Positions 1-42,828 of a stretch of 42,828 bases of DNA are shown piece by piece. The translations under genes and the position numbers were made by a program. A model generated the notes under the pieces. It was not told the origin of the DNA. It was given only the letters and a program-made list of their open reading frames with translations, and searched no databases. This DNA comes from Mameliella sp. MMSF_3455. Lineage in GTDB: Bacteria; Pseudomonadota; Alphaproteobacteria; Rhodobacterales; Rhodobacteraceae. Location: assembly GCF_030733205.1 (NCBI RefSeq), contig NZ_JASHJL010000045.1:1-42828 (forward strand), read 5' to 3'. Position 1 is the stretch's first letter. Each line of letters begins with the position of its first letter.

Positions 1-847
1 TGCCGGTTTCGGCCTCGACCAGGGGAAAGCGCGCGGGCTGGCGGCTGCCGGTCATCGACCCCAGACGGGGCACAGCGGACAGCAGCGCGCGGGTGTAGGG
101 CTGTTCCGGTGCGGCGAACAGCGCCTCTGTCGGGCCCTGTTCCACGGCACGTCCCCGGTACATGACGATGGTTCGGTCTGCGACCTCGGCCACCACGCCC
201 ATGTCATGGGTGATGAAAAGAACGGCCATGTCCTCTTCTTCCTGCAGCACCTTGATCAGCTCAAGGATCTGCGCCTGGATCGTCACGTCCAGCGCCGTCG
301 TCGGTTCGTCCGCGATCAGCAGGCGCGGGCGGCAGGCCAGCGCCATCGCGATCATGAACCGCTGGCGCATCCCGCCCGAGGACTGGTGCGGGTATTCGCC
401 CATCCGTTGCCGCGCCGCCGGAATGCGCACCCGTTCCAGCAGGCGCTGCGTCTCGGCCAGGGCGGCCTTGCGGTCCATGCCCTGGTGCGCCTCCAGAACC
501 TCGGCGATCTGTTCGCCGATCTTCATCGAGGGGTTCAGCGAGGTCATCGGCTCCTGGAAGATCATCGCCATGTCGTTGCCGCGCACGCCGCGCATCTGCG
601 GCTCCGACAGCGCCAGCAGGTCGCGGCCTTCCAGCAGGATCTTGCCCCTGATGCGGCTTGTCTCCGGGTCGAGCAGGCGCATCGAGGCCAGCGAGGTGAC
701 GCTTTTCCCCGACCCGCTTTCCCCCACGAGGGCCAGCGTTTCGCCCCGCGCGATCTGCATCGACATGTCGTGGACCACCGGGGTCCAGCCGGAGCGGCCG
801 CGAAAGGCGACCTCGAGTCCGGAGACGGAGAAGACAGGTTCGGTCAT
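1..847 (-). CDS. Peptide/opine-type ABC transporter ATP-binding protein (DppD-like), C-terminus off the window
   Basis: Cytoplasmic ATPase subunit of a dipeptide/oligopeptide/nickel-family importer. The first 282 codons are visible, starting at ATG 845-847 ([13 protein letters not shown]) and running off the left edge. Seen: Walker A GESGSGKS at residues 42-49, a Q-loop ([12 protein letters not shown]), the ABC signature SSGGMRQR, Walker [13 protein letters not shown] and an H-loop (FITHDMG). The visible end, [11 protein letters not shown], is where the oligopeptide-specific C-terminal extension normally begins. It faces away from the PLP enzyme at 1035, with about 190 bp between them. The rest of its operon (a DppF-like partner, permeases, binding protein) presumably lies to the left. 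It is separate from the complete Dpp-type system at 4119-10093, which has its own fused ATPase. Substrate cannot be told from the ATPase. Confidence 0.93.
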
Positions 848-949
848 GGCGCGGTCCGTTTCGATCGGTTCAAGCGTAGCGGCTTGCCCGCCGTTCCGGA
901 AGGGAGCGCCGAGTGGCGCGAACCGAGAAAACGAGGGGTTGCCGTTCAA

Positions 950-964
950 GATATATCATATATC
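950..964. promoter_or_regulatory. 15-bp perfect palindrome, candidate operator in a divergent promoter region
   Basis: GATATAT-C-ATATATC is a perfect inverted repeat with a single central base, very AT-rich against its surroundings. It lies about 100 bp from both divergent start codons (847 on minus, 1035 on plus), where a shared operator would be expected. The symmetry and size fit a GntR-type or similar dimeric repressor. No cognate regulator is visible nearby, so the regulator is unknown. Confidence 0.45.
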
Positions 965-1034
965 GTGACAAGAGAGGTCCGATCACGCAAGGGGAAACTC
1001 GCCCCGGCGGGCCAATCAAGAGAAAGGACCGAGC

Positions 1035-2039
1035 ATGAAACTCGATGAACTGCCCCGGCTGTCGCTGGGATTCCTGCCCACCCCGGTCGAGGACCTGCCC
1101 CGCCTGAGCGCGGAACTGGGCGTCTCGCTTTCGGTGAAACGCGATGATTTCACGGGCTTCGGCGGTGGTGGCAACAAGGTGCGCAAGCTGGAATTCCTGA
1201 TGGCGGATGCGGTGGCGCGCGGCGTTCAGGTGGTCATCACGACCGGCGGGCACCAATCGAACCATGCGCGGATGACCGCCGCGGCTGCCCGAAAATTCGG
1301 CATGAAGCCGATCCTGGTGCTGCGCGGCAACCGTCCAGACGCCTGGCAGGGCAACCTGCTCCTGGATCACATCCTGGGGGCCGAGGTCGATTTCCTGGAC
1401 CCGGATGCCTATTTCGAGCAGATCAATCCGCGGATGCAGGCCCACGCCGACGCCGCAGAGGAACGCGGCGAGACGCCCTATATCATCCCGCTAGGCGGAG
1501 CCAGCGCACTGGGCGCGATGGGATATGTGAACGCGATCCGCGAACTGTCGGAACAATACGCCGCAACGGGCCGCAAGGCGCCGGACTACATCTGTGCGCC
1601 GGTCGGATCGGGCGGCACGCTGGCGGGCATGGTCGTCGGCTGTTCGATCTGGTGGCCGGAGACCAAGGTGCTTGGCATCGCCGTGACCGGAACCGCCGTG
1701 CCGTTCGCCGAGCGGATCGCCGTCATGGCCAACGATGCGGCCGATTTACTGGATCTGGAGCAGCGGTTCACGCCCGAGGACCTGCGGATCGAAAATGACT
1801 ATGTCGGGCCGGGCTATTCCATCCCCTCCGAGCAGGGCAACGCGGCCATCTTGCGGACCGGTCATGCCGAGGGCGTGCTCTTGGACCCTGTCTATACCGG
1901 CAAGGCGATGGCCGGGATCATTGACCTCGCGCAGCGCGGCGCCATCGAAAAGGGATCGAATGTGTTGTTCGTGCATTGCGGCGGCACCCCTGCGCTGTTC
2001 CCCTTCAGCGACCAACTGACGGCCGACGTCAGCGCGTGA
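1035..2039 (+). CDS. D-cysteine desulfhydrase / ACC-deaminase family PLP enzyme
   Basis: A 334-residue cytoplasmic fold-type II PLP enzyme. Family members eliminate or deaminate small amino acids: D-cysteine to pyruvate, sulfide and ammonia; 1-aminocyclopropane-1-carboxylate to 2-oxobutyrate; or cysteate to pyruvate and sulfite. Seen: the PLP lysine in GGGNKVRKLE (Lys48), the substrate/PLP loop GGHQSNHARMTAAAA, and a glycine-rich phosphate loop (VGSGGTLAG). The length matches the family (about 330-340). AAAGGA at about 1022-1027 supports the ATG at 1035. The Roseobacter cysteate lyase CuyA has, as I recall, a different loop (GLATGGNKTRKLE), so a D-cysteine desulfhydrase-like role is preferred, but specificity inside this family is hard to read. 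The divergent peptide-type ABC gene suggests that imported D-amino acids or modified peptides could feed it (inference). Confidence 0.85.
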   Translation: MKLDELPRLSLGFLPTPVEDLPRLSAELGVSLSVKRDDFTGFGGGGNKVRKLEFLMADAVARGVQVVITTGGHQSNHARMTAAAARKFGMKPILVLRGNRPDAWQGNLLLDHILGAEVDFLDPDAYFEQINPRMQAHADAAEERGETPYIIPLGGASALGAMGYVNAIRELSEQYAATGRKAPDYICAPVGSGGTLAGMVVGCSIWWPETKVLGIAVTGTAVPFAERIAVMANDAADLLDLEQRFTPEDLRIENDYVGPGYSIPSEQGNAAILRTGHAEGVLLDPVYTGKAMAGIIDLAQRGAIEKGSNVLFVHCGGTPALFPFSDQLTADVSA

Positions 2040-2102
2040 CAGGTGCCTGCGCCCTGGTGATCAGACCCACCTGAGTGTTCCGGTTAATTGTTTAATGCAT
2101 GA

Positions 2103-2235
2103 ACGGCGCCTGGCGTACTGGCGCCGTGACTGCCGGTGGTCCGGCATCGGGGAACACATCAGTTTGGCGCAGACCCCACATCACGGTGAGGAATTTCGCG
2201 GGGCCAGGTCAAACCGCGCCGAGTCTTGCTCGGCG
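2103..2235. terminator. Cluster of three GC-rich stem-loops between convergent genes
   Basis: Between the ends of the PLP enzyme gene (2039, plus) and the LysR gene (2311, minus) are three perfect inverted repeats: ACGGCGCC/GGCGCCGT (2103-2110 with 2120-2127), TGCCGG/CCGGCA (2131-2136 with 2141-2146) and CGCCGAG/CTCGGCG (2217-2223 with 2229-2235). None has a clear U-tract, but their position in a convergent gap fits transcription termination for both strands. No coding sequence is seen in 2040-2310. Confidence 0.5.
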
Positions 2236-2310
2236 AGACAAATGATGCCGCTACATGATTAGGCGCTGGCCCCAAATGCCGTTCAGTCGGTTCCACGTCG
2301 CTTGCCAGCG

Positions 2311-3183
2311 CTATCGCAATTCGATGCCGTCGATCAGTCCGAAAAGCGCATTCAGCGTCTCCATCTTGCGTTCGGCCGGGGCAAAGACCACCTCCGCGCT
2401 TGATGTGTCTGCTCCGAGCAAGCTGAGTTGTTTCACATCCTCGTTGCGCCCCGTGCCCGTCCTCCAGACGAAACCGACGCCCATGCCATTGACCACCGCC
2501 TCGTAGACCCCATCCCGGTTGTCGAGGGTCAGGAAAGGCACCGGGGACACATCGTGGCGCCGAAAATAGCGGTCGAGAACCTTCTGGGTCGACGACCCGG
2601 TCGTTCGAAAGATCAGCCGGTGGCGAAGCAGTTCTTCACATGTGACCGCATCTGCGTGGGCCAGGGGGTGTGACGGGGTCACGATGGCGACGACATTGTT
2701 CTTCAACAGGGGTTTGCGACGGAACCGTCCGTCCTTGGGAACCTCTGGCAGGATTCCCACGTCGACGGTGTGGTTGATGACCTGCCGCATGATCTTGTCA
2801 TGTGACCCGGTGGTGACCTGCAAGGCGATATGCGGATAGGCCTTGTTGAAAGCGGCGATCACCGACATGCCGGGCATCGCGTTGCCCAGCCCCACGGACA
2901 GTTCTCCCTTGGTCAGCGACCCGTGACGCCGCAGCATCTGCTCAAGCGATTCATACTCGGTGATCACACGCTCGGCCGCATCGCAGAGCCTTTCGCACAA
3001 TGGCGTCGGGTGCAGCTTTCCCTTTTCGCGTACGAAAAGCACCACGCCGTAGTCCTCTTCCAGCTTGCGCACCTGGTGCGAGATTCCCGGCTGGGTGACG
3101 TTCAACTGTCGCGCGGCCGCAGCGAAAGAGCCGGATTCGGCCACTGAACGGAGCGCTTCGAGGGTGCGAAGGGAAATAGTCAT
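2311..3183 (-). CDS. LysR-family transcriptional regulator
   Basis: A 290-residue LysR-type regulator. The N-terminal winged helix-turn-helix is clear (residues about 1-60; SGSFAAAARQLNVTQPGISHQVRKLEE is the classic LysR HTH region, here with the family's SQPxxS-like TQPGIS). The remainder is a periplasmic-binding-protein-like effector domain (LysR_substrate). It is transcribed divergently from the HAD-DppBCA-phosphoesterase-DppDF operon that starts at 3370, the standard arrangement for a LysR activator of the neighbouring operon. An inverted repeat in the shared gap (3214-3228) is a plausible binding site. The inducer is unknown; a phosphorylated substrate of the operon is a reasonable guess. 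Confidence 0.92.
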   Translation of the reverse strand: MTISLRTLEALRSVAESGSFAAAARQLNVTQPGISHQVRKLEEDYGVVLFVREKGKLHPTPLCERLCDAAERVITEYESLEQMLRRHGSLTKGELSVGLGNAMPGMSVIAAFNKAYPHIALQVTTGSHDKIMRQVINHTVDVGILPEVPKDGRFRRKPLLKNNVVAIVTPSHPLAHADAVTCEELLRHRLIFRTTGSSTQKVLDRYFRRHDVSPVPFLTLDNRDGVYEAVVNGMGVGFVWRTGTGRNEDVKQLSLLGADTSSAEVVFAPAERKMETLNALFGLIDGIELR

Positions 3184-3213
3184 GGGCGATCCAAAGCGAG
3201 ATTATGATTTTCT

Positions 3214-3228
3214 CAAAGCATAGCTTTG
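3214..3228. promoter_or_regulatory. Candidate LysR operator (CAAAGC-ATA-GCTTTG)
   Basis: A perfect 6+6 inverted repeat with a 3-bp spacer lies 31 bp upstream of the lysR start codon and about 140 bp upstream of the divergent operon's first start. A further CAAAGC half-site is at about 3192-3197. LysR proteins commonly bind interrupted dyads in such divergent gaps; assignment here is by position and symmetry only. Confidence 0.45.
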
Positions 3229-3328
3229 CTTTGTCACAGCCATGTCACGGCCGGCAGGCAGATGTGCCGCCGAGGCCGGAAACGGTCGCACTTGAACCTG
3301 AACGAAATCTTGTCCCCACACCAAACCG

Positions 3329-3351
3329 CCTCGGCGCCTCCAGCGCCGAGG
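3329..3351 (+). other. Stem-loop in the leader just before the HAD-phosphatase ribosome-binding site
   Basis: CCTCGGCGC and GCGCCGAGG (3329-3337 and 3343-3351) form a 9-bp perfect stem with a CTCCA loop. The stem ends four bases before the GGGAG ribosome-binding sequence at 3356-3360. It has no U-tract. It could modulate translation initiation or stabilise the mRNA 5' end. Confidence 0.4.
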
Positions 3352-3369
3352 CCCAGGGAGCCTTTGCCC

Positions 3370-4122
3370 GTGGCCTCAGTACTGACCGTAAACAACCTGA
3401 TATCCAGCCAGCTTTCGCCTGATCTGGTCGCGCAGGACCGCCTTGTGCTGTGCGATCTCGATGGCTGTCTTGTTTCGGAAGGGCGGGCCTACAGCGACTC
3501 CGTCACCTTCGTCGCCAGCTGCGGACAGCGGCTGTGGCTGGTGTCCAACAATTCGACCCATTGCGCGGCAGACCTGAGCACGCACCTCGCGACGCTTGGG
3601 CTGAACGTCCCGGCCAACCGGATCTTGCTGGCAGGGCAGCAGACATTGGCGCATCTGGCACGCCTGCATCCCGGGGCGCGCCTGGCATTGTTTGCCAGCG
3701 CCGCTATGGAGTTGGAGGCCCGGCGGCTTGGTTTCGTCCTGACGTCCGAGGCCGCTGATCTGGTGCTCTTGTGCCGCGACACGCAACTTTCGCTGGAGAG
3801 GCTGAATACAGTGGCGGCCCTTGTTCGGGGCGGCGCGGTCTTCTGGGTTTCCAATACCGACACCGCGCACCCCGGCCACGCTGGCCAGCCCATCGCCGAA
3901 ACCGGCGCCCTGCTGGCCGCGCTGCGCGCCATGCTGTCGGAACTGAATTTCCAAAGCATCGGAAAACCGCACCCTCACCTCGCCGCCCTGGCGCTGTCTT
4001 GCACCGGCGTCGCCGCCGCAGAGGCCGTCTTTGTCGGGGACAACCCGGACACGGACGGCGCCGTCGCGCGGGCGGTCGGCACCCGCTTTGTCCAGCTTCG
4101 CCGTACAGGAGCCCCGGAATGA
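3370..4122 (+). CDS. HAD-IIA family phosphatase (NagD-like)
   Basis: A haloacid-dehalogenase phosphatase of about 250 residues. The frame is open from 3226, but the GTG at 3370 is preferred: GGGAG at 3356-3360 lies nine bases upstream, and homology-like sequence begins shortly after. Motif I is LCDLDGCLV (nucleophile Asp29, acid/base Asp31), motif II VSNNST, motif III lysine in IGKPHPHL, and motif IV VFVGDNPDTDG. The layout matches the NagD/4-nitrophenylphosphatase class, which removes phosphate from sugar phosphates, nucleotides or phosphoglycolate-type small molecules. Its stop codon overlaps the next start (ATGA at 4119-4122), so it is translationally coupled to the DppB-like permease. It probably dephosphorylates something derived from the imported substrate. 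Confidence 0.85.
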   Translation: MASVLTVNNLISSQLSPDLVAQDRLVLCDLDGCLVSEGRAYSDSVTFVASCGQRLWLVSNNSTHCAADLSTHLATLGLNVPANRILLAGQQTLAHLARLHPGARLALFASAAMELEARRLGFVLTSEAADLVLLCRDTQLSLERLNTVAALVRGGAVFWVSNTDTAHPGHAGQPIAETGALLAALRAMLSELNFQSIGKPHPHLAALALSCTGVAAAEAVFVGDNPDTDGAVARAVGTRFVQLRRTGAPE

Positions 4123-5045
4123 CCCTCTATATCCTGCGCACCCTGCTGAAGATGGTGCTGACCCTCTTCGCCATCATCACCCTTGTCTTCTTTGCCACGC
4201 GGATGTCGGGCAGCCCGCTGGACACCGCGCTTGGCGACGGCCTGGCCGAGGAAGACCGTGCCCTGATGATCGAGTATTTCGGGCTGGATCGATCGATCTG
4301 GTATCAATATCTCGCCTATCTGCGCGGCGTGCTCGAGGGCAATTTTGGCCTGTCCTTCATCGAGCGCCGTCCTGTCGCCGACATCGTTGCCGAACGTATC
4401 TGGCCCACGCTGCAACTGCTGGGCAGCGCGCTGGCGCTGACGCTGGTGGTGTCCGTCCCGCTGGGCGTGGTCGCGGCGCTGTGGCGCGACAGCTGGATCG
4501 GCAGCGCGGTCATGGGGCTGGCCTTTATCGGCTACGCGGTTCCCAATTTCGTCATCGCCACCTTCATGGTGCTGATCTTTGCCTTCTCTCTCAACTGGTT
4601 GCCGGTGGTGGGCAACGGCACACCCTGGCATTTCATCATGCCCACCATTGCCATGTCCGGGGTTCTGATTGCGGCGCTGACCCGTTTCACCCGCAACGCC
4701 ATGCTGGACGTGCTGGGGCAGGATTTCATGCGCACTGCCCGCGCCAAGGGACTGCCGGAAACCGTCGTGATCCTGAAACACGGGCTGCGCAACGCGGGTG
4801 TCACCGTCCTGTCGGTGCTGGGCCTGCAGATCGCCGGCATGGCCGCGGCGGGCAACGTGGTGGTCGAGGCGATCTTCAGCTGGCCCGGCATCGGAGAACT
4901 CCTCGTCTCGGCCGCCATCATGCGGGACTACCCAGTGCTGCAATTCGGAGTGATCTCCGTCGCCTTCGCCGTGGTCGTCGTCAATGCCCTCACCGATATC
5001 GCCTATGTCGTCGCGGATCCGCGGATCCGCATGGCGAAAGGATAA
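4119..5045 (+). CDS. ABC transporter permease, DppB/OppB type
   Basis: Inner-membrane permease of 308 residues, starting at the ATG in the ATGA overlap (4119-4122) with CAGGAG upstream. The first transmembrane helix (YILRTLLKMVLTLFAIITLVFF) is followed by the DppB-type periplasmic loop with SPLD. Several hydrophobic segments carry the BPD_transp_1 domain, and the EAA-like ATPase-contact loop is FMRTARAKGLPETVVILKHGLRNA. DPRIR near the C-terminus is typical of DppB-type proteins. It pairs with the DppC-type permease four bases downstream. Confidence 0.93.
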   Translation: MTLYILRTLLKMVLTLFAIITLVFFATRMSGSPLDTALGDGLAEEDRALMIEYFGLDRSIWYQYLAYLRGVLEGNFGLSFIERRPVADIVAERIWPTLQLLGSALALTLVVSVPLGVVAALWRDSWIGSAVMGLAFIGYAVPNFVIATFMVLIFAFSLNWLPVVGNGTPWHFIMPTIAMSGVLIAALTRFTRNAMLDVLGQDFMRTARAKGLPETVVILKHGLRNAGVTVLSVLGLQIAGMAAAGNVVVEAIFSWPGIGELLVSAAIMRDYPVLQFGVISVAFAVVVVNALTDIAYVVADPRIRMAKG

Positions 5046-5049
5046 AGCC

Positions 5050-5934
5050 ATGACCGTCACCACCCACATCCCGTCGCGCACCTCGCTGCCACTGACGCTT
5101 TGGCGCGACAGCAATGTCATCCAGAAGGCGGCGGCCCTGATCGGTCTGGCCCTGGTCCTGATGGCGCTGCTGGCGCCGCTGATCGCCCCGTTCGATCCGC
5201 TGGCCCAAAGCCTGATCTCTCGCCTGCGCCCGCCGCTGGGGTTCGAGCGTTACAAGGACGGGTTCTACCTAGGCACCGACGAACTGGGCCGCGACGTACT
5301 CTCGCGCAGCCTGCACGGCCTGCAACTGACCCTTGGGCTGGCTCTGGCGGGGGCCACCATCGGCCTGCTGATCGGCGGAACGCTGGGCCTGTTCGCCGGG
5401 TTGCGCCGCGGCTGGGCCGAAGACGCGATCATGGCCGCCGTCGATCTGCAGATCGCCGTGCCCTTCACCCTGCTGGCGCTGCTGATCCTGGCGCTCTTCG
5501 GGTCGTCTCTGACTGTCATGATCTGCGTGCTGGGCATCGCGGGATGGGAGCAATACGCCCGCATCGTGCGTGCCGAGGTGCGCAAGATCACCGAACTGCC
5601 CTTCATCGAGGCGGCGCGCGCTTCGGGCGGCGGGCAGCGGTACATCGCGCTGACCCATGTGCTGCCGAACATCGTCTCGCCGCTGGTGGTGCAGTTCACC
5701 CTGTCGCTGTCCAACATCGTGATCCTTGAATCGACGTTGTCCTTCCTGGGCCTTGGGGTGCAGCCGCCCACCGCCACGCTGGGCAGCATGGTCGGCTATG
5801 GCCGCGACTACATGCCCACCGCCCCCTGGATGGTGATCGCGCCCGCCGTGCTGATCATCCTCGTCACCTTTTCCGTGCAGATCCTTGGCGACTGGCTGCG
5901 TGACCGCGCCGATGTCCGCCTGCGCGACCGCTAA
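5050..5934 (+). CDS. ABC transporter permease, DppC/OppC type
   Basis: Inner-membrane permease of 294 residues. The ATG at 5050 is chosen over an in-frame upstream ATG at 4984 because AAAGGA lies at 5037-5042 and the protein then starts just before the OppC N-terminal domain. Seen: a first hydrophobic helix (AALIGLALVLMALLAPLIAPF), the characteristic GTDELGRDVLSRSLHG segment, and the EAA loop (PFIEAARASGGGQRYIALTHVLPN). The C-terminus DWLRDRADVRLRDR is typical of the family. It forms the translocation pore with the preceding DppB-like protein. Confidence 0.94.
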   Translation: MTVTTHIPSRTSLPLTLWRDSNVIQKAAALIGLALVLMALLAPLIAPFDPLAQSLISRLRPPLGFERYKDGFYLGTDELGRDVLSRSLHGLQLTLGLALAGATIGLLIGGTLGLFAGLRRGWAEDAIMAAVDLQIAVPFTLLALLILALFGSSLTVMICVLGIAGWEQYARIVRAEVRKITELPFIEAARASGGGQRYIALTHVLPNIVSPLVVQFTLSLSNIVILESTLSFLGLGVQPPTATLGSMVGYGRDYMPTAPWMVIAPAVLIILVTFSVQILGDWLRDRADVRLRDR

Positions 5935-5980
5935 CCAAGAGGCCGAAGACGCCCTTCAACCTTCCTCAATGGAGAAACCC

Positions 5981-7531
5981 ATGAAGACCCTTCTGATGAC
6001 CACCGCCGCCACTCTTCTGGCTGGCTCGGCCCTTGCCCAGTCGATCACCGTCGGCGCGGCCAATATCTCGGACTACCTCGATCCGGGCCGCGACCATTCG
6101 AACGTGGGCTCGCAGTTCTACTACAATAGCTTCGACACGCTGATCGATCGCGACCATTCCAAGCTGGAACCGGAATGGGTGCCCGCGCTGGCCACCGAAT
6201 GGAAACTGGTGGACGACACCACGATGGAGCTGAAGCTGCGCGAGGGCGTCAAGTTCCACAACGGCGAAGACATGACCGCCGACGACGTGGTCTTTTCCCT
6301 GAACCGGATGTACCAGGCGACCTTTGCCCCCTATGTCGTGCGCTCCAAGGACCGCCTGGCGAACTTTGCCGAGGCGGTGAAGATCGACGACTATACCGTT
6401 CAGATCAAGGTCGAACGCCCCGAACCGCTGTGGGAAACGCTGGTTTCGCTGCAACAGGTCATGATCATCCCCGAGGACTATACTAAGGCCCTGTCCGGCG
6501 ATCCCGAGGTGGCCGAGGACGGCGATTTCGAGGCCTTCTCGCTGGCGCCCGTCGGCACCGGCCCCTACGCGATCTCGGAATTCGTTCCGGGGCAAAAGGT
6601 CGTCTACAGCCGCTTCGATGAGTTCTGGGGCGACCGTGCGCCGCTGGAACAGGCCACCGTCATCCGCATCCCCGAAACCGCCAGCCGCATCACCGCGCTG
6701 AAAACCGGCGAGGCGGATATCGTCACCAACATCGCACCCGATCAGCTGGACCTGATCAACGCCGATCCGAACCTCAAGACCGAAGGTTCGGCCACGGCGC
6801 TCTTCCACGTCATGATCATGAACGTGAACCACCCCAACCTGGTCGACCCCAAGATCCGCCAGGCCATGTCGATGGCGATCGACCGCGACCTGCTGAACGA
6901 GGCGCTGTGGCTGGGCAAGGCGATCGTGCCCTCGACCCACACGATGAAAGAGATGGGCGAGCTGCACATGCCCGAGCTCAACACCTTTGAATACAACCCG
7001 GAAAAGGCGCGCGAGCTGCTGGCGGAATCCTCCTACGACGGCGAGGAAATCGTCTTTGACGCTTACCCGGTCTACTACACCAATGGTGTTCTGGCCGCGC
7101 AGGCCATCACCGAGATGTGGGCCGAGGTCGGCATCAAGGGCCGCGTGAACGTGACCGAAACCTGGACGGGCGCTAGCCCCGACCTGATGGCGCGCAGCTG
7201 GTCGAACCCGATGTATTTTGCAGATCCGTTCGGCTCGTTCGGGGTGATGTGGGCGCCCAACGGCCCCTCCGAGGGCTCGGGCCGCTTCAACACCGATGCG
7301 GAATACGCGGCGATCTGGGAACGCTTCCGCTTTTCCAAGGACATCGAAGAGCGCAAGGCCGCCTATGCCGAGCTGATGGACCGCATCAAGCAGGATCCGC
7401 CGGTTCTGCCGCTGTACCGGCCCTTTGAAAGCTGGGGCATGAACAAGGGCATCGACTGGGCGCCGCAGCCCGGCCACATCCCCTACGTGCTGGACTTCCG
7501 CGCCGGCGCCATCGCGCTTGCCGACAGCTGA
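5981..7531 (+). CDS. ABC transporter substrate-binding protein, DppA/OppA (SBP_bac_5) family
   Basis: Periplasmic solute-binding protein of 516 residues. Start ATG 5981 has GGAG six bases upstream and gives a clear Sec signal peptide (MKTLLMTTAATLLAGSALAQ, cleavage after ALA). The SBP_bac_5 hallmarks are present: LREGVKFHNGEDMTADDVVFSLNRM, GTGPYAISEFVPGQKVVYSRFDEFWG, and IRQAMSMAIDRDLLNEALWLGKA. The length (about 500-530) is normal. Family ligands include di/oligopeptides, opines, nickel, glutathione and sugars, and the sequence alone does not decide. A strong stem-loop follows the stop codon. Operon context with two phosphoester hydrolases hints at a phosphorylated ligand. Confidence 0.93.
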   Translation: MKTLLMTTAATLLAGSALAQSITVGAANISDYLDPGRDHSNVGSQFYYNSFDTLIDRDHSKLEPEWVPALATEWKLVDDTTMELKLREGVKFHNGEDMTADDVVFSLNRMYQATFAPYVVRSKDRLANFAEAVKIDDYTVQIKVERPEPLWETLVSLQQVMIIPEDYTKALSGDPEVAEDGDFEAFSLAPVGTGPYAISEFVPGQKVVYSRFDEFWGDRAPLEQATVIRIPETASRITALKTGEADIVTNIAPDQLDLINADPNLKTEGSATALFHVMIMNVNHPNLVDPKIRQAMSMAIDRDLLNEALWLGKAIVPSTHTMKEMGELHMPELNTFEYNPEKARELLAESSYDGEEIVFDAYPVYYTNGVLAAQAITEMWAEVGIKGRVNVTETWTGASPDLMARSWSNPMYFADPFGSFGVMWAPNGPSEGSGRFNTDAEYAAIWERFRFSKDIEERKAAYAELMDRIKQDPPVLPLYRPFESWGMNKGIDWAPQPGHIPYVLDFRAGAIALADS

Positions 7532-7539
7532 ACCGTTCC

Positions 7540-7564
7540 GGCGCGTCCCTGACCGGGGCGCGCC
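7540..7564 (+). other. Intercistronic stem-loop after the binding-protein gene
   Basis: GGCGCGTCCC (7540-7549) and GGGGCGCGCC (7555-7564) form a 10-bp stem with one T-G pair and a TGACC loop, nine bases after the dppA-like stop. With no U-tract it more likely protects the upstream mRNA 3' end, or partly attenuates downstream genes, than ends transcription completely. Confidence 0.55.
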
Positions 7565-7588
7565 ACCCCTCCCTTCAGGACCAGACAC

Positions 7589-8416
7589 ATGACCCTTCGC
7601 ATCGCCATCGTCACCGACATTCACCACGGCGAGCCGGCCCAGAGCAAACGCGGGGATGCCGCGCTCGCGCTGATGGCCGAATTCGCAGACTGGGCCAATG
7701 CCGAAGCGCCCGATCTCGTGCTTGATCTGGGCGATCGCATTTCCGACGTCGACGAGGAAACCGACCTGCGGCTGGAGTCCGAGGTGGCCGAGGCCTTCAA
7801 GGCGGTCAAGGCCCCGGTGCATCACGTCAACGGCAACCATGACCGGGACTACCTGAGCACCGCCCAGAACGAGGATATCCTTGGACAAAGCCTGCAGAAC
7901 CAGCTTCTGGATTGCGGTGACTGGCAAATTGCCCTGTGGCGCGCCGACCCCAAGATCACCCGCAGCGAAAGCCTCCACCGCTTTACCCTGCCGGAAAGCG
8001 ACCTGCTCTGGCTGTCGCGCACCATGCAGGCTGCGGAGAAACCGACCCTCGTGGCCAGCCATGTGCCGGTGTCCGGACATGGTCAGACCGGGAACTACTG
8101 GTTCGAACGCAACGAAGAGGTCTCACGCTATCCCGAAAGCCCGCGCGTCCGGCAGGCGCTGGCACAGGCGGGCGTGCCGGTGGTCTGCATCGCCGGACAC
8201 GTCCATTGGAACACGGTGACCACGGTCAACGGCATCACCCATCTGACCCAGCAGAGCCTCACCGAAAGCTTTACCACCCAGGGCACCCCCGCCGGTGCAT
8301 GGGGTATGCTGGAACTGTCGGACACGGTGCATTGGCAAGTCTTCGGCAAGGATCCGTTCGAGGCGCGCATCACACCGACAGCAGGGCGCTGGACGCCCCC
8401 GATGGGGCGGTTCTGA
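7589..8416 (+). CDS. Calcineurin-like metallophosphoesterase
   Basis: A 275-residue cytoplasmic (no signal peptide) binuclear metal phosphoesterase. The five metal-binding blocks are visible: D-x-H in IVTDIHHGE (Asp10, His12), GD in LDLGDRISD, GNHD in HVNGNHDRDY, a histidine in ASHVPVSGHG, and GH-x-H in IAGHVHWNT. The family hydrolyses phosphodiesters or phosphomonoesters (cyclic nucleotides, glycerophosphodiesters, UDP-sugars and others). It lies between the binding protein and the ATPase genes of one importer, three bases before the ATPase start, so it is surely co-expressed with the transporter. With the HAD phosphatase at 3370, it could split an imported phosphodiester and then remove phosphate (inference). 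Confidence 0.88.
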   Translation: MTLRIAIVTDIHHGEPAQSKRGDAALALMAEFADWANAEAPDLVLDLGDRISDVDEETDLRLESEVAEAFKAVKAPVHHVNGNHDRDYLSTAQNEDILGQSLQNQLLDCGDWQIALWRADPKITRSESLHRFTLPESDLLWLSRTMQAAEKPTLVASHVPVSGHGQTGNYWFERNEEVSRYPESPRVRQALAQAGVPVVCIAGHVHWNTVTTVNGITHLTQQSLTESFTTQGTPAGAWGMLELSDTVHWQVFGKDPFEARITPTAGRWTPPMGRF

Positions 8417-8419
8417 CCC

Positions 8420-10093
8420 ATGCTTGATGCTCCCGTCCTTTCCGTGAAATCGCTCTCGATCGCCTTTGGCAGTCATACCGCCGTGCGCGATCTGTCCTTC
8501 GACATTCACGCCGGGGAAACGCTGGCGCTGGTCGGTGAGTCCGGCTCCGGAAAATCGGCCACCGCGCTGTCGGTGATGCGCCTGATCGAACGCGAGGGTG
8601 GGTGCATCACCTCCGGGCAAATCCGGTTGGGTGCGCAGGCGCCGGTCGACTTGGCGCAACTGTCCGACCGCGCCATGCAGGCGTATCGGGGCAACCGCGT
8701 CTCGATGATCTTCCAGGAGCCGATGACCTCGCTGAATCCGGTCATGCGGATCGGCGAGCAACTGGGCGAGGTGCTGCGCCGTCACCAGGGGCTGAGCCGG
8801 GCCGAGGCCCGCATTGCCGGGGAACGCGCGCTGGACCAGGTGCGCATCCCCGATCCGGCGCGCCGGCTGGACCAGTATCCGCACGAACTGTCCGGCGGGT
8901 TGCGGCAGCGGGTGATGATTGCCATTGCTCTGGCTTGCCGCCCGGACGTGCTTATCGCCGACGAGCCGACAACCGCGCTGGACGTCACCACGCAGGCCGA
9001 GGTGCTGAAGCTGCTGAAAAGCCTGCAACGGGAAATCGGCATGGCAATCCTGTTCATCACCCATGACATGGGCGTGGTGGCGGAAGTCGCCGATCGTGTG
9101 GTCGTCATGCGGCACGGCAACACCGAGGAGGTCGCCCATACCAGGACCCTCTTCAATGCGCCCCAGTCGCAATACGCGCGCGATCTCATGGCGGCGACGC
9201 CCAAGCTGGGCCAGTCGCCCTTGAGACCGCAGGTTCCGTCCGTGGCGCCGGTACTGAAGGTCGAAGGCCTGTCAAAAAGCTTTGCCCGCAGCGGCGGATT
9301 CCTGAAGCCGAAGGTCAAGGTGCCCGCGGTCAAGGACGTGTCGTTCGAGATCCGCCCCGGAGAGACTTTGGGGCTCGTGGGGGAGTCCGGCTGTGGCAAG
9401 TCCACCCTGTCGCGCGCCCTCATGCGCCTGATCGAGCCGGATGCCGGCCGGGTGATCCTGGACGGCAGGGAGATCACCGAACTTGACGCACAGGCCCTGC
9501 AACAGGCCCGGGCGAACGTACAGATGGTGTTTCAGGACCCATTCGCCAGCCTCAATCCCCGCATGAAAGTCCGCGATCTGATCACCGAACCGGCCTATCT
9601 GCACAGCGGCCTGCAAGGGGCCGCCCGCACGAAACTGGCTGCTGATCTGCTGGACATGGTGACGCTTGATGCCTCGGCTGCCGACCGCTATCCGCACCAG
9701 TTCTCGGGCGGCCAGCGCCAGAGGCTCTGCCTTGCACGCGCGCTGTCCGTCTCGCCAAAGGTGATCGTCGCAGACGAAGCCGTATCCGCGCTTGATGTCT
9801 CGACCGCCGCCCGGGTCACGACGCTGATGCAGGATCTTCAGGACAGGCTGGGGATCGCATTCTTGTTCATCTCGCACGACATCGCCGTCGTCGAACGTGT
9901 CAGCCACCGGATAGCGGTCATGTACCGGGGCGAGGTTGTCGAAATGGGCGAGACCGCGCAAGTGCTGCGATCGCCCCGCCATCCCTACACGAAGGGCCTG
10001 CTATCTGCCGTGCCCAGTCCCTTTCCATCTGGGCCATCCCGCGGCATTGGTCATGTGCCTCCGAGCGACGCTATGGTCTTCTCGCGTGGATAG
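8420..10093 (+). CDS. Fused dipeptide-type ABC ATPase (DppD-DppF in one chain)
   Basis: A 557-residue protein with two complete ATP-binding cassettes. Cassette 1: Walker A GESGSGKS at 39-46, Q-loop [10 protein letters not shown], signature LSGGLRQR, Walker [12 protein letters not shown]. Cassette 2: Walker A GESGCGKS at 321-328, Q-loop [10 protein letters not shown], signature FSGGQRQR, Walker [11 protein letters not shown]. In cassette 2, the Glu following Walker B Asp is kept, but the usual DEPTSALD reads DEAVSALD. Such fusions (YejF/GsiA-like) serve dipeptide/glutathione-family importers and here energise the 4119-5934 permeases. The last residues ([26 protein letters not shown]) are shorter and less typical than the usual oligopeptide C-terminal extension. 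This is the last gene of the operon; a terminator follows. Confidence 0.94.
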
Positions 10094-10162
10094 ATTCCCC
10101 TCGAAGACGTAAGCGGCGCCAACCGGGGAAGCGGGAGGTGGCCTGCGTCTTGCGGCGCATGC

Positions 10163-10183
10163 AGGTCCGAAGGCGGACCTTTT
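10163..10183 (+). terminator. Rho-independent terminator of the Dpp-type operon
   Basis: AGGTCCG (10163-10169) and CGGACCT (10174-10180) form a 7-bp stem with an AAGG loop, followed by TTTT (10180-10183). It lies 70 bp after the ATPase stop codon. The 292-bp stretch 10094-10385 otherwise holds the GntR-type operator pair at 10319-10362 and no convincing gene. Confidence 0.7.
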
Positions 10184-10318
10184 CTGGCGTTTGACGCATT
10201 GCTGCGCGCCAGCCGGTGAAGAACTGGCGTTTCGCCCGTTTGTAGGCCGGTTCTCACGAATGCCGGAGCAGCGAGCAATTTTCCGGGCCCTCCGCGCCTC
10301 GCCTGATCTCATAGACGC

Positions 10319-10362
10319 CTAGAATACTAGTATTGCAACTCGCAAACTGGAATACTAGTATC
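10319..10362. promoter_or_regulatory. Two operator copies for the GntR uronate regulator (promoter of the mannonate operon)
   Basis: Two near-identical sites, CTAGAATACTAGTAT (10319-10333) and CTGGAATACTAGTAT (10347-10361), share the 8-mer ACTAGTAT 28 bp apart. The first contains a perfect 12-bp palindrome, AATACTAGTATT. They lie 25-65 bp upstream of the Gfo/Idh start at 10386. The same motif, in reverse orientation, occurs twice at 16669-16703 beside the GntR gene, so one regulator probably binds both promoters. On the strand reading CTGGTATACTAG it resembles the E. coli UxuR/ExuR hexuronate operator core TGGTATACCA. Confidence 0.75.
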
Positions 10363-10385
10363 TCGCCAAGCAGGGGAGGACCACG

Positions 10386-11540
10386 ATGAGCGACACACTC
10401 AAAGTGCTTGTGCATGGCACAGGCTTTGCCGGCGAGGGGCATGCCGATGCGTTCCGGGCAGCCGGCGCAGATGTCGTGGGGATGGTCGGACGGACAGAGC
10501 ATGTGGTCCGTGCAGTCGCTGACAAGAAGGACATTTCTTACGCGGGGACGGATTGGGCGAAGGCGCTTGACGCCTGCAAGCCTGACATCGTCTCGATCGC
10601 GACACCCGGCGGAGCACATTACGACCCGATCAAGCAGGCCATCGCCCATGGCTGTCACGTCTTTTGTGACAAGCCGATGACCGCAACCGGGGTTTCGGCC
10701 GTGGAACTGCGCGATCTTGCACAGGCCAGGGGTGTCAAGACCGCCTACGCCGCGAGTTTCCGTTATACGCCCAGCGTCCAGCACGCCAAACGGCTTGTTG
10801 CCGAGGGCGCCATAGGTGCCCCGACAGAGGTCGAGTGCATTTCACACTTCAACCTTGAACGTGACATCCCCTTTGGCTGGTCGCACCGTGCCGAAGCGGG
10901 TGGCGGGCGGCTCAACAACAACTTTACCCACACGCTGTCGATCGTGACCGACGTGATCGGTGACGAAATCATTCAACTGACCGGGGAGGTCCGGGACGAC
11001 CTGGGCCGCGCGCCGATTGTCGAGGGGGTGCATAATTTCGCAACGCGCCGGCAGCACATCCCGAAGGACCTGAACGATCCGTCGCTCAAATGGGGCGAGA
11101 GCAACGTGGAATGGTCCTATACCGTCATGGCGCAGATCGACAGCGCCTTGGCCGAACGCCCGGTTTCGGTCCTGTTCAAACATGGCGGGCTGGTGCCGCG
11201 CTTTGGCGACGATCACATCGTGTTCTATGGCACCGAGGGCGCGATCTACCTCAAAGGCCATTACGGCAGCGGGCAGCTTTCGCACTACACCCGCGAAACC
11301 GGCTGGAGCGATTTGCCGCTGCCCGACGATATCGTCGCCGCCACGCCGGACGTGGCCGGAGAAACAGAGCTTTGCTGGCATGTCCTCGCCCGGGATTTCG
11401 TCCGCGACATTCAGGGGCAAAGCGCCCCGGCGTATCCTACGTTTCGCGAGGGCGCGCAGTACCAGCAGATCATCGACCTGATCCGCAGCGGTGGCACCGC
11501 GACCGACGTACCGGCGCTGGGGCAGGGAGGCGCACGATGA
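10386..11540 (+). CDS. Gfo/Idh/MocA family oxidoreductase (first gene of the mannonate operon)
   Basis: A 384-residue NAD(P)-dependent sugar/polyol dehydrogenase. Seen: an N-terminal Rossmann fold with GTGFAGEGH (about residues 11-19), the SIATPGGAHYD strand, and the CDKPMT motif (family EKP with Glu replaced by Asp) whose lysine is catalytic. The C-terminal alpha/beta domain includes GGGRLNNNFTHTLSIVTDVIG, where the His is in the usual NxxxH position of the active site. The substrate is not evident. It overlaps the mannonate dehydratase by four bases (ATGA at 11537-11540), so its product or substrate probably belongs to a hexonate/uronate route. GGGGAGG lies just before the ATG. Promoter operators at 10319-10362 place it under the GntR regulator. 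Confidence 0.88.
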   Translation: MSDTLKVLVHGTGFAGEGHADAFRAAGADVVGMVGRTEHVVRAVADKKDISYAGTDWAKALDACKPDIVSIATPGGAHYDPIKQAIAHGCHVFCDKPMTATGVSAVELRDLAQARGVKTAYAASFRYTPSVQHAKRLVAEGAIGAPTEVECISHFNLERDIPFGWSHRAEAGGGRLNNNFTHTLSIVTDVIGDEIIQLTGEVRDDLGRAPIVEGVHNFATRRQHIPKDLNDPSLKWGESNVEWSYTVMAQIDSALAERPVSVLFKHGGLVPRFGDDHIVFYGTEGAIYLKGHYGSGQLSHYTRETGWSDLPLPDDIVAATPDVAGETELCWHVLARDFVRDIQGQSAPAYPTFREGAQYQQIIDLIRSGGTATDVPALGQGGAR

Positions 11541-12763
11541 AAATCACCGATGCCAAGGTCTTTGTCGGCGGGCCGAAGAAGAACTACGTCACGCTCAAGA
11601 TCAAGACCGATCAGGGCGTCCATGGGCTTGGTGACGCCACGCTGAACAACCGCGAAACGCTGCCGGCGCATTACCTTGAAAACTACCTGATCCCGAACTT
11701 GATCGGGAAAGACCCGCGGAACATCGAAGACATCTGGCAGTTCTTCTATCGCGGCGCCTATTTCCGGCGGGGGCCGATTGCCATGGCGGCCTACGGAGCC
11801 ATCGACATGGCGCTGTGGGACATCAAGGGCAAGCTGGCGAACATGCCGGTCTACCAATTGCTGGGCGGAAAAAGCCGTGAAGGCGCGATGGTCTATGCCC
11901 ATGCCACGGGCGCCGATCTTGAGGATCTGATGGACTCGGTCGCCCATTATGTCGAGCAGGGCTACAAGGCGGTGCGCGTGCAATGCGGCATCCCGGGAAT
12001 GCCCTCTGCCAGTTACGCGGTGCCCGAGAAAAAGGGCGACGTTAAGAATTACATCACCGACTACACCGGCATCCAGCCAAAGGTCGAGGTCTGGGATACG
12101 GATCGCTACATCCGCTACATGCCCGATGCGCTGGCCGAAATCCGTGACCGGTTTGGCCCGGAGTTGCATATCCTGCACGACGTCCACCACCGTCTGCTCC
12201 CCCGCGAGGCGGCGGAATTCGCCAAGGCGGTCGAACCCGTGCGGCTGTTCTGGATGGAAGATCCGACCCCGGCCGAGGATCAGGACGCGTTGCGCCTGAT
12301 CCGGCAGCATTCGACCACACCCATCGCCATCGGAGAGGTGTTCAACTCGATCTGGGACTGCAACAAGATGATCGAGGCCGAACTGATTGATTTCATCCGT
12401 GTGGCCGTCACCTATTGCGGCGGCATTACGCATACGCGCCGGATCGTCGATCTTGCCGGGTTGCATCACGTTCGCACCGGTTTCCATGGCGCCCCCAGCC
12501 ACTCGCCGATTTCCATGGCCGCACAGCATCACCTGAACGCCTGGGCGCCGAACTTCGGCGTGCAGGAATACCTGGTGCTGGGCACGCCGGAGTGTGACGC
12601 GCTGTTCCCGTCGGAACACCGGATGGAAAACGGCATGGTCCATGTCAGCGACGCACCGGGCCTTGGTGTCGATTTCGATGAACGGGAGGCCGCGCGCTAC
12701 GAATATGCTCCCGGCGTTCATCCGGTCGTCCGGCTGGAAGACGGGACGATGTGGAATTACTGA
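11537..12763 (+). CDS. manD: D-mannonate dehydratase family enzyme (ManD/RspA, enolase superfamily)
   Basis: A 408-residue enolase-superfamily acid sugar dehydratase. The family converts D-mannonate (some members D-gluconate) to 2-keto-3-deoxy-D-gluconate. ATG 11537 is coupled to the upstream stop. The Mg ligands are Asp215 (LHDVHH), Glu241 (FWMEDPTPAE) and Glu267 (AIGEVFNS), each displaced by five from the Novosphingobium ManD positions I recall (210, 236, 262). Arg147 and Tyr160, the catalytic base pair of ManD, and His217 are also present. The C-terminus RLEDGTMWNY is the ManD signature ending. Some family members have low or no mannonate activity, so the exact substrate is inferred. Its presumed product KDG is the substrate of the KdgK encoded at 25918 in the same regulon. 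Confidence 0.88.
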   Translation: MKITDAKVFVGGPKKNYVTLKIKTDQGVHGLGDATLNNRETLPAHYLENYLIPNLIGKDPRNIEDIWQFFYRGAYFRRGPIAMAAYGAIDMALWDIKGKLANMPVYQLLGGKSREGAMVYAHATGADLEDLMDSVAHYVEQGYKAVRVQCGIPGMPSASYAVPEKKGDVKNYITDYTGIQPKVEVWDTDRYIRYMPDALAEIRDRFGPELHILHDVHHRLLPREAAEFAKAVEPVRLFWMEDPTPAEDQDALRLIRQHSTTPIAIGEVFNSIWDCNKMIEAELIDFIRVAVTYCGGITHTRRIVDLAGLHHVRTGFHGAPSHSPISMAAQHHLNAWAPNFGVQEYLVLGTPECDALFPSEHRMENGMVHVSDAPGLGVDFDEREAARYEYAPGVHPVVRLEDGTMWNY

Positions 12764-12825
12764 CACCACCCCGTCCGCATAATGGCGTCGCGCCAGAGAC
12801 GCACAGGGGCAAGAAAGCCGACCGA

Positions 12826-13875
12826 ATGACCGAACCCACAGAGACCGGCCCGATTGGCATCGCCTTGATCGGTGCCGGCATGATTGCCAAGACGCACATC
12901 CGCGCGTTGGGCGCCATGCAGGACATTGCAGACCTCAAGGCGATCGTCTCACGCAATCCGGACAAGGCACGCCCGCTTGCGGAATTCTATGACGGGCCAC
13001 CCCCGGCATTTACCGCAGACCTAGCCGCGGTCGCGAATGACCCGTCTGTCGAGATCGCGATTGTCGCCACGCCGCCGAATGTCCGCAAGGCTGTGATCGA
13101 GCCGCTGGTGCGGGCAGGCAAGCACATCCTGCTGGAAAAGCCGGTCGCACGCACGGTGCAGGAGGCTTGCGAGATTGCAGAGATCTGCGAGCGCGCCGGG
13201 GTCACGCTTGGGGTGTTGTTCCAGCACCGTGTACGGGCCCCGTCGCGTGCGGCCGCGCGCCTTGTGGCTGGCGGGACGCTGGGGGCACTCGGGCTGGTCG
13301 AGATTTCCGTGCCGTTGTGGCGCGATCAGTCCTACTACGATGAACTTGGGCGGGGAACCTATGACCGCGACGGCGGCGGCGTGATGATCACCAATGCGGT
13401 GCATTCCATCGACCTTGCGCTCAGCCTCACGGGCCCGGTGACGCGTGTCCAGGCGATGACCGCGACCACACCGTTGCACCAGATGGAGGCCGAGGATCTG
13501 GCGGTTTCGGGGCTGGAATTCGCCTGCGGGGCCGTCGGCACCTTTGTCGCCAGCACCGCGATGTTTCCGCATCGAACCGAGGTGATCCGGCTGCACCACG
13601 AAAACGCCAGTCTCAAGATCGACAAGAACGGACTGGAGGTCAGCTGGCGCGACGGCCGCATAGAGACCGAGGCGCAGGCCGCGCAGGCCGGGCCGGTTCG
13701 TCCGCTGACCGGCAATCACGAATGGCATGGCGCCGTGATCAGCGATTTCGTGGAATCCGTGCGCTCTGGCGGCAAGCCACTTGTGACAGCGCGTGAGGCG
13801 CTACGGTCTCATCGGGTGATCGAGGCCATCCATTTGTCTTCGCAATCCGGCAGCAGCGTGAATGTGGACCTCTGA
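12826..13875 (+). CDS. Gfo/Idh/MocA family oxidoreductase (third gene of the mannonate operon)
   Basis: A 349-residue NAD(P)-dependent dehydrogenase. The frame is open from 12751, but ATG 12826 is preferred because the Rossmann motif (IALIGAGMIAKTH) then begins at about residue 14. Seen: VATPPNVRK, the catalytic lysine motif LLEKPVART, and the active-site NAVHSIDLALSL with the conserved His. It is distinct in sequence from the 10386 paralogue, so the operon has two different dehydrogenases flanking the dehydratase. Possible roles are oxidising or reducing hexuronate/hexonate intermediates before dehydration; the substrate is unknown. It ends 49 bp before the convergent GNAT-like gene, with no strong terminator visible. 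Confidence 0.87.
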   Translation: MTEPTETGPIGIALIGAGMIAKTHIRALGAMQDIADLKAIVSRNPDKARPLAEFYDGPPPAFTADLAAVANDPSVEIAIVATPPNVRKAVIEPLVRAGKHILLEKPVARTVQEACEIAEICERAGVTLGVLFQHRVRAPSRAAARLVAGGTLGALGLVEISVPLWRDQSYYDELGRGTYDRDGGGVMITNAVHSIDLALSLTGPVTRVQAMTATTPLHQMEAEDLAVSGLEFACGAVGTFVASTAMFPHRTEVIRLHHENASLKIDKNGLEVSWRDGRIETEAQAAQAGPVRPLTGNHEWHGAVISDFVESVRSGGKPLVTAREALRSHRVIEAIHLSSQSGSSVNVDL

Positions 13876-13924
13876 TCGGGATGAGCGTAGGCGGGTTCAA
13901 GGATACAAGTTTGTGCGATCTTCG

Positions 13925-14395
13925 TCACGAAATCCGTCGAACATCCCAGTCGTTGCAGAACCACTTCACTTCAAACTCGTCGGGCAAAAACTGACCTAGC
14001 CACTTCCGAAAGGCCGGGCCAAATGCTCTGAGCAGGTCAACTCTGTCCGGTCCTTCACGAATCCAATATGCCGCGCGTCCGACACCTGTGACCCCATGCG
14101 TCGGACGAAAATAGGCGCAGCCGAGATAGGCCTCATCGGACGACCGGATCGTCCAGGAAAACGCAAAACGCGCTTCAAACTCACGTTCGTGCCGGGCCAG
14201 ATCGGCGAGGTTGCTTTCATAAGTCACGCCCTTTGGCCAATTGTCACCGAATAGGCCATCCAGAACCGGTCGGGACTCGTCGATCGCCGCGAAGTCCTCA
14301 TCGGCATCAAGCGGAGAGAGGATGGCCAGGTCGAACCCGGCAAGGAATGTCCGCACTGGAAAAGGCGTGTCGGCGAATTGAGGATGCGCGTCCAT
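13925..14395 (-). CDS. GNAT-like hypothetical protein
   Basis: A 156-residue protein starting at ATG 14393-14395 with AAGGAA upstream; an in-frame ATG at 14431 is possible but lacks a good ribosome site. The middle (FAFSWTIRSSDEAYLGCAYF, then GRAAYWIREG) resembles the central beta strands of GNAT acetyltransferases, in which a GCxxF/Y strand precedes the acetyl-CoA site. The usual R/Q-x-x-G-x-G/A pyrophosphate loop is not clear, so it may be a non-catalytic or divergent GNAT fold. It follows the MATE exporter gene by 50 bp on the same strand and is probably the last gene of the GntR-MATE operon. Function unknown. Confidence 0.65.
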   Translation of the reverse strand: MDAHPQFADTPFPVRTFLAGFDLAILSPLDADEDFAAIDESRPVLDGLFGDNWPKGVTYESNLADLARHEREFEARFAFSWTIRSSDEAYLGCAYFRPTHGVTGVGRAAYWIREGPDRVDLLRAFGPAFRKWLGQFLPDEFEVKWFCNDWDVRRIS

Positions 14396-14445
14396 GACTA
14401 TTTCCTTGGCTGGGCTGGTCAGACCGTCCAATCATCCCGTCGATG

Positions 14446-15825
14446 CTACTCCGATAGTGTTGCCTGTTTCCACGCCCCTTTGTAGAGCCTCGCGTGAAAG
14501 GCCGGGAACTTCACCAACTCCTCCACCAGCAGCAGCGACAGGACCCAGACCGCAGGCAGGTCCAGCCAGAGGACGGCGAGCGCCGTGGCAGGCACCCGGA
14601 ACAGCCACTGAGACCAGACGAAGATGTGCATGACATAGATCGTGTCGCCGCTGGCCCGGAGTGTGTTGCCGCATATCGCGTTCGATCCCTTCGGAAATGG
14701 CAGGATCAACAGGATCGGAAGAAAGGCCAGAAGCGTGGAGCGGGTCTCGACGCTCAGGTCTTGGTACAGGAGGTTTGCGGACAGGCAGACACCTGCAAGG
14801 AGCAAAGCGACAAAACCCGCCGCGACAAAGGCGCCACGCCAAGCGCGCGACAGGAAGGCATCCAGCACCGCCGCGGGCTGCCGTTGCCCCAAAAGCTGCG
14901 CCACGATGATCCCGGAGGCCTGCGCCCATTGCATCCCGATCGTGCCCGTCACCATGATCCAGGGCGCGATCAGAGTCATCGCGGCAAAGGCGTTAAGGCT
15001 GAGATTGGCGTAGATCAGCGTGCAGACATGGGTGGCGAAGGTTGCGCTGAAGAAGGTGGCGGCAATCGGCAGGGCAAAGACGAAGTGCCGTTTCAGCGTC
15101 GGGGCAAAACGCGTCTGTCGCCAGCCCGAGACACGCATCAGGTAACCGTCCGTCCGCAGAAGGTTGGCACCGAGGAAGGCAACCTGCACCGACGCGGCAA
15201 TGGCGCTGCCCATCGCCGCCCCGGCCACGCCGAAGGCGGGCAAACCGAGAAGGCCGTGGATCAGCACGACGCTGGCGGCCACGTTCACCGGCAGCGACAG
15301 GCAAAAGCTGTAGAGGGGCAGGCGCGTGCGCCCGCAGCCATTGAAATAACTCGACATGCACTGGCCGAAGGCTTCGCCGATGATGACGAGCGAGAAGATC
15401 GAAAGGTAGCGCGTGGCCAGCCCCGCAACCTCGGCGCTTGGGGCCATTGCGGCGACGACAGGGCCGCCGAACACGGTGATCGCGGCAAGACCGGCAGCCC
15501 CGACCAGCAGGCTGATGGTCAGCCCCGCGGCGAGGGCGGACTTGAGGTAGACGGGATCGCCAGAGCCGGCGGCCTGTGCCGTTCGGATCTGCATGGCGTT
15601 GGAGAAGGCAAGGATGCCGCCCAGAATAAAACCCGAGACGGCCGCGGCCAGTCCCATGGCCGCAAGCGACGCCTCGCCCAGCCCCGCGACGAGGTAGGCG
15701 TCGATCACGACGGTGCCGTGCAGCATGATCGCCTTGAGGGTCATGGGCCAGGCCAGGGTCAGAACATCCCTGGCCGTGGGAGATCGGGCGCCGGCCTGCG
15801 CAGCCGGCGGCATTTCGGTTGTCAC
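14446..15825 (-). CDS. MATE family efflux transporter
   Basis: A 459-residue inner-membrane protein with about twelve hydrophobic segments and the two-fold MatE domain organisation. MATE proteins export cationic drugs or metabolites in exchange for Na+ or H+. The apparent start is GTG (15823-15825; protein MTTEMPPAAQAG); an ATG four codons later is possible. Typical N-terminal features include LAWPMTLKAIMLHGTVVIDAYLVAGLGEASLAAMGLA, and internal repeats begin near the middle. It lies 40 bp downstream of the GntR gene on the same strand, so it is probably co-transcribed with the uronate regulator, an unusual partner. A role in exporting surplus uronate intermediates is conceivable but not shown. 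Confidence 0.9.
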   Translation of the reverse strand: MTTEMPPAAQAGARSPTARDVLTLAWPMTLKAIMLHGTVVIDAYLVAGLGEASLAAMGLAAAVSGFILGGILAFSNAMQIRTAQAAGSGDPVYLKSALAAGLTISLLVGAAGLAAITVFGGPVVAAMAPSAEVAGLATRYLSIFSLVIIGEAFGQCMSSYFNGCGRTRLPLYSFCLSLPVNVAASVVLIHGLLGLPAFGVAGAAMGSAIAASVQVAFLGANLLRTDGYLMRVSGWRQTRFAPTLKRHFVFALPIAATFFSATFATHVCTLIYANLSLNAFAAMTLIAPWIMVTGTIGMQWAQASGIIVAQLLGQRQPAAVLDAFLSRAWRGAFVAAGFVALLLAGVCLSANLLYQDLSVETRSTLLAFLPILLILPFPKGSNAICGNTLRASGDTIYVMHIFVWSQWLFRVPATALAVLWLDLPAVWVLSLLLVEELVKFPAFHARLYKGAWKQATLSE

Positions 15826-15865
15826 GATGGGGTCCGTTCAGTTCAGGCGCGCTGCGCTTGGTGGC

Positions 15866-16558
15866 TCAGCGGTCTTCCGGTTCGAAGTAGTTTGCATTGT
15901 TGGTTGAGATGCGATTGATCGTCTCGTCGAGGCGCGAGAGGTGCAGCACGCCGGCGGCGACCGCGCGCTCGGGGTCGTGCGCCTTCACCGCCTCTGCGAT
16001 GGCGCGATGGTCGTCCACCAGCTCGGGCATGCGGGATTCCTTGTCCATCCCCAGCACACACAGTCGGTCGACCTTGGACTTCTCGGCGAGGATCACGTCG
16101 AAGGCGAACTCGGCCTGGGCGATGGCGCAGAGAGTCTTGTGGAACTCATAGTCCAGCGCACCGAAGGCGTCGAAGTCCCCCGCCTTCACGACCGCTTCCT
16201 GCTGGATCAGCGCCGCATCCAGCTGGGCCGCTTGGACCCCGTCGCAGCGTTCAGCGGCGCGGCGCAGCACCTCTTTCTCCACCGAGGCGCGCACGAAGCG
16301 GGATTTCTCGATCTCGCGCATCGAGAAGCGTTTCACCTCGGTGGCGCGCTGTGGGCGGATCAGCAGCAGGTCAAGATTGGCAAGGCGGTTGAACGCATCG
16401 CGCACGGGCTGACGGGACACGCCGAAACGTGCGGCGATGTCCGCCTCGGAAATCCTGTCTCCGGGGCGCAGCCGCAGGCCGCTGATTTCGTCGTAAAGGT
16501 AGTCGAATATGTCGTCGACGCTTGTTCGCCGCTCTCCCACCGGGGCCGTCTGAACCAT
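15866..16558 (-). CDS. GntR-family regulator with FCD domain, likely uronate/alginate regulator
   Basis: A 230-residue GntR/FadR-subfamily transcription factor. ATG 16556-16558 is chosen because AGGAG lies seven bases upstream; the frame is open ten codons further. The N-terminal winged helix covers about residues 18-80 (LRPGDRISEADIAARFGVSRQPVRDAFNRL). The C-terminal all-helical FCD domain contains the usual metal/ligand-type residues (FHKTLCAIAQ, DDHRAIAEAVKAHDPERAV). It diverges from the alginate importer operon, and two copies of the regulon motif lie in the gap (16669-16703); two more lie before the mannonate operon (10319-10362). UxuR, ExuR and related hexuronate regulators belong to the same subfamily. 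KDG, DEH or mannonate are plausible inducers. Confidence 0.9.
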   Translation of the reverse strand: MVQTAPVGERRTSVDDIFDYLYDEISGLRLRPGDRISEADIAARFGVSRQPVRDAFNRLANLDLLLIRPQRATEVKRFSMREIEKSRFVRASVEKEVLRRAAERCDGVQAAQLDAALIQQEAVVKAGDFDAFGALDYEFHKTLCAIAQAEFAFDVILAEKSKVDRLCVLGMDKESRMPELVDDHRAIAEAVKAHDPERAVAAGVLHLSRLDETINRISTNNANYFEPEDR

Positions 16559-16668
16559 CTCTCTTCTCCTGCATATGCGCCGGCCCAAGCGTTCACGCCA
16601 AATGGCGCGCCGTTTGACGTGCGCAATAGGGTTTTAGCCCAAGTCCCGGGGGATGCCCACCCAAATTT

Positions 16669-16703
16669 AGACTAGTATACCAGTTTAGTTACTAGTATAC
16701 CAG
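16669..16703. promoter_or_regulatory. Two tandem GntR operators in the divergent gntR / alginate-importer promoter
   Basis: AGACTAGTATACCAG (16669-16683) and TTACTAGTATACCAG (16689-16703) are direct repeats 20 bp apart, i.e. on the same helix face after two turns. Read on the other strand they are CTGGTATACTAGT, matching the CTGGAATACTAGT and CTAGAATACTAGT sites at 10319-10361 and nine of ten bases of the E. coli UxuR/ExuR core TGGTATACCA. They lie about 110 bp from the gntR start and 75 bp from the importer start at 16775, suited to autoregulation plus repression of the catabolic operon. Confidence 0.78.
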
Positions 16704-16774
16704 ATTGCACGGCCACGAATCGGCCGGTGGCATCAACGCATCACTGGGAGGCGATGCGGAAAGCGGGAGGGGAT

Positions 16775-17878
16775 ATGTCCGGCGTTACTCTTAAAGGACT
16801 CGTCAAGGCTTACGGGGCTGTCCAGGTCGTTCACGGGATCGACCTCGAAGTTCAGGAGCAGGAATTCGTCGTGCTGGTCGGGCCATCCGGCTGCGGCAAG
16901 TCCACCACGTTGCGCATGATCGCGGGACTGGAGGAGATCTCGGACGGCGATCTGACCATCGACGGCCGTCACGTGAACCGCGTCGCACCAAAAGATCGGG
17001 ACGTGGCGATGGTGTTCCAGAACTACGCGCTCTATCCGCACCTGAACGTCGCGGACAACATCGCCTTCGGCCTGCGTATCCGCAAGGAAAGCAAGGACAA
17101 GATCGCGTCTTCGGTGGAAGAGGTCGGCGGCATTCTCGGCCTGACGCCCTACCTCGAGCGTCGCCCGGCGGACCTGTCCGGCGGCCAGCGCCAGCGGGTC
17201 GCCATGGGCCGCGCCATCGTGCGCCGCCCCAAGGTGTTCCTGTTCGACGAGCCGCTATCGAACCTCGACGCCAAACTGCGCACCCAGATGCGCGCCGAAA
17301 TCAAGCGCCTGCACAAGCGGCTTGGCGCGACCTCGATCTACGTCACCCACGACCAGGTAGAGGCGATGACGCTGGCTGACCGGATCGTCGTCATGCATGA
17401 CGGCCGGATCGAGCAGATCGGCTCTCCGATGGAGCTGTTCCTGAACCCGGCCAACACCTTTGTCGCTGGCTTCCTTGGATCCCCGCCGATGAACATGGTC
17501 AAGGCCACGGTCGTTGCCGGCGATCAGGGGCCGGTGGCCGAATTCGACGGCCAGCGCGTCCAGCTTCAGCAAATTCCGTCGCTGACCAACGCAGTCGGGC
17601 AGGAAGTCATCCTCGGCATCCGCCCCGAGTTCGTCGCCGTCGCGAACCAGGACGATCCGAACCTGATCAATCTCGACGTGGACCTCGTGGAAACGCTGGG
17701 GTCGGAGGCGCTGATCCATGCCAGCCTGCAAGGCGAACCCTTTGTCATCCGTACCGACACCGTCGGCCAGATGCATGTGCTGGACGGGATCCGCGGGTTC
17801 ACCATCGAACCCCACCTCGTGAAGGTCTTCGACGCCAAGTCCGGCGAGGTGCTGCCGGGGCAGGTGCTGGAACAATGA
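16775..17878 (+). CDS. algS: ABC transporter ATP-binding protein, AlgS/UgpC/MsmK type (oligo-alginate importer)
   Basis: A 367-residue carbohydrate-type (CUT1) ATPase. ATG 16775 follows GGGAGGGG (16765-16772). Seen: Walker A GPSGCGKS at residues 36-43, Q-loop VFQNYALYPHLNV, signature LSGGQRQR, Walker B VFLFDEPLSNLDA, H-loop VTHDQVEAMTLADR, then a C-terminal OB-fold TOBE domain (about 250-360) typical of sugar importers. It is the first gene of the alginate operon and overlaps the next gene by four bases (ATGA, 17875-17878). The gene order ATPase-permease-permease-binding protein-PL15 lyase mirrors Sphingomonas A1 algS-algM1-algM2-algQ with A1-IV. UgpC-type ATPases are shared among many sugars, so the name rests on context. 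Confidence 0.87.
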   Translation: MSGVTLKGLVKAYGAVQVVHGIDLEVQEQEFVVLVGPSGCGKSTTLRMIAGLEEISDGDLTIDGRHVNRVAPKDRDVAMVFQNYALYPHLNVADNIAFGLRIRKESKDKIASSVEEVGGILGLTPYLERRPADLSGGQRQRVAMGRAIVRRPKVFLFDEPLSNLDAKLRTQMRAEIKRLHKRLGATSIYVTHDQVEAMTLADRIVVMHDGRIEQIGSPMELFLNPANTFVAGFLGSPPMNMVKATVVAGDQGPVAEFDGQRVQLQQIPSLTNAVGQEVILGIRPEFVAVANQDDPNLINLDVDLVETLGSEALIHASLQGEPFVIRTDTVGQMHVLDGIRGFTIEPHLVKVFDAKSGEVLPGQVLEQ

Positions 17879-18879
17879 CCAACGATCCCAACTTTACCGG
17901 TGCCGCCGGACCGACGACCGAGGAACTGGTCTTCGATGCCAAGGAGGCCCAGCGCCGCCGCAAGCCCAACACCATGCAGCGGGTGGGCGACCACCTGAAG
18001 CGGGAATGGCAGCTATACGTGATGCTGATCCCGACAATCCTCTGGCTGGCGATCTTTCTATACAAGCCGATGTACGGGTTGCAGATCGCCTTCAAGGACT
18101 ACTCGATCTTCCGCGGTGTCGCGGACAGCCCCTGGATCGGGCTGGAGCATTTCCAGACCCTGTTCGGCAACGACCAGTTCATCCGCGCGCTGCGCAACAC
18201 GATCATCATCAGCTTCTACGGCCTGATCTTCGGTTTCCCGATGCCAATCCTGCTCGCGCTGATGTTCAACGAGATCCTCAAGCAGAGCTTCAAGAAGACG
18301 GCACAGACCATCGTCTATCTGCCGCACTTTGTCTCTTCGGTGATCATCGCGGGTATCGTCATCACGGCCTTCAGTCCAAGCGCGGGCATCGTGAACACCA
18401 TCCTCGGATGGCTGGGGATGGACCCCATCTACTTCCTGACCAAGCCGGAATGGTTCCGCCCGATCTTCGTCGGCACCGGCATCTGGCAGGAGGCGGGGTT
18501 CCAGTCGATCGTCTACCTCGCGGCCATCGCGGGTGTCTCTCCGACGCTCTACGAATCCGCGGTCGTGGACGGCGCAAGCCGCTGGCAGATGATGTGGAAG
18601 ATCACCCTGCCGTCGATCCTGCCGACCATCATCATCATGCTCATCATCCGGATCGGCAACATGCTGGAGATCAGCTTCGAGATGATCATCCTGCTCTACC
18701 AGCCGGCCACCTACGAGACCGGCGACGTCGTCAACACCTTCATCTATCGCCAGGGCATCCAGGGCGGCCAGTACGACCTTGCCGCGGCAGCGGGCCTGTT
18801 CAACGCGGTGGTGGCCTTCGTCCTGGTGATGACGGCGAACGCAATCTCCAAGCGCTACTCGCGCACCTCGCTCTGGTAA
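17875..18879 (+). CDS. algM1: ABC transporter permease, AlgM1/LplB type
   Basis: A 334-residue inner-membrane permease of the oligosaccharide (CUT1, LplB/YtaP-like) class. A cytoplasmic N-terminal tail of about 45 residues precedes the first helix (LYVMLIPTILWLAIFLYKPMYGLQIAFKDY). The EAA loop reads YESAVVDGASRWQMMWKITLPSILP, and the C-terminal YSRTSLW is typical of LplB-like proteins. It is translationally coupled to the ATPase gene. It forms the channel with the AlgM2-type permease 15 bp downstream. The family is used for long oligosaccharides such as alginate and pectin fragments. Confidence 0.88.
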   Translation: MTNDPNFTGAAGPTTEELVFDAKEAQRRRKPNTMQRVGDHLKREWQLYVMLIPTILWLAIFLYKPMYGLQIAFKDYSIFRGVADSPWIGLEHFQTLFGNDQFIRALRNTIIISFYGLIFGFPMPILLALMFNEILKQSFKKTAQTIVYLPHFVSSVIIAGIVITAFSPSAGIVNTILGWLGMDPIYFLTKPEWFRPIFVGTGIWQEAGFQSIVYLAAIAGVSPTLYESAVVDGASRWQMMWKITLPSILPTIIIMLIIRIGNMLEISFEMIILLYQPATYETGDVVNTFIYRQGIQGGQYDLAAAAGLFNAVVAFVLVMTANAISKRYSRTSLW

Positions 18880-18894
18880 GGGGGAGAGCCAGTC

Positions 18895-19776
18895 ATGACC
18901 AACATGAATCTCTATTCACGCGGCGACAAGATGTTCGTCATCCTGAACATGGTTCTCATCGGCCTGTTCACCCTCTCGACCCTCTACCCGTTCATCTACA
19001 TCGCCTCGTTGTCGATGAGCGCCGGAATGGAGGCCCGCGCCGGCAATGTGATCCTGACTCCGGTCGGGTTCACGCTGGAAGCCTACAAGCAGGTCCTGAG
19101 CGAGCCGCTGTTCTGGTCGTCGTACAAGAACACCTTCATCTACACGATCGGCGGCACCTTGATGAGCCTCGCGTTCATCATTCCCGGCGCCTATGCCCTG
19201 TCCAAGCCCCAGCTCTACGGGCGGCGGTTCTGGAACCTGGTGGTGGCCTTTACCATGTGGTTCAACGCCGGTCTGATCCCGTTCTTCCTGAACATGCGCG
19301 ATCTCGGCCTGCTGGACAGCTACTTCGGCATCATCATCGGCTTCGCGGTCAACGGGTTCAACATCATCCTGCTGCGCAACTTCTTCGAGGGCATCCCGAA
19401 GTCCTTTGAAGAGGCCGCGCGGATGGACGGGGCCAATGAATTCCAGGTGCTCTGGAAGGTCTACGTCCCGCTCAGCAAACCGGCCATCGCCACCGTCGCG
19501 CTCTTCTGTGTCGTGTCGCGCTGGAACGGGTTTTTCTGGGCCATGGTGCTCTTGCAGGACGAAGAAAAGATCCCGCTACAGGTCTACCTGCGCAAGGTCA
19601 TCGTGGAGCTTTCGGACGACGAGGAATTCGCCACGACGCTGCTGACCGCGGCCTATTCGGTCGAGACCGTGACCGCCGCCATCATCGTCTGCTCCATCAT
19701 TCCGATCCTGCTCATCTATCCCTTCCTCCAGAAGTATTTCAGCAAGGGCATCCTGCTGGGTGGCGTGAAGGAGTGA
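18895..19776 (+). CDS. algM2: ABC transporter permease, AlgM2/YtcP type
   Basis: A 293-residue inner-membrane permease of the LplC/YtcP class. GGGGAGAG lies just before ATG 18895. Seen: a first hydrophobic helix (MFVILNMVLIGLFTLSTLYPFIYIASL), a middle region with ALSKPQLYGRRFWN, the EAA loop FEEAARMDGANEFQVLWKVYVPLSKP, and the C-terminus QKYFSKGILLGGVKE, which is a hallmark ending of this subfamily. It partners the AlgM1-type permease. A stem-loop at 19788-19809 separates it from the binding-protein gene. Confidence 0.89.
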   Translation: MTNMNLYSRGDKMFVILNMVLIGLFTLSTLYPFIYIASLSMSAGMEARAGNVILTPVGFTLEAYKQVLSEPLFWSSYKNTFIYTIGGTLMSLAFIIPGAYALSKPQLYGRRFWNLVVAFTMWFNAGLIPFFLNMRDLGLLDSYFGIIIGFAVNGFNIILLRNFFEGIPKSFEEAARMDGANEFQVLWKVYVPLSKPAIATVALFCVVSRWNGFFWAMVLLQDEEKIPLQVYLRKVIVELSDDEEFATTLLTAAYSVETVTAAIIVCSIIPILLIYPFLQKYFSKGILLGGVKE

Positions 19777-19787
19777 GCAATTGTCGC

Positions 19788-19809
19788 AAGCCCCTGTGAC
19801 CGGGGGCTT
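19788..19809 (+). other. Intercistronic stem-loop before the AlgQ-type binding-protein gene
   Basis: AAGCCCC (19788-19794) and GGGGCTT (19803-19809) form a 7-bp stem in the 81-bp gap between the permease stop and the algQ-type start. A second, stronger stem-loop follows algQ (21455-21477), so the binding-protein cistron is bracketed. Such elements commonly let binding-protein mRNA outlast its operon neighbours. Confidence 0.5.
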
Positions 19810-19857
19810 CGACCGAAACGACCCCGAACTTCACAGAGTCGCAAAAGGGAGGATACC

Positions 19858-21429
19858 ATGCGAACCTTCAACCTGGCAGCCGCTGCCATCCTTGGAACCA
19901 CAGCCCTGACGAGCCCGGCCGTGGCGCAGGACATCGACCTGCCGATCGTCGACGAGCCGCTGGAACTGACGGTCCACATGCACTGGGCCCGGGCCCAGGG
20001 CTACGGGCCGGGCGGCGACACCTCCAAGATCTACCCGGTCGAGGAAGTGGCGCGCAAACAGACCAACATACACCTGATCGACAAGACGTCGGGCCGCAAC
20101 ACGACCGACAACGCGGAAGCGATGAACCTGCTGCTGGCCACCGGCGACCTGCCCGACATCGTGGGCGGCGCCAACATCCGCCAGCCGGTCAACGAATACG
20201 GCCCGCAGGGCGCCTTCGTGCCGCTCAACGATCTGGTCGCGGAACACGCGCCCAACATCCAAGCCTGGTTCGACGAGCACCCCGAGATCTGGGACGCGAT
20301 CTCGGCCTATGACGGCAACGTCTACTACATCCCGTATCTTCCGGACGGCAAGTATGCCCGCGCCTGGTTCGTGCGTCAGGACTGGCTCGACACCCTGGGC
20401 CTGGAACGACCGGACAACGTTGACGAGCTTTACGAGGTGCTGGTGGCCTTCCGCGACCAGGACCCGAACGGCAACGGCGTAAAGGACGAAATCCCCTTCT
20501 TTGTCCGTGACTGGGAAGAGGTCCTGCGCCTTCTGACGCTCTGGGACGCGCGTTCGACCGGGGCCGATGTCTACCACCAGTTCTACCTCAAGGACGGCAA
20601 GGTGGTGCACCCCTACGCACAGGAAGCCTATCGCGACGGCCTGGCCAATATCGCGCAATGGTATGATGAGGGCCTGATCGACGCCGAACTCTTCACCCGT
20701 GGCTCCTCGGCGCGCGACTACCTGCTGGGCGAGAACCTGGGCGGCATGACGCATGACTGGTTCGCCTCTACCTCGGGCTACAATGTGGCGCTGGCCGACA
20801 AGGTCGAGGGCTTCAACTTCGTTCCGTTCTTGCCGCCGAAATCGGTGTCGGGAAAGCGGATCGAGGAAAACCGCCGCATTCCGATGAAACCGGACGGCTG
20901 GGCGATCAGCTACACCAACGATCATCCGGTCGAGACCATCAAGTATTTCGACTACTGGTTCTCGGAAGAGGGCGCGCTGCTGGCCAATTTCGGGGTCGAG
21001 GGCAAGACCTGGGACATGGTCGACGGCGAGCCGATCTACAAGCCGGAGGTGCTGGACTCGGGCCGCCCGGTCAACAGCCAGATGTACCTGGAAGGCGCGC
21101 AGGTCTATCGCGGCTACCCGCAGGACTACCGCTATGAATGGCAGTGGACCCGCGAGTCGGCCCGCGAAGGCATCAAGCTCTACGACACCGAAGACCTGCT
21201 GGTCGAGCAGTTCCTTGGCGTGTCCTTCAACAAGGAAGAGCAGGAGGTCTACGACCGGTACTACCCGTCGATCCAGACCTACATGCTGGAGCGTCAGCAG
21301 GCCTGGATCCTTGGCACAGGCGACGTCAAGGAAGACTGGGATGACTACATGGAGGCCCTGAACAACATGGGCTACCAGAAGGTTCTCGAGGTCATGAACT
21401 CGGCCTACGAGCGCCAGTACGGCGGCTGA
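19858..21429 (+). CDS. algQ: Oligo-alginate-type ABC substrate-binding protein (AlgQ/LplA family)
   Basis: A 523-residue periplasmic binding protein. ATG 19858 follows GGGAGG and gives a Sec signal peptide (MRTFNLAAAAILGTTALTSPAVAQ, cleavage after VAQ). The EF-hand-like calcium loop D-P-N-G-N-G-V-K-D-E at residues 202-211 has the same D-x-N-x-N-x-x-x-D-E spacing as the Ca2+ site of Sphingomonas AlgQ1/AlgQ2, which bind alginate oligosaccharides. The length matches that class (about 515-540 before processing). It is followed at once by a PL15 oligoalginate lyase gene. Together these support an unsaturated or saturated alginate-oligomer ligand, though related LplA proteins bind other polysaccharide fragments. 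Confidence 0.87.
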   Translation: MRTFNLAAAAILGTTALTSPAVAQDIDLPIVDEPLELTVHMHWARAQGYGPGGDTSKIYPVEEVARKQTNIHLIDKTSGRNTTDNAEAMNLLLATGDLPDIVGGANIRQPVNEYGPQGAFVPLNDLVAEHAPNIQAWFDEHPEIWDAISAYDGNVYYIPYLPDGKYARAWFVRQDWLDTLGLERPDNVDELYEVLVAFRDQDPNGNGVKDEIPFFVRDWEEVLRLLTLWDARSTGADVYHQFYLKDGKVVHPYAQEAYRDGLANIAQWYDEGLIDAELFTRGSSARDYLLGENLGGMTHDWFASTSGYNVALADKVEGFNFVPFLPPKSVSGKRIEENRRIPMKPDGWAISYTNDHPVETIKYFDYWFSEEGALLANFGVEGKTWDMVDGEPIYKPEVLDSGRPVNSQMYLEGAQVYRGYPQDYRYEWQWTRESAREGIKLYDTEDLLVEQFLGVSFNKEEQEVYDRYYPSIQTYMLERQQAWILGTGDVKEDWDDYMEALNNMGYQKVLEVMNSAYERQYGG

Positions 21430-21454
21430 TCCCGTCCATTTCCCAAGAACACGC

Positions 21455-21477
21455 GTGCGGCCGACCCCCGGCCGCAC
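21455..21477 (+). other. Intercistronic stem-loop after the AlgQ-type gene
   Basis: GTGCGGCC (21455-21462) and GGCCGCAC (21470-21477) make an 8-bp perfect GC stem with a seven-base loop in the 82-bp gap between the binding protein and the lyase. There is no U-tract, so read-through is expected. It fits 3'-end protection of the binding-protein transcript. Confidence 0.55.
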
Positions 21478-21511
21478 ACCCCCCTCTTGTACCTGAAGAA
21501 AGACCTGACCC

Positions 21512-23836
21512 ATGCATGGCGCCGCTGTCCTTACCAAGCTCGACGAACCCAAGACCGGACGGTTGACGATCCAGTATGCGCCCGATGCCGAGACCGTCGT
21601 CACCGAGAACCCGCCGCGTTTCACATGGCTGCCGGTGATCGAGGACGAAGCGCAATATGTGCTGCGCATCTCGACCGATCCCGACTACGCCACCGGGGCC
21701 ACGCATTACTACAGCCGCCTTCCGCTCAACTTCTTCACGCCCGACGTGGCGCTGGCCCCCGGAGATTATGTCTGGTCCTACGCGGTCTGCGACCCGGAGA
21801 CCGGCAAACCCGTCACCAGCTGGAGTTCCTCGCGCCGCTTCACCATTACCGGGGACCTGCCGCAGTCTCCGCTGCCGTCTCGCAAGGTGCGGTTCCGGGC
21901 GTCCCCGGTCGGCCATCCGCGGCTATGGTTGTCGCAGGACCGGCTGGAAGAGTTCCGGGACGCGGTGAAGGCCGATCCGAACCATTGCACATGGTCCACC
22001 TTCTACGAGAAATCCGTTCTGCCCTGGTTGGGTCGTGAGGTCATGAAAGAGCCCGCCGGGTATCCGAACCACCAGCGTACCGCGCCGGTCTGGCGGCAGA
22101 CCTATATCGACCTTCAGGAACACATGTACGCGGTGCGCCATCTGGCCATCGGCGGTCAGGTCACGCAGGACCAGGCGATGCTGGACCGGGCCAAGGAATG
22201 GCTGCTGGAGGCGGCAAGCTGGGACCCGATGGGCGTCACCAGCCGCGCCTATACCGACGAATGGGCCTACAGGGTCACCAATGCGCTCGCCTGGGGCTAC
22301 GACTGGTTGCATGACCAGCTGGACGAGGACGAGCGCGCGCGGGTGCGCGTTGCCCTCCTGGCGCGCACCCGCGATATAGCGGAACACGCGATAATCAACG
22401 CCAAGATCCACCTCTTTCCCTATGACAGTCACGCGGTCCGCTCGGTTTCGCTGACGCTGATCCCGGCCTGCATCGCGCTTCTCGGCGATGACGAAGACGA
22501 CGAGGCCCGCGACTGGCTGAACTATTGCATCGAGTTTCTCGCCACCGTCTATTCGCCCTGGGGCGACAGCGACGGCGGCTGGGCCGAGGGCACAAACTAC
22601 TGGATGATGGGGATGGCCTACCTGATCGAGGCGGCCAACCGGCTGAAAAGCTTTGCCGGGATCGACCTGTATCAGCGGCCCTTCTTCCGCAACACCGGGG
22701 ATTTCCCGCTGTTCTGCAAGGCCCCGAACACGCGCCGCGCCACATTTGGCGATGACAGCACGCAGGGCGATCTGCCCTGTATCAAGACCGGCATCAACCT
22801 GCGTCAGTATGCGGGCGTCACCGGCAATGGCGCCTACCAGTGGTACCATGAGGAACTGGCCCGTCTGAACCCTGGCACCGAAGGCGCCTTCTACAACTGG
22901 GGCTGGTGGGACACCAATTTCGACGAATTGACCTACCTGACCGATTTCCCGCTGGTCGAGGCGTCGGACCCGCCGTCCGGCATGCGCCACTTCAAGGGCA
23001 TCGGCTGGGTCGGCATCCAGCATGAAATGGCGAACCCGGAAAAGCACATCCAGTTCGTGTTCAAATCCTCCCGTTTCGGCTCGATCAGCCACAGCCACGG
23101 CGACCAGAACGCCTTTTGCATGGCCGCCTATGGTGAAGATCTGGCGATCCAGTCGGGGTACTACGTGGCCTTCAACTCGACCATGCACCGGCTCTGGCGG
23201 CGCCAGACCCGGTCGAAGAACGCCATCCTGATCAACGGCAAGGGGCAATACGCCGAGAAGGACAAGGCCAAGGCCATGGCCGCGACCGGCAAGATCCTCG
23301 CTGCCGAGGAACACGAGGATCACATCTACATCAAGGGCGACGCCACCGCGGCCTACCAGTCGCTTTCGCCCGAGGTGACACTGGCCGAACGCGAGGTCTA
23401 TTTCGTGCGTGGCAGCTATTTCGTGATCGTCGACAAGGTCGACGCCTCCGAGCCGGTCACCATCGATTGGCTGCTTCACGCCAACCAGCCCTACGAGCTG
23501 GGCAAGAGCTCGTTCCGCAACACCGGTGAAAAGGCAGGCTTCTACGGACAGGTCGTCTGGTCCGAAGCGGGGAAACCGACGCTGACGCAAGAGACAGGTT
23601 TCCCCGGTGTCGATCCGGCGGACTACGAGGGCCTGCCGGAAAGCACCTGCCTGCACGCGCAATACCCGGCGGCCACGCGCCACCGGATCGCCACGCTGCT
23701 GGTGCCCTACCGGCTGGAAGAGCCAAAGCGGATATTCAACTTCATGGACGACCAGGGCTACGACGCCGACCTCTACTTCACCGATGCGGACGAGAACACG
23801 TTCAAGGTCGTGATGAAGAAGCTGGCCAACACCTGA
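21512..23836 (+). CDS. Exolytic oligoalginate lyase, PL15 / heparinase II-III superfamily
   Basis: A 774-residue polysaccharide lyase matching the size and layout of Agrobacterium Atu3025 and Sphingomonas A1-IV: N-terminal beta domain (about 1-140), central (alpha/alpha) barrel (about 150-430), then beta-sandwich. It cleaves alginate oligomers by beta-elimination to 4-deoxy-L-erythro-5-hexoseulose uronate (DEH). Candidate active-site residues are Arg195 (APVWRQTY), His307 (PYDSHAVRS), Tyr363 (EGTNYWMMG) and His527 (SISHSHGDQ). These lie within two to four positions of the Atu3025 residues I recall (Arg199, His311, Tyr365, His531). No signal peptide is visible, so it acts in the cytoplasm on imported oligomers. 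KdgF follows 22 bp later. Confidence 0.88.
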   Translation: MHGAAVLTKLDEPKTGRLTIQYAPDAETVVTENPPRFTWLPVIEDEAQYVLRISTDPDYATGATHYYSRLPLNFFTPDVALAPGDYVWSYAVCDPETGKPVTSWSSSRRFTITGDLPQSPLPSRKVRFRASPVGHPRLWLSQDRLEEFRDAVKADPNHCTWSTFYEKSVLPWLGREVMKEPAGYPNHQRTAPVWRQTYIDLQEHMYAVRHLAIGGQVTQDQAMLDRAKEWLLEAASWDPMGVTSRAYTDEWAYRVTNALAWGYDWLHDQLDEDERARVRVALLARTRDIAEHAIINAKIHLFPYDSHAVRSVSLTLIPACIALLGDDEDDEARDWLNYCIEFLATVYSPWGDSDGGWAEGTNYWMMGMAYLIEAANRLKSFAGIDLYQRPFFRNTGDFPLFCKAPNTRRATFGDDSTQGDLPCIKTGINLRQYAGVTGNGAYQWYHEELARLNPGTEGAFYNWGWWDTNFDELTYLTDFPLVEASDPPSGMRHFKGIGWVGIQHEMANPEKHIQFVFKSSRFGSISHSHGDQNAFCMAAYGEDLAIQSGYYVAFNSTMHRLWRRQTRSKNAILINGKGQYAEKDKAKAMAATGKILAAEEHEDHIYIKGDATAAYQSLSPEVTLAEREVYFVRGSYFVIVDKVDASEPVTIDWLLHANQPYELGKSSFRNTGEKAGFYGQVVWSEAGKPTLTQETGFPGVDPADYEGLPESTCLHAQYPAATRHRIATLLVPYRLEEPKRIFNFMDDQGYDADLYFTDADENTFKVVMKKLANT

Positions 23837-23858
23837 TACCGCACACGAGGACACACTC

Positions 23859-24191
23859 ATGTCAGTAAAGAATTATTTTCCCGCCAAGGAAAACAGCCTG
23901 TTCGACGCCGGCGGCGGCCTGACCCGCAAGGTCGGCGCCTACAACGACAACGCGATGGTTGTCGAAGTGCACTTCGAAAAGGGGACCGTCGCGGCACGCC
24001 ACCATCACCCGCACGAACAGATCACCTATGTGATTTCGGGCAGGTTCGAATTCACCGTCGGCGATGACACCTACATCGTCGGCCCCGGGGACTCGCTCTA
24101 CAAGCAGCCGAATATCGAACACGGCGCGACCTGCCTCGAGGCGGGCACGCTCCTCGATATATTCACGCCGCACCGCGAAGACTTCCTCTGA
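23859..24191 (+). CDS. kdgF: KdgF, cupin that linearises unsaturated uronates
   Basis: A 110-residue single-domain cupin. KdgF converts the cyclic 4,5-unsaturated uronate released by pectin or alginate lyases into its linear keto form (here DEH), feeding the reductase. Seen: cupin motif 1 G42-x5-H48-x-H50-x3-Q54 followed by ITYVISGRFEFTVG, and cupin motif 2 with His88 (PNIEHGATC). These His/Gln residues would hold the metal. Asp100 (LLDIFTP) is in the place of the catalytic acid of known KdgF proteins. Length is normal for KdgF. Position between the lyase and two reductases matches its pathway step. Confidence 0.88.
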   Translation: MSVKNYFPAKENSLFDAGGGLTRKVGAYNDNAMVVEVHFEKGTVAARHHHPHEQITYVISGRFEFTVGDDTYIVGPGDSLYKQPNIEHGATCLEAGTLLDIFTPHREDFL

Positions 24192-24221
24192 TCCAACAAA
24201 AAACAAATGGGAGACAAAGAC

Positions 24222-25145
24222 ATGACCAAACCCGTCATCGGTTTCATCGGCCTCGGCCTCATGGGTGGCAACATGGTGGAGAACCTTCAGAAGAGGGGCT
24301 TCGAACTGGTCGTCATGGACCTCAACAAGGACGCGGTGAAAGCGGTCCTTGACCGCGGAAACGCGAAAGAAGCCGCCTCGCCCAAGGAGTTGGCCGAGGC
24401 GAGCGACATCGTCATGCTTTGCCTCACCACGTCCGAGGTGGTGGAAAAGGTTGTCTACGGTGACACCGGCATCCTGGCCGGCATCTCGGAAGGCAAGGTG
24501 CTGGTCGATTTCGGTACCTCGATCCCGGCCTCGACCCGCAAGATCGGCGCCGACCTCGCCGCGAAGGGCGCGGGTATGGTCGACGCGCCGCTGGGCCGCA
24601 CTCCGGCCCACGCAAAGGACGGCCTGCTGAACATCATGGCCGCCGGCGACAAGGCGACCTTCGACAAGGTCAAGCCGGTGCTCGAAGAACAGGGCGAGAA
24701 TATCTTCTACCTCGGTGCACTGGGCGCGGGACACACCACCAAGCTGATCAACAATTTCATGGGCATGACCACGGTCTGCACCATGAGTCAGGCCTTCGCC
24801 GTTGCGACGCGTGCCGGGGTCGACCGTCAGCAGCTCTACGACATCATGTCGACCGGGCCGTCGAATTCGCCCTTCATGGGGTTCTGCAAGAACTACGCCG
24901 TGGATGGTGTCAGCGACCTTGGCTTCTCGATCAACAATGCCAACAAGGACCTCGGGTATTTCCTGAAAATGGCCGAAGACCTGGGCACCCGGGCCGAGAT
25001 CGCCGAAGGCACCTCGCATAACCTCGCCGCGGCCGTGGCGGCTGGTCTGGGCGATGGCAACGTTCCGGAAATCTTCGACTATTTCCTTGAGTTGGCGGCC
25101 GACGGCGCGGACCGCGAAGCCACGACGCAAAGCGCGGCAAGCTGA
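24222..25145 (+). CDS. 3-hydroxyisobutyrate-dehydrogenase-family reductase, candidate DEH reductase
   Basis: A 307-residue beta-hydroxyacid dehydrogenase. ATG 24222 is preferred over an in-frame ATG at 24207, because GGGAG (24209-24213) then acts as the ribosome site. Seen: NAD(P) fold [12 protein letters not shown] at the N-terminus, substrate motif [14 protein letters not shown], catalytic Lys174 and the following Asn in [14 protein letters not shown], and C-terminal helical NAD_binding_11 domain. Vibrio splendidus DehR, which reduces DEH to KDG, belongs to this family, and the operon position fits. The neighbouring SDR gene is a second candidate for the same step, so one of them may have another substrate. 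Confidence 0.82.
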
Positions 25146-25888
25146 TGAGGTTCCAGGGCAAGACAGCCATTGTCACCGGCGGTGGCCGCGACATCGGGCG
25201 CGCCTGCGCGATCAAGCTGGCCTCCGAGGGTGCCAACGTGGCGATCAACTATTTCGCCAGCAGCGCCGGTGCCGAAGCCACGGTGGCAGAGATCGAAAGA
25301 CAGGGTGGCAAGGCCGTCGCGGTACAGGGCGATCTGAGCAAACCGGCCGAAGTCGACGCACTGGTTTCCAGAACGGTCGAAGCCTTTGGCAGTGTCGATA
25401 TCCTCGTGAACAATGCGGGCGGCCTGATCGCCCGCAAGACCATCGCGGAGATGCCGCTGGAGCATTGGCAGGCGGTGATGGACCTGAATCTGACCAGCAC
25501 CTTCCTGATGATCAAGGCCTGCCTGCCGCACATGACCAGCGGCGCAATCGTCAACCTTGCCAGCCAGGCCGGACGCGATGGCGGTGGTCCCGGCGCGGTG
25601 GCTTACGCCACGTCGAAAGGGGCCGTCATGACCATGACGCGCGGACTGGCCAAGGAACTGGGGCCGGAGATCCGCGTCAACGCGCTGTGCCCGGGCATGA
25701 TCGACACCGATTTCCACAACATCCACACGCCCGATGCCGGTCGCCGTGGCCTGGAAGCCGCCGCGCCGCTGAAACGGCAAGGCACGCCCGAAGATACCGC
25801 CAACCTGGTGGCCTATCTCGCCAGCGACGAGGCCGCCTACATCACCGGGGCGAATGTCGACATCAATGGCGGGATGCTCTTTTCCTGA
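25145..25888 (+). CDS. Short-chain dehydrogenase/reductase, candidate DEH reductase
   Basis: A 247-residue classical SDR. It overlaps the previous stop (TGATG at 25143-25147). Cofactor loop TGGGRDIGR (about 11-19), NNAG motif, and catalytic Ser140-Tyr154-Lys158 (LASQAG; YATSK). The C-terminal [20 protein letters not shown] is typical of FabG-like enzymes. In Sphingomonas A1 the DEH reductases A1-R and A1-R' are SDRs, so this is as good a candidate for DEH to KDG as the preceding gene. The two could differ in NADH versus NADPH use (inference). Confidence 0.85.
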
Positions 25889-25917
25889 GCCCCGCCACCG
25901 CAAGCGGAGGCACCAAG

Positions 25918-26835
25918 ATGCGCGTTCTCGCGATTGGCGAATGCATGGCCGAACTGGCCCCGGCAGAGCGCCCGGACGATTACCGTCTGGGCTTTGCCGG
26001 GGACACGTTCAACACCGCCTGGTACTTGGCGATGCTGTCGCCGGACGTGGAGGTGTCCTATTTCACGGCGGTCGGGGATGATGCCCTGTCCGCCCGGATG
26101 GTACAAGTCATCTCTGACAGCGGGATCGACACCCGTCACATCCGCCGGCTGCCCGGGAAATCCGTCGGGCTTTACATGATCGCCCTGAAAAATGGCGAAC
26201 GCAGCTTTTCCTATTGGCGCGGCCAGTCCGCCGCGCGCAGCCTGGCCGGGGACGCGCAAGCACTGGCGGCCGCCATCGCCGAGGCCGATCTGGTCTATGT
26301 CTCCGGCATCACCTTGGCCATTCTCGAGCAGGGCGGCCGCGAAACGCTTTTGCAAGCGCTTCGTTCTGCCCGAAGCGCGGGCAAGAGCGTCGCCTTTGAT
26401 CCGAACCTGCGTGTGCACCTCTGGAGCACTCCGACAGAGATGACGGAAGCGATCATGCGCGCCGCCGCCTGCTGCGACATTGCCCTTCCCTCGTTCGAGG
26501 ACGAGGCGCGTTGGTTCGGCGATGAGGACGCAAAGGCCACGCTGGAACGCTACGCAAGGGCTGGTGCAAGCACCGTCATCGTCAAGAACGGTCCGGAACC
26601 GGTTCTGTATCGTGAGGACGGCACAGATGACATCACGATGGTGCCACGCCTGACCTCTGTCATCGACACGACCGCTGCCGGGGACAGCTTCAACGCTGCG
26701 GTCTTTGCAGGTCTTTCTGCTGCGCTGCCGCTGTCCTCTTCGATCGAACAGGCCTGCCGTCTGGCCGGTCAGGTCGTGCAGGGCAAAGGTGCGTTGGTTC
26801 CGGTTGGCCTGGATCTGCTGGATCAATTTGCCTGA
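25918..26835 (+). CDS. kdgK: 2-keto-3-deoxygluconate kinase (KdgK, PfkB family)
   Basis: A 305-residue ribokinase-fold sugar kinase that phosphorylates KDG to KDPG. The frame is open far upstream, but ATG 25918 is set by GGAGG at 25906-25910 and by the start of homology (MRVLAIGECMAELAP). Seen: N-terminal GFAGDTFNTAWYLA substrate region, VGDDALS, and the PfkB signature DTTAAGDSFNAAVFAG with the catalytic base Asp256. The sequence is KdgK-like (GECMxEL start). It accepts KDG from both the alginate branch and the mannonate dehydratase branch of the same regulon. No Eda-type KDPG aldolase gene is in the window. Confidence 0.88.
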   Translation: MRVLAIGECMAELAPAERPDDYRLGFAGDTFNTAWYLAMLSPDVEVSYFTAVGDDALSARMVQVISDSGIDTRHIRRLPGKSVGLYMIALKNGERSFSYWRGQSAARSLAGDAQALAAAIAEADLVYVSGITLAILEQGGRETLLQALRSARSAGKSVAFDPNLRVHLWSTPTEMTEAIMRAAACCDIALPSFEDEARWFGDEDAKATLERYARAGASTVIVKNGPEPVLYREDGTDDITMVPRLTSVIDTTAAGDSFNAAVFAGLSAALPLSSSIEQACRLAGQVVQGKGALVPVGLDLLDQFA

Positions 26836-26861
26836 CCGCGCGAACGACAAGGATACTCCCC

Positions 26862-27605
26862 ATGCCAAATCCCCCAGCCGCCGACGCCGTTCCACTTGAT
26901 CCGCGCACGCTTGACCGCCTGTCGCGGGCCAGCACGGCAACGGTCGCCACGCTGCTGTATAAGCGCGGCTTTCACAATGCCTATGTGCAAGGCGTCGCCC
27001 CCCTGGCAAAGGGCCAACCAACCATGGTCGGTCCAGCGTTCACCTTGCGCTATATTCCCGCGCGGCCCGATACCGACCCCATCGAGGCCTTCCGTGAGCC
27101 CGATCACCCGCAGCGCGTCGCAATCGAGACCTGTCCGGAAGGTGCGGTGCTGGTGATGGATTGCAGGCAGGATGCCTCTGCCGCGTCCGCGGGGTCGATC
27201 CTTTTGACCCGGCTCGAGATGCGCGGCGCGGCGGGCGTGGTGACCGATGGTGGTGTCCGCGATGCCGACGGTGCGGCGGCGCTTGACATGCCGGTCTTTG
27301 CCGCAAAGCCCTCTGCGCCGACAAATCTGACCAAGCACCACGCGATAGACATCGGCCTCCCGGTTGGCTGTGGCGGCGTTGCCGTCTATCCCGGCGATGT
27401 CGTGTTGGGCGACGGCGACGGTGTGATGATCATCCCCCGTCACTTGGCCGATGAAATCGCTGAAGAAGTCGGCCCCATGGAGGAATTCGAGGCTTTCGTC
27501 CTGGAGGAAGTGCGCCGCAATACGCCGGTGATCGGCCTCTACCCCGCTACGGATCCGGCCGTTCTGGAGCGGTTCGAGAACTGGCGCCAAGCGCGACAGG
27601 ACTGA
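26862..27605 (+). CDS. RraA-family protein, probable class II pyruvate aldolase
   Basis: A 247-residue member of the RraA/HMG-aldolase/dimethylmenaquinone-methyltransferase-like superfamily. Members include 4-hydroxy-4-methyl-2-oxoglutarate aldolase and other metal-dependent aldolases that release pyruvate, besides the RNase E inhibitor RraA. Seen: an N-terminal STATVATLLYKRG, the phosphate/oxyanion-loop-like GSILLTRLEMRGAAGVVTDGGVRDAD (with the Arg-Asp pair typical of the aldolase subgroup), and the C-terminal V-x-PGD-VVLGDGDGVMIIP. It follows kdgK by 26 bp at the end of the uronate operon, exactly where a KDPG/KDG-cleaving aldolase is needed and the usual eda is missing. Aldolase function on KDPG is an inference. 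Confidence 0.8.
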   Translation: MPNPPAADAVPLDPRTLDRLSRASTATVATLLYKRGFHNAYVQGVAPLAKGQPTMVGPAFTLRYIPARPDTDPIEAFREPDHPQRVAIETCPEGAVLVMDCRQDASAASAGSILLTRLEMRGAAGVVTDGGVRDADGAAALDMPVFAAKPSAPTNLTKHHAIDIGLPVGCGGVAVYPGDVVLGDGDGVMIIPRHLADEIAEEVGPMEEFEAFVLEEVRRNTPVIGLYPATDPAVLERFENWRQARQD

Positions 27606-27639
27606 ATCCCTTCACTGATCAACAGAAAGGTACGGCCAG

Positions 27640-28683
27640 ATGAGCGGTCCGTTGCTGTCCTATTTCAAATGGCCCTTGATCGTGACCGTCATTGGCCTGG
27701 TCTTGTCGGCATGGTTGGGCTGGCTGCATGAGGGCAGCCTTGGCGGCGTGCTTTCGTTTCTGCTGATCGGCGCCATACTGGCAAGTCTGGAAATCGCCCT
27801 GTCCTTTGACAATGCCGTGGTCAATGCCAACCGGCTGCAAGACATGACCGAGATCTGGCGCAGGCGTTTCCTGACTTGGGGTATCCTGATCGCGGTCTTC
27901 GGGATGCGCATCGTCTTTCCGCTGGCGGTCGTTTCCGTTGCGGCACGGATCGGACCGTTCGAAGCTCTCAGCCTGGCGATAGCCCGCCCCGACGACTATG
28001 CGCACATCATCGAAGAGGCGCATCTGTCGATTTCGGCCTTTGGCGGCACGTTCCTGATGATGGTCGCGCTGACCTATTTCGTGGACGAGTCCAAGGACAT
28101 CCACTGGATCAAACGCCTTGAATCCCGGCTGAGCACCTGCGGTGCGATCCGTGGGTTCGAAACGGCGCTTGTGCTTGTTGCGGTGACAGGGGTCTCACTG
28201 TTCCTCGCCGAGGGCGACGATGCGCAATTCCTGTTCGGGGCGCTGTTCGGCCTGCTGACCTTCTGCATCGTCGACGTGGTCGGTCATGTGCTGGACAGCG
28301 GTGCCGCCGTGCGGGCGGGCGCTCAGGGTGGGCTTGGCGCATTCCTCTATCTCGAAGTCATTGATGCCAGCTTTTCCTTTGACGGGGTGATTGGAGCGTT
28401 TGCACTGACAACGAACCTTTTCCTGATTGCCGTGGGCCTCGGCATCGGCGCAATGTATGTGCGCTCGTTCACCATCATGATCGTCGAACGGCAAACCCTG
28501 GCCGAGTTCCGTTATCTGGAGCACGGCGCATTCTATTCAGTGTTCTTCCTGTCGCTGGCTCTCTTTGCCCATGCCGTTGTTCCCGTGCCCGAGGTCGTGA
28601 CAGGGCTGGTCGGTGTGCTCTTCATTGGAGCGGCGCTGGTCAGTTCAAACCATCACAGAAAGACCGTGCGGAGGTCAGCGTGA
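27640..28683 (+). CDS. DUF475 / TerC-like integral membrane protein
   Basis: A 347-residue protein with about nine hydrophobic helices. The two DUF475 signatures, EIALSFDNAVVNA near residue 55 and EVIDASFSFDGVIGAFALT near residue 245, carry acidic residues in membrane segments, as in the TerC family linked to tellurite resistance and manganese/metal export. AAAGG precedes ATG 27640. It lies 34 bp after the RraA-like gene on the same strand and may be read through from the uronate operon, though its function seems unrelated. Its stop overlaps a possible small ORF (GTGA at 28680-28683). Confidence 0.85.
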   Translation: MSGPLLSYFKWPLIVTVIGLVLSAWLGWLHEGSLGGVLSFLLIGAILASLEIALSFDNAVVNANRLQDMTEIWRRRFLTWGILIAVFGMRIVFPLAVVSVAARIGPFEALSLAIARPDDYAHIIEEAHLSISAFGGTFLMMVALTYFVDESKDIHWIKRLESRLSTCGAIRGFETALVLVAVTGVSLFLAEGDDAQFLFGALFGLLTFCIVDVVGHVLDSGAAVRAGAQGGLGAFLYLEVIDASFSFDGVIGAFALTTNLFLIAVGLGIGAMYVRSFTIMIVERQTLAEFRYLEHGAFYSVFFLSLALFAHAVVPVPEVVTGLVGVLFIGAALVSSNHHRKTVRRSA

Positions 28684-28997
28684 GCCCGCACACTTTTTTT
28701 CCCATGCAGGACATGGACATGGCAATCGAGAGCGCCGGTGTTGTCCAGTCGCGATCCGCCATCGACGGCGGGTGCCATTATCGGTCTTCGCCCCAAGGCG
28801 AGATCCTGCAATGCGTCGGCGATCCCGTCGCAAAGTCTGCCGGGGCGCCGTTCGGGGGCCATGGCCTCGACATCCGTTTTGTCACTTCTCTTCATCAGAC
28901 CGCGTGCCGAGTAGGCCCCCAACCCGAAACTGGCCGCCTGTTTGCATTTGCCGTCTGCGGGGCCGAAGGGAGGGCGCAAATGCGGTTCAGGGAATGA
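28680..28997 (+). CDS. Possible small translationally coupled ORF of unknown function
   Basis: A 105-codon frame begins at a GTG that overlaps the DUF475 stop (GTGA, 28680-28683) and ends in an ATGA overlap with the next gene (28994-28997). Overlap at both ends is what one expects of a coupled middle cistron. The protein (MSPHTFFPMQDMDMAIES at its start) matches no family I recognise, has no signal peptide or membrane helix, and contains several cysteines and histidines. There is no strong ribosome site. It may instead be an untranslated gap, and an antisense frame is also open here. This entry accounts for the 310-bp space between the DUF475 and FMN-enzyme genes. Confidence 0.35.
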   Translation: MSPHTFFPMQDMDMAIESAGVVQSRSAIDGGCHYRSSPQGEILQCVGDPVAKSAGAPFGGHGLDIRFVTSLHQTACRVGPQPETGRLFAFAVCGAEGRAQMRFRE

Positions 28998-30193
28998 CGG
29001 CTGTGGGATCTTCGTCACGACGCCTTCGGAAGGTCTTTGCTCTTGAGGATTTCGAGCCCCTGGCAAAGCGCCATCTTCCCGCCCCCATCTTCGGCTATGT
29101 CGCGGGCGCGGCAGAGACCAACGCATCGCTGAATGATAACCGGGCGGCATTTTCTGAAATCGGCTTTGTGCCCCGCGTGGGCGTCGATGTTTCGGCGCGG
29201 TCCCTCACCTGCAACGTGATGGGGCTGGACTTCGACATGCCCTTTGGCGTGGCTCCGATGGGCGCCGCTGCTCTGACCGCGTATCGCGGCGATCTGGTCT
29301 ATGCGCGTGCCGCCGGCGCGGCGAATATACCGATGATCGTCAGCGCGGCGTCGCTGATCCCTCTCGAAGAGATCGCTGCAGAAAACCCCGATATCTGGTA
29401 CCAGGCCTATCTTCCCCCCGATCCGGCCGACATTGCCGCGCTGCTGGCCCGAGTGGCCAGATGCGGGATCGAAACGCTCGTCGTGACGCTGGACAGTGCG
29501 GTGGTGCCCAGCCGGGAAAACAACCTGCGGTCCGGGTACCGCACACCGCTCAGACCGAACCTGAACCTCTTCTATCAAGGTGTGACCCATCCGCGATGGG
29601 CGTTGGGCACCTTTCTGCGCACATTCGTGCAACACGGCACGCCGCATTTTGAAAACGCCACGGCGACGCGCGGCGCGCCGTTGCTGTCGCGGCAAGCAGT
29701 GCGGGATTTCTCCGGCCGCGAGGTGTTGAATTGGGAGACCCTCGCCGAGGTGCGTCGGCTGTGGCGGGGCCGCCTTGTCCTGAAAGGCATCCTGCACCCC
29801 GATGACGTCAGCCGTGCGCGGAAACTGGGGGCCCAGGGGGTCATCCTGTCAAACCATGGCGGGCGCCAACTGGACGGCGCCGTCGCCCCGCTGCGCGCTC
29901 TCCCGGTTGCGCTCGATCGCGCCGGGGACATGGCCGTCATGCTGGATGGCGGTATTCTGCGCGGCACGGACATCCTGAAAGCGCTGGCGCTCGGTGCAGG
30001 CTTTGCCTTTGTCGGTCGTCCGTTCAACTATGCCGCCAGTCTTGCCGGTGAAGCGGGCATGGCCCATGCGATTGATCTCTTGCGGGTTCAGCTGCGCGCC
30101 GACTTGGGTATGCTTGGTTGCGTCCGTCTGAGCGAGTTGGGGCCGTCGATCCTGGATCAGGGTCGGTTCAGGAGGAACTGCCCTCAATCTTGA
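28994..30193 (+). CDS. FMN-dependent alpha-hydroxy-acid oxidase/dehydrogenase (LldD family)
   Basis: A 399-residue (beta/alpha)8 flavoenzyme oxidising L-2-hydroxyacids (lactate, glycolate, mandelate and similar) to 2-oxoacids. The frame is open from 28613, but ATG 28994 with CAGGGA upstream gives the normal length. Seen: PIFGYVAGAAET near the N-terminus (substrate Tyr), FGVAPMGAAALT (FMN loop), catalytic Lys264 (VLKGIL), the signature SNHGGRQLDGA with the base His288 and Arg291, and the FMN phosphate motif DGGILRGTDILKALALGA. Substrate is not evident; the family's cytochrome or O2 electron acceptor is also unclear. Last gene of this plus-strand run before a 447-bp gap. Confidence 0.88.
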   Translation: MTAVGSSSRRLRKVFALEDFEPLAKRHLPAPIFGYVAGAAETNASLNDNRAAFSEIGFVPRVGVDVSARSLTCNVMGLDFDMPFGVAPMGAAALTAYRGDLVYARAAGAANIPMIVSAASLIPLEEIAAENPDIWYQAYLPPDPADIAALLARVARCGIETLVVTLDSAVVPSRENNLRSGYRTPLRPNLNLFYQGVTHPRWALGTFLRTFVQHGTPHFENATATRGAPLLSRQAVRDFSGREVLNWETLAEVRRLWRGRLVLKGILHPDDVSRARKLGAQGVILSNHGGRQLDGAVAPLRALPVALDRAGDMAVMLDGGILRGTDILKALALGAGFAFVGRPFNYAASLAGEAGMAHAIDLLRVQLRADLGMLGCVRLSELGPSILDQGRFRRNCPQS

Positions 30194-30267
30194 CGTTGCC
30201 CCGCTGGACCTGTCAGAGCATTGTGCCGCGCCTTCGAGCACGTATCGTGGCGCAAAGGCGAACCTTT

Positions 30268-30330
30268 ATGGCACTACGACCAACCGAGGAATTTCGTGCA
30301 GAAGCTGTGCGCATCGCATTGACCAATGGT
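30268..30330 (+). pseudogene. Possible remnant of an IS3-type transposase orfA N-terminus
   Basis: The reading frame MALRPTEEFRAEAVRIALTNG resembles the first helix of the HTH_Tnp_1 domain found at the N-terminus of IS3-family OrfA proteins (typically R-P-T-E-E-F-R-x-E-A-V). After this the similarity ends abruptly, with no helix-turn-helix recognition part. It sits in the 447-bp stretch 30194-30640, which otherwise holds a palindrome at 30460-30471 and no convincing gene. Suggests an old insertion scar beside the pyridine island. Short match, so low certainty. Confidence 0.35.
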
Positions 30331-30459
30331 CCGCTGCCCGCCGTTACCTATTTCAATCAAATCGAAACCGATCAGCAGTTTGAGGAAGCTCGCTTTGGCG
30401 GGGCGCGGTGCTTGGCCATGAATTCGTCCTTTCAGGAAAGGGTTGCACTCTGTCTTGGA

Positions 30460-30471
30460 ATACATTTGTAT
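30460..30471. promoter_or_regulatory. ATACA-TT-TGTAT palindrome, candidate operator of the pyridine island
   Basis: A perfect 5+5 inverted repeat, ATACATTTGTAT, lies 170 bp before the first MarR start. A one-mismatch copy, ATACATTTGTGT, is at 38181-38192, 75 bp before nicE; the two sites share AATACATTTGT. Shared sites at both ends of the cluster suggest a common regulator, either a MarR protein (30641, 31160) or TetR (37496). Confidence 0.45.
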
Positions 30472-30640
30472 ACCAATGAACGGTTTTGATGAGGAAGGCG
30501 GCCCGATTTTCTTGACAAGGTTGGGCATCTTGGATGCCCTCCCATGGTATTGTTCCGGTGTTTCCACCTGCATGTGACCCGGGAACCGATTGAAAGTTGA
30601 ATACTGGCATCGGTAGTGCCGGGAAAGTGAGAAGAGCCCG

Positions 30641-31105
30641 ATGGATGATATGAACCACGATCCGAGCAACGACACCTCGGAGGATGCCATTGCGGCCTAT
30701 GTTCTCGACGAACAGATCGGCTATGCCTTGCGAAAGGCAAACCAGCGGCACATGACCATCTTTGGCGAAAGGATGCTTGACGGCCTGACGCCAACTCAGT
30801 TTTCAGCCCTTTTCCGCCTGGTTGAAAACCCCGTGCCGCAGTCCCAGAATGCGCTTGGACGCAGTGTCGCGATGGATGCAGCCACGATAAAAGGGGTCGT
30901 CAACCGCTTGGAGGCGCGCGGCCTTGTGGTGACCCGGAAGGACGAGGTTGATCGCCGGCGTTACGTGATCGAGGCTACCGCGAAGGGCAGGGAGCTGATC
31001 AAGGCGGCGATGCCAGTGATGGCGGACATCACAGAGGCAACGTTGGCGCCTCTTACCGTTGCTGAACGGCGCACGATCTTGCGATTGCTGGCAAAGCTGA
31101 GTTGA
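30641..31105 (+). CDS. MarR-family regulator 1 (NicR-like position)
   Basis: A 154-residue winged-helix regulator of the MarR class. Seen: N-terminal dimer helix (EQIGYALRKANQRHMTIFGERML), LTPTQFSALFRLVE, the recognition region QNALGRSVAMDAATIKGVVNRLEARGLV, and the beta-wing with the conserved DRRRYVIEATAKG. The nicotinate genes of Pseudomonas putida are repressed by the MarR protein NicR, so a similar role here is reasonable, with an aromatic or pyridine acid as effector. It opens the pyridine island and is followed 54 bp later by a second MarR gene. Confidence 0.88.
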   Translation: MDDMNHDPSNDTSEDAIAAYVLDEQIGYALRKANQRHMTIFGERMLDGLTPTQFSALFRLVENPVPQSQNALGRSVAMDAATIKGVVNRLEARGLVVTRKDEVDRRRYVIEATAKGRELIKAAMPVMADITEATLAPLTVAERRTILRLLAKLS

Positions 31106-31159
31106 TTGGCGCGTTGTGCGTGTAACTTGGGGCGCCTGGTTGCGGAAAGGTCAAGGGTG

Positions 31160-31633
31160 ATGAACGACCACACCACGAAACCCGCTAGTGATGTGTCCGC
31201 GATGATCGAGGCCTACGATCCGCGCAACCACCCGGCGCAGTTGGTGCGCCGTGTCCACCAGCGCGGGGCCCAGCTTTTTACCCAGAACGTGCGGCATCCA
31301 AACCTTTCGGTGACGCAGTTTGTGGCTCTGGTCACGTTGCTGAAGGTGGGGTCGGTAACTCAAAGCATGCTTGGGCGGCTGACTTCGATGGACCCGTCCA
31401 CCACGACGGTGGTGGTGCGCAAGCTGGAGCGCGAAAGGCTGATCGAGAAGCGGCGGAGTCTCGAGGATCAGCGTTCGTCGGTTATCGAACTGACCGAAGC
31501 CGGACGCCAATGCGCGATCAATCATGTTCCGGTCAGCGTGGAAGCGGGTGAAAAACTGCTCGAGCCGCTCACCGTGATCGAGCAGCAACTCTTCATGGAG
31601 TTGCTGCGAAAGGTGATTGCGGCCGAAGACTGA
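31160..31633 (+). CDS. MarR-family regulator 2
   Basis: A 157-residue MarR-type regulator. The frame is open from 31106; ATG 31160 is preferred, preceded by an adjacent in-frame GTG and by GGAAAGG at about 31143-31149. Seen: the N-terminal helix HPAQLVRRVHQRGAQLFTQNV, LSVTQFVALVTLLKVG, recognition helix QSMLGRLTSMDPSTTTVVVRKLERERLI, and wing KRRSLEDQRSSVIELTEAG. It is clearly different from MarR 1, so the pair is not a recent duplication. Two MarR genes in tandem could sense different intermediates, for example the upper- and lower-pathway acids. Confidence 0.87.
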   Translation: MNDHTTKPASDVSAMIEAYDPRNHPAQLVRRVHQRGAQLFTQNVRHPNLSVTQFVALVTLLKVGSVTQSMLGRLTSMDPSTTTVVVRKLERERLIEKRRSLEDQRSSVIELTEAGRQCAINHVPVSVEAGEKLLEPLTVIEQQLFMELLRKVIAAED

Positions 31634-31783
31634 CGACTCGCTGCCCGTACTGCCATTTTGATGCGTACACGTTTAAAATTCCGTCCGTTCGCGTCGGATG
31701 TAGGTTGGCTCTTTGATTAATTTGTGAGCCAAAACCGCGGATTGGGCAAAGTTTCCGGCTATTGCTAAATAAAATCTTGCGCC

Positions 31784-31797
31784 TTGATCTGAATCAA
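31784..31797. promoter_or_regulatory. Perfect FNR/FnrL box before the Rieske oxygenase gene
   Basis: TTGATCTGAATCAA matches the FNR consensus TTGAT-N4-ATCAA exactly and is the form used by rhodobacterial FnrL. It lies 74 bp upstream of ATG 31871 in a 237-bp AT-rich gap (31634-31870) that clearly contains the promoter. Placement this close to the start would fit either repression or activation when oxygen is low. The downstream gene encodes an O2-consuming oxygenase, which makes anaerobic shut-off logical. Confidence 0.65.
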
Positions 31798-31870
31798 TTT
31801 ACTTTGAGTACGTAGCAAATTGGCCCCTGCGGGAAGGCCCCTTTAAGAACGCAAGCTCGGGAGTGATGGG

Positions 31871-32941
31871 ATGACGACTCTGGTTCGGAACGCATGGTAC
31901 GTGGCCGCTTGGTCGCGCGAGATCGACGATGAACTGCGGCGTTTCACCATCCTCGGCGATCACATCCTTCTCTACCGCCGCACGGATGGCACCGTTGCTG
32001 CGTTGGAGGATCGGTGCCCGCACAGGTTGTTGCCGCTGTCAAAAGGCAAGCGGATCGGAGATGCGGTGCAATGCGGTTACCACGGGTTGACCTTCGGTCC
32101 TGACGGCAAGTGCACCCGGGTTCCGGGCCAGGACAAGATCCCGCCCTCGGCCTATGTCGAAAGCTACCCGATCGAGGAGCGTCACGGGATCGTCTGGATC
32201 TGGATGGGTGAGCGGCACCGCGCAGATCCGGATGCGATTTTCGATTTGCCGCAATTCACCGACCCGGGTTGGCATGCCCATCACGGGGACGCGTTGCACC
32301 TGGAATCCAACTACCTCAACGTGGCCGAAAACCTGGTGGACCCGGCGCATGTGAGTTTTGTGCACCCGACGACACTGGGCAACTCGGCCTCGGAGAACGT
32401 GCCGGTGCATGTCTCGACCGAAGGCGAGACCATCACCGCCTGGCGGTGGATTCGCGATGCGGAGCCGATTGGCTTCTTCAAGGCGTTCGGCGGCTTTGAG
32501 GGGAATGTCGACCGCTGGCATTATTATCACCTGCATCTGCCGTCGATCGCGGTGATCGACTTCGGCTCGGCGGACGCGGCCGACCAGATTGCCGAAGATG
32601 ACCGGGATAGTGGCATCCGAGTGCTTGCACTGCACTTCATGACGCCTGTCGATGAGGGCTACACCATCGACCGCTGGATGCACCTGCGGAACACGGCGGT
32701 CGATACCGAAGAGGCCTCGGACAAGATTGATGCAATGCTGCGCATCGCGTTTGCCGAGGACAAGGAGATTCTGGAGGCTGTGCACGCAGAAGAGCAGCGC
32801 CCGATGAAGCGGCGCCCGATCCGTATCGCCATCGATCGTGGGCCGATGGTCTACCGCAAGCGCATCAACGACCTTCTGGAAACCGAGCGGACGCTCGACG
32901 CCTCGGCAGAGAGCAATGCGTCCTTCGTCTACCATGACTGA
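31871..32941 (+). CDS. Rieske non-heme iron oxygenase, VanA-like
   Basis: A 356-residue oxygenase component. The N-terminal Rieske domain has C49-P-H51 and C68-G-Y-H71 as [2Fe-2S] ligands (RCPHRLLPL; QCGYHGLTF). The C-terminal catalytic domain carries the mononuclear iron site AENLVDPAHVSFVHP, with Asp157 as the electron bridge and His160 and His165 as ligands. The family includes vanillate O-demethylase and many phenol- or ring-carboxylate oxygenases that release formaldehyde or hydroxylate a ring. The gene for its reductase follows 25 bp later, then a carboxylate transporter and genes for 2,5-dihydroxypyridine breakdown. It is therefore the best candidate for forming 2,5-dihydroxypyridine from an imported pyridine acid; substrate unproven. 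A perfect FNR box lies in its promoter. Confidence 0.9.
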   Translation: MTTLVRNAWYVAAWSREIDDELRRFTILGDHILLYRRTDGTVAALEDRCPHRLLPLSKGKRIGDAVQCGYHGLTFGPDGKCTRVPGQDKIPPSAYVESYPIEERHGIVWIWMGERHRADPDAIFDLPQFTDPGWHAHHGDALHLESNYLNVAENLVDPAHVSFVHPTTLGNSASENVPVHVSTEGETITAWRWIRDAEPIGFFKAFGGFEGNVDRWHYYHLHLPSIAVIDFGSADAADQIAEDDRDSGIRVLALHFMTPVDEGYTIDRWMHLRNTAVDTEEASDKIDAMLRIAFAEDKEILEAVHAEEQRPMKRRPIRIAIDRGPMVYRKRINDLLETERTLDASAESNASFVYHD

Positions 32942-32966
32942 TGCTGTTCTGGCCGGAGGCGCTGAC

Positions 32967-34019
32967 ATGCTTGATATGGGCAAGACGGCGCCGCTCACTC
33001 TGGAGGTGACAGAGCGTGTTCGGGAAAGTCGAAACGTCCTGTCTTTCCGGTTCAAGGTGGTGAAGGGTGAAATAGCGCCCTTCATCCCCGGCCAATACCT
33101 TCCCATTCGTCTTGGTCTGCCGGAGCGGCCGATATCGACCTATACGATATCCTCCGACCCGCGCGACCGCAGCGGTTACAGGATCAGCGTCAAGCTGGAG
33201 CCAGAGGGGAAGGGGGGCTCTCGCCATTTGCACGAGGTTGGCGAGGTCGGCGCTCGGTTCCCGGCTGAGCGGCCACGGGGGACGTTTGTCCTGGAAGATG
33301 ATGAGCGTCCGGTCCTGTTGCTTACCGGCGGGATCGGTGTGACGCCGGCGCTGGCGATGCTGTCTGAACTGGCCCGACAGCCGGATCGGCCGACGTGGTT
33401 TGTGCATGCCTGCCGGAATGCAGAAGAGCACTCCTTCGCTGCCGAGGTGAAGGTGCTGGCAGAGGCCGCCCCGAACGTAACCACGCATGTCGCCTATGCC
33501 GAAGGAGACGAGGAGGATATCGCCGACGGACGTTGCCAGTCCGTCGGACTACTCGACCGCGAGACGCTGCGCAGGCTGTTGCCGCTAGACGCCTATCGCG
33601 TCTACCTCTGTGGGCCGGACGGATTCATGAAGGCGATGCGGGCGGAACTGGTCAGCCTTGGCGTGCCGGACAGCGAAATTCACCAGGAGTCTTTTGGCGG
33701 AGCCGTTGCCGATGGCTCGCAACGTGAGCCGTCTGGCCGACCTGCGGCGGCGTCGGACGGGGCCGGTCCCGTGGTCAGATTTGCGCGGTCGGACCTCGAA
33801 GTCACTTGGGACGGATCGAGCGGAACCCTCCTTGAATTCGCCGAGGCGCAGGGGTTGGCGCCGAACTTTGAATGCCGTGACGGTATCTGCGGCACCTGTG
33901 CTTGCCGGAAGATCTCAGGCGAGATTTCTTATGCCGAAGAGCCGCTCGATTCGCCCGGAGAGGAGTATGTCCTCTTGTGTTGCTCGTTTCCGAAAGGGGA
34001 CGTGACTCTCGATTTGTGA
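32967..34019 (+). CDS. VanB-like oxygenase reductase (FMN/FAD, NAD and plant-type 2Fe-2S domains)
   Basis: A 350-residue electron-transfer protein passing electrons from NAD(P)H to the Rieske oxygenase. GGAGG at 32955-32959 lies seven bases before ATG 32967; an in-frame ATG at 32934, overlapping the oxygenase stop, is less likely. Domain order: flavin domain (RPISTYTISS), NAD domain (LLLTGGIGVTPALAMLSEL; VYLCGPDGFM), then a ferredoxin domain with C303-x4-C308-x2-C311 and a distal Cys at 338/339 (ECRDGICGTCACR; LLCCSF). This order is that of phthalate-dioxygenase-reductase/VanB proteins. It is the second gene of the pair and completes a two-component system. Confidence 0.89.
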   Translation: MLDMGKTAPLTLEVTERVRESRNVLSFRFKVVKGEIAPFIPGQYLPIRLGLPERPISTYTISSDPRDRSGYRISVKLEPEGKGGSRHLHEVGEVGARFPAERPRGTFVLEDDERPVLLLTGGIGVTPALAMLSELARQPDRPTWFVHACRNAEEHSFAAEVKVLAEAAPNVTTHVAYAEGDEEDIADGRCQSVGLLDRETLRRLLPLDAYRVYLCGPDGFMKAMRAELVSLGVPDSEIHQESFGGAVADGSQREPSGRPAAASDGAGPVVRFARSDLEVTWDGSSGTLLEFAEAQGLAPNFECRDGICGTCACRKISGEISYAEEPLDSPGEEYVLLCCSFPKGDVTLDL

Positions 34020-34027
34020 CGCTCTTC

Positions 34028-34064
34028 GCACAATGATCCCTCAAAATCTGCTCAAAAATTGTGC
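34028..34064. promoter_or_regulatory. Promoter region of the TTT transporter with a spaced GCACAAT/ATTGTGC dyad
   Basis: The 293-bp gap 34020-34312 is AT-rich in its second half and must contain the transporter promoter. It includes a perfect but widely spaced inverted repeat: GCACAAT at 34028-34034 and ATTGTGC at 34058-34064, centres 30 bp apart. This could be a pair of regulator half-sites or chance. No gene is seen in this stretch. Confidence 0.3.
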
Positions 34065-34312
34065 AGATCCAGAGTGGGGTCATGGGGCGCACGAAAAAAA
34101 CATGCAGCGGGGAATATTGTTTCTATGCAAATGAATTTTTCCGCGCTTTTATGTGACGAGACGATGAAGAACGCCGCCAACCGGCCGCGGAAAAACTAGG
34201 AAAATCTGCCTTGGAATGAGGGGCAATAGCGAATGTCGCGGGCTGCGAGGCGGGCCGTGAACAGGTGGGATGTGCCTGCCGAAATCAACAGGGAAACGAC
34301 GAAAGGAACGCC

Positions 34313-35299
34313 ATGAAACGCCGTCAACTCTTCGCTACCGTCACGGGGCTGATGACGCTTGCCAGCCTCCCGATGACGTCCGCGCTGGCGCAGGATGCCT
34401 ATCCCAGCGAGCCGATCCACATCACGGTCGTCTGGCCGGCCGGTGGCGGGCATGACCTGGTCGGGCGCCTGATCGGCCATGAGCTGTCCGAGATCATGGA
34501 TACCGCGGTCGTGGTCGACAACGTGACCGGTGCCGGTGGCTCGACCGGCATCCGCCACATCGCCGAGGCAGACCCGGATGGCTACACCATTGGCGTGATG
34601 GGCCTGCATGCCGTGTCGCAATCCTTCATGAACCCTGCAGCACCCAAGCTCGACGGTCTGGACCCGATCGCCTACATCAGCGACGAACCTGGCGCCATTG
34701 AGGTGAGCGTCGACATGGGGATCGATACGCTTGACGACTACATCGCCGCGATGAAGTCGGACCCGATGTCGCTGATGAACGGCAATGATCCGCAGGGCGG
34801 CAACTCCTTCATCTTCGCGAGCGTCATCCCGGACGCTCTGGGCGTGAACATGATGAAGCTCCCCTATCCCGGGCATGCCCCCACCGTGACCGCCTTGCTG
34901 ACCGGCGAGGTCCAGACGGCGACGCTTCCGATCCCGCCGATCCTCGAACACGCCAAGGCCGGAAAGGTGAAGGTGCTCGGGGTCGCTGCGGAACAGCGCC
35001 ATCCGCAATTGCCTGACGTTCCCACGTTCAAGGAGCAGGGCTACGACATCGTGGTGAATGATTTCGTCATGCTGGTGGCGCCGGTCGGTATCCCGCAGGA
35101 TGTCCGGGCCAAGCTGGAAGAGGGATTGCTCAAGGCAATCAAGAGTGCCGGCTTTACCTCTGCCGCAGCGGAAAACGGCATGGTGCTGCGTCCGGGAGGT
35201 GCCGACATGGCGGCGGAGGAGCTCGCGAAACAGGTTGAGCTTGTCTACCCTATCCTGGAGCAAGCCGACCTTGTTGCCGAGGAACTGAAGCGGAAGTGA
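34313..35299 (+). CDS. tctC: TctC/Bug-family periplasmic binding protein of a TTT transporter
   Basis: A 328-residue extracytoplasmic solute receptor. ATG 34313 follows AAAGGA (34302-34307) and gives a signal peptide (MKRRQLFATVTGLMTLASLPMTSALAQ). Seen: the Bug-family N-terminal signature YPSEPIHITVVWPAGGGHDLVGRLIG and DNVTGAGGSTGIRHIAEADPDGYT, then LTGEVQTATLPIPPILEHAKAGKVKVLGVAAEQRHP near the middle. These receptors bind carboxylates such as citrate, nicotinate-like and phthalate-type acids. With TctB and TctA following, this is a complete tripartite tricarboxylate transporter, placed between a Rieske oxygenase and nic genes. Confidence 0.9.
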   Translation: MKRRQLFATVTGLMTLASLPMTSALAQDAYPSEPIHITVVWPAGGGHDLVGRLIGHELSEIMDTAVVVDNVTGAGGSTGIRHIAEADPDGYTIGVMGLHAVSQSFMNPAAPKLDGLDPIAYISDEPGAIEVSVDMGIDTLDDYIAAMKSDPMSLMNGNDPQGGNSFIFASVIPDALGVNMMKLPYPGHAPTVTALLTGEVQTATLPIPPILEHAKAGKVKVLGVAAEQRHPQLPDVPTFKEQGYDIVVNDFVMLVAPVGIPQDVRAKLEEGLLKAIKSAGFTSAAAENGMVLRPGGADMAAEELAKQVELVYPILEQADLVAEELKRK

Positions 35300-35306
35300 C
35301 GCCCGC

Positions 35307-35333
35307 AAACGGGGCGGTGACTGCGCCCCGTTT
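35307..35333 (+). other. Strong stem-loop after the TctC gene
   Basis: AAACGGGGCG (35307-35316) and CGCCCCGTTT (35324-35333) form a perfect 10-bp stem with a seven-base loop, eight bases after the tctC stop. It resembles a terminator (with TTTCC after), but tctB and tctA follow without a new promoter-like gap. Partial termination or mRNA stabilisation would give more binding protein than permease. Confidence 0.6.
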
Positions 35334-35359
35334 CCAAAATCACGAAACAGGAGCCAGCC

Positions 35360-35875
35360 ATGACACCGCCCATCGAGGGATCCGCCCGCAAGACCTTTGC
35401 AGCCGGCCTTTTCTTTCTCCTTCTGGCGGGTGCGGGTTGGCTTCTGCTCCGACACAGCATCACGCTGTTTTCGGGAAACCAGATGCCAGGTGACCCTGGG
35501 CCCTTCTTCCTGTCCCAGTTGTGCCTGACAATTCTCGCACTCGCGGGCGTCCTTCTGCTGGTGTTCGGGGGCTGGAGCTGGGCGCGCGAGACGCGCACAC
35601 ACAGACACACAGAGGCCATGGTGAACACGGTGAGGGAGTGGTCGCTCTCGGCCGGTTTCGTGCTGACATTGCTGGCGATGCCGGCAGCGATGCGCCTGCT
35701 GGGGACGCCTGCCGCAGTGGCGCTCTTTTCCATCGGCTGGATCTACGTACTGCTCGTCTCCATCAGCGGCCATTCGTGGCGAAACCTGATCGAGGCGACG
35801 GCCTTCGGTGCGGCCACCGCCGTGTTCATCCATCTGTTCTTCGTGCGTCTACTGACGCTCCCGCTGCCCGTTTGA
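35360..35875 (+). CDS. tctB: TctB-family small permease of the TTT transporter
   Basis: A 171-residue membrane protein with four hydrophobic helices, the standard size and topology for TctB. The first is KTFAAGLFFLLLAGAGWLLLR, and the last is a C-terminal AAVFIHLFFVRLLTLPLP segment with the F-x-x-x-L pattern of the family. Sequence conservation in this family is weak, so the call depends on its place between tctC and tctA. CAGGAG precedes the ATG at 35360. The spacing to tctA is 15 bp. Confidence 0.85.
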   Translation: MTPPIEGSARKTFAAGLFFLLLAGAGWLLLRHSITLFSGNQMPGDPGPFFLSQLCLTILALAGVLLLVFGGWSWARETRTHRHTEAMVNTVREWSLSAGFVLTLLAMPAAMRLLGTPAAVALFSIGWIYVLLVSISGHSWRNLIEATAFGAATAVFIHLFFVRLLTLPLPV

Positions 35876-35890
35876 GAGAGGGTCGAACCG

Positions 35891-37429
35891 ATGTTGCTTG
35901 AATCGTTCTTCACTGTGCTCGCCGATTTCGCCACGAGCCCTGCCATGTTGGGTCTCGTCGGGCTTGGCGCAATCCTCGGACTGGTGCTGGGGGCAATACC
36001 GGGAATTTCATCGACTATGGCGCTGGCAATCCTCATGCCGGTGACCTTTACGATGGAACCCGGTGTGGCAATCCTGTTCCTGATCTCGGTTTTCATGTCG
36101 AGCGTCTACGGCGGTTCGATATCGGCCATCCTGATGAAATTGCCTGGCACGCCGGCGTCGATCTTTACCCAGATCGACGGCTATCCGATGGCGCAGAGCG
36201 GTCGGGCCGGCCACGCCCTGAACTACGCGTTGGTGGCTTCTACGGTCGGCGGCATGGTCGGCCTGGCCTTGCTTGTCGTGCTGGCCCCCGTGCTGGCGGA
36301 TTTCGCGACGAATTTCCGCAGCCCCGAATTTGCCGCCGTGGCGCTGTTCGGCATCGTCATGTTGTCCTTCGCGTCGAACGGCTCGACCCTGGTGGCCAGC
36401 GTGGTCGGCTTCGTCGGCATCTTGCTGGGCATGGTGGGCTTCGATGCGCTGACGGATGCACAGCGGATGACGATGAACCAACCCATGCTGCAATCGGGCT
36501 TGAATCTGATCCCTGTCATCATCGGGTTGTTCGGCTTGGGTGAGATCCTGCAGAACCTCGTGCGCTTTGGTGACGCGCCAACGGCGCGACCTGCCATTGG
36601 CAAGGTGATGCTGCCGATTGCAGAATTGGCCAGGCGCTGGAAAGTCATGCTGCGGGGCTCGGTGATCGGCACGTTCATCGGGGCAATTCCGGCGGCGGGA
36701 TCCGCGGTGGCGGTTTCCATCGCCTATGCCCAGGAGCGGCGGTTGTCGAAAGAGCCCGAGACATTCGGCACCGGCCATCCTGACGGCCTCGTTGCGCCGG
36801 AGGCCGCAAACTCCGCTTCCGTCGGTGGCTCGCTCATTCCCTTGATCGCGCTGGGCGTTCCGGGAGACACCATCACCGCCGTTCTGATGGGCGCGTTGAT
36901 GGTGCATGGCCTGACGCCCGGGCCCTTGCTCTTTGCCAATGACCCGACATTCGTGTCCTGGATCTATGTCTCGGTGCTTCTGGCGCTGGTGGCGACGCTG
37001 GTTCTGGGCCTTGGCATGATCCGTGCTGCCGTGCTGGTGACGCGCATTCCGCCGCAACTGATGTATGTCTTTATCGCAGTGTTTTGCGTTATCGGCGCCT
37101 TTGCAATCCGCAATGACATGAACGACGTCTACGTGATGATTGCCTTCGGTGTGGTCGGCTTCGTCTTTTCGCGCATCGGCTTGCCGGTGACGCCGCTGGC
37201 CTTCGGGCTGATCCTCGGCCCGATACTGGAAGAAAACCTGCGGCGCAGCCTGATGATTAGCCAGGGGTCGTGGAAGATCTTCATCGATCGGCCGATCTCG
37301 GCAACTTTGCTTGGTGTCTGCGTCCTTCTGGTGGCCTTGCCGTTGATCACCGCGTTGCTGCACCGCCTCCAGGGATCGCTTGCCGGCAAGAAGAGCGAAA
37401 ACATTCCCAAAAATTACCCTGGTGAGTAA
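35891..37429 (+). CDS. tctA: TctA-family large permease of the TTT transporter
   Basis: A 512-residue integral membrane protein with about eleven or twelve helices. The two TctA signature repeats are clear: GLVLGAIPGISSTMALAILMP near the N-terminus and GTFIGAIPAAGSAVAVSIAYAQE at about residue 255. GGSLIPLIALGVPGDTITAVLMGALMVHGLTPGPLLF is also highly characteristic. It is the transporting subunit, working with TctB and the TctC receptor through proton or sodium symport. The carboxylate carried is probably the substrate of the pyridine pathway, by position. Confidence 0.92.
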   Translation: MLLESFFTVLADFATSPAMLGLVGLGAILGLVLGAIPGISSTMALAILMPVTFTMEPGVAILFLISVFMSSVYGGSISAILMKLPGTPASIFTQIDGYPMAQSGRAGHALNYALVASTVGGMVGLALLVVLAPVLADFATNFRSPEFAAVALFGIVMLSFASNGSTLVASVVGFVGILLGMVGFDALTDAQRMTMNQPMLQSGLNLIPVIIGLFGLGEILQNLVRFGDAPTARPAIGKVMLPIAELARRWKVMLRGSVIGTFIGAIPAAGSAVAVSIAYAQERRLSKEPETFGTGHPDGLVAPEAANSASVGGSLIPLIALGVPGDTITAVLMGALMVHGLTPGPLLFANDPTFVSWIYVSVLLALVATLVLGLGMIRAAVLVTRIPPQLMYVFIAVFCVIGAFAIRNDMNDVYVMIAFGVVGFVFSRIGLPVTPLAFGLILGPILEENLRRSLMISQGSWKIFIDRPISATLLGVCVLLVALPLITALLHRLQGSLAGKKSENIPKNYPGE

Positions 37430-37495
37430 TTAAACTTGAGGATTTGCCTGTGCAACGGCTAGTAGGGGGGGGGACTCTGAAAACCGGATAGCGCC

Positions 37496-38164
37496 ATGAC
37501 CTCAACAAGCCAACGTCGTAAACCGGGGCGCCCAAAGGGCGGGCCGGAACTCCGCGAGGTGATCCTGGACCGGGCCGAATTGCTGTTTGCCGATCATGGG
37601 TTCAATGGCGCCAAGGTACGGGACATCGCGACGGAGGCCGGAGTCAACCAGGCCCTCGTCCGTTACTATTTTGGCTCCAAGCAGGATCTGTTCGATGCGG
37701 TGGTTCGCCGGCGTGGAAGTGTGATTTCGGGCGCACGGCATGTGCTGCTGGACGAGCTTCTGTCGCGCGATGTGGCGCCAACCGTTGCGGAATTGGTGCG
37801 ATGCTATCTAAAGCCGCAATGGGACATGAAAAATTCCGGCCCAAACGGCGCGGCATTTGTCCGCCTTCAGGCGCGTTTGCACGCCGAGCAGGAAGAGCAC
37901 GCCTTTCGTCTGCGGCGCGAAGTCTATGATGCGTCCGTCAAGCGATACATCGAGGCGCTTTCAGAGATCTTGCCCGAGATTCCGAAAGAGGTGATCTCGA
38001 CCAGGATGGCCTTTGCCGTGGGTACATACATGTTCATGCTGAACGATCTCGGGCGCATCAACGATCTGACCGACGGTCAGGTCGGGGACCTCGGCGGCGC
38101 CGCGCTTCTGGATCAACTTGTTACCTTCATTTCCGCAGGTCTTGCTGCACCGCTGAGCACCTGA
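37496..38164 (+). CDS. TetR-family transcriptional regulator
   Basis: A 222-residue TetR-type repressor. The N-terminal HTH is clear (AELLFADHGFNGAKVRDIATEAGVNQALVRYYFGSKQDLFDAVV, about residues 28-71). The C-terminal ligand-binding helical domain is about 140 residues. It lies 66 bp after the TctA gene and 102 bp before nicE, between transporter and lower-pathway genes. A run of eight Gs precedes it (about 37465-37473), and there is no good ribosome site. It may control the nicEDXF operon through the palindrome-like site at 38181. Confidence 0.89.
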   Translation: MTSTSQRRKPGRPKGGPELREVILDRAELLFADHGFNGAKVRDIATEAGVNQALVRYYFGSKQDLFDAVVRRRGSVISGARHVLLDELLSRDVAPTVAELVRCYLKPQWDMKNSGPNGAAFVRLQARLHAEQEEHAFRLRREVYDASVKRYIEALSEILPEIPKEVISTRMAFAVGTYMFMLNDLGRINDLTDGQVGDLGGAALLDQLVTFISAGLAAPLST

Positions 38165-38180
38165 CGGCCCTGCTGCTCAA

Positions 38181-38192
38181 ATACATTTGTGT
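38181..38192. promoter_or_regulatory. ATACATTTGTGT site before nicE (second copy of the 30460 palindrome)
   Basis: This 12-mer differs at one base from the perfect palindrome ATACATTTGTAT at 30460-30471, and the flanking A is shared as well. It lies in the 102-bp AT-rich gap between tetR and nicE, a likely promoter. Shared sites at two promoters of the island suggest one regulator for both. Confidence 0.4.
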
Positions 38193-38266
38193 GCTAACGA
38201 TTTTTGTTGAAATTATACCGTCGAGTAATTATCCGGAATGTGACGTTGATTTCAGAGGCGAGAATC

Positions 38267-39016
38267 ATGACCCCGATCCGAGTTGGCCAGATCGTGCCGA
38301 GTTCGAATGTTACGATGGAGACAGAGATCCCCGCGCTTTTGCGTGCCCGAGAGACGGTCTTCCCGGAGCGTTTCACGTTTCATTCCTCGCGGATGCGGAT
38401 GAAGCACGTAACCAAGGAAGAGCTTGCGGCGATGGATGCGGACAGCGACCGTTGTGCACTCGAACTCTCGGACGCGAAGGTGGACGTGATGGGCTATGCC
38501 TGCCTCGTTGCCATCATGTCGATGGGACACGGCTATCACCGTACTTCGCAAGAGCGACTGCGCGGCGTGACACGGGACAATGACGCGGAGACACCGGTTG
38601 TCACCTCTGCTGGCGCCCTGGTCGAGGGAATCAAGGCGATCGGGGCCCAAAAGGTCGCCGTGGTCGCGCCCTACATGAAGCCGCTGACCGAGATGGTGGT
38701 GGACTACATCCGCAACGAGGGCATCGAGGTGGTCACCTGGCGCGCGCTGGAAATCCAGGACAACCTCGCCGTTGCGGCGCATGACCCGACGAACCTGCCC
38801 GGGATCGTCGCGGATATGGACACCTCCGGCGTCGACGCGGTGGTGCTCTCGGCCTGTGTCCAGATGCCCTCGCTGCCGGCGGTTTCCACCGTCGAGGCGC
38901 AAGTCGCCAAGCCGGTGCTGACAGCAGCCATCGCCACAACCTGGCAGATGCTCAAGGCGCTTGATCTGGAAACCCGCGTTCCGGGCGGCGGCACGCTGCT
39001 TTCCGGCGCCTACTGA
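38267..39016 (+). CDS. nicE: Maleate cis-trans isomerase (NicE), Asp/Glu racemase superfamily
   Basis: A 249-residue cytoplasmic isomerase converting maleate to fumarate, the last step of the nicotinate lower pathway. ATG 38267 is used (AGAGGCGAG upstream); the frame is open from 38204. The two catalytic cysteines are Cys79 (MGYACLVAIM) and Cys197 (LSACVQMPS), three positions before the Cys82/Cys200 I recall for P. putida NicE. N-terminal VGQIVPSSNVTMETEIP is the classic maleate-isomerase beginning. It is the first gene of the nicE-D-X-F run; fumarate enters the TCA cycle. Confidence 0.88.
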   Translation: MTPIRVGQIVPSSNVTMETEIPALLRARETVFPERFTFHSSRMRMKHVTKEELAAMDADSDRCALELSDAKVDVMGYACLVAIMSMGHGYHRTSQERLRGVTRDNDAETPVVTSAGALVEGIKAIGAQKVAVVAPYMKPLTEMVVDYIRNEGIEVVTWRALEIQDNLAVAAHDPTNLPGIVADMDTSGVDAVVLSACVQMPSLPAVSTVEAQVAKPVLTAAIATTWQMLKALDLETRVPGGGTLLSGAY

Positions 39017-39026
39017 GGAGGGTGAC

Positions 39027-39812
39027 ATGAGCTTTGGATACAACATTCACGCCAACGGCATCCGCCAGCACCTGATCCGCTGGGACGGGCCCGAAGGGGC
39101 ACCGCAACTGCTGTTGATTCCGGGCATCACCTCGCCCGCGATCACCTGGGGATTTGTCGCTGAACGGCTGGCGCAGCGCTTTGAGGTGCATGTGCTGGAC
39201 GTGCGCGGCCGTGGCCTGTCGGAGAGCGGTGACCTGGATTACACGCTGGACGCCATGGCCGACGATGCCATCGCGGTGGCGCGGACACTGCGGCAACCAA
39301 TCATCCTTGGCCATTCCATGGGGGCGCGCATCGCCATCCGCGCCAATGCCCGCGACCCCGAACCCTTCGACGGGTATATCCTGGTCGATCCGCCGATGTC
39401 GGGGCCGGGGCGCCGTGCCTATCCGTCGAAATGGCCGTGGTACAGCGACAGCATCCATATGGCAGCGCGGGGCTGCTCGGTCGAGGAGATGCGCGCCTTC
39501 TGCCCGACCTGGACCGACGAGCAGGTCGCCCTGCGCGCGGAGTGGCTGCATACCTGCCACTGGGGGGCAATCCGCATCGCCTTCGACGGCTTCCACACCG
39601 ACGACATCCACCAGGACCTGCCGAAGATCGACAAGCCCGCGCGGCTGGTCATCGCCGGCGGCGCCACCGTGGTCGACGAAGCCGACCAGGCAGAGGTCGC
39701 GCAGCTGAACCCCAAGATCGAACAGCGCATCGTGCCGAAGGCCGGCCACATGATCCCCTGGGACAGCCTCGACGGCTTCCTGGACGCGGTCATGGATTTC
39801 GACGCCCGATAA
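39027..39812 (+). CDS. nicD: N-formylmaleamate deformylase (NicD), alpha/beta hydrolase
   Basis: A 261-residue alpha/beta hydrolase that splits N-formylmaleamate into maleamate and formate. ATG 39027 follows GAGGAGG. The catalytic triad is Ser97 (LGHSMGAR), Asp121 (LVDPPMSG) and His241 (AGHMIPWD). All are four positions before the P. putida NicD triad I recall (Ser101, Asp125, His245), an unusually good fit. Other features: IPGITSPAITWGF oxyanion region and LDVRGRGLSES. It lies 10 bp after nicE and 23 bp before nicX, whose product is its substrate. Confidence 0.88.
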   Translation: MSFGYNIHANGIRQHLIRWDGPEGAPQLLLIPGITSPAITWGFVAERLAQRFEVHVLDVRGRGLSESGDLDYTLDAMADDAIAVARTLRQPIILGHSMGARIAIRANARDPEPFDGYILVDPPMSGPGRRAYPSKWPWYSDSIHMAARGCSVEEMRAFCPTWTDEQVALRAEWLHTCHWGAIRIAFDGFHTDDIHQDLPKIDKPARLVIAGGATVVDEADQAEVAQLNPKIEQRIVPKAGHMIPWDSLDGFLDAVMDFDAR

Positions 39813-39835
39813 ACCTCATACAGGGAGGATCCGTG

Positions 39836-40867
39836 ATGGATCATGCAAGCTTTACAGATATCTGCCTGCACCAGCTGAAGATGTCCGGCGTGCGGAAAGA
39901 CGAACGCCTGATCGTGCTGACCCAGGGCAATGAACGCCTGGACTACGCCGATGCCTTCATGGCCGCGGGCCGCATCCTGGGCGCCAACATGTATCACATG
40001 CGCCTGCCGGCGCCGCCTGTCGTCGGGGCCTGGGCTGTGGGGCAGACCGGCCTCGCGGCGATGCCCGAGGCGGTCGAGGCGCTGAAGAACTGTGACATGC
40101 TGATCGACTGCGTGTTCCTGCTGTTCAGCCCGGAACAGTTCGCAATCCAGGACGCGGGCACCCGGATCTTGACCGCGGTGGAGCCGCCCGAGCTGCTGGC
40201 CCGGATGCTGCCCAGCCAGGAACTGCGCGAGAAGGTCGAGATCGGCGCCGAGTATCTGGCGAAGGCCAAGGTGATGCGCATTACCTCGCCGCATGGCACC
40301 GATGTCACCTACAAGCTCAACACCTATCCCACCGTGGCCGAATACGCCTGCACCGACGAACCGGGCCGCTGGGACCACTGGCCCTCGGGCTTCGTCTTCA
40401 CCGGCGGGGACGATGACGGCGTGGACGGGCAGATCGTGGTGGCGCCGGGCGACGTGCTCTTGCCGCAGAACATGTACGTGCGCGACCCGATCACCTACAC
40501 GATCGAGAAGGGCTGGATCACCGATATCCGCGGCGGGCTGGATGCGGAACTGGTCAAGTCCTACATGGCCGCTTTCGACGACCCGCGCGGCATGGGGATG
40601 AGCCACGTAGGCTGGGGCATGAACCGCGATGCGCACTGGCACGGCATGACCCCGGGCGAATTCCCCGGCGGCATGGGCATGGAGCCGCGCAGCTTCTACG
40701 GCAACGTGATGTTTTCGACCGGGCCCAACAATGAACTGGGCGGCCCGAACGACACCGCCTGCCACCTGGATATCCCGATGCGCGGCTGCTCGCTCTTCCT
40801 CGACGACGAGCCGATCGTGATCGACGGCGATCTCGTCGTGAAGGAGATGCAGATCGCGCGCCGCTGA
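39836..40867 (+). CDS. nicX: 2,5-dihydroxypyridine 5,6-dioxygenase (NicX)
   Basis: A 343-residue Fe(II) extradiol-type ring-cleavage dioxygenase that opens 2,5-dihydroxypyridine to N-formylmaleamate. It belongs to an M29-aminopeptidase-like fold, not to the classical extradiol families. AGGGAGG precedes ATG 39836. Candidate metal ligands are His257 (MSHVGWGMN) and the His310-Leu-Asp312 motif (CHLDIPMR). These lie eight positions before His265, His318 and Asp320 of P. putida NicX as I recall. It is the diagnostic enzyme of the pathway and shows that the substrate handled by the island is 2,5-dihydroxypyridine or a close analogue. Confidence 0.9.
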   Translation: MDHASFTDICLHQLKMSGVRKDERLIVLTQGNERLDYADAFMAAGRILGANMYHMRLPAPPVVGAWAVGQTGLAAMPEAVEALKNCDMLIDCVFLLFSPEQFAIQDAGTRILTAVEPPELLARMLPSQELREKVEIGAEYLAKAKVMRITSPHGTDVTYKLNTYPTVAEYACTDEPGRWDHWPSGFVFTGGDDDGVDGQIVVAPGDVLLPQNMYVRDPITYTIEKGWITDIRGGLDAELVKSYMAAFDDPRGMGMSHVGWGMNRDAHWHGMTPGEFPGGMGMEPRSFYGNVMFSTGPNNELGGPNDTACHLDIPMRGCSLFLDDEPIVIDGDLVVKEMQIARR

Positions 40868-40953
40868 GCGCGGCCCGTTCCCCCAGTCAGCGCCGTCTCT
40901 GTCCGGGTCCCGCGATCCGGCGGGGCGGACGCGCCCCTCCGGAGTTACACGAG

Positions 40954-41580
40954 ATGTCCCAGCAACAGGTTTATGACGACGCCGGTTTCGGGCGGAAAGT
41001 GCCACGCGGCACCCGCCCGGCCATCGTGGTGGTGGATTTTTCCTACGGGTTCACCGACACGCAATATCCTACCGCCGCCGACATGAGTGCCCAGATCGCC
41101 GCGACCCGCCGGCTGACCGAGGCCGCGCGTGCTGCCGGTTTCCCGGTGATCTACACCACCATCGCCTACCAGCCCTGGGAGGCGGCGACCCTGCCTTGGC
41201 TGCAGAAGGCCACGGGCATGGCCGCGCTCACCGCGGGCTCGCGCCTGGTCGAGATCGACGCCGCCACCGGCATCCGCCCCGAGGATCCGGTGATCGTTAA
41301 GCACGGCGCTTCGGCCTTCCACGGCACCAACCTTGCCGGCCTGCTCACCGGCGCCCGCATCGACACACTGATCGTCACCGGTGCCACGACCTCCGGCTGC
41401 GTCCGCGCCACCGTCGTCGACGCCGTCCAGTCTGGCTTCAACGTCCTCGTCCCCGAAGACTGCTGCGCGGACAGGGCAAAACAACCTCATGACGCAAATC
41501 TGTACGACATCGGACAAAAATACGCCGACGTCACCAACGCAGAGGAAATCCTAGGCTGGATGGAAACCCTTTCCGCCTGA
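40954..41580 (+). CDS. nicF: Maleamate amidohydrolase (NicF), isochorismatase-like cysteine hydrolase
   Basis: A 208-residue cysteine hydrolase that converts maleamate to maleate and ammonia. The triad is Asp28 (VVVDFSYGF), Lys116 (VIVKHGASAF) and Cys149 (TTSGCVRAT), each within one position of the Asp29/Lys117/Cys150 described for NicF. The N-terminus YDDAGFGRKVPRG is typical of the NicF/N-carbamoylsarcosine-amidase branch. GGAG precedes ATG 40954. It lies 86 bp after nicX and ends the island; a hairpin follows at 41662-41686. Confidence 0.89.
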   Translation: MSQQQVYDDAGFGRKVPRGTRPAIVVVDFSYGFTDTQYPTAADMSAQIAATRRLTEAARAAGFPVIYTTIAYQPWEAATLPWLQKATGMAALTAGSRLVEIDAATGIRPEDPVIVKHGASAFHGTNLAGLLTGARIDTLIVTGATTSGCVRATVVDAVQSGFNVLVPEDCCADRAKQPHDANLYDIGQKYADVTNAEEILGWMETLSA

Positions 41581-41661
41581 ATGACGCAGATAGTCACCAA
41601 GAAAATGGCACGCGAAAAGCGCCTATTTTTGCAGCCGGATTTCGCATGCTTTGCAAAGGAA

Positions 41662-41686
41662 AACAGCCCCGGAACTCGGGGCTGTT
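41662..41686. terminator. Terminator-like hairpin after nicF; the rest of 41581-41914 is non-coding
   Basis: AACAGCCCCG (41662-41671) and CGGGGCTGTT (41677-41686) make a perfect 10-bp stem with a GAACT loop. The plus strand lacks a U-tract, but the minus strand reads TTTTCC directly after the stem, so it could work in that direction or both. The 334-bp stretch 41581-41914 shows no convincing gene: a short open frame at 41651-41866 lacks a ribosome site and overlaps this hairpin. Its right end probably contains the left edge of the IS3-type element. Confidence 0.6.
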
Positions 41687-41914
41687 CCGACGTGTGAAGG
41701 GATCGCCGAAAGTCGCAGTCATCGGGTCATGGTTGTAGACTCGCTTGGGCTTTTCGGGCTCTTTCAACCATGTGTTCGCGTCCGAGACCGTCTGTACCTT
41801 GGTTGCCGGGTCGTGCCGGGTGTTCTCGTGTTTCTGACGTTATCCCTACCGGACAGATCGGCGTGATTGCATTACGGAGGATTTCTGGTTCATCGAACCC
41901 ATTATGGGGCGAAG

Positions 41915-42268
41915 ATGAACAAGAAATCCAGAACATCGAAGGACGCCGCTGGCAAGCTGGTCAGGGGCATCATACGCAAGACCTGCAAGCATTACTCGGC
42001 CGAAGAGAAGATCAGGATCGTCCTGGCTGGCCTGCGGGACGAGGAAAGCATCGCCGCGCCGTGTCGCTGCGAGGGGATTGCCGAGAGCCTGTACCATTCC
42101 TGGTCCAAAGCGTTCCTCGAGGCAGGGAAGGCCAGACTGTCGGGCGACACCGCACGTCAGGCGACGGCGCCCGAGGTCAAGGAATTGCGGTCGGAATCTG
42201 CTGCCCTGAAGGAGGTGGTCGCCGAGTTGACGCTCGAGAACCGGCTGCTCAAAAAATGCATGATCGGC
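41915..42268 (+). pseudogene. IS3-family transposase orfA, truncated by an IS21-type insertion
   Basis: From ATG 41915 (ACGGAGG about 40 bp upstream; start not certain) about 118 codons encode an IS3-type OrfA: HTH region KHYSAEEKIRIVLAGLRDEESIA, then GIAESLYHSWSKAFLEAGK and a leucine-zipper-like tail (EVKELRSESAALKEVVAELTLENRLLKKCMIG). The coding match ends at about 42266, where the sequence changes to TGTCAATCGG and IS21-type end sequence. The frame stays open by chance through the antisense of istB to the window edge, so no stop is seen. OrfB and the right end are missing here, perhaps displaced beyond the inserted element. Confidence 0.75.
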
Positions 42269-42828
42269 TGTCAATCGGGAGGCAATCTTGCCCCCTTATC
42301 GGCGCCGAAAATTGATCCCCTCGGAGCTGAGCTGGCCCGGCGCTGCGTAGTCCTCACACAGCGCAGCCGTATCGGGCCCGCGGGTTCTCGGTCATTCACG
42401 GGTCTTGAAGCGCCAGCTCTCGTTGCCGGTTTCGAGGATGTCACAGTGATGGGTCAGCCGGTCGAGGAGCGCGGTTGTCATCTTGGCGTCGCCAAAGACC
42501 GAAGGCCATTCCCCGAAGTCGAGATTGGTTGTCACGATGATCGAGGTGCGTTCGTAGAGGCGGCTGATGAGATGGAACAGCAACTGGCCGCCGGTCTGGG
42601 CGAAGGGAAGGTAGCCAAGCTCGTCAAGGATCAGGAAGTCGAGGCGGCACAGCAGGTCTGCGGTGCGCCCCTGCCGGTCGGCACGAGCTTCGGCATCGAG
42701 CTTGTTCACCAAGTCCACGGCATTAAAGAACCGCCCTCGTTTGCCTCGCCGGATGCAGGCCCGGGCGATGCTCACAGCAAGGTGGGATTTGCCGGTCCCG
42801 GTGCCGCCGATGAGCACAACATTGCGCT
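42269..42828 (-). mobile_element. IS21-family insertion sequence, right-end part
   Basis: The element begins at about 42269 with TGTCAATCGG, immediately after the broken orfA, and extends off the window. The TG terminus and the GCGCCGAAAATTGATCCCC stretch at 42301-42319 resemble IS21-family right-end repeats. It carries istB on the minus strand; istA would be further right. The target duplication cannot be seen because the other end is outside. Confidence 0.7.
42392..42828 (-). CDS. istB: IstB, ATP-binding helper of IS21 transposition, N-terminus off the window
   Basis: An AAA+ ATPase that assists the IstA transposase in target capture. The last 145 or so residues are visible; the frame remains open through [16 protein letters not shown] past position 42828, so the Met at 42817 is internal. 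Seen: Walker [20 protein letters not shown], Walker [15 protein letters not shown], sensor 1 region [20 protein letters not shown], and the typical C-terminal [23 protein letters not shown]. It ends at TGA 42392-42394. About 100 residues are missing at the N-terminus. The visible part is intact, so the element may be active. Confidence 0.93.

Follow-up and report, generated by a model that had tools for sequence, protein, structure and literature searches.

A VanA-type Rieske oxygenase paired with two nicotinate pathways in Rhodobacterales, a candidate trigonelline N-demethylase

The window analysed here, a stretch of 42,828 nucleotides, is one contig (C52) of the 111 in the 5.7 Mb genome of Mameliella sp. 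MMSF_3455, and all genes named for the locus are present with open reading frames, all on the plus strand. Two MarR-type regulators come first, one at 30641..31105, recognised by the preliminary description and by eye, and one at 31106..31633, recognised by eye and possibly starting at 31160. Relatives of the former (44-60%) are found beside nic genes or reductase clusters; within the nic-type subclade, relatives of the latter lie ahead of the Rieske gene. They are followed by a VanA-type Rieske oxygenase of 356 aa (31871..32941; Pfam Rieske and VanA_C, with 7qwt and DdmC as PDB relatives) and a Rieske oxygenase reductase of 350 aa (32967..34019, with an earlier start possible at 32934) that has FAD, NAD and 2Fe-2S domains. 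A putative tripartite tricarboxylate transporter lies downstream, consisting of the solute-binding protein TctC (34313..35299; Pfam TctC, 1.2e-42), a putative small membrane protein TctB (35360..35875), which was named from its place between TctC and TctA and had no match in the NCBIfam profile search, and the large membrane protein TctA (35891..37429; Pfam TctA, 7.7e-136). Next is a TetR-family regulator (37496..38164; Pfam TetR_N and TetR_C_30), which we take to resemble NicS. The preliminary description had listed TctCBA, the TetR gene and both MarR genes in an island beginning at 31871; all are there, but the MarR genes precede that start.

The lower nic pathway is complete in the window, as had been claimed, with genes for NicE maleate isomerase (38267..39016; 4fq7, E 6.3e-130), NicD N-formylmaleamate deformylase (39027..39812; 4l0c, E 5.7e-114), NicX 2,5-dihydroxypyridine 5,6-dioxygenase (39836..40867; Pseudomonas putida NicX 7cn3, E 2.8e-89) and NicF maleamate amidohydrolase (40954..41580; amidase 4l07, E 7e-91) lying together. 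The accompanying claim that catalytic residues are present holds for the NicX iron ligands (H265, S302, H318 and D320 of PpNicX) and for the substrate residues E177 and H189, all kept in the window protein and in 8/8 close orthologues; the equivalent of PpNicX H105 is Phe in the same nine proteins.

The identification of a VanA-like oxygenase with its own reductase is also borne out. The Rieske protein combines a 2Cys-2His Rieske motif with a 2-His-1-Asp iron site, its VanA C-terminal domain (PF19112) scores 160.8 bits against a cut-off of 23.5, and C49, H51, C68, H71, H160, H165 and D297 are kept in all 81 clade sequences. The reductase gene adjoins the Rieske gene in all five nic-type loci. 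No named NCBIfam family was reached by the Rieske protein or by the nic proteins, the best named Rieske family being SdmA at 86.4 bits, below its cut-off of 600. The clade tree was drawn with 6 of the 16 outgroup rows.

Upstream of the Rieske gene lies a palindrome at 31705-31732. The complete palindrome was not found ahead of 11 related Rieske genes, 2 of which have fragments of it, and the idea of a conserved operator at this position was dropped. Promoter-like sites number 5, against 2.6 (sd 1.4) in shuffled sequence, and terminator-like sites 9, against 9.8; on these counts the sites were not used.

A genome search placed nicA, nicB and nicC on another contig, C21, the NicC there matching 5eow with E 7.2e-163. 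A GbcA-like gene also lies ahead of nicABC on C21 (289 bits, cut-off 670). The absence of upper-pathway genes noted earlier is thus true of C52 and not of the genome, and a pathway gap inferred from a single contig can be false. The preliminary description had proposed that the Rieske oxygenase substitutes for the upper-pathway enzymes and forms 2,5-dihydroxypyridine, with a nicABC set elsewhere named as grounds for refutation; that proposal is refuted by C21. Formation of 2,5-dihydroxypyridine by the Rieske pair in place of NicAB and NicC, to which the presence of nicX without nicABC in the window had pointed, is now considered to have almost no likelihood: the Rieske gene occurs together with nicABC and nicEDXF in two other genomes (G237 and G200), and most genomes carrying the clade use a pathway without this intermediate.

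Of the 292 Rhodobacterales genomes sampled, 14 carry the Rieske clade. All 14 have a nicotinate pathway, nicX in 3 and 6-hydroxynicotinate reductase in 11, the latter without a close NicX (Fisher p 1.4e-8 for the pairing, a value that ignores relatedness). Other VanA-like Rieske genes, taken as a control, show no such association, being paired in 19 of 57 cases (p=0.42, Fisher, likewise ignoring relatedness). The 6-hydroxynicotinate reductase pathway does not run through 2,5-dihydroxypyridine, and together with the nicABC genes this led us to reject direct formation of that compound.

A similar picture came from the related loci, defined as the best 80 matches listed, of which two (L141 and L149) share one contig. 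Pathway markers counted by tblastn lie within 63 of them, 5 with nic genes and 58 with a reductase cluster, a class (HNR) that calls for at least one of four markers above set identities (the reductase, two AA_synth proteins and the Mo-hydroxylase) and is therefore not always the reductase itself. This distribution again indicates that the Rieske pair need not make 2,5-dihydroxypyridine. The enamidase in the reductase clusters matches 2vun. Sagittula stellata E-37 is of the reductase type, and a Mameliella strain (L097) of the nic type. Fifteen of the 17 loci without local markers have markers elsewhere in the genome; the other two (L145 and L160) have neither nicotinate pathway, which speaks against a feeder role. 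A plasmid search with the Rieske protein was also made, with 60 of 155 records listed.

These associations support a place for the Rieske gene in pyridine-acid catabolism. The possibility that the pair is an ordinary demethylase of vanillate or other lignin aromatics, present here by chance, would suit the VanA_C domain; it is very unlikely given the complete pairing compared with 19/57 for other VanA-like genes, the operon position conserved in the kept loci, and a pocket whose charge appears reversed. That difference was seen in the alignment, where D230 is Asp in 81/81 clade sequences and Lys or Arg in 16/16 relatives, and where the clade has His255 against Asn in the same 16. D230 aligns with Asn230 of DdmC, a residue that touches the dicamba carboxylate (PMC10511449).

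The Rieske clade is carried by only 3 of 9 genomes with a close nicX and 11 of 76 with the reductase, as expected for a peripheral step. This sparse carriage also bears on the suggestion that the enzyme acts on a ring acid inside the pathway, for instance as an additional enzyme hydroxylating nicotinate or 6-hydroxynicotinate. Tight linkage to pathway genes would agree with such a function, which is nevertheless very improbable, since the gene is missing from 6/9 nicX and 65/76 reductase genomes (16 reductase loci were examined from the latter 65) and the usual hydroxylase genes remain adjacent to it where it is present.

As the clade is shared by both pathways, and the reductase one lacks 2,5-dihydroxypyridine, the simplest product of the Rieske enzyme would be nicotinate or 6-hydroxynicotinate, and a product node at nicotinate is well supported by this comparison of gene content. 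The substrate is left free by the pairing. VanA-type enzymes attack O-methyl, N-methyl and C-methyl groups, as described for TsaM (PMC10511449), and nicotinate or 6-hydroxynicotinate might accordingly have a different source, for example N-methyl-6-pyridone-3-carboxylate, 6-methoxynicotinate or a 3-alkylpyridine. This origin is considered possible though rather unlikely: the conserved Asp in place of Lys or Arg appears to suit an N-methylpyridinium cation more than an uncharged pyridone or ether. Moreover, these compounds seem to be rarer in nature than trigonelline.

The Rieske oxygenase is therefore proposed to act, probably, one step before the nicotinate enzymes, most likely demethylating trigonelline to nicotinate (probability roughly 0.6, judged from sequence comparison). 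The oxygenase and reductase would form an optional feeder into nicotinate catabolism, in which NADH would supply electrons, carried by the reductase to the Rieske cluster and from there to the mononuclear iron, and activated oxygen would hydroxylate the N-methyl group of trigonelline (N-methylnicotinate), yielding a hemiaminal that would fall apart into nicotinate and formaldehyde. NicAB and NicC from C21 would then convert nicotinate via 6-hydroxynicotinate to 2,5-dihydroxypyridine, which NicX, NicD, NicF and NicE of the window would take to fumarate, while in relatives the same clade would feed the Mo-hydroxylase, 6-hydroxynicotinate reductase and enamidase pathway. N-demethylation had been among the alternatives of the preliminary description, with trigonelline among its test compounds, and it is the one that best fits the comparative data. 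Homarine was judged an unlikely substrate because its demethylation yields picolinate, which neither lower nicotinate pathway uses; a homarine pathway paper (2026) is cited in PMC13390433.

Trigonelline accumulates in higher plants and is present in samples from ocean transects (PMC8269262). For bacteria, the same source cites ring opening by TgnA/TgnB, which stands against a demethylase; those enzymes share the proposed substrate and differ in being a monooxygenase system, where Rieske N-demethylation is suggested here. Ruegeria pomeroyi, described there as growing better on trigonelline than on homarine, is not among the best 80 Rieske loci, and among the cluster genes none was recognised as serving formaldehyde oxidation; both points weigh against trigonelline. 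A literature search found no paper on a Rieske trigonelline N-demethylase.

Among known systems, DdmC and other VanA-type Rieske demethylases resemble the window enzyme in fold family, Rieske and iron ligands, a separate reductase and the likely oxidation of an exocyclic methyl group; the clade differs from DdmC in its Asp at position 230 and its link to nicotinate pathways. Oxidative N-demethylation of betaines, as proposed here, is also the reaction of the stachydrine Rieske N-demethylase Stc2. GbcA, which acts on glycine betaine, is a further example (PMC12093977), and is not among the NCBIfam families listed for the window protein. The aerobic nic pathway of Pseudomonas putida is matched by nicABC and nicEDXF in this genome, which differs in splitting them over two contigs and in having a Rieske-reductase-TctCBA block ahead of nicEDXF. 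The 6-hydroxynicotinate reductase (tetrahydro-6-oxonicotinate) pathway of Eubacterium barkeri and Azorhizobium caulinodans (PMC3511419) occurs in relatives with the same Rieske clade, whereas it had no match in the window's genome at E 1e-5.

More broadly, it is somewhat more probable than the contrary that the clade, which occurs mainly in Rhodobacterales but in other Proteobacteria as well, represents a trigonelline N-demethylase and a second bacterial trigonelline route (demethylation, then nicotinate catabolism), combined with two ring-degradation pathways of different chemistry and usually with its own uptake system. If so, it would provide a gene marker for trigonelline use, connect that use with the metabolism of nicotinate and formaldehyde, and supply a Rieske enzyme that N-dealkylates pyridinium compounds. 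With regard to uptake, a putative nicotinate ABC transporter is already part of a known cluster (PMC3511419). TctCBA adjoins nicF without a Rieske gene at one locus (L035), and a Liv-type transporter lies beside the reductase, again without a Rieske gene, at two others (L178 and L179); the link between these transporters and the Rieske gene is thus not a strict one.

The forward-strand run at 30641-41580 comprises, in order, MarR1, MarR2, the Rieske oxygenase, its reductase, TctC, TctB, TctA, TetR, NicE, NicD, NicX and NicF. The gene set named in the preliminary description was right: the domains (Rieske and VanA_C in the oxygenase; FAD, NAD and 2Fe-2S in its partner reductase) and the matches of NicX, NicF, NicD and NicE to solved enzymes (E-values 2.8e-89 to 6.3e-130) agree with it, and its interval covered the run except for both MarR genes, which fall just outside. 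By sequence, the closest solved relatives of the Rieske protein are 7qwt and dicamba O-demethylase. The window covers contig C52 completely, one of 111 contigs in a genome of 5.7 Mb, and the contig end after nicF is likely an assembly break. An IstB-like transposition ATPase (named by eye) lies close to this end at 42392-42817. Upstream, a row at 16775-27605 encodes a sugar ABC transporter, a DUF4962/heparinase-type lyase, a cupin-like protein, an NAD-binding dehydrogenase, an SDR-like protein, a PfkB kinase and an RraA-like aldolase, a set that looks like an alginate or uronate utilisation cluster.

The genes are real, but the pathway gap was read wrongly. The upper nicotinate pathway (nicABC) had been thought missing and replaced by the Rieske pair as the source of 2,5-dihydroxypyridine, with nicABC elsewhere in the genome named as one finding that would refute this. 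When the source genome was searched using the NicC and NicB proteins of a relative, NicC (85%) was located at 101932-103059 and NicB (69%) at 98397-101753 of another contig, C21. There (L095, L096), nicA, nicB and nicC are followed by a small protein and by what looks by eye like a transporter; relatives of the latter adjoin nic genes in other genomes too. The C21 NicC matches the solved 6-hydroxynicotinate 3-monooxygenase 5eow at 7.2e-163, NicA has two 2Fe-2S domains, and NicB has molybdopterin and cytochrome c domains. With nicABC on C21 and the lower genes in the window, the nicotinate pathway is therefore complete and split over two contigs, which refutes the supposed replacement. The same search found no second close nicC in the source genome; in Mameliella alba a nicC copy (L097:19836-20978; 79% to the source genome's NicC) directly follows nicF on the opposite strand. 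Just before nicABC on C21 (L095:3937-11095), an ABC transporter and a 685-aa oxidoreductase of the old-yellow-enzyme type accompany a second Rieske protein, which is GbcA-like (289 bits against a cut-off of 670); together they resemble a betaine or stachydrine demethylation set.

Of 292 genomes sampled from the order, 9 have close NicX (83-100%) and 76 have 6-hydroxynicotinate reductase, the marker of a second nicotinate pathway, with zero overlap and 85 genomes jointly. The Rieske clade (67-100%, next relative at 43%) is found in 14 genomes, all within these 85 (Fisher p 1.4e-8, kinship between genomes ignored), whereas of the 57 control genomes, which lack this clade but have other VanA-like Rieske genes, 19 belong to the 85 (p 0.42). 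The expected co-occurrence with nicX thus holds for 3 of the 14; the other 11 have 6-hydroxynicotinate reductase instead. As only 3/9 close-nicX genomes and 11/76 reductase genomes carry the Rieske gene, the pair is very probably an optional front end of two different nicotinate pathways. In one genome (G237), a single contig holds the Rieske operon, nicABC and nicX, the last ~14 kb from the operon, and in another (G200), as in Paracoccus tibetensis (L105), it adjoins the nicABC block with nicEDXF on its far side.

Among the best 80 loci kept from a scan of named genomes, 5 have nic genes, 58 have reductase-cluster markers and 17 have neither in the locus; whole-genome searches for these 17 found 6-hydroxynicotinate reductase in 12 and NicX in 3, giving a marker in locus or genome for 78/80. 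Neither pathway was found in the locus or genome of two metagenome bins, L145 and L160. Rhodobacterales-type clusters were also seen on contigs labelled as a Cytophagaceae metagenome bin (L107) and as Enemella evansiae of the Actinomycetota (L115), perhaps through misbinning or contamination. In the tree, 6 nic-type rows group with L098, L100, L102, L103 and L104 (11 members, support 100/99), and these five have NicX in three cases and 6-hydroxynicotinate reductase in two (genome or locus), a mixture that would be accounted for if the partner pathway had changed once or a few times.

The reductase cluster also contains a Mo-hydroxylase with an FAD subunit, a UPF0280 protein and two AA_synth proteins; part of the loci add an amidohydrolase, and the one tested matches the enamidase 2vun (7.9e-111). 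Among plasmid matches, 17 of 26 records name the protein 6-hydroxynicotinate reductase. In Azorhizobium caulinodans and relatives, the conserved reductase cluster is described as a nicotinate cluster acting via tetrahydro-6-oxonicotinate (PMC3511419). 2,5-Dihydroxypyridine is absent from this route, and since only nicotinate and 6-hydroxynicotinate are common to both routes, the Rieske product is most simply one of these; the pair very probably feeds this node. Relatives of nicA and nicB (55-58%) stand near 6-hydroxynicotinate reductase at L178:8173-18346 and L179:7931-18106, where no close marker of the usual Mo-hydroxylase was found; these are hybrid nicotinate clusters, and their nicA/nicB relatives are consistent with a start from nicotinate.

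Position 230 of the Rieske protein (31871-32941) aligns with Asn230 of dicamba monooxygenase, reported to contact the dicamba carboxylate (PMC10511449). Where that enzyme has Asn, the Rieske clade has Asp (81/81 sequences), and 16/16 relatives at ~40% identity have Lys or Arg, the stretch being free of gaps; His255 of the clade is Asn in 16/16 relatives. At a position that faces the substrate, such a reversal of charge would fit a positive ring nitrogen. A demethylase-type Rieske enzyme, nicotinate as the likely product and an acid in the pocket together suggest a trigonelline N-demethylase, which we consider the best reading from sequence, at a probability of about 0.6. Among the open-licence papers listed by literature searches, no title or displayed abstract describes a Rieske trigonelline demethylase. 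The symbiotic plasmid of Rhizobium meliloti reportedly carries genes essential for trigonelline use (a title cited in PMC12093977); the Ensifer and Sinorhizobium plasmid matches among the 60 listed of 155 records are 43-44% identical and outside the clade. Trigonelline is reported from ocean transect samples, Ruegeria pomeroyi grows better on it than on homarine, and the first bacterial step is described there as ring opening by TgnA/TgnB (PMC8269262). Since no Ruegeria is among the best 80 named loci with the clade, its growth on trigonelline may rest on another system.

Neighbouring transporters are linked to the Rieske gene, though not strictly. Among the order sample's reductase clusters, 10/11 loci with the Rieske gene have LivK of a Liv-type transporter, vs 2/16 examined without it. 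All 5 named loci of the nic type have the partner reductase (32967-34019 in the window) after the Rieske gene and 4/5 have TctC, L109 having an apparent MFS transporter (by eye) in its place. A strict link is opposed by L035:5394-9171, where TctCBA directly adjoins nicF in a genome of the order sample for which the search gave no Rieske gene of the clade; the cargo of this transporter may thus be nicotinate or a different pyridine acid. It is also opposed by PMC3511419, which mentions for the known cluster an ABC transporter that putatively takes nicotinate. A xylose-isomerase-like TIM-barrel gene, absent from the window, separates Rieske gene and partner reductase at L099:11224-12195, L100:11055-12173, L101:8039-9154 and L102:11064-12182; the L100 protein, the only one of the four scored, fell short of the 31.1-bit cut-off with 26.4 bits.

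The four ligands of the iron reported for Pseudomonas putida NicX are kept in the window NicX, as are two substrate residues; His105 of the P. putida enzyme is assigned to a substrate hydrogen-bond network (PMC7910607). Its equivalent in the window protein, residue 97, is Phe, as in the 8 close orthologues checked and one distant relative (L010-L018). Distant NicX relatives (34-42%) occur in 13 more genomes of the order (L018-L030), and in L018 Gln at the E177 equivalent may indicate another pyridine substrate.
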